26,571 nt of DNA from a virus: the IMG/VR virus record IMGVR_UViG_3300021197_001910, positions 56,022-82,592 of that record; one strand, given 5' to 3'. Under the pieces are notes generated by a model, which worked only from the letters and a program-made list of their open reading frames with translations, ran no database searches and was not told where the DNA came from. Positions 1-26,571 of the stretch are shown here, piece by piece (the first letter of the stretch is position 1; each line of letters starts with the position of its first letter). The translations under genes were made by a program, and so were the position numbers.

Positions 1-277
1 TCTCAACTCCACACTGGTGAGCAGCCATAAGTGTATTAGTGTTTATTTGAATGTTCTCATCATAAAAAATCGCTGGATTTTGAATGTTTTCGAGGATTCC
101 CCCCACACGAGCAGCAAGATGGATAACCCCATCAGGCTTCTCGGTGTTGAATAGCTCTAGGACCGCTCTGTAGTCCTTTAGATCGCAGTCTCCGCTTGAC
201 AGATAGGTCATGTCAGGAAGTACCTCTTGTAGATGCTTCCCCAGCATCCCAGAGCCTCCAGTAACAAGATACTTCAT
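1..277 (-). CDS. fcl: GDP-L-fucose synthase, N-terminal part (runs off window)
   Basis: Only the first 92 codons are present; the gene continues past the left edge. The ATG at 277 is preceded by a strong GAGGAGG Shine-Dalgarno. The translation opens with the Rossmann loop VTGGSGMLGKHL, typical of short-chain sugar epimerases/reductases. It continues with DLKDYRAVLELF, then KPDGVIHLAARVGG and NIQINTNTLMAAHQCGV, an order that matches GDP-4-keto-6-deoxymannose epimerase/reductase. That enzyme makes GDP-L-fucose from GDP-4-keto-6-deoxy-D-mannose with NADPH. The catalytic Ser and YxxxK lie outside the window, so activity cannot be judged. A GT11 fucosyltransferase at 4083-4973 would use the product. 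The start is separated by 1 nt from the stop of the upstream dehydrogenase gene. Another NDP-sugar epimerase is possible but fits less well. Confidence 0.82.
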   Translation of the reverse strand, partial: MKYLVTGGSGMLGKHLQEVLPDMTYLSSGDCDLKDYRAVLELFNTEKPDGVIHLAARVGGILENIQNPAIFYDENIQINTNTLMAAHQCGVE

Positions 278-278
278 T

Positions 279-1379
279 CTAGACCTCCTCGTATTGGAAC
301 ATATCGCCATACAGTGCCCTAACCTGCTCCACCACCACAGGGCGTTCCTTTATTACTACTTTAAAGCCGCGAGTCGCGAGACCCACAGCGAAAGCAAGCT
401 GTTGAGATTCTTCAATCATTGTTGACTCGGGCTTGTAGGTCACACTCTCAAACGACACGGGAGTCTCTTTATCATGATTTTGTTCATAAAAGTCTAACTG
501 GTATTCTAGGTGTTTTTCATTACTTTGGTCAGAAGCGAGGCTGACTAGAGCCTCGACCCCTAAATCTCCGGCGTACAGAGCCAGAGCACGATTATCTCGC
601 GGGAAGCACGGGCCGCCATAGCCATAGCCATAGCGCAGATATTTGGAACCAATCTTAGTATCGGCTCCAATAGCTTCCAGAACAGTGGACGGTGCACCGC
701 CGGCTCGGAGCACAATGTCCCCTACCATATTAGCATAGGCAATCTTGGTAGTTAAAAAGCAGTTTAAAGCTATCTTGGTAATCTCGGCTTCAGTGGGGCT
801 CATACGAGCGATACGAGGACTGTTCTCAGTGTGTTTTTCATATATTTCCTGCAAAATGTCTCCGGCTTGGGCTGACCCTTCGCCGATCAAAACCATGTCG
901 GGCGTTGCTTGATTTTTGAGGATGGTACCCTGGGCGATGAACTCGGGGTTATAGCTCACTGTGTAGTTCAAAGCTTCTAAGCGTGAGCGGATCGAATCGC
1001 AGTATCCTGGCATTGTAGTGCAGCACACCACAAAATGCTTGGGCTGGCCATGACGGGGAAGATCTTCAAGAGCGGTGATTAAGCTTTCTACCTGAGAATG
1101 ATCGTATCGTCCATTCGGAAGGGAGGGAGTTGCAACAATGACAAATAGAACATCTGAGTGTACCACAGCCTCTGTTAGGTTTGTGGTAGCCCGGAAATTA
1201 GTGGCAGCCTGAAGATGTTCGGTGACCCCTTCTTCATCAGAAGTAAAATCTTTACTGTTCAGCTTGTCGACATAATCTGCATTGATATCTACTCCTACGA
1301 CATCATAGCCACATTTTTCGAGGGTAAGCCCGAAGCAAAGTCCGAGTCTCCCAATTCCAATGATGCTAAGTTTTTTCAT
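279..1379 (-). CDS. UDP-glucose/UDP-ManNAc-type nucleotide-sugar dehydrogenase
   Basis: This 366-aa protein is an NAD-dependent nucleotide-sugar dehydrogenase that oxidises C6 of a UDP- or GDP-sugar to a uronic acid. The N-terminal NAD fold has GIGRLG at residues 8-13 and VIVATPS near 80-86. The central domain has YNPEFIAQG (143-151) and the Lys/Asn pair in TKIALN (201-206). The C-terminal part has the catalytic cysteine in GGPCFPRD (C258). It is shorter than usual (about 390-450 aa), with the loss mostly at the C-terminal domain. A UDP-GlcNAc 2-epimerase is in the same locus (10254-11261), so the WecC role (UDP-ManNAc to UDP-ManNAcA) is a plausible inference, but UDP-glucose or GDP-mannose cannot be excluded. 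It follows nadE by 3 nt and precedes the fucose synthase start by 1 nt. Confidence 0.88.
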   Translation of the reverse strand: MKKLSIIGIGRLGLCFGLTLEKCGYDVVGVDINADYVDKLNSKDFTSDEEGVTEHLQAATNFRATTNLTEAVVHSDVLFVIVATPSLPNGRYDHSQVESLITALEDLPRHGQPKHFVVCCTTMPGYCDSIRSRLEALNYTVSYNPEFIAQGTILKNQATPDMVLIGEGSAQAGDILQEIYEKHTENSPRIARMSPTEAEITKIALNCFLTTKIAYANMVGDIVLRAGGAPSTVLEAIGADTKIGSKYLRYGYGYGGPCFPRDNRALALYAGDLGVEALVSLASDQSNEKHLEYQLDFYEQNHDKETPVSFESVTYKPESTMIEESQQLAFAVGLATRGFKVVIKERPVVVEQVRALYGDMFQYEEV

Positions 1380-1382
1380 CTT

Positions 1383-2153
1383 TTACTCTCCTACCTTATA
1401 GGTGGGGATTCCCACCATTTTATGTTTGTTTTTGTTATGAAAAGACGTATAGATGGTCAGCACCTCTTCCTGGCGTGGGGTTAGGAGTTCCGATGTAGAT
1501 GTTTCTAGATAACCCATAGCCCATTCTAGTTCTGCATAGGATGCCCCAATTTGGGATTCGTCGGTCCTAGAGTCATCCCAGAGACCATCGGTGGGAGGTG
1601 CATTTAGGATCTCGTCGCATACCCCTAGGGAGGTAGCCAGTTCGCGGACCTCACTCTTAAGAAGATCGGCAATGGGGCTAATATCTACCCCGCCATCTCC
1701 ATACTTCGTGAAAAACCCTACTCCGAAGTCTTCGACTTTGTTACCTGTGCCTACTACCAGTCCGTTATGGGATGTGGCCAGGTAATATAGCACCATCATT
1801 CTGAGGCGGGATTTAGAGTTGGCATTAGATAGCAGGTTGTATTCAGAAGTGTCTTTGAAGATTTGTTCAAACGAGAGGTACGCTTCTGTTGCATCGATAT
1901 AGACAGCCTCTACATTAGCATACTTTTCGCACAACCACTGACATTGTAGCTCCGACAGGTCAGTATTCTCTTGCTTTGAGTTAATAGGTATATTAACCAC
2001 ATAAGTTTTGATGCCTGTCATAGCACATAAGGTAGAAGACACTGCTGAATCAATGCCGCCCGATACGCCTATAACATAGCACTCCAAGGGGCTGTTTTTG
2101 AGATATCCGGCTAGCCATGCCGCGATGTCGCTTCCTAAATCTTTATCTATCAT
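1383..2153 (-). CDS. nadE: NH3-dependent NAD synthetase
   Basis: This 256-aa protein is of normal length for the ammonia-dependent NadE. It adenylates nicotinic acid adenine dinucleotide and amidates it to NAD. It has the PP-loop SGGIDS (31-36), the GTGNKVEDFGVGFFTKYGDGG segment that contacts substrate, and the ISPIADLLKSEVREL and APPTDGLWDD...TDESQIG segments of this family. There is no glutaminase domain. The start overlaps the stop of the radical SAM gene by one base (TAATG), so the two are translationally linked. NadE is cytosolic and is not a normal member of a glycan cluster. It may raise NAD for the dehydrogenase next door or counter NAD depletion in an infected cell; both are inference. 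The NadE residues are conserved enough that I prefer it over a sugar amidotransferase-type PP-loop protein. Confidence 0.92.
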   Translation of the reverse strand: MIDKDLGSDIAAWLAGYLKNSPLECYVIGVSGGIDSAVSSTLCAMTGIKTYVVNIPINSKQENTDLSELQCQWLCEKYANVEAVYIDATEAYLSFEQIFKDTSEYNLLSNANSKSRLRMMVLYYLATSHNGLVVGTGNKVEDFGVGFFTKYGDGGVDISPIADLLKSEVRELATSLGVCDEILNAPPTDGLWDDSRTDESQIGASYAELEWAMGYLETSTSELLTPRQEEVLTIYTSFHNKNKHKMVGIPTYKVGE

Positions 2154-4078
2154 TATATTATCTCCGCTGTGTTTTTATAGCGTCCCACTCGTCGTCCAAA
2201 CCATAATACCTCTTTCGCCCACGTAAACGTGTCCGAATCATAGGTCTTGGCATCAAAGCGCACCGTATTGTCTTGCGCAGTGAGATCGTCGCCATCTTCA
2301 ATAAGATTATGGATATTATATTTAAACGTTTTTTCAATAGGATACGTTGCGTGAGGATTACTTAGACGACTGATCTGATAATCGAATACCTCATCGAGGA
2401 CTTCAGAGTTTGTATCTACATAGTATTCGTCCACAAAGGTACGCATTTCCTCATAGAATTTTATCTTGTTTTTCTCATCGGATATCCTAATGCAAGTGGA
2501 CTCATCAACGGCCCAGTTAATATCGCCGGCGCCTTCTATGACATAACCCCAATGTCGTTGGTTTTTTATAATCTTGTGGAGGTCTTCTTTGATGGTGTGA
2601 TATTCACTCCCAATAAAAGTAGCAGGATTTTTCTGAACAAAATCCATAAAACTACTGTAGAAATCCCGGAAAGATATACCGTATGCCCTATTGAGAGCCC
2701 GGGAGATGAATTGGAGGGGTCCGAGGTAGTGCCCAAAAATGATAGCCCACCGATATTGATGTCCTTCGATCCACTCGTCGGGAGTGAGGGTGTTGGTCTC
2801 TGTAATAAACTCTACTGTATCGTTACTTAATGTTTCGGTAATGTGTCGGTGTGAGAACCGTGGCTGGGTTGTAGATGTTTTGATTCCATACTTCTCAATA
2901 TGTTCTATAGAGCCGATTGGAGCATTTGGAAGCAGCATCATCAGATGAATATCCAGATAGTTGTGATAACCATATTCCATAATCTCAGCGATACCTGCCT
3001 TAAAGGTCTCAACCGTTTCTTCCGGGAGTCCCCAGATAAGCTCCACATAGCTACCGATGCCTTCGCCCTCATAAAGTTCGATGAAATTCTTAAGTTTACC
3101 CCCGTCGACATTGCGCCTCTTGACAGCTTTAAGAACTGCGGGGTTCATAGACTGGAGAGCGATTGTCATACCCTTTTGTGCACCAGCTTCTTCAAAAACT
3201 TTTGCAATGTTAAGAATCTTATCAGCCTTTCCTTTAAGCCAGGTTACCCTATAAGCATGGGGGTACCCTGTCTTAGCTTTTACTTCTTTGACAAACTGGG
3301 CTAACTCATAGTCATTATCATACTTGAGTCCGAAGTTTGAGTTGGCGTCAGTTACATATTCAATTTTATTTTCGGCTATCCACTCAATTTCTTTTTTGAC
3401 TTTATCAAAACAGGTACGTACCTTCGAATAGTAACTCTCACCAATCTCGCAAAAGGTGCAACTAAAAGGGCAGCCGCGGGAGGACTCCACGCTTACGTTA
3501 TAGGCTAGCCCCTTAGTGTTGTTTGCCAGCAACTCATCAAAAAGCCCATCCAATAGTGGGCTGGGAGCATTTTCTATATCTGTCATCCGGGTTCGGGGAA
3601 GGGTGGTTTTTTCCCGGTTTTTAACATTAATCGTACAGCCAGCAATTTGTTTGTAATCAGGACTCTCTTTCAAGTTTTCCATCAAGATTTCATAAAATGA
3701 CTCTTCGCCTTCGTGGTGAACCAAAATGTCAACATAGGGATGCTCTTTAAAGAATCCGCGATGACGGTCTGACATTGGTTGGTGCTGACCTCCAAACACG
3801 ATTAAGCAATCTGGATATTTTTCTTTGACTGCTTTTGCAATATCACAGTTCAGGTTCCAGTTCCACATGAAGCATGAAAATCCTATAATATCCGGCGACT
3901 TGATTCGAGCTAAGATGTCTTCCAGCTCCTCCCTATAGTAAAACCATTCCTTAAGTTTATAGTTTTGACTTACTTCGGGTTTACTGTTGCAATAGGACCA
4001 TACAACTCCCGAACTATACGGCAGATACACTTGGTTAGCAAAAATGTCTGACAACTCACATAGATAAAGATTTTTCAT
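2153..4078 (-). CDS. B12-binding-type radical SAM protein
   Basis: I choose the ATG at 4078 (641 aa). The longer reading frame to 4135 would add 19 residues read through the end of the upstream fucosyltransferase gene. Residues 1-130 look like the Rossmann-type cobalamin-binding domain of this class (PDIIGFSCFMWN, LIVFGGQHQP), but no DxHxxG cobalamin-ligand motif is visible. The radical SAM domain follows with SSRGCPFSCTFC, giving the CxxxCxxC cluster ligands C203, C207 and C210. The C-terminal 250 residues resemble the long tails of these proteins and have no motif I recognise. Relatives methylate unactivated carbons or phosphinates, or remodel rings. The substrate here is unknown; a sugar or lipid of the glycan is an inference from the neighbours. 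The gene ends in the nadE start (TAATG). Confidence 0.85.
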   Translation of the reverse strand: MKNLYLCELSDIFANQVYLPYSSGVVWSYCNSKPEVSQNYKLKEWFYYREELEDILARIKSPDIIGFSCFMWNWNLNCDIAKAVKEKYPDCLIVFGGQHQPMSDRHRGFFKEHPYVDILVHHEGEESFYEILMENLKESPDYKQIAGCTINVKNREKTTLPRTRMTDIENAPSPLLDGLFDELLANNTKGLAYNVSVESSRGCPFSCTFCEIGESYYSKVRTCFDKVKKEIEWIAENKIEYVTDANSNFGLKYDNDYELAQFVKEVKAKTGYPHAYRVTWLKGKADKILNIAKVFEEAGAQKGMTIALQSMNPAVLKAVKRRNVDGGKLKNFIELYEGEGIGSYVELIWGLPEETVETFKAGIAEIMEYGYHNYLDIHLMMLLPNAPIGSIEHIEKYGIKTSTTQPRFSHRHITETLSNDTVEFITETNTLTPDEWIEGHQYRWAIIFGHYLGPLQFISRALNRAYGISFRDFYSSFMDFVQKNPATFIGSEYHTIKEDLHKIIKNQRHWGYVIEGAGDINWAVDESTCIRISDEKNKIKFYEEMRTFVDEYYVDTNSEVLDEVFDYQISRLSNPHATYPIEKTFKYNIHNLIEDGDDLTAQDNTVRFDAKTYDSDTFTWAKEVLWFGRRVGRYKNTAEII

Positions 4079-4082
4079 AGGT

Positions 4083-4973
4083 TTATATCGTCTTCCAACT
4101 GGCAGGGTAAAACCCAAGCCAAGCACGGTGATCATCGGGAATAGTATAAGCTTTAGGGGCTATCACTCTCTTATCAGCTTTAGGATTGAGAAAGGCGGCC
4201 CAATAGCCAAAGCTAGTCGTGTGTGAGGTGATGTGATGGTCGCAGTTCTTCATGGCGGCAAAATCTTCTATATCTGATTTACCTTCGCAAAATATAAATC
4301 TATCATCCTCAAGCTGTTCCTTACACCAGTCGACGTCTCCCTGGTTGTGCTTCATTCCATCACGCGTACCACCAGAGAAGACTAAAAACTTCACATTATG
4401 TCCGTCAAACTCTTCTAAGGCTCGAAAGAAATAACTACCAAAGTGACTGTCTTTCGTAAGGGAGTCGTTGGGTCCATAATAATCTGTTACGATACCTCCA
4501 TGTCCATCCGTATTGTCGCCGCGGCGGAAATGCACACTGACTATTTTCTCGTCGTTAGGCTTTAAACTTTGGATGTATTCTTGTGCTTCTAGCTCCAGGT
4601 CACCCTTCAGCTTAAGGTCACTCCTGATGATATCCGTATACTTGGTAAAATACTGACTATTCTGAAAATAACCATGAAAGTTAACTCCGTCTGGAATTTG
4701 AAATACCTGCGGGTTGTAGTGTGCATGCTGTCCGCGTTGCTCAATAAAGTTGTGATTAATATTCTCTAGGTCAGAGTCTCTCAGAAAATCACACTCAATA
4801 TTATAGTTTCCTAACAAACAAGGTTGTGTCTTTACATCCGCCCAACACATCGTAGAGGGGTCCGGGATCTTCATCTCATATCCAGTCTCTAAAGATACCG
4901 ATCTCAGCATTGCATATTGGAATAGCTGGTTACCTAGCCTGCCGTAGCGTCCTAATTCTCTAAAAGTTATCAT
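4083..4973 (-). CDS. GT11 alpha-1,2-fucosyltransferase-like protein
   Basis: This 296-aa protein matches family GT11, which transfers L-fucose from GDP-fucose, usually in alpha-1,2 linkage. The N-terminal GRLGNQLFQYA (11-21), GYFQNSQYF (101-109) and SVHFRRGD (146-153) are the family landmarks; HxRRxD is the GDP-fucose-binding motif. The C-terminal half has FSGG and the DFAAMKNCDHHITSHTTSFG segment, corresponding to the SNSTFSWW-type region. No signal peptide or membrane helix is visible, so it is a cytosolic or peripheral enzyme. GDP-fucose could come from the fucose synthase at the left edge. The start has a GGTGGA ribosome site. It lies 27 nt downstream of the small DegT-like gene and 4 nt upstream of the radical SAM start. 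Confidence 0.9.
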   Translation of the reverse strand: MITFRELGRYGRLGNQLFQYAMLRSVSLETGYEMKIPDPSTMCWADVKTQPCLLGNYNIECDFLRDSDLENINHNFIEQRGQHAHYNPQVFQIPDGVNFHGYFQNSQYFTKYTDIIRSDLKLKGDLELEAQEYIQSLKPNDEKIVSVHFRRGDNTDGHGGIVTDYYGPNDSLTKDSHFGSYFFRALEEFDGHNVKFLVFSGGTRDGMKHNQGDVDWCKEQLEDDRFIFCEGKSDIEDFAAMKNCDHHITSHTTSFGYWAAFLNPKADKRVIAPKAYTIPDDHRAWLGFYPASWKTI

Positions 4974-5000
4974 TATAAATCCACCCAGTTCTACTGTAGA

Positions 5001-5624
5001 CTATTTTAGCACTGTTATATCTTTAAATAAAGTGAATTCTGTCAGATCACGATAGGGAGGATTTTCAGGGATATCCGGCATGTGCTCAGGATAGTTTTGC
5101 ATAAGAGTAAGTCCGCGCGCGGCTTGTTCTGGAGTCATGTACATGTTCCAGCCCTCCTCATCAATCATATCTTCATGATATTTCATTCCATCGGTACGCC
5201 CTTCGTACCGGCGCGCTTTTAACCACTTGACGGCTTCTAGATCATCGAGTAGGATCATTCCCCCTTTACCAATTTTTAGATGTTTCTTAATATGGAAACT
5301 TAAACACATCATGGTACCTGGGATATACATTTCTGATGTTAATCTCTTTGCGGCATCGTATATGGGAAATGGTTTGAGCTGGTAGATTCCTTCCCACTTA
5401 GCATCCTCAAAGATGAGGTTACCGCCGGCTTGGAGGACGGACTGCGGTGGGGAGAGATAGGTACGCTTGGGTAGGATTACATCCTTGCCGGCGACATCAT
5501 GCCATTTGCACGCTAAAAACAGTGCATTAGTACAACTATTCATCGATACCGCATAGGGGGCGCCGGTATAGTGAGCTACCTCTTCTTCAAACATTTTCAC
5601 CACTTTATATGGATTATGCAACAT
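5001..5624 (-). CDS. miniature DegT/DnrJ/EryC1-type PLP protein
   Basis: This 207-aa protein is clearly related to sugar aminotransferases of the DegT/DnrJ/EryC1/StrS family, which normally have 360-400 residues. It keeps the N-terminal block VSMNSCTNALFLACKWHDV (26-44) with GKDVILPKRTYLSPP, the PLP-ring aspartate in YDAAK (D90) and the Schiff-base lysine block SFHIKKHLKIGKGG with K114 the likely lysine. The spacers between blocks are shortened and most of the small C-terminal domain is gone. Family members make amino sugars such as perosamine or 4-amino-4-deoxy sugars from keto-sugars. With the formyltransferase nearby, an N-formylated amino sugar is a reasonable inference. The shortened form may be active as a dimer or may have lost activity. 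It starts 3 nt after the methyltransferase stop. Confidence 0.8.
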   Translation of the reverse strand: MLHNPYKVVKMFEEEVAHYTGAPYAVSMNSCTNALFLACKWHDVAGKDVILPKRTYLSPPQSVLQAGGNLIFEDAKWEGIYQLKPFPIYDAAKRLTSEMYIPGTMMCLSFHIKKHLKIGKGGMILLDDLEAVKWLKARRYEGRTDGMKYHEDMIDEEGWNMYMTPEQAARGLTLMQNYPEHMPDIPENPPYRDLTEFTLFKDITVLK

Positions 5625-5627
5625 TTT

Positions 5628-6461
5628 CTAACCGTTCCGGGGAAGATATTCCCCTATATTTTCCTTGAAATATTCTAAGCTTACCGGATTCATAATTTCT
5701 TCAAATCGCGTGTAATACGCGTCCCAATTTAGAGTCGACAGATCAATCTCGGGCGTTGGGGTATCAAACTTGTCAAGCTTACGCGGTGACACAATTGTAA
5801 TACACGCCTGGGGGATTGAAAAAACAGTCAAGTCGGGAAAAGTTCTTAAGTATGCTGCATTTTTCCACACATCGCCGTTGAGTCCCTTCGGCTCGGAGGC
5901 GGCGGTGTTCTCGTGCCAAGCAAGGCGGTCTTTTTTCTCCGCTGTGATTACATTATCTAAAATAGCCTCATAGTCAGATAACCAAATCTGCTGGCGGCTT
6001 TTTAAGATAGGGCATGTATCGTGCAAGACGATCAACCCATTTTCTCTGAGGAGCTGGAGGGAATTCTGCACTTCCTCGTGTACCACATCGAAAAGGTGAA
6101 GTCCATCGATAAAGATAATATCGTAGCGGTGATGAAAGAAATAATGATTCAAAGAGAAGAATAATTGAGATGTCATTCTGTGGGTTATATTGCCCGATGC
6201 TCCATAGGGATCAACCCCATGTTTCACCTCCACATTAGTGATGTGATCAAAAGTGTTTCCCTGATCTACACCAATCTCTAAATAATGGAGGTCGGCGCGG
6301 TCCTGAGTTAATACGTTTATAACATCGGGAGGGTCATAGGGATATCCCATGGGGTTGGTGGATCCCCCAAAATTAAATCCGGTCATGGGTTCCATCTGCG
6401 CGTCTTCGGAGATGGGCTGAAAGATTCTCCGCTGTGCTTTAAATTTAAAATTCTTACTCAT
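5628..6461 (-). CDS. class I SAM methyltransferase (Methyltransf_24-like)
   Basis: This 277-aa protein has the core of a SAM-dependent methyltransferase of the kind found in surface-glycan clusters. The SAM loop is LEIGVDQGNTF (61-71), followed by the acidic strand VKHGVDPYG (79-87). DIIFIDGLH (114-122) and GLIVLHDTCP (142-151) form the later strands; IDGxH and HD are typical of the Methyltransf_24/CmcI-like group, where they bind a metal. About 45 residues precede the fold and 90 follow it with no recognised domain. It likely O-methylates a sugar of the glycan, but acceptor and position cannot be read from sequence. Its ATG lies within the last codons of the upstream glycosyltransferase gene (8-nt overlap), indicating translational coupling. 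Confidence 0.82.
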   Translation of the reverse strand: MSKNFKFKAQRRIFQPISEDAQMEPMTGFNFGGSTNPMGYPYDPPDVINVLTQDRADLHYLEIGVDQGNTFDHITNVEVKHGVDPYGASGNITHRMTSQLFFSLNHYFFHHRYDIIFIDGLHLFDVVHEEVQNSLQLLRENGLIVLHDTCPILKSRQQIWLSDYEAILDNVITAEKKDRLAWHENTAASEPKGLNGDVWKNAAYLRTFPDLTVFSIPQACITIVSPRKLDKFDTPTPEIDLSTLNWDAYYTRFEEIMNPVSLEYFKENIGEYLPRNG

Positions 6462-7785
6462 GCCATTCTCCTTTTAGTATCTCATCCAATAGCGTTTTCC
6501 ACCTACTGGTTACCTTTTCAAAATTATGATGTTTGTGTACGCCGCGAGGACACTTCTTTGATATCTCCTCTAAATCCGGAGACCTAAGTAACTGCAATGC
6601 GCGGTCAGCCATTTCTTGCGTATCCAGGTCTTTAATAATAAATCCAGTCTCCCCATGTTCTATTATGTCCACCCCTACAGATCGATCAAACGAAACTAGA
6701 GGACATTCATTTTGCATGCTTTCCGAGACCATCATGGGTCCCGCATCTGTGGTGGTGGTAGAGAGTCCAATGTCTGCCGCTTTATAAGCCATGGCCATTT
6801 CGGTGCGAGACTTCATATATCCAGTGGGGACTACCTGAAACGGTTGGCTTTGGGAGAGGGGTTTGGGGGGAATCGGACCAACATTTAAAATCATTGTGTT
6901 ATCGCGCTCTTCTGGGCTCATAAGATCCCACATGTATTTAAACACCTCATCTACCAGATTTCTCCCTTTTCTCAAGATATAGGGAGAAGTGGTCCCCCAT
7001 AGAATCAGCTTCTTTTCTATTGGAATACCTACTCGTTTTCGAACCTCTTCCTTGGACTCGCTACAATAGGGAATATCATTAGGGATTGGCAATAACACAG
7101 TGCGATGAGCATTAAATATAGAACTGTTTGGGACCAAGGTTAGGCTATATGTGGAGACTCCAGCAATTATTAGTGGCACATCCGAGAGAAACTTCTTTTT
7201 ATCCTCCATCAGTTGTCGCGAACTATCTTCAGGTCCACTATCTTTTATTTGAGGACAGTTGCCACAATTTTTCATATAGCCATCACAAGCTATGCTTCGC
7301 GGGTCGATATCTAACTCCGAAGGCAGCGGAATCGAAGGATCGCGGGCCCAGTGATTGAGTGCCCAGTTTCCTTGAGGATGGTGAGGCGTGGGTATAATGT
7401 TTACCAGGTCCGGACCATTAGGGTAGCTACACCCGCCGGATAAAAGATCATGTACCATCAGCACATAAATAATTTGGCACTGGTGCTCGTCATAAATTGC
7501 CCTTATTTCTTGCGGCGTATAGTCTGCACTATAAAGTACCAATACTTTGTGCCGCGGCAGCATTTGTGCTATTTCTTGCGGACTCTTATTCTGCAGGGGT
7601 ATCAGAAACGTCATGTCGTCTTGGAACGATCGCCTCTTATGGATTAACATGCAGGAGGAGTGGTCGAGGTCTCTCAGCGCGTTGAAAACGATATAATTAC
7701 CGCTCTCATGTGTTTGATCATACGCATCGTAGCCGGCGATGTGCAATACATCGACTTCATCTGGTATGGAGGTTGTGTATCTCAT
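6454..7785 (-). CDS. GT4 glycosyltransferase (WcaC-like)
   Basis: This 443-aa protein is a GT-B fold glycosyltransferase. The N-terminal half carries a cysteine cluster, IACDGYMKNCGNCPQI (C167, C174, C177), followed by a D-S-KKK region. That pattern occurs in WcaC-like GT4 enzymes with the G-C-x-N-C-P signature. The C-terminal half has LILWGTTSPYILRKGRN, the loop before the donor site, then the donor-binding helix GLSTTTTDAGPMMVSESMQNECPLVSF, in which the usual E-G-F-G is changed to T-D-A-G-P with E retained in SES. It ends with HGETGFIIK. The probable role is sugar transfer onto a lipid-linked or protein-linked acceptor in the cytosol. The start codon overlaps the stop of the formyltransferase gene by 4 nt. 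Confidence 0.86.
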   Translation of the reverse strand: MRYTTSIPDEVDVLHIAGYDAYDQTHESGNYIVFNALRDLDHSSCMLIHKRRSFQDDMTFLIPLQNKSPQEIAQMLPRHKVLVLYSADYTPQEIRAIYDEHQCQIIYVLMVHDLLSGGCSYPNGPDLVNIIPTPHHPQGNWALNHWARDPSIPLPSELDIDPRSIACDGYMKNCGNCPQIKDSGPEDSSRQLMEDKKKFLSDVPLIIAGVSTYSLTLVPNSSIFNAHRTVLLPIPNDIPYCSESKEEVRKRVGIPIEKKLILWGTTSPYILRKGRNLVDEVFKYMWDLMSPEERDNTMILNVGPIPPKPLSQSQPFQVVPTGYMKSRTEMAMAYKAADIGLSTTTTDAGPMMVSESMQNECPLVSFDRSVGVDIIEHGETGFIIKDLDTQEMADRALQLLRSPDLEEISKKCPRGVHKHHNFEKVTSRWKTLLDEILKGEWHE

Positions 7786-8699
7786 TTAAATCTTGTCCTA
7801 AATCTTTTCAATGGAAATACACTTTCCGTGGTATCATTTTCAATTAATTGGTCGACTTTAATGAGTCCTTTCCCACACACCACAACGGGCTTTCCATCTT
7901 GTTTAAAAATTACTTTACCAACATTTCTATCTCTATTCTCTACTTCTATATCATCTATCTGTTCCACCCCAAGAACTCTTACGAGACGGCCGTTCATTAA
8001 GGAAGAAGCTCCGTTATAAGGAAATCCGAGGGCATTAACAAAATTCTCTATATAGTCCGAATCTTTAGACCAATCAATACGATAATCTTCTTTATCGCGC
8101 CACAAACTATAAGTAGCTTCTTCTTCTTCCTGGCTTTTTCCTACAATTTCTTCGTTGTTCAGGATCTTAGCTACAATATTCTTAATCAGAGTCACGTAAC
8201 ACCTGCAAACCACATCGATCGCTTCCTGTAAGGTTATAGGATAGGCGACCCGGCTAAACGATTGTCCAATAATATCACCACAGTCAAATTTTTCAGAAGC
8301 AAAAAGAGCACTTACTCCAACTGTCTCGTCTTTATTTAAAAGACATGAAACCAACGGATTAAACCCCCTATATTTCGGTAAGAGCGAATCATGAAAAATA
8401 ATAATCTCTACATCTTCCAAAAAGAGAAGCCACCGCCATGCAACCGCAAAAGCATAATCAGTCTTAATGGTATATTCTTCGCATCGATTAAAAAAAGGTA
8501 TTCTCTCTTTCACACAAAGATTTTTGATATCTTCATAAAAATCTTCCTGGATGCTTTTATCCTCGGAGGCTATTACGGTGTCCACGGCTTCTCGATGGTG
8601 CCCAACCATATACTTGAGGACTTCATAGCCCTTTTGTCCCATCAAGAAAAAAGAAATTTTATTCACGAACTTTTTCTCATTTTTAATAATATTAATCAT
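7782..8699 (-). CDS. Fmt-like sugar N-formyltransferase
   Basis: This 305-aa protein belongs to the formyl transferase superfamily that uses N10-formyltetrahydrofolate. The motif FHDSLLPKYRG (102-112) holds the catalytic histidine H103, and FDCGDIIGQ holds the matching aspartate D142. The C-terminal part has the YRIDW signature (about 202-206) and a short C-terminal domain. In most relatives an asparagine sits two residues before the histidine (N-x-H); here it is isoleucine, I101. Because it sits in a glycan locus next to a DegT-like protein, N-formylation of an amino sugar is more likely than formylation of initiator tRNA. Its ATG at 8699 is 12 nt after the sulfotransferase stop. A TTGACA-18-TATTAT promoter-like string spans this junction (8686-8715). 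Confidence 0.83.
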   Translation of the reverse strand: MINIIKNEKKFVNKISFFLMGQKGYEVLKYMVGHHREAVDTVIASEDKSIQEDFYEDIKNLCVKERIPFFNRCEEYTIKTDYAFAVAWRWLLFLEDVEIIIFHDSLLPKYRGFNPLVSCLLNKDETVGVSALFASEKFDCGDIIGQSFSRVAYPITLQEAIDVVCRCYVTLIKNIVAKILNNEEIVGKSQEEEEATYSLWRDKEDYRIDWSKDSDYIENFVNALGFPYNGASSLMNGRLVRVLGVEQIDDIEVENRDRNVGKVIFKQDGKPVVVCGKGLIKVDQLIENDTTESVFPLKRFRTRFK

Positions 8700-8711
8700 T
8701 ACAAGATGTTG

Positions 8712-9476
8712 TCAACATGACCTTTCTCTCTCGTAGTGCTCAAAGCATTCGCGAGTGATCCGGCAATTCTTAGTATTAGTAAAGGTGTATTTAAAGTTCT
8801 TTACATCTTCATAGTACAGAGAGAAAGCCTCATATATGTGATTAAAATCTACATACATCTTAGTATACCTCTGGTCTTTATTGGCTGACCTTCTCTCCCA
8901 GTTTGTGAAGGTCTTTTCATTGCCAGTTAAAGTCTTATACAACCTTTGGGCATCATATGCAAGATTCTCATATCTTCCAATAAACTGCATAGGACTGCTC
9001 GCGGCGGTGGTAAGATAGTGGGTTTGAGTATAGCTGAGGATCGATTGCTGGATTTCAGTCCCGGGGGTTTTTAACTTTTCTGGTAACGCTTCAAACTCCC
9101 CCAGTCCTCCGAAATCTTCACGATGATGGTGAAACATCGACGCCAAGCGATCCCAGGGGTTACGTACAAAACTAAACTTATAAGCAGCTTGCCAACGGGA
9201 GCGGCCGCGGGTCTGGTGCTCCGCTCTATTAATCTCATTAAGCTTCTGTACTTTTTTTACAACCGTGTTATGCTGTAACCACGGACACTCGGGTGACGGA
9301 CCAGGTACATGCGGGATGTCCCATGGTCCACCGGGGAGGTGATGAGTTTCATAACTCTCTTGTGCCGTCAGGTGTCCACTCAGTGATAGTTCAAAATAAT
9401 GTTTTAAAGATGTTCCTCCCGTCTTGGGAATATGGATATATATTACTGGATTGTTACCGACTAGGTCGTAGGGCAT
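8712..9476 (-). CDS. PAPS-dependent sulfotransferase
   Basis: I choose the ATG at 9476 (254 aa). The frame can extend four codons to a TTG at 9488 but that adds nothing conserved, and GAGAGA lies just upstream of the ATG. The protein has the 5'-phosphosulfate loop YIHIPKTGGTS (13-23) and the 3'-phosphate motif FSFVRNPWDR (101-110), the two defining motifs of the Sulfotransfer_2 family. It would transfer sulfate from PAPS to a hydroxyl, here most likely of a sugar. C-terminal conservation is low, as usual. No membrane anchor is visible, so it should act in the cytosol. It follows the GT-D-like gene by about 8 nt and is followed by the formyltransferase. Confidence 0.86.
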   Translation of the reverse strand: MPYDLVGNNPVIYIHIPKTGGTSLKHYFELSLSGHLTAQESYETHHLPGGPWDIPHVPGPSPECPWLQHNTVVKKVQKLNEINRAEHQTRGRSRWQAAYKFSFVRNPWDRLASMFHHHREDFGGLGEFEALPEKLKTPGTEIQQSILSYTQTHYLTTAASSPMQFIGRYENLAYDAQRLYKTLTGNEKTFTNWERRSANKDQRYTKMYVDFNHIYEAFSLYYEDVKNFKYTFTNTKNCRITRECFEHYERERSC

Positions 9477-9484
9477 TATATCTC

Positions 9485-10264
9485 TCAATCATTGCACGAT
9501 GTAACCAAGCTTGGATGGGACTCTCCCATCCAGTATCCCTTAAGATATCCGCGCTCAAGAGATAGGTTTAAGTGTTTGTGCAGTGTGGTTCCAATATCAA
9601 TATACGTGTTATTGTCATAATTTTTAAATAGATTGTGGATTAATATCTCAGAAAGACTGCTGGCTGAAAATAAGAAGACATGATTTGTAACGGCATTGTC
9701 TTCTATCCACGTGGAGATTTCCTCAATGAGATGATGATCATTAACAATACAATTGGTACCAACTCGAAAATCCTTAACAACCTCAAACGGCAGCCCAGAC
9801 AAGTCTGCGTTCTTACTGCAAACCATCACCACTTTGTGGTTTGTTAGCTCGGGGATCCATTGTTCTACAAAATCTTTATAGTTGGAGTTAACAAGTAGGT
9901 TGGCATAAGTATAGTGCTCATCAAACTCGCCATATTGTTCCTTCATCCACGGCACATATTGCTGCGATGCACAGTTACAATTCTGGCAAATACCTCCGAC
10001 AAAATAGTTTTCTTTTTTGAACTGGTAGGATTCGAGTAGAGCATCGCGGACATGTCCGTGGCGGCCGGGGTCGAAGTTCTTGTAATCATCTTCTGAATAA
10101 CCAAAGTTATGATATTGATTGTCAGTGATCACATAGTCACGTTCGAGGATCAGTCTTTTGTTTTGCATCACTAAAATCTCGCCATCGGAATATCGAGTGA
10201 AAGCGAAACTCTCGCCTGCCTGGAGCTTCTGTAGTAGCCCGGAGAGATCTTCCTTAAACTTCAT
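9485..10264 (-). CDS. putative GT-D fold glycosyltransferase
   Basis: The ATG at 10264 is chosen (259 aa), although the frame is open to 10408. The extra 48 residues would lie wholly inside the end of the 2-epimerase gene, while this start gives an 11-nt overlap. The protein opens with a helical segment and then FAFTRYSDGEI (21-31), which resembles the R-x-x-D-G-E (DxE) donor-metal motif of GT-D glycosyltransferases (formerly DUF1792). Near the end is YIDIGTTLHKHLN, a match to the DxG segment of that fold. Four Cys/Asn-rich residues lie in GGICQNCNCAS near residue 120. It probably transfers a hexose onto a growing glycan or glycoprotein. The family call rests on two motifs and is less certain than the other glycosyltransferases. 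Confidence 0.66.
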   Translation of the reverse strand: MKFKEDLSGLLQKLQAGESFAFTRYSDGEILVMQNKRLILERDYVITDNQYHNFGYSEDDYKNFDPGRHGHVRDALLESYQFKKENYFVGGICQNCNCASQQYVPWMKEQYGEFDEHYTYANLLVNSNYKDFVEQWIPELTNHKVVMVCSKNADLSGLPFEVVKDFRVGTNCIVNDHHLIEEISTWIEDNAVTNHVFLFSASSLSEILIHNLFKNYDNNTYIDIGTTLHKHLNLSLERGYLKGYWMGESHPSLVTSCND

Positions 10265-11261
10265 TCTTGAGTACTCCGTAAATCTTCTCCGCTGCGAAAC
10301 CATCACCATAGGGACACTCTTCTTCAATATCTGGTATGTGATTGTCATCTCTATTGACAAAATCGAAGTGTTCGCGGAGCTGCCTTGGGGAAGGACACAT
10401 ATAGGCAAACACTCCCATCCCCTCTACTCGCTCCGTCGTCTTACGACAGACAATACATTTCTTCCGCAGGAAAGATGCTTCCTCCTGGATTCCTCCACTA
10501 TCTGTGATGATAAAGCGACAGTTTGCGATCATCCGAATAAACTCTGGGTGGTCTAGCGGTTCTACAACTTTGACAGTCTGCAGTAAGTGTCTATACTGCT
10601 GAACGTTGGGGTTGGGATGAAGGGGGATAATAAACTCATACTCGGGGTGGTCTTTAGCTATGCTTTCCAGCTCAGAGAACCACCTGTCCATCATTGCATG
10701 GTTTTCGCGGCGATGAAGAGTAACCAAAACTGTATTGCCATAAACGGATTCCACATCTCGGATATTATCCAGCACTGTATTCCCTACAATATGGACGCCG
10801 TTGAGAACATTTTCTTTCTTGAGATTTGCGGCGGAGACATCCGTAGGGCACAAGTGTGTTGTCGCCAGTCGCGACAGAGCTTGGCGGTTAAATTCTTCAG
10901 GATAAGGATTGACCATATCCCATGTGCGCAGACCGGCTTCAAGATGAATAACATCGATCTTGCGATGGAAGGCTGCCAATCCCACAGCGAAAGCGGAGGT
11001 GGTATCACCCTGCACCATTACCGAAGTAATGCCACTAAAGACATGATCATTATTCATGATTGATGCCACAATAGAATCAAGCCTATTATCACCATCGGTA
11101 ATCTGAAGACGGCGGATATCCGTCGTATCAATTACATTTTCTAGCAAACTTGTGTGCTGTCCTGTAAACAAAAGTGCATATGGCATCACGCCATCAAATC
11201 GTCTAAGTAGTGGTTTTATTTTAATGTATTCGGGTCGCGTTCCGAATGATATAAGCAACAT
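10254..11261 (-). CDS. wecB: UDP-N-acetylglucosamine 2-epimerase
   Basis: This 335-aa protein is a non-hydrolysing UDP-GlcNAc 2-epimerase, which interconverts UDP-GlcNAc and UDP-ManNAc. Landmarks in order: SFGTRPEYIKIKPLL (5-19), VQGDTTSAFAVGLAAF (83-98), IHLEAGLRT (105-113), PEEFNRQALSRLATTHLCPT (121-140), GNTVLDNI (160-167), VTLHRREN (180-187) and ITDSGGIQEEA (252-262). The catalytic acidic residues sit in the HLEAG, PEEFNR and SGGIQEE blocks. It is 35-45 residues shorter than typical bacterial WecB, mainly by shortened loops. UDP-ManNAc can be oxidised by the dehydrogenase at 279-1379. The ATG follows an AGGAG site that is part of the previous gene's last codons, and the stop overlaps the GT-D-like start. 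Confidence 0.93.
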   Translation of the reverse strand: MLLISFGTRPEYIKIKPLLRRFDGVMPYALLFTGQHTSLLENVIDTTDIRRLQITDGDNRLDSIVASIMNNDHVFSGITSVMVQGDTTSAFAVGLAAFHRKIDVIHLEAGLRTWDMVNPYPEEFNRQALSRLATTHLCPTDVSAANLKKENVLNGVHIVGNTVLDNIRDVESVYGNTVLVTLHRRENHAMMDRWFSELESIAKDHPEYEFIIPLHPNPNVQQYRHLLQTVKVVEPLDHPEFIRMIANCRFIITDSGGIQEEASFLRKKCIVCRKTTERVEGMGVFAYMCPSPRQLREHFDFVNRDDNHIPDIEEECPYGDGFAAEKIYGVLKNEV

Positions 11262-11262
11262 T

Positions 11263-12855
11263 CTATCTCCTAAAGATGGGGTTCCATCCGTTTAAAATGG
11301 CATTCTTTACACAATCATCTCTTTCAGTGTAGAACACCTGATGATTGGTGGGGCGAGACGTAGCTTTGTCATCAACTCCGTATTTCATGCCCTTAGTAGA
11401 ACTATAAAGTTCGAGATCACCGGAAGGATGGGGAGGTACATACGTGCGAGTGCCACTATATTTCTGCGCTAAGTAGGATAGCTGAATATCCTCGCCATTA
11501 TCCCAGCAATATGGCACTTCACGCCACAGATCCATTACTGATGTACGCTCCATAAACCAAGCGTGTCCGACGAGATCTACCTCTTGTACTGTTTCGTTGG
11601 GGTTACTCCAGCCGACACGAGTATGTCCGTAGTAGCGATCTTCGTTGAGAAGCACTCCTACGCCACCCATGATTCCGGGATGAGTTTTAATGGTCGATAG
11701 GCAGTTTTCAAACCAGCGCGGACCAGGGATGGTGTCGTCATCAAATAACGCAATATACGTGGTCTGAGTCAGAAGGGCCGCTGAAAAGCGTCCATAGAAC
11801 TTCCAGTTGAAATCATTACGAATGATGCGATCTGCATCAATGGAATCAAAATCAAAAGAAGCATTGTCTTCGTGGTGATTAACCCATACCCAGATCTGAG
11901 TTGGTGCTATTGTTTGGCTCCGAATACTTTCAATTTGTTCTTGTAGATATTCAGGTCGACGATAGCAGTTTAAAATAACTGTGATATCCGATGATTCAGC
12001 CTGTGTCTTAGATGGGGCTTCTATAAGTTCCTCGAATAACCCTAGGGCGCCCTGTACGCGTGTTCTGATCTGTGTAAGAAGTTCTTCGCCCTTGAGTGCG
12101 TAAATATCTTCAGATGCAAATCCTAGCATCTTAGGAGCTGTCAGAAGCTTACAACCTAACATCTTAGCTTCTGCGCTGATACGAGAAAATGTCTCTAGGA
12201 CTTTAGGACAAAAAACGAATCCCGTGTATTGTGCTAACAACGCTAGAATTTCTTCTGGGTTTGCTGGACCTATCAAGTCATAGTCAATCCCCTGTTGTTC
12301 ACAAACCTGAATAGCAGCTGCAGTTCCTTTGATGGGATTGTTCGATCGAATAACGGCAAACTTCTCGTTTTTTGGGACATCTTGCAGCGACCGGATATAG
12401 TCCAGCCGATCGATTGACCAGAGGCTTGTTCCAATATTGTGAACGTGAGTGATATCAAGGTTTTGCTCCATAATCTCTTTGCAAACCTTACTAAGAACGA
12501 CCACTGCTTTGGCGTTACGATAAAGGGCTTCGTTTATAAGCTGATTTTGAGGGATCTTAAACTCTGGAAATCTACTGGGATCTCTCGTCTTAATATATTT
12601 ATGGTCATGCTCATAGATGATATACTCAGTGTCTAGGAGAAGACTCTTGTTCGCTTCTGAGAGATGGGTGAAATTGCTAAGAATGTAAATATCAGCACTT
12701 TTCAAAGTTTCTGGCGTAACGTTCTGACTGTTAATCGCCTGAACTTGATAGGATTTAAGCTGTTTTAAATGAGAAAGCAGAACCCCATCATTGAGTTCTG
12801 CTCCCCCCGTAAGCTGATTATCGAAAAAGTCCGAAATAAAAACTAACGTTTTCAT
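11263..12855 (-). CDS. two-domain glycosyltransferase: GT-B-like plus GT2 (GT-A)
   Basis: This 530-aa protein is a fusion. Residues 1-275 form a compact GT-B-like domain: an N-terminal ISDFFDNQLTGGAE (glycosyltransferase loop), AVVVLSKVCKEI (117-128), FAVIRSNNPIKGTAAA (166-181) and FCPKVLETFSRISAEAKMLG (215-234), where E221 is in the donor-site position. Residues 290-530 form a GT2-type GT-A domain with DITVILNCYRRPEYLQEQI, IRSQT and the metal-binding FDDD at 371-374, then GGVGVLLNEDRYY and a GHAWFMERT acceptor region. Both domains look intact, so it may add two sugars in sequence. Similar double glycosyltransferases occur in capsule and O-antigen loci. Start and stop are both tightly coupled to neighbours (TAGAATG junctions). 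Confidence 0.87.
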   Translation of the reverse strand: MKTLVFISDFFDNQLTGGAELNDGVLLSHLKQLKSYQVQAINSQNVTPETLKSADIYILSNFTHLSEANKSLLLDTEYIIYEHDHKYIKTRDPSRFPEFKIPQNQLINEALYRNAKAVVVLSKVCKEIMEQNLDITHVHNIGTSLWSIDRLDYIRSLQDVPKNEKFAVIRSNNPIKGTAAAIQVCEQQGIDYDLIGPANPEEILALLAQYTGFVFCPKVLETFSRISAEAKMLGCKLLTAPKMLGFASEDIYALKGEELLTQIRTRVQGALGLFEELIEAPSKTQAESSDITVILNCYRRPEYLQEQIESIRSQTIAPTQIWVWVNHHEDNASFDFDSIDADRIIRNDFNWKFYGRFSAALLTQTTYIALFDDDTIPGPRWFENCLSTIKTHPGIMGGVGVLLNEDRYYGHTRVGWSNPNETVQEVDLVGHAWFMERTSVMDLWREVPYCWDNGEDIQLSYLAQKYSGTRTYVPPHPSGDLELYSSTKGMKYGVDDKATSRPTNHQVFYTERDDCVKNAILNGWNPIFRR

Positions 12856-12856
12856 T

Positions 12857-14116
12857 CTAACTCATTTCAAGATCACTAAGGTTTTCAGACCACTCCTGGT
12901 CCTCTTCGGTACCCAGCACCTCAAGGGCCTCCAGGAATTCCGCAGCCACCTTATCCGTCGTGAAAGTTTCTAAAATATAGTTTTGTAGTGTGGTGGCTTC
13001 TTTCTTATAGTGTGTCTCTTTATCCAAACACTCCACTAGTGCCTTCTTATAGGAGCTTTCTTTAGCATAGCACCACTGTGAATCTGCCTGGATAACACCT
13101 TCCCACACTGCTTGCTTCTGTACTGGCTTAATATCGTAATCAACACGGATACATCGGGGGACTCTCTTTCCTTTCTTATTAGGTTTACAGAGGAAGTCCA
13201 TTTGTCCGGACCATGTTACAGTGAGTAATGGGAGCCCGTGACATGCTGCTTCGAAGAGCGGCAGCCCAAATCCTTCACCGTGGGCGATATTAATCATAGC
13301 CTTCATGGTGGGGTGCTCATAAAGCCACGCAAGGTTGCTGGGTTTTAAATCCCCATGTACCAAATAAATCTTACACTGATGTTCGCCGATCTGGTTTAGG
13401 AGATTCTCGATTCGGCGGCCAGTGTGATAAGCGTCCATTGCACTTTCGCTAGCGGTACTAGTTTTAAGGACGAGCCCCACATCTGCGCGATCGCGGAAAG
13501 TCTCTACAAACCAGCGGATGGTGTTGTCAAGATTCTTACGGGGTCCCCATTGGGCTACTGAAAGGAAGTTAACATCAGTCTCCAGATTAATGTCTAACTC
13601 TTCAGGCTCAGTGTGGCGAACGGAATAGTTCACGGCTGTTACGGGGACTTGGAGTCCCCAGTTAGGAATTTCTTGTCCTGTCCCTTTGTCGGTGACGGTA
13701 TAGGTAGTTCTCTCAAACACATCTTTAGAATGGTTAGAAATCACAATGATTTTATCCATAAATGCATTACACTTCTCAATCCACTGGGGTGCTACCTTTG
13801 TGGTTTCAATACCAGCGGTATAGCCTATGTTTATAGGGGCAATCTTCTCAAACTCATTAGGTACTGTAATTTGCAGAGACATATCAAATGTACCTTGGTG
13901 CTGAAGATATTGACCTGTTTTCATAATGCAGAAGTTGATGAACTCAAAGTCTTCTGCTGTGTCGGTAATCTGACCAGTACGCCCCCATGGGATGTTAAGG
14001 ATGTAAATATCGTATAGATCTTCCCGAGTGCGTAGAGCCTGGAGGGCGAATCGGGCTTGTTCTCCATATCCAGAGCGAGACAAGAGAGGTCCCTTAACTA
14101 AAATTCTTTTTCTCAT
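12857..14116 (-). CDS. GT4 glycosyltransferase
   Basis: This 419-aa protein is a complete GT4 enzyme. The acceptor-side domain starts with ILVKGPLLSRSGYGEQARFAL, containing the G-x-G loop. KIIVISNHSKDVF (122-134) marks the hinge. The donor domain has FLSVAQWGPRKNLDNTI (184-200) with the R/K pair that binds phosphate, and IAHGEGFGLPLFEAACHGLP (277-296) with the E-x7-E motif (E281 and E289). The last 25 residues are acidic. It is one of two GT4 genes in tandem; the two share layout but differ in sequence, so they probably add different sugars. The ATG immediately follows the TAA of the gene upstream, with no spacer. Confidence 0.9.
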   Translation of the reverse strand: MRKRILVKGPLLSRSGYGEQARFALQALRTREDLYDIYILNIPWGRTGQITDTAEDFEFINFCIMKTGQYLQHQGTFDMSLQITVPNEFEKIAPINIGYTAGIETTKVAPQWIEKCNAFMDKIIVISNHSKDVFERTTYTVTDKGTGQEIPNWGLQVPVTAVNYSVRHTEPEELDINLETDVNFLSVAQWGPRKNLDNTIRWFVETFRDRADVGLVLKTSTASESAMDAYHTGRRIENLLNQIGEHQCKIYLVHGDLKPSNLAWLYEHPTMKAMINIAHGEGFGLPLFEAACHGLPLLTVTWSGQMDFLCKPNKKGKRVPRCIRVDYDIKPVQKQAVWEGVIQADSQWCYAKESSYKKALVECLDKETHYKKEATTLQNYILETFTTDKVAAEFLEALEVLGTEEDQEWSENLSDLEMS

Positions 14117-15367
14117 TTAAAAAGTCCTAATCTTATAGGGTGTATATCCCTGTCGTGTGTCCCATGATCCTTGAGTATCAACAACATGAGTGAATAGATC
14201 ATCCCAGCGTTGAATAAACTTTTCGAACCCAAACTCATCCTGGGCCCATACTCGTGCCTGGGCTCCAAGTGTTTCTCGCTCCTCTGCTGACATCTCGTAT
14301 ATCTTGATCAGAGCATCAAGAAAATCTTCCTTACTAACTCTATCTTCAAAGATGTATGGGACCTGCTGGGAGCCAATGATTGCCTTCGAAGCGGGCGTAA
14401 GTCCGACACCAAAAGTAGTTTCTCCATCGGAGATCTGGTCTTGAAGTCCGCCAGTGAGAGTAACGATAATAGGGGTACCGCATGATAAGGACTCCAAAGT
14501 AGCAAGTCCAAACCCCTCCGCGTCTGCAATATTGAGGGTGACGTCGGCGACGTTGTACATCATGGCTAAATCAGTTGCTTGAACCTTTTCGCGAGAGAAA
14601 AGAACTTCACCATTAGTGAGCCCTAACTCCTGGATTATGACTTCTAGATCCTGACCATGTTGATCTTTAATATCTGTATGCATGATGAAAGTGGCTTTGT
14701 CGTGCCCCACTTTATCTAGGAAATCTTTAAACCACCACAGCACGGTGCCAGACTGTTTGCGGCGTGCGTTCCTATTATTCCAGAAACAGACGAATTTTCC
14801 GTCCAATCCCTTAGCTTTCTTGAAGTTTTCAATGATATCTTTATCCAAGGTTTTAAAAACGTCCCCATCTACTGCATGGGGAATATAGCTGGATTCCACT
14901 TCCGGAGTAACAGTCTGGACAATATCATATGTGAGTTTCGAGATACAAGCAATATGATCATTAGAGAGATAGTACGGTCGATTAAATTTTGGATAAGGGT
15001 AGTTGTCCCAGACATGATAATATACCATGGGGACATTGACACGTACCTCGTTGTCGATAGCCCAGAGCCATTCATAAAATCTAGGATCTGTCATAAACCA
15101 AAGAATATCTGGTTTCTGTTGTTTGATCATGGCTCGAACTTGTTCCTGATTTCCGTAGCCATCGACGGGCCAGATCAACCAGTCCTCACCCCATTCTTCG
15201 GTAGTTTGTGGGTTATGATTAGGGTGCTTAATAGCCCCCCCAAAAGAAACAAACTGGTACTTACCAGTCTTAAGCATTCCTTCAATAATATATTTGGTTT
15301 GTGTGCCAACCCCCGAAGGAGATAATGGATGGTCACTGATCGTAAAGATCTTAATCTTATCTGACAT
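14117..15367 (-). CDS. GT4 glycosyltransferase
   Basis: This 416-aa GT-B protein is the first gene of the glycan part of the window in transcription order. Motifs: TISDHPLSPSGVGTQTKYI (9-27), ILWFMTDPRFYEWL, ACISKLTYDIVQ (hinge, 140-151), CFWNNRNARRKQSG (194-207, donor phosphate site) and IADAEGFGLATLESLSCGTP (280-299) with E284 and E292. The segment ADVTLNIADAEGFGLATLE is close to GT4 mannosyl/glucosyltransferases. It is soluble, with no membrane helix. A TAGGAACC site precedes the ATG, right after the TAG of the nuclease gene. It differs from the tandem neighbour in most positions, so the pair is an old duplication or two independent genes. The specific donor cannot be read. Confidence 0.9.
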   Translation of the reverse strand: MSDKIKIFTISDHPLSPSGVGTQTKYIIEGMLKTGKYQFVSFGGAIKHPNHNPQTTEEWGEDWLIWPVDGYGNQEQVRAMIKQQKPDILWFMTDPRFYEWLWAIDNEVRVNVPMVYYHVWDNYPYPKFNRPYYLSNDHIACISKLTYDIVQTVTPEVESSYIPHAVDGDVFKTLDKDIIENFKKAKGLDGKFVCFWNNRNARRKQSGTVLWWFKDFLDKVGHDKATFIMHTDIKDQHGQDLEVIIQELGLTNGEVLFSREKVQATDLAMMYNVADVTLNIADAEGFGLATLESLSCGTPIIVTLTGGLQDQISDGETTFGVGLTPASKAIIGSQQVPYIFEDRVSKEDFLDALIKIYEMSAEERETLGAQARVWAQDEFGFEKFIQRWDDLFTHVVDTQGSWDTRQGYTPYKIRTF

Positions 15368-15375
15368 ATTGGTTC

Positions 15376-16155
15376 CTAGCGACAGTGTTCGGTCTTATAA
15401 AGCTTGCAGCGGTAGGGTTTTAAACAATTCAACTTGTTTTTAATAGTAACCCCTTTTATTATATTATAGATTGCTTGATATAGAAGTTTAAGAGCGTTTT
15501 CAGTTTTCTTTTCACCGCTCGTTACTCTGAATATTTCCACTCTGTCTTTTTTAGCTGTTCTTTTTAACAGCGCAAAATGAGTCTCAACTTTAGATGGATC
15601 AATGTTGTGCTTCTGACAGAAGAAATGTTTGTAAAGAGTAAGCTGGTATGTCACTAGTTTCTCAGCCTTTTTACGAGCATCCCACCCCCAGGAACATGTC
15701 TTCCAATCAAAGAGGTGATAGGTATCTCCCACCTTCACTACCGCATCAACGAAACCCTTAAAGTATACGTTGAAGTTTTCAATAGGAACGTAAAGCATCT
15801 CTTCAGAGGAGAAAACCTCATAATCACCGAAATAATCCTCTAGAGCATCTTCTACTTCTGCCAGAATAGCTGGTCCGGCGACTTTCATGTCTTGGACCCG
15901 TCCGGCATCAAATTCAATGTTCTTTTCTAGGAGATCTTGGAGTCTTTTGGCAAACCCAAGCTGAAAGACTTCTGCTTCATTGATGTCTTCCTTTAAGAGT
16001 TTCTTTTCACATACATCATGAATGGCTGATCCAAAGGCAGTATATTCATTTCCCTCAAAGGGTGCAACCTTCTCAACCCAGGCTTTTTTGTGGTAATGGG
16101 TGCAATGCGCCCAGTCTTTCATTTCGGAATAAGAGATATGTTCGCGTTTAGACAC
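15376..16155 (-). CDS. PD-(D/E)XK nuclease, Cas4/RecB-like, with 4-Cys cluster
   Basis: This 259-aa protein has the RecB-family nuclease fold: SYSEMKDWAHC (8-18), an AFGSAIHDVCE helix (40-50) with the motif-I His, YFKGFVDAVV (131-140, D137), HLFDWKT (147-153, D150 and K152) and QLTLYKHF (171-178). One cysteine near the N-terminus (C18) and three at the C-terminus (C244, C250, C258) match the arrangement that binds a 4Fe-4S cluster in Cas4/AddB proteins. It would degrade or trim DNA ends in the cytosol. No cas gene or array is visible, so a replication or recombination role in a phage is more likely than CRISPR adaptation. Its start overlaps the stop of the metalloprotease gene by 8 nt. Confidence 0.86.
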   Translation of the reverse strand: MSKREHISYSEMKDWAHCTHYHKKAWVEKVAPFEGNEYTAFGSAIHDVCEKKLLKEDINEAEVFQLGFAKRLQDLLEKNIEFDAGRVQDMKVAGPAILAEVEDALEDYFGDYEVFSSEEMLYVPIENFNVYFKGFVDAVVKVGDTYHLFDWKTCSWGWDARKKAEKLVTYQLTLYKHFFCQKHNIDPSKVETHFALLKRTAKKDRVEIFRVTSGEKKTENALKLLYQAIYNIIKGVTIKNKLNCLKPYRCKLYKTEHCR

Positions 16156-16759
16156 TTATCACCGTCTCAATCTTATCAAAGAGGACGGGGCTCACCTTTT
16201 TTAAATCCCAAGGTTCTTCAAGATAATATTTCTCAAATCCATTCGCGAAATACTCCTGAATGGAGGTTGCAGCATAGGGTGATGCAAATAAGCCCATCGT
16301 TAGGGTCAAAAGGGTTGGATACCCAACGGCATCTGAAAGATATTTATCCCACAGGGGGCTATACTCGGTATACGTGGCAAAAACTGGGCTTGGGTTAAAT
16401 CCATGTGCCTGCAGGATATGGAAGAGCTTCTTTCTTTTTCCCTTAAACTCATCAACGAGGTCTGGTGTATAAATCTCCGTCCCGAAGGCGCTCTCTAGGG
16501 AATGCGCTACTTCGTGGATGAAGTTCTCCAGCATATCATCAATTGTCGGCTCCATATTAGTCATATAAATTGCACCGTCATGATATGTGGCATTGCGACC
16601 ATTTAGTTCCCTCATCTCCCCAATATAGACTACATCCACATTGACTAAGATATCGGACGCGATGGTCTCTTCCGCAGCTGCGCAGAACTCAGGCACACTC
16701 ACATGTGGAGGTGGTTCTCCCATGACGAAGACAGGGATATTATAGAGGTAATATTCCAT
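16148..16759 (-). CDS. HExxH zinc metallopeptidase-like protein
   Basis: This 203-aa protein has the zinc motif HEVAHSLE at 82-89 (H82, E83, H86) inside a helix. About 80 residues later comes ATSIQEYFANGFEKYY, where E169 is placed like the third ligand of the gluzincin/lethal-factor type (ATLF-like). The first 50 residues form an alpha/beta unit and no signal peptide is seen, so it would act in the cytosol. The layout suggests a small single-domain peptidase of the anthrax-lethal-factor-catalytic-domain type; the target is unknown. It is coupled to both neighbours: its ATG overlaps the upstream stop by one base, and its stop overlaps the nuclease start. Confidence 0.72.
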   Translation of the reverse strand: MEYYLYNIPVFVMGEPPPHVSVPEFCAAAEETIASDILVNVDVVYIGEMRELNGRNATYHDGAIYMTNMEPTIDDMLENFIHEVAHSLESAFGTEIYTPDLVDEFKGKRKKLFHILQAHGFNPSPVFATYTEYSPLWDKYLSDAVGYPTLLTLTMGLFASPYAATSIQEYFANGFEKYYLEEPWDLKKVSPVLFDKIETVISV

Positions 16760-17013
16760 TATCCCAGGAACTCTTCTCGTCCGGTTGTCATATTCTCAGC
16801 ATCTGTCAGCGCTTGCTCATATCCACGGAGGAAGTTCTCTTCGGCGATCGCCATTAGGAACTCGGGAAACTCGGCTGCAAATACCTGCACAGCCATATCG
16901 ACTGTGACAGTTTCCTCAGCAAGGAGTCTTTCACCAATGTAGGTAACTACTAGTTCTTTCAGACCTGTCTCGGTTCCAACAGGATTTTGTAAATCGGGGT
17001 TTTCGTTTTCCAT
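16759..17013 (-). CDS. acidic 84-aa protein, function unknown
   Basis: An 84-residue protein I do not recognise at family level. It is acidic, with Glu/Asp throughout and a disordered N-terminal 15 residues (ENENPDLQNP). Residues 18-80 read as two or three amphipathic helices (LKELVVTYIGERLLAEETVTV and FPEFLMAIAEENFLRGYEQAL). No cysteines or catalytic motif are seen. Its ATG lies 8 nt after the phoH stop and its stop overlaps the metallopeptidase ATG (TAATG), so it is cotranscribed and probably real. A consensus promoter inside phoH lies 200 bp upstream (17217-17245). Confidence 0.68.
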   Translation of the reverse strand: MENENPDLQNPVGTETGLKELVVTYIGERLLAEETVTVDMAVQVFAAEFPEFLMAIAEENFLRGYEQALTDAENMTTGREEFLG

Positions 17014-17020
17014 CTTAATC

Positions 17021-18340
17021 TCACAAGTTTTGTGCGGCGAAGGTGGCGACTCTAGACCTCTCTCCCTTATGTAGGGTAATGTGTGAAGCTAGCTCAAAAT
17101 CCTTGAACTTTTCAACAGCATGAGTTAATCCGTTAGTAGTAGCGTCAATGTAAACATTGTCAATCTGTTCTACGTCACCAGTCAGTACAATCTTTGTTCC
17201 TTCACCTACTCTCGTTATTATAGTCTTTAATTCGTGAGTTGTCAAGTTTTGCGCTTCATCAATGATAATAAAAGCGTTTGCTATCGACCGCCCACGAATG
17301 TAAGTGAGAGCTTCTATCTCTATTGTACCCTTTTGCATGTAAATGTCAAGGGTTACTTTGTCATTTCCCATTAAAGTTTGCAGATTGTCCTGAATTGGCA
17401 TGAGCCAGGGTGACATTTTCTCTTCCATGGTTCCAGGGAGAAACCCAATGTCTTTTCCAAGGGGCTGTACGGGTCGTGAGACGATTATGCGGGAATACTT
17501 CTGTTGCACCTCGTCTATGGTCTGTTCAAGCCCTGCAGCGATCGCACAGATCGTCTTACCGCTTCCTGCTTTGCCGATGGCCGTGATGACCTCAATAGAT
17601 GGATCCATGAGAGCATCTATTAGAAAATGTTGTTCTTTGTTTCGTGGTTTGATTCCCCACACGGTTTTCTTGTTATGCATCAACTGCTTTAAAGGCATAG
17701 ATGCTCCCATGAAGCGCGCTAGTGCAGTTTTCTTTTCATTAGCACTAGAGACTAGCATCACATATTGATTGGCATGGAGCTTATGTTCTTCGAGGTATAC
17801 TTCTTCTTTAGCATAAAATTGATCGATCAGCTGATCATCCACTAAAATAGTGGCACAACCCGTATAAATGCTTTCGCTGTTATCAACAATCTGATTATTC
17901 TGAAAATCTTCAGAGGTTAGACCCACAGCGTCTGCAATGACACGCATATTAATATCTCGCGAGACAAGAATAACCTTACGAGGTGAATCTCGATGCTCTC
18001 GCAAAGCTGTCGCGATGATCAGGTGATCGGGGACACTAAGGTTAAGGTCCTCTGGGAGGTCCTGACGCTTGATTCCTTGCCCGCTGACTGCGCGGACGAT
18101 GCCCAGACCCTTACGGATGCGCACACCGGTCTCCAGGGAGCCCTGAGAGCGCAGGTCGTCCCAGATACGAATAATCTTTCGTGCCTGCGCTCCGACGGCA
18201 TCCTGACGCTTCTTGTGGTTGTCTATTTCCTCAAAGACCTTGAGGGGAACGTGAATGTCGTGATTTTTAAATGCATATATTGCATCTGCATTGGTAAGAT
18301 AGACACTGGTGTCTAGGACGTATGTTTTCTTGCGGCTCAT
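17021..18340 (-). CDS. phoH: PIN-PhoH ATPase (PhoH2 type)
   Basis: This 439-aa protein is a fusion of an N-terminal PIN ribonuclease domain and a PhoH ATPase/helicase domain. PIN acidic residues: YVLDTSVY (D10), EEID (E38, D40), VPDHLII (D105) and SRDINM (D129). PhoH: Walker A GKAGSGKT (256-263), RIIVSRPVQPLGKDIGFLPG (284-303), Walker B FIIIDEAQN (357-365) and VLTGDVEQID (385-394). Proteins of this architecture unwind and cleave RNA in vitro. phoH genes are very common in aquatic phages. Length and motifs are complete. The ATG is preceded by GAAAGG. In the coding DNA are two strong sigma70-like promoter strings facing downstream (17217-17245 and 17322-17349). Cytosolic; its job in infection is not established. 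Confidence 0.93.
   Translation of the reverse strand: MSRKKTYVLDTSVYLTNADAIYAFKNHDIHVPLKVFEEIDNHKKRQDAVGAQARKIIRIWDDLRSQGSLETGVRIRKGLGIVRAVSGQGIKRQDLPEDLNLSVPDHLIIATALREHRDSPRKVILVSRDINMRVIADAVGLTSEDFQNNQIVDNSESIYTGCATILVDDQLIDQFYAKEEVYLEEHKLHANQYVMLVSSANEKKTALARFMGASMPLKQLMHNKKTVWGIKPRNKEQHFLIDALMDPSIEVITAIGKAGSGKTICAIAAGLEQTIDEVQQKYSRIIVSRPVQPLGKDIGFLPGTMEEKMSPWLMPIQDNLQTLMGNDKVTLDIYMQKGTIEIEALTYIRGRSIANAFIIIDEAQNLTTHELKTIITRVGEGTKIVLTGDVEQIDNVYIDATTNGLTHAVEKFKDFELASHITLHKGERSRVATFAAQNL
17217..17245 (-). promoter_or_regulatory. perfect consensus promoter string inside phoH
   Basis: On the minus strand: TTGACA (17245-17240), exactly 17 nt and TATAAT (17222-17217). It lies within the phoH reading frame (codons for the LTTHELKTIIT segment). 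The predicted start near 17210 would transcribe the 84-aa gene (ATG at 17013), the metallopeptidase and the nuclease. Coding constraint can make such a match by chance. Confidence 0.45.
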
Positions 18341-18395
18341 ATAAACCTTTCAGTTCTATTGTAACTAGAGCTGAGTTTAGTAATGTTACTTTTTG

Positions 18396-18905
18396 TTAGC
18401 TGTCGCAAGTACTGGACACCACCTCTACTGAGTCAGGTTGCAGGTCATCTCCATCCAAAGTAGATTGAGAGACCATGCCTGTCGACTCTACGAGCGTGGA
18501 GGACGATTGTATCTTCCCTCCTCCCACGGCCCAGAGGAGTTTGATGCCTAGGCGATCACAGACATCCATTTCTGGGGTGTTGTCAGTTTTTCGGTCTCCG
18601 CCATTGGCAAAATAGTCTGGACTCATACGTTCCAGAGCCTCACAGACAGTGTTGTCTGTATCATCTACGTAGGTAGTGGTCGCGACGCACCCAAACCCTT
18701 CAATAATCTCGCAGCGCTCCTCAAAAGGCATAAAAATATACCCCTTCTTTCTCATGAGCCATTCATCCGAATTAACAATCACTATGACTTTACCGAACTT
18801 AGCTGCTTCTTGCATCATTCGCAAGTGTCCTACATGGACCGGATCAAAGCCACCCGAGACGCAGACTGTGGTGTAAGGGGTGGGGGTTGCTTTTTCTTCA
18901 CTCAT
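18396..18905 (-). CDS. HIGH-family cytidylyl/adenylyl-transferase (TagD/RfaE-C-like)
   Basis: I choose the ATG at 18905 (169 aa), which has AGAGG in front. The frame is open to 18986, but that extension lies within the tRNA-Asn gene. The protein is a nucleotidyltransferase with VSGGFDPVHVGHLRMM (16-31) carrying the HxGH nucleotide motif, VIVNSDEWLMRKKG (43-55), FANGGDRKTDN (99-109) and QSSSTLVES (133-141) in the ISSTxIR position. The nearest known groups are the ADP-heptose synthase C-terminal domain and glycerol-3-phosphate cytidylyltransferase. It likely activates a sugar or polyol phosphate for the glycan pathway. NMN/nicotinate-mononucleotide adenylylation is a less likely alternative; nadE is in the same window. 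The last 30 residues are low in conservation. Confidence 0.84.
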   Translation of the reverse strand: MSEEKATPTPYTTVCVSGGFDPVHVGHLRMMQEAAKFGKVIVIVNSDEWLMRKKGYIFMPFEERCEIIEGFGCVATTTYVDDTDNTVCEALERMSPDYFANGGDRKTDNTPEMDVCDRLGIKLLWAVGGGKIQSSSTLVESTGMVSQSTLDGDDLQPDSVEVVSSTCDS

Positions 18906-18931
18906 TTCGAACCTCTTTCCTAAGGTAATGT

Positions 18932-19008
18932 TGGCTGCGGCGGTTGGATTCGAACCAACGACCCTCCGATTAACAGTCGGACGCATCTACCAGCTGAGCT
19001 ACGCCGCA
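18932..19008 (-). tRNA. tRNA-Asn(GTT)
   Basis: The 7-bp acceptor stem TGCGGCG/CGCCGCA, anticodon loop CTGTTAA flanked by TCCGA/TCGGA, and T-arm GTTGG-TTCGAAT-CCAAC all pair. Discriminator G and encoded CCA follow. The D-stem 3' strand has an extra T (AGATGC instead of the usual AGAGC), leaving a bulge, and the RNA is 77 nt instead of 76. It may be a real variant or a one-base error. Confidence 0.93.
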
Positions 19009-19052
19009 CCATTACTAATTATACAGCATTCTTCTTATTTTTACATCAAATA

Positions 19053-19141
19053 TGGCAGAGGGAGCGGGATTTGAACCCGCGGTGGCTACAAACCACACAG
19101 CCTTTCCAAGACTGCACCATAAACCGCTCGGACATCCCTCT
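19053..19141 (-). tRNA. tRNA-Ser(GGA)
   Basis: An 89-nt class II tRNA with acceptor AGAGGGA/TCCCTCT, anticodon arm CAGTC-TTGGAAA-GGCTG, a long variable arm (GTGG/CCAC stem) and T-arm GCGGG-TTCAAAT-CCCGC. Discriminator G and CCA are encoded. Confidence 0.95.
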
Positions 19142-19148
19142 TAATATT

Positions 19149-19223
19149 TGGAGCGGGTGGTGAGGTTCGAACTCACGACAGCATCGTTGGCAACGATGTA
19201 TTCTACCACTGAATTACACCCGC
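19149..19223 (-). tRNA. tRNA-Gly(GCC)
   Basis: A 75-nt tRNA with acceptor GCGGGTG/CACCCGC, anticodon arm CATCG-TTGCCAA-CGATG, T-arm GTGAG-TTCGAAC-CTCAC, discriminator T and encoded CCA. Its first nucleotide is also the last base of the thermonuclease stop codon (TAG). Confidence 0.96.
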
Positions 19224-19555
19224 TAATACTCTTTCTTTACTGCGTACTTGTTTTCTACTAATAAATCGTTTATATTCTTTCCGTCTAAGTGAATTATACC
19301 AATATATCGTCCATATTTACCCTTTTTATCTTTAATTGTCTCAATTATAACGTTTTTGTCTAAAATAAGGCTACGGAGATAGTCTCTACTCTTTAGTCCT
19401 TCGGGTCGTTCTTTGCCCCGGACTTCGGGCGCGTTGATGCCATAGAGGCGCAGCTTGATCTTCATTTTTATACTAAACCCACAGTCAACGATCGCTGTCA
19501 CTGTGTCGGCGTCGTATACTTTTATAATTTTAGCGTGATAGTGGTAGGGGGTCAT
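19223..19555 (-). CDS. thermonuclease (staphylococcal nuclease homologue)
   Basis: I use the ATG at 19555 (110 aa), which overlaps the TGA of the upstream gene as ATGA; ATGs at 19561 and 19573 are possible. The protein is a minimal SNase domain: KVYDADTV (12-19) supplies the Ca-binding acidic residue, LRLYGINAPE (35-44) supplies R36 and catalytic E44, and GKYGRYIG (79-86) supplies R83. These correspond to R35, E43 and R87 of the staphylococcal enzyme. There is no signal peptide, unlike secreted bacterial nucleases, so it would act in the cytosol on DNA or RNA. Small SNase proteins occur in phages. The stop codon TAG ends on the first base of tRNA-Gly, so cutting the tRNA out leaves this mRNA with no stop. 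Confidence 0.87.
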   Translation of the reverse strand: MTPYHYHAKIIKVYDADTVTAIVDCGFSIKMKIKLRLYGINAPEVRGKERPEGLKSRDYLRSLILDKNVIIETIKDKKGKYGRYIGIIHLDGKNINDLLVENKYAVKKEY

Positions 19556-20334
19556 ATCCATAACGCCATACACTGGAGTGAGCCGCCGGATTTGAGGAAC
19601 TCAGATGTATCCAACAGATGAACATCAAACCCACGTTCTGTTAGCAAGAACTTTAGTCCTTCATTACCTGCCGGCATAAGCACATGGTCCCCAAACACAA
19701 TCGAGTTGCAAGCAAATCTGTTGGCTTCTTCTTCCGAAACTGCGAGAAGTTCTATATCTTTTACTTTGTTGATAGTGTGCTTGCTGAATGCACCAGGATA
19801 ATAGATAGCAAAATCTTCTCTCAGTAGCGAAAAGCAGGTATCCAAGTGATAGAAGTTAGGGTTTTTAAGTTTCAGAGGAAGAAGATCCAACTCAAGGATC
19901 TCAGCAGCCCGGCGGATAGCCTTAAGATCCGATCGGAACCCATAACCTGCAATCATCTGATTATTCGTTACGATAGTGTCTCCGCAGCCTTCAAAGTTCA
20001 TCTCCTCAGGCAAGACAAAAGTTTCATATCCCTTTTCATCAAACCACTGCTTGAAGACTTGGCGCTCCATTTTGCGCTCAACATGTTTGAAGTTACTTAA
20101 TACTACCTTGTTATTATGAACAGTTCCTGCATTGGCTGTGAATACCATGTCCGGCAGGAGTGGCCACTGTCCTATGAGTTTGGTTTTGGCGCCCAAGAAC
20201 TCTAGAGTATTCTTCATATTGAACCACTGCTTCATAACGAGTTCGCTATTTACAGGCTCACCCTTCATCCAGGGATTAATAGAATAGGTGACATCAAAGT
20301 GGAGAGGGGGACAAAGTAAGACAGTATTGTTCAT
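19552..20334 (-). CDS. amidinotransferase/dimethylargininase-family enzyme
   Basis: This 260-aa protein has the guanidine-modifying fold. MVFTANAGTV (63-72) and MNFEGCGDT (112-120) supply the substrate-binding carboxylates. FYHLDTCFSLL (161-171) gives the catalytic His163 with D165. The catalytic Cys255 lies in GSLQCMALWI at the very end. All residues for a Cys-His-Glu type covalent mechanism are present. Members hydrolyse arginine or methylarginine to citrulline or transfer the amidino group; the exact substrate cannot be told. It may alter the host arginine pool. No ribosome site is obvious before the ATG. The gene starts 28 nt after tRNA-Pro, and its TGA overlaps the thermonuclease ATG. 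Confidence 0.86.
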   Translation of the reverse strand: MNNTVLLCPPLHFDVTYSINPWMKGEPVNSELVMKQWFNMKNTLEFLGAKTKLIGQWPLLPDMVFTANAGTVHNNKVVLSNFKHVERKMERQVFKQWFDEKGYETFVLPEEMNFEGCGDTIVTNNQMIAGYGFRSDLKAIRRAAEILELDLLPLKLKNPNFYHLDTCFSLLREDFAIYYPGAFSKHTINKVKDIELLAVSEEEANRFACNSIVFGDHVLMPAGNEGLKFLLTERGFDVHLLDTSEFLKSGGSLQCMALWI

Positions 20335-20362
20335 ACTTTATATAGTAGGCGAGAAGAGTAAA

Positions 20363-20439
<77 letters not shown>

Positions 20440-20442
20440 ATA

Positions 20443-20519
20443 TGGTGGGCAATGAGAGACTCGAACTCCCGACCCTCTCGGTGTAAACGAGACGCTCTAA
20501 CCAACTGAGCTAATTGCCC
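20443..20519 (-). tRNA. tRNA-Val(TAC)
   Basis: A 77-nt tRNA with acceptor GGGCAAT/ATTGCCC, anticodon arm TCTCG-TTTACAC-CGAGA, T-arm GGGAG-TTCGAGT-CTCTC (one G:U pair), discriminator A and CCA encoded. It is separated from tRNA-Pro by 3 nt. Confidence 0.96.
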
Positions 20520-20531
20520 GAAAAGAAAAAG

Positions 20532-20607
20532 TGGTGGAGGTGATAGGGATCGAACCTACGACATCCAGCTTGCAAAGCTGGCGCTCTCCCAACTGAGCTA
20601 CACCCCC
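20532..20607 (-). tRNA. tRNA-Ala(TGC)
   Basis: A 76-nt tRNA with acceptor GGGGGTG/CACCTCC, which contains the G3:U70 alanine identity pair, anticodon arm CCAGC-TTTGCAA-GCTGG, T-arm GTAGG-TTCGATC-CCTAT, discriminator A and encoded CCA. The whole acceptor stem plus ACCA is identical to that of the mini-tmRNA at 26451-26532. Confidence 0.96.
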
Positions 20608-20647
20608 TTATTACTATCTATCTCTAGTATATCAAAAATACCTTTTT

Positions 20648-21895
20648 CTATTCAGCATTGGCGATAACTTTCTTGAGGCGCCTCATCCCTTCTTCTATTG
20701 TTTTGACATCCGGTCCGTAGGAAAATCTTACATGCTGTCCAAATCGGGATTGTCTTTTCTTTCTTCTTTTCCCAGGATTTACATCAAAGAACTCGCCCGG
20801 GACCACAACAACTTTTTCTTTCAGGGCTGCTCGGAAAAAACTCATTCCAGTATTAATACTCTCTGGTAACTCCGAAACATTCCCCCAGGCATAAAAGGCG
20901 CCGTCGGGCTCTCGTTCGAAGGTCACTCCCATTTCTTCCAAGCCGTCAATCATTATTCTTCGTTTTACTCTGAACGTTTCTTTTAGTGCGATTGCTTCGG
21001 TCTTCATCATCTCAGGATCCATAAGCGGTATGATGGCGCGCTGCGATGCTCTGTGAGCGCCACCGTCGAGGAAGCTTGCTGCACTGGTTATAGATTCAAT
21101 CACTGATTCCGGTCCAACAATCCAGGAGATCCTCCAACCGGGGTATCGCCAGTTCTTTGTGGCGCCGTCGATGAGGACCACCGGATCTCTATTGACGTCC
21201 TCAATATACTTTGCTGCGCTTAGTGTGGCATTGGCCGGGATTCCGGAGTACACATAAGAACTGTAGAACTCATCCATTATCATGTAGCACTCATTCTCGC
21301 GACCGACACTAACCCACTCTTGCAATTGACGTCCCTTGATGGTCTTCCCGGTGGGGTTACAGGGATTTGATACCAATACAGCACTGAGTCCTCTGCCAAC
21401 TACTTCTCTTGTGAGGTCTTGAGTTGTGAAGGAATAGCCTTTATCTGGATCCAGGAGAATGGGAATGGGAGTGAAGCGATTGAATGTCGTCAGGAGTTCT
21501 TCGTATGCAGTATAGTCTGGCACAAAGTGTCCGAGGTTGATATCCCCCAGGGATGCTACAATTCTAGCTAGCGCTAGCCTTCCACCAGAGACAACTGATA
21601 CGTTCTTTGCTGTGTATTTGGAAGTCTTGTCTTTTCTAAAGGTTTCGTTGTAATAGTTGGCTATAGCGGAACGTAGCTCGGGAAGACCGGAGACTGGCGC
21701 ATATTCATTGTCAGCATTTGTAACTGGTATGTTCTCTATACGAGGGACGCCGCCTTCTAATAGGTCTGTCTGTGGTTGTCCTTGTCCTAGATTACACCAC
21801 TCGGGGTTACCCCTATAAAAACCTAACTGGACCGCCTCTTGTATCACATATACGACACCCGTTCTGGGTACTTTTCGGAATATATCGTCTGTCAT
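20648..21895 (-). CDS. class I/II PLP aminotransferase
   Basis: This 415-aa protein is a fold-type I aminotransferase of the aspartate/LL-DAP aminotransferase superfamily. YAPVSGLPELRSAIANYY (65-82) is the typical N-terminal arm. SNPCNPTGK (176-184) binds the substrate carboxylate and cofactor, MIMDEFYSSYVY (205-216) has the pyridine-N aspartate D208, and DGATKNWRYPGWRISW (243-258) has the Schiff-base lysine K247 and phosphate-binding R255. VRFSYG near the end holds the conserved substrate arginine. Length is normal. The substrate is not readable; a transamination linked to the aldolase or amidinotransferase next to it is only a guess. A GAGGAG site precedes the ATG at 21895. The stop is 40 nt upstream of tRNA-Ala. 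Confidence 0.88.
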   Translation of the reverse strand: MTDDIFRKVPRTGVVYVIQEAVQLGFYRGNPEWCNLGQGQPQTDLLEGGVPRIENIPVTNADNEYAPVSGLPELRSAIANYYNETFRKDKTSKYTAKNVSVVSGGRLALARIVASLGDINLGHFVPDYTAYEELLTTFNRFTPIPILLDPDKGYSFTTQDLTREVVGRGLSAVLVSNPCNPTGKTIKGRQLQEWVSVGRENECYMIMDEFYSSYVYSGIPANATLSAAKYIEDVNRDPVVLIDGATKNWRYPGWRISWIVGPESVIESITSAASFLDGGAHRASQRAIIPLMDPEMMKTEAIALKETFRVKRRIMIDGLEEMGVTFEREPDGAFYAWGNVSELPESINTGMSFFRAALKEKVVVVPGEFFDVNPGKRRKKRQSRFGQHVRFSYGPDVKTIEEGMRRLKKVIANAE

Positions 21896-21947
21896 TCTCA
21901 GCTCCTCTGCATTGTATATAGGAAGCTAAGTTCTAAATGTAGTTTTT

Positions 21948-22624
<677 letters not shown>

Positions 22625-22628
<4 letters not shown>

Positions 22629-22897
22629 TTTAGTTTAGGATCCAGAAGGTCTGCATAGGGGTCTTTATCGGCTTCTATATCAGCATGTGTTAAGATATGC
22701 GTAGGATAGGTAACTACCACATATAGGTCATGAAACATCATAGGGGCAAGCTTGCGAATATAGGATGAGTCTTCTTTACAAAGACAATCAATATAAAGTG
22801 TCATTCCAAGAGTTCCGGGCTGAATATCGTACATGGCGTCTGCGCCCCATTCAAGGGCGGCTTCTAAGATAATGTTATCTCTTTCGATAGGAGTCAC
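22625..22897 (-). CDS. small protein of unknown function (90 aa)
   Basis: A 90-residue protein without a recognised family. The N-terminal ERDNIILEAALEWGADAMY is a likely amphipathic helix. MTLYIDCLCKEDSSYIRKL and LYVVVTYPTHIL look like beta strands, and the tail DIEADKDPYADLLDPKLK is acidic and flexible. The start is GTG at 22897, which shares bases with the TAG of the upstream gene (TAGTG). The next ATG is 21 codons later. No signal peptide or metal site is visible. The tight 4-nt overlaps on both sides support a real, cotranscribed gene. Confidence 0.6.
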
Positions 22898-23085
22898 TAG
22901 TTTTTCTTTCGTCTGGTTTTTTTATGGAGTTTCTCAAACAAGAGTTTTTTCCATAAGGTACCTTCTATTTCTTCTTTAGGCATACCCAACGAATATAGTC
23001 CAGCCAACAAGAGCCTAATCTCTCGATTTGAGAGGTAGACGGTTTTTAAGAAGGATGGAAGCTTCTTTTCTTTTTCATCGGACAT
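22897..23085 (-). CDS. small basic protein, 62 aa
   Basis: I choose the ATG at 23085 (62 aa) over an upstream TTG at 23094. AAAGGGG lies about 11 nt upstream of the ATG. The protein begins SDEKEKKLPS, has a central helix with NREIRLLLAGLYSLGM, and ends in LHKKTRRKKN. It is strongly basic at the C-terminus and may bind nucleic acid. I do not recognise the family. It overlaps the next gene by one base (TAGTG). Confidence 0.58.
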   Translation of the reverse strand: MSDEKEKKLPSFLKTVYLSNREIRLLLAGLYSLGMPKEEIEGTLWKKLLFEKLHKKTRRKKN

Positions 23086-23130
23086 GCTTATCAACCCCTT
23101 TCTGTTCCTAATAAATAGTGGCGCGTCGGT

Positions 23131-23358
23131 CTATTCCCCTTCTTTCCAGAGGAACATCGCCGTTAATGGCCAATAAACTATGTTACCGGTTTCTAAGACT
23201 TGTATTTTACATATTGTTATTGATTTATCTAACACTAATCCTACAAAACGATGTGGACGGGAGGAGTGCTCCGACCGTCCCGGATCTAAGCAGATTACGA
23301 TATCCCCTATCGTTGGGATGCCCTTAGTCCGAGCGTGTCCCATCCACCCATTTCCCAT
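23131..23358 (-). CDS. small SH3-like unknown protein, 75 aa
   Basis: A 75-residue frame with a beta-rich pattern: GDIVICLDPG (18-27), HRFVGLVLDKSITICKIQVL (36-55) and GNIVYWPLTAMFLWKEG (58-74). Repeated short strands and a W-P turn suggest an SH3-like barrel, as in several small phage proteins; this is a shape inference, not a family match. It starts at 23358, inside the last 52 nt of the metzincin gene but in another frame. An internal ATG at 23343 is possible. Coding is likely because its stop is followed after 45 nt by the next gene start, and no other gene claims 23131-23306. Confidence 0.55.
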   Translation of the reverse strand: MGNGWMGHARTKGIPTIGDIVICLDPGRSEHSSRPHRFVGLVLDKSITICKIQVLETGNIVYWPLTAMFLWKEGE

Positions 23359-23891
23359 TTTTGATTCATCAAGTGCTCTATCCGATTAAAATGCAAGAAA
23401 CCAAGCGCATGTCCCAATTCGTGCTCCAAAACAGTATCTCGCACATCGGGTCGCATTTTAATGGTAGCCCAGTTAATCTTTCCTGTGAGGTTATCGACAA
23501 AAAAGTGTGTCTGCGCTAATGCGGTTGGTTCCAGATTTGTCTCTTTATCCACTAGATGAATCACGATGTAGCCCCATGGTTTCTCAGTCGCGCATGCGCC
23601 GGTTGGATCACTCTTATATTTTACATTTTCAAATCTATATCCTAGATTTTGCCAGAATTTGATAGCACTTTTAATCTGTATTTGACTTATGGGTGCGTGC
23701 TTGCATACAATAACGGTTGGTGGTCGCGACCACGATGCTACCTGAGGGGGGATATTACTTACGGCAGGAATTCGTGGATAGTTTGCTAGAGGCTGTGACG
23801 CGTCCACTGGCTCAACCAAACTTACAACTGAATAACTGATCAAAACAACATATAAAACGACAGAAACTAAAAAGCGGGCTATATCAGACAT
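23307..23891 (-). CDS. membrane-anchored or secreted metzincin protease
   Basis: I choose the ATG at 23891 (194 aa); a longer frame to 23912 starts with TTG and overlaps the upstream stop. Residues 6-27 (RFLVSVVLYVVLISYSVVSLVE) are a hydrophobic segment: an uncleaved anchor or signal peptide. A proline-rich spacer follows (about 32-60). The catalytic domain has HELGHALGFLHF at 157-168, the full metzincin HExxHxxGxxH zinc site, and IEHLMNQ with Met175 as the Met-turn. It ends about 20 residues later, as in small matrixin-like enzymes. It should act in the periplasm or at the cell surface. Target unknown. It is encoded directly after a lipoprotein gene, so both act outside the cytoplasm. Confidence 0.86.
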   Translation of the reverse strand: MSDIARFLVSVVLYVVLISYSVVSLVEPVDASQPLANYPRIPAVSNIPPQVASWSRPPTVIVCKHAPISQIQIKSAIKFWQNLGYRFENVKYKSDPTGACATEKPWGYIVIHLVDKETNLEPTALAQTHFFVDNLTGKINWATIKMRPDVRDTVLEHELGHALGFLHFNRIEHLMNQKWEMGGWDTLGLRASQR

Positions 23892-23898
23892 ACTGTAT

Positions 23899-24414
23899 CT
23901 AGTTTGATTCAACTATTTTGTAATAAACCCTTCCTTCAACTCGCTGAGAAGTTTCTGGATTAGGAATAAATAATGTTAAAACCTTAACTGGATCATTTTT
24001 GGGGCGCCAAATAAGCTGCAGAATCCCCTCATCTTGATCCCACAACCAATCAAATTCGTTTCCCAGCTTCGTCTCATAAGAATCTATGCAAGCGTATGTA
24101 TTGGTTGTCAAAGACACAACTGTTGTGTCATGTAGGGGATATCCACTATTTAAGGTGACGTCTCTTCCGCAAATAGAAAAGAAATATTCTCCCACGAGGT
24201 CTTCCTGAATAGCCATGCTAACGTATCCAGAGATTAACTGGGTCTCTAGAGTTTCTGTACAGGAGAACACCGATGGCGACGAATCACTAGACCACCAGCA
24301 ACCCATCAACGCGTACAGATCCCCGTACTCTTCTTCTCTAACGTCTTCGGAGGTGAGGGGAATAACACAAGATGTTAAAGTTATTAATAATATTAGAGTA
24401 AATAACTTATGCAT
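23899..24414 (-). CDS. lipoprotein, function unknown
   Basis: A 171-aa protein with a typical lipoprotein signal: a basic start (MHK), the hydrophobic stretch LFTLILLIT (4-12) and the lipobox LTSC with C16 as the lipid-modified residue. The mature part has several cysteines (C39, C51, C82, C108 by rough count) that could form disulfides in the periplasm, and a C-terminal beta-rich region (EGILQLIWRPKNDPVKVLTLFIPN). I recognise no family. It is the first gene behind a strong promoter (24506-24534) with a leader of about 85 nt. Phage lipoproteins can block superinfection, but nothing specific points to that here. Confidence 0.78.
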   Translation of the reverse strand: MHKLFTLILLITLTSCVIPLTSEDVREEEYGDLYALMGCWWSSDSSPSVFSCTETLETQLISGYVSMAIQEDLVGEYFFSICGRDVTLNSGYPLHDTTVVSLTTNTYACIDSYETKLGNEFDWLWDQDEGILQLIWRPKNDPVKVLTLFIPNPETSQRVEGRVYYKIVESN

Positions 24415-24505
24415 CCTATTATAACTATAGATGCAATCAATATTTTTAAAAGCACTACAAAGATTATTTTTGACGTCTCTCTAAGATTTATTAACATTTA
24501 ATACA

Positions 24506-24534
24506 ATAATATAGAATATATTTGTAAGTGTCAA
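24506..24534 (-). promoter_or_regulatory. sigma70-type promoter upstream of the lipoprotein gene
   Basis: Read on the minus strand: TTGACA (24534-24529), a 17-nt spacer and TATTAT (24511-24506). An A/T-rich element lies upstream. The expected start is near 24499, giving a leader of about 85 nt to the ATG at 24414. The rest of the 135-bp gap between dnaK and this gene has no terminator hairpin that I can see. Confidence 0.75.
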
Positions 24535-24551
24535 GTAAAAAGTATATTTTT
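24529..24551. repeat. 23-bp element, copy A, at dnaK stop codon
   Basis: Identical to 26427-26449. On the minus strand it is an A/T-rich near-palindrome ending in TTGACA, so it looks like an UP element plus -35 box. This copy begins at the dnaK stop codon. Confidence 0.9.
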
Positions 24552-26376
24552 ATTCTACAACCTCTGCGTCTATAATATCTTCATCATCTGATTCGGCAGT
24601 CTGTTGCTCATACATTCCTGCGGCTGCAGCATGTAGAGCGGATTCCAACTTTTCAATAGCTGCATTAAGAACTTCTAAATCATCAGATCCCTCAACACTC
24701 TTAGCTTCAGCAATCTCGTTCTCCAGATTAACGCCGTCGTTTTCTTTGGCAAACTTTTCAGTTTGATAAATCATTGTCCCAAGCTTGTTCGCTGCCTCCA
24801 CTAAGAGTCGCTTTTTGGTATCCTCTTCTGCGAAACGTTCTGCTTCGTTGATAGCTTCGTTGATCTCGCTATCAGATAGCGATGATCCTCCCGTAATAGT
24901 AATCGACTGCTCTTTTCCAGTAGCTTTATCTTTAGCTTTTACACTGACGATACCATTAGCATCAATATCAAAAGTTACCTCAATCTGAGGGACTCCTTTA
25001 GCAGCCGGAGGGATATTTCCTAGGTTAAACTGCCCTAGAGACTTGTTATCTTTGGCAAACTGGCGCTCTCCCTGGAGCACATTGATAGTCACTACTGTTT
25101 GATTATTCGCTGCTGTCGAATATACCTCACTCTTGGCACAGGGAATTGTTGTGTTACGTTCAATCAGCGTATTCATAACGCCTCCGAGAGTTTCAATTCC
25201 CAGTGAAAGAGGGGTGACATCCAACAAAAGCATATCGGTGACTTGTCCCGAGAAGACTCCGCCCTGTACGGCAGCGCCGAGAGCCACTACCTCATCCGGA
25301 TTCACTGAGTTATTTGAACTCTTCTGAAAGAACTTCTCTACCGCTTCCTGCACTGCAGGGATTCGCGTCGAGCCGCCTACGAGTAACACTTCGTCGACTT
25401 CTCCTACTTTAAGATTAGCATCTTTTAGGGCATTTTTAACTGGCTCAAGGGTCTGCTGAACAAACTCTTCAATCATTTGATCAAATTTAGATCTAGTCAA
25501 AGTTATATTTAGGTGCTTAGGTCCAGATGCATCAGCTGTCAAAAAGGGCAAGTTAACGTCTGTTTGTTGGGTGCTGGAGAGTTCAATCTTTGCTTTTTCT
25601 GCTGCTTCTCTAAGTCGCTGCAGAACTGTTTTGTCCCCTAGTACATCAATGCCGGTCTCCTGCTGAAACTCACTAGATAAATAATTAATAAGGATCTCAT
25701 CTACGTTGTCGCCACCCAGATGAGTGTTACCATTAGTGCTGAGAACTTCAACTACTCCATCCGCTATATCTAATACAGATATATCAAAAGTACCTCCACC
25801 GAGATCAAACACGGCGACCTTCATATCTCCGTTTTTCTTATTGAGTCCATATGCCATTGCAGCTGCTGTGGGTTCGTTAATAATCCGTTTAATATTGAGC
25901 CCAGCAATCTTGCCGGCATCTTTGGTTGCTTGCCTCTGAGCATCATCAAAATAGGCCGGCACTGTTACTACTGCATCGGTTACTGGTTCTCCTAGGTATT
26001 GTTCAGCATCACGTTTCAGTTTCGCCAATACAAGGGCACTAACCTCAGGAATTGAAAAACTTTTATCTTGTATCTTAATACTGCAAGAACCCTTTGAATC
26101 CACTAGGTTATAAGGTATACTGTCAAGATTCGCTTTTACATCTTCGAAGTTGGACCCAATAAACCTTTTTGCAGAATAGATTGTATTCTCTGGATTCATA
26201 ACAGCCTGTCTTCGAGCTGCAGCGCCAACTAAACGCTCATTGGTCTTTGTAAAGGCAACCACTGATGGGGTTGTCCTGTTACCTTCCTCGTTGGGGATAA
26301 TCTTAGGGTCTGTGCCTTCCATAATAGCTACAGCACTATTAGTAGTTCCTAAATCAATTCCAATAACTTTACTCAT
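24550..26376 (-). CDS. dnaK: Hsp70 chaperone DnaK
   Basis: A complete 608-aa DnaK. The ATPase domain has [13 protein letters not shown] (5-17), [40 protein letters not shown] and [14 protein letters not shown]. The linker [14 protein letters not shown] leads to the substrate domain with [21 protein letters not shown] and the V-x-F-D-I-D-A-N-G-I segment. The helical lid ends in the acidic tail [13 protein letters not shown]. It refolds or holds proteins with ATP, DnaJ and GrpE; no partner gene is in the window. Full length and intact motifs argue for function. A dnaK among phage-type genes is unusual and could come from a bacterial host. The ATG follows GGAGAA and a promoter (26405-26432), with a leader of about 22 nt. 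Confidence 0.97.
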
Positions 26377-26404
26377 GGTTATATTCTTCTCCAGTAGAAT
26401 TTAT

Positions 26405-26432
26405 ATTATAATAATAACATAATATATGTCAA
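26405..26432 (-). promoter_or_regulatory. sigma70-type promoter for dnaK
   Basis: On the minus strand: TTGACA (26432-26427), a 16-nt spacer and TATAAT (26410-26405), all twelve bases matching consensus. The A/T-rich 23-bp element covers the -35 and upstream side. The predicted start is near 26398, just before the GGAGAA ribosome site of dnaK. No heat-shock sigma32 sequence is apparent. Confidence 0.82.
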
Positions 26433-26449
26433 GTAAAAAGTATATTTTT
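26427..26449. repeat. 23-bp element, copy B, after the mini-tmRNA
   Basis: Identical to 24529-24551. It lies 1 nt beyond the CCA end of the mini-tmRNA and includes the -35 box of the dnaK promoter. Confidence 0.9.
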
Positions 26450-26450
26450 T

Positions 26451-26532
26451 TGGTGGAGGTGCACGGAGTCGAACCGTGGTCCTGAGAATACCCTTGCAGG
26501 TCTTAATCCCAGTCGAAACCCAAACCACCCCC
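26451..26532 (-). ncRNA. mini-tmRNA: tRNA-like domain only, no tag region
   Basis: An 82-nt RNA that begins like tmRNA (GGGGGTGGTTT, then GGTTTCGACTGGGATTAA) and ends like tmRNA (CTCAGGACCACGG, TTCGACT, then CCGTGCACCTCCACCA). The acceptor stem pairs 7 of 7 with G3:U70. The T-stem is CACGG/CCGTG, A is the discriminator and CCA is encoded. There is no D-stem, as in tmRNA. Helix 2 is CCTG/CAGG (RNA nt 33-36 with 49-52), continued by three pairs across a CA bulge and closed by a GTAT loop. The 12 nt between the strands leave no room for pseudoknots or a tag reading frame. I read it as a one-piece tRNA-like domain, possibly alanylated. It is not a two-piece tmRNA, whose halves are in permuted order. 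A degenerate tRNA is the alternative. Confidence 0.8.
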
Positions 26533-26541
26533 ATTTAGATG

Positions 26542-26570
26542 TTGACATAAGTAAATATATCAGTTATTAT
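26542..26570 (+). promoter_or_regulatory. rightward sigma70-type promoter at window edge
   Basis: TTGACA (26542-26547), a 17-nt spacer and TATTAT (26565-26570), facing out of the window. On the other strand the same A/T block reads TATAAT (26571-26566), which could be the -10 box of the mini-tmRNA promoter; its -35 box would lie outside the window. This suggests a divergent control region with genes on the plus strand beyond the edge. Confidence 0.6.
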
Positions 26571-26571
26571 A

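Follow-up and report, generated by a model that had tools for sequence, protein, structure and literature searches.

Can an RNA gene of 82 nt that has both ends of a tmRNA and nothing of its coding middle be a working phage gene, and if so, what might it do? The question is raised by the window, the whole stretch of 26,571 nt analysed here, which forms the final 26.6 kb of a virus record 82,592 bases long. We take the source to be a tailed phage, since the record has genes for a terminase, a portal protein, a primase and a baseplate-like protein and the terminase is closest, at 46-47% identity, to those of phages of Flavobacterium and Microcystis. A sequence-only reading had described the locus as a tagless tmRNA in normal order, with its helix-2 strands joined by a short loop.

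That description was borne out. Cmscan aligned the RNA (coordinates 26451-26532 exact, minus strand, RNA 5' end at 26532) to RF00023 end to end, over model positions 1-374 (67.2 bits with a gathering score of 47, E = 2.2e-24), skipping 302 positions of pseudoknots and tag and having 9 nt instead. The order of parts is GGGGGUG-GUUUGGGUUUCGA-CUGGGA-(19-nt apex)-UCUCAG-GAC-CACGG-UUCGACU-CCGUG-CACCUCC-ACCA (Table 1). The tRNA-like domain (TLD) of tmRNA is present, namely an acceptor stem, a stemless D region (the D-like loop) containing GGTTTCGAC, a T arm and ACCA, and so is helix 2, which joins this domain to the remainder and has 6 bp in the window. By comparison with RF00023 the resume codon and tag reading frame are absent, there is no sequence for any of the pseudoknots PK1-PK4, and just the 19-nt apex lies between the helix-2 strands. 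A covariance model (R1) built from 14 other phage RNAs of the same form, with the window RNA and its close kin left out, recovered it at 61.4 bits (E = 2e-13 in 0.87 Mb), and an independent contig (L038) carries an 82-nt RNA identical to it. The thermodynamic fold is unexceptional taken alone (z = -0.61), so the case rests on homology and covariation. ARAGORN called neither a tRNA nor a tmRNA at the site. We rejected an ordinary tRNA (RF00005), RF00023 being the best clan match, ARAGORN silent and the apex a short hairpin with no anticodon arm, and likewise a permuted two-piece tmRNA (RF04321), the order here being normal and that model reaching just 21.7 bits, off-centre. Being one-piece and in normal order, with little beyond the TLD, the window RNA is, judged by its sequence, the gene of a TLD-only (standard, no CDS) tmRNA of a tailed phage; we call such RNAs mini-tmRNAs.

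Table 1. Parts of the mini-tmRNA gene and the two downstream genes, in window coordinates
Feature	Position	Strand	Evidence
Mini-tmRNA gene, 82 nt including the encoded CCA	26451..26532	-	RF00023 67.2 bits; model R1 61.4 bits
Acceptor stem, 5' strand GGGGGTG, G3 at 26530	26526..26532	-	7/7 paired; covaries across relatives
D-like loop with tmRNA block GGTTTCGA(C)	26513..26525	-	Conserved columns, alignments A1 and A3
Helix 2, 5' strand CTGGGA	26507..26512	-	Fold and covariation
19-nt apex in place of pseudoknots and tag	26488..26506	-	Fold
Apical hairpin ACCU-GCAA-GGGU	26490..26501	-	Fold; present in most relatives, with compensating changes
Helix 2, 3' strand TCTCAG	26482..26487	-	Fold and covariation
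T arm CACGG-TTCGACT-CCGTG	26462..26478	-	RF00023; T stem paired in 87/87 nonredundant mini-tmRNAs
Acceptor stem, 3' strand CACCTCC, U70 equivalent at 26457	26455..26461	-	G3-U70 in 150/150 loci listed
Discriminator A73 and encoded CCA	26451..26454	-	A73 in 150/150, CCA encoded in 46/150 loci listed
dnaK (Hsp70), complete, next gene downstream of the mini-tmRNA	24550..26376	-	PF00012, E 2.9e-240
Putative lipoprotein, 171 aa	23899..24414	-	Downstream of both mini and full tmRNA in relatives

Of the two downstream genes, dnaK was considered as a conserved partner and dropped, no dnaK lying beside the mini-tmRNA in the relatives checked; the putative lipoprotein gene is the conserved downstream marker of the tmRNA slot described below. 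A sigma-70-like promoter with a 12/12 match (TTGACA-16-TATAAT; 26432-26405, minus strand) lies between the mini-tmRNA and dnaK. Elsewhere on the minus strand of the window are a gene cluster (279-12855) in which sugar-nucleotide and glycosyltransferase-like genes are accompanied by those of NAD synthetase and UDP-glucose dehydrogenase, and a dimethylarginine dimethylaminohydrolase/arginine deiminase-like protein (19552-20334) adjoining a tRNA array.

When the window mini-tmRNA was compared by blastn with 50,697 phage records, every match was to a tRNA or a T arm, so pattern and covariance searches were needed to find its kin. In IMG/VR a strict pattern (tmRNA D-block and T-arm with at most 44 nt between them) found 48 contigs and a looser one gave at least 120 matches; after a check of acceptor pairing there were at least 150 loci in phage contigs, with at least 117 distinct mini-tmRNAs. 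Lengths run from 67 to 98 nt, mostly 80-83 with a peak at 82, and 47 of the 49 mini contigs exceed the Rfam cut-off. A pattern of intermediate spacing gave a single match, a 126-nt tmRNA-like RNA (L067, 10684-10809, plus strand), which argues that mini-tmRNAs form a size class of their own and do not grade into longer forms. Mini loci fall into at least 30 groups with no protein in common within 6 kb of the gene, an approximate figure, many loci being fragments. A second, full tmRNA was found in none of the mini contigs of the first scan; one contig already bearing a mini-tmRNA has a possible second (L124, 5-81, plus strand, 41.4 bits). ARAGORN made full-length calls over two of the loci (L072 and L148), which we consider over-extended, as cmscan limits both to the mini-tmRNA. 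Other structured RNAs lie close to two of the genes: a Pistol ribozyme about 105 nt upstream on the same strand (L148, 6093-6154, minus) and a RAGATH-24 RNA about 1 kb away (L168, 9494-9696, minus).

A similar pattern run over 84,980 GTDB genomes matched 11 times, and just two of these matches are mini-tmRNAs: one comes from a Prochlorococcus single-cell genome, on a phage-like contig classed as viral in IMG/VR, and the other lies in a Parafrankia prophage, adjoining its terminase. The latter was also the sole find of a covariance-model search of 396 actinobacterial genomes. Four matches, from Chloroflexi, proved to be full tmRNAs in which TTCGAC recurs close to the 3' end; the other matches, lacking a matching acceptor, were rejected.

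Five isolate Streptomyces phages (LuckySocke, pSt2308, BRock, Shaeky and GiJojo) have a mini-tmRNA above the Rfam cut-off, in each case inside or beside a tRNA cluster; that of LuckySocke is at about 17977-18057 of its record. None of the five is annotated as a tmRNA, and the annotation of GiJojo has a hypothetical ORF across the gene. The mini-tmRNA of Riptide has an altered D loop (57.8 bits with our own covariance model). Streptomyces phage Alone3 (L181, about 2485-2564) has a decayed copy, below the Rfam cut-off, with the D block changed and the T stem partly unpaired; in its near relative LuckySocke the gene is intact. Four further isolates were considered and rejected as carriers of mini-tmRNAs: Synechococcus phage S-CRM01 (L183, 1485-1657) and Ruegeria phage RpAliso (L182, 2474-2695) have unannotated permuted tmRNAs, and Gordonia phages GodonK (L178, 2006-2534) and Sixama (L179, 2110-2531) have unannotated full ones, the deposited 'tRNA-His' of GodonK falling within its tmRNA. 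The sequence-only reading had itself raised three grounds for doubt, that the RNA might score as an ordinary tRNA, lack homologues of the same form, or stem from an assembly error that deleted the tag region. The first is answered by the ranking of RF00023 above RF00005 and the silence of ARAGORN, the second by the abundance of homologues of nearly constant length, and the third by more than 100 covarying copies, isolate genomes among them, which exclude such an error.

All four helices covary strongly. Across 101 distinct mini-tmRNAs, in an alignment fitted to the covariance model, standard pairs fill 96.5% of pair cells (66.8% when shuffled), and the covariation score is 0.678 (0.139 when shuffled and at most 0.103 in slid versions); an independent 14-sequence MAFFT alignment gave the same picture. 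Each of 87 nonredundant mini-tmRNAs has unbroken acceptor and T stems, with three to six pair types across the set at each of acceptor pairs 4-6 and T-stem pairs 1-3, and shuffling of partners disrupts about one-third to two-thirds of these pairs. Helix 2 has compensating changes at all 8 modelled pairs. These results bear on whether mini-tmRNAs are non-functional relics, either deletion products of a phage tmRNA or attachment-site fragments left by integration into a tmRNA gene. tmRNA genes are often used by integrating elements (PMC10865867), and relatives of the window phage have a full tmRNA in the same slot, as described below. We nonetheless find this origin very improbable, given the covariation of both acceptor strands and all helices over 101 sequences, the groups of loci without shared neighbours, the near absence of intermediate sizes, and the fact that DS6A, a phage with a published tmRNA of this form, integrates at tRNA-Lys and not at tmRNA.

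Selection extends to the signals for charging. The principal identity element for alanine is the G3-U70 wobble. All 150 loci listed have it, and all have A73, whereas acceptor pairs 4-6 vary freely with compensation between the strands; CCA is encoded in 46 of the 150. The strict pattern fixed neither G3, U70 nor A73 (the looser one fixed U70 but not G3), and all 48 strict-pattern loci have the three. A molecule that merely folded or soaked up SmpB could change G-U to G-C, so charging appears to matter, and this invariance, the best sequence evidence on the point, suggests that it is important. It also suggests that the mini-tmRNA acts in the ribosome and is more than an SmpB sponge. An uncharged sponge that merely titrates SmpB would have no need of G3-U70, A73 or a complete acceptor stem, retained in 150/150 loci listed, and we think it improbable, even though the inhibition of E. 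coli tmRNA by a similar molecule is described as independent of charging in the account given by PMC4131195.

Relatives of the window phage, gathered with the PhoH protein as anchor, place the gene in context. Seven have a mini-tmRNA at the same place, followed downstream by the same genes for the lipoprotein and a metalloprotease-like protein, and six (L196, L207, L209, L210, L212 and L213) have at that place a full tmRNA of 312-316 nt (120-135 bits) with LALAA-type tags (ANDADYGLALAA, ANEADYGLALAA and similar). The same gene of about 118 aa lies directly upstream of both forms. By position and neighbours, the mini-tmRNA is thus an alternative allele of the full tmRNA in the same slot of sister phages. 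In a tree built from three neighbouring proteins, mini and full forms intermingle, and a single grouping of all mini-tmRNAs is rejected (AU test, P about 1e-57); well-supported branches force at least two switches between forms, and three is the most parsimonious number. The mini-tmRNAs of the clade are closely alike, so we consider allele exchange more likely than repeated identical deletion as the source of the alternation. No SmpB gene was found in searches of 49 and of 22 mini or full records, which makes host SmpB the likely partner.

What the RNA does must be read from what it has kept. Judged by its sequence, the mini-tmRNA still has every determinant that alanyl-tRNA synthetase, EF-Tu and SmpB are known to recognise, while the tag frame and all pseudoknots are gone; the earlier suggestion that it could be alanylated and bind SmpB is well grounded in this respect. 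The TLD in the 2CZJ crystal, made of 25 + 34 nt with a closing UUCG loop (PMC3929946), is nearly the same molecule as the window mini-tmRNA. From these determinants and the published TLD biochemistry we infer SmpB binding, alanylation and entry into stalled ribosomes. We put at about an even chance the proposal that it is a charged tRNA-like decoy which, by means of host SmpB and EF-Tu, blocks or circumvents tagging by the host. During infection it would be expressed, processed like a tRNA and charged with alanine, would take host SmpB and EF-Tu, and would compete with host tmRNA for SmpB as well as for the vacant A site of ribosomes that have stalled. Having no resume codon, it could not add a degradation tag; the main effect would be that host trans-translation is blocked or bypassed and that unfinished phage proteins are spared tagging and proteolysis. 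Competition with host tmRNA seems the most likely role in view of the TLD biochemistry and of the finding, as PMC4131195 presents it, that tmRNA in E. coli is strongly inhibited by a DS6A-like TLD, whether or not the latter can be charged, the TLD 'perhaps acting by titrating SmpB'. As this inhibition needed no charging, titration leaves the invariance of G3-U70 unexplained, and an active role in the ribosome may be more important than inhibition.

Two such active roles can be envisaged. In tagless rescue, the alanyl-mini-tmRNA with SmpB would enter a stalled ribosome, take over the nascent chain and eject the broken mRNA, and a host factor would release the chain, leaving phage proteins unmarked. 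The conserved alanylation signals favour this, as does the persistence of a tag-less mitochondrial tmRNA alongside a targeted SmpB, which suggests rescue without a tag (PMC11915505). The full tmRNA in the same slot of sister phages also means that these phages are not uniformly hostile to trans-translation, a point against the decoy proposal, and that rescue may be the retained function. Against it, the similar molecule in E. coli is described in PMC4131195 as an inhibitor of tmRNA, and none of 18 larger mini-bearing contigs searched has an RF-1/ArfB or peptidyl-tRNA hydrolase domain, so chain release would need host factors; we regard tagless rescue as unlikely. In template-free alanine tailing, successive Ala-mini-tmRNAs with SmpB would occupy an A site devoid of mRNA, extending the stuck chain by a run of alanines. 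The charging determinants are invariant, and PMC3929946, in citing Shimizu and Ueda 2006, describes polyalanine made in vitro from SmpB and a TLD fragment, with no mRNA. That reaction is known in vitro only, with an artificial fragment, and alanine tails made by bacterial RqcH are degradation signals (PMC8012679) that would not spare phage proteins, and we give tailing little credence. The broader proposition, that phages widely use an alanine-charged, template-less tmRNA in the ribosome, for tagless freeing or for mRNA-free alanine tailing, with lineages switching between it and a tag-bearing tmRNA at one locus, we advance tentatively, as possible though doubtful.

Several known systems resemble the mini-tmRNAs in part. 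Full-length phage tmRNAs include those of Bxz1, Wildcat and phage G and the six found here in relatives of the window phage. Such RNAs have the same tRNA-like domain and, in relatives of the window phage, the same slot and flanking genes as mini-tmRNAs, but unlike these they have pseudoknots and a tag such as ANDADYGLALAA. The mitochondrial tmRNAs of jakobids and oomycetes (RF02544) also lack the tag frame, but are organellar and usually permuted and two-piece, that of Jakoba libera having been re-permuted (PMC11915505). On the tmRNA Website, 9 of 97,179 sequences are classed as 'standard, no CDS', among them genes of about 65 bp from Mallomonadaceae plastids. These RNAs are, like mini-tmRNAs, one-piece, in normal order and without a tag frame; the plastid ones differ in being organelle-encoded and shorter, whereas phage mini-tmRNAs have a helix 2 of about 6-9 bp and a small apical hairpin.

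The closest case is mycobacteriophage DS6A, for which a 'TLD only' tmRNA is on record (Mao et al. 2009, as reported in passages of PMC4131195 and PMC11915505). The sequence-only reading, which knew of no described bacterial or phage example, was mistaken on this point. Like the mini-tmRNAs, that of DS6A (NC_023744, JN698994) is a phage gene in normal order with little beyond the tRNA-like domain of tmRNA and no coding part, a likeness drawn from the published description. The kind is therefore already known, from DS6A and the nine no-CDS database sequences. DS6A is the one phage example named in those two sources, while IMG/VR holds at least 117 distinct sequences. As far as the literature shows, what is new is the abundance of mini-tmRNAs in phages, the evidence of selection on charging, the unannotated copies in isolates, and the alternation of full and mini forms at one locus. 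The TLD-only tmRNA, earlier a rarity, becomes a common and selected class of phage gene that ARAGORN misses, occurring in at least 30 unrelated gene neighbourhoods and in phage isolates whose hosts are named Streptomyces strains. The alternation in the slot of one clade is a natural experiment on the purpose of the tag half of tmRNA, and it makes testable whether phages block, bypass or reuse host ribosome rescue and whether the tRNA-like domain alone can perform rescue.
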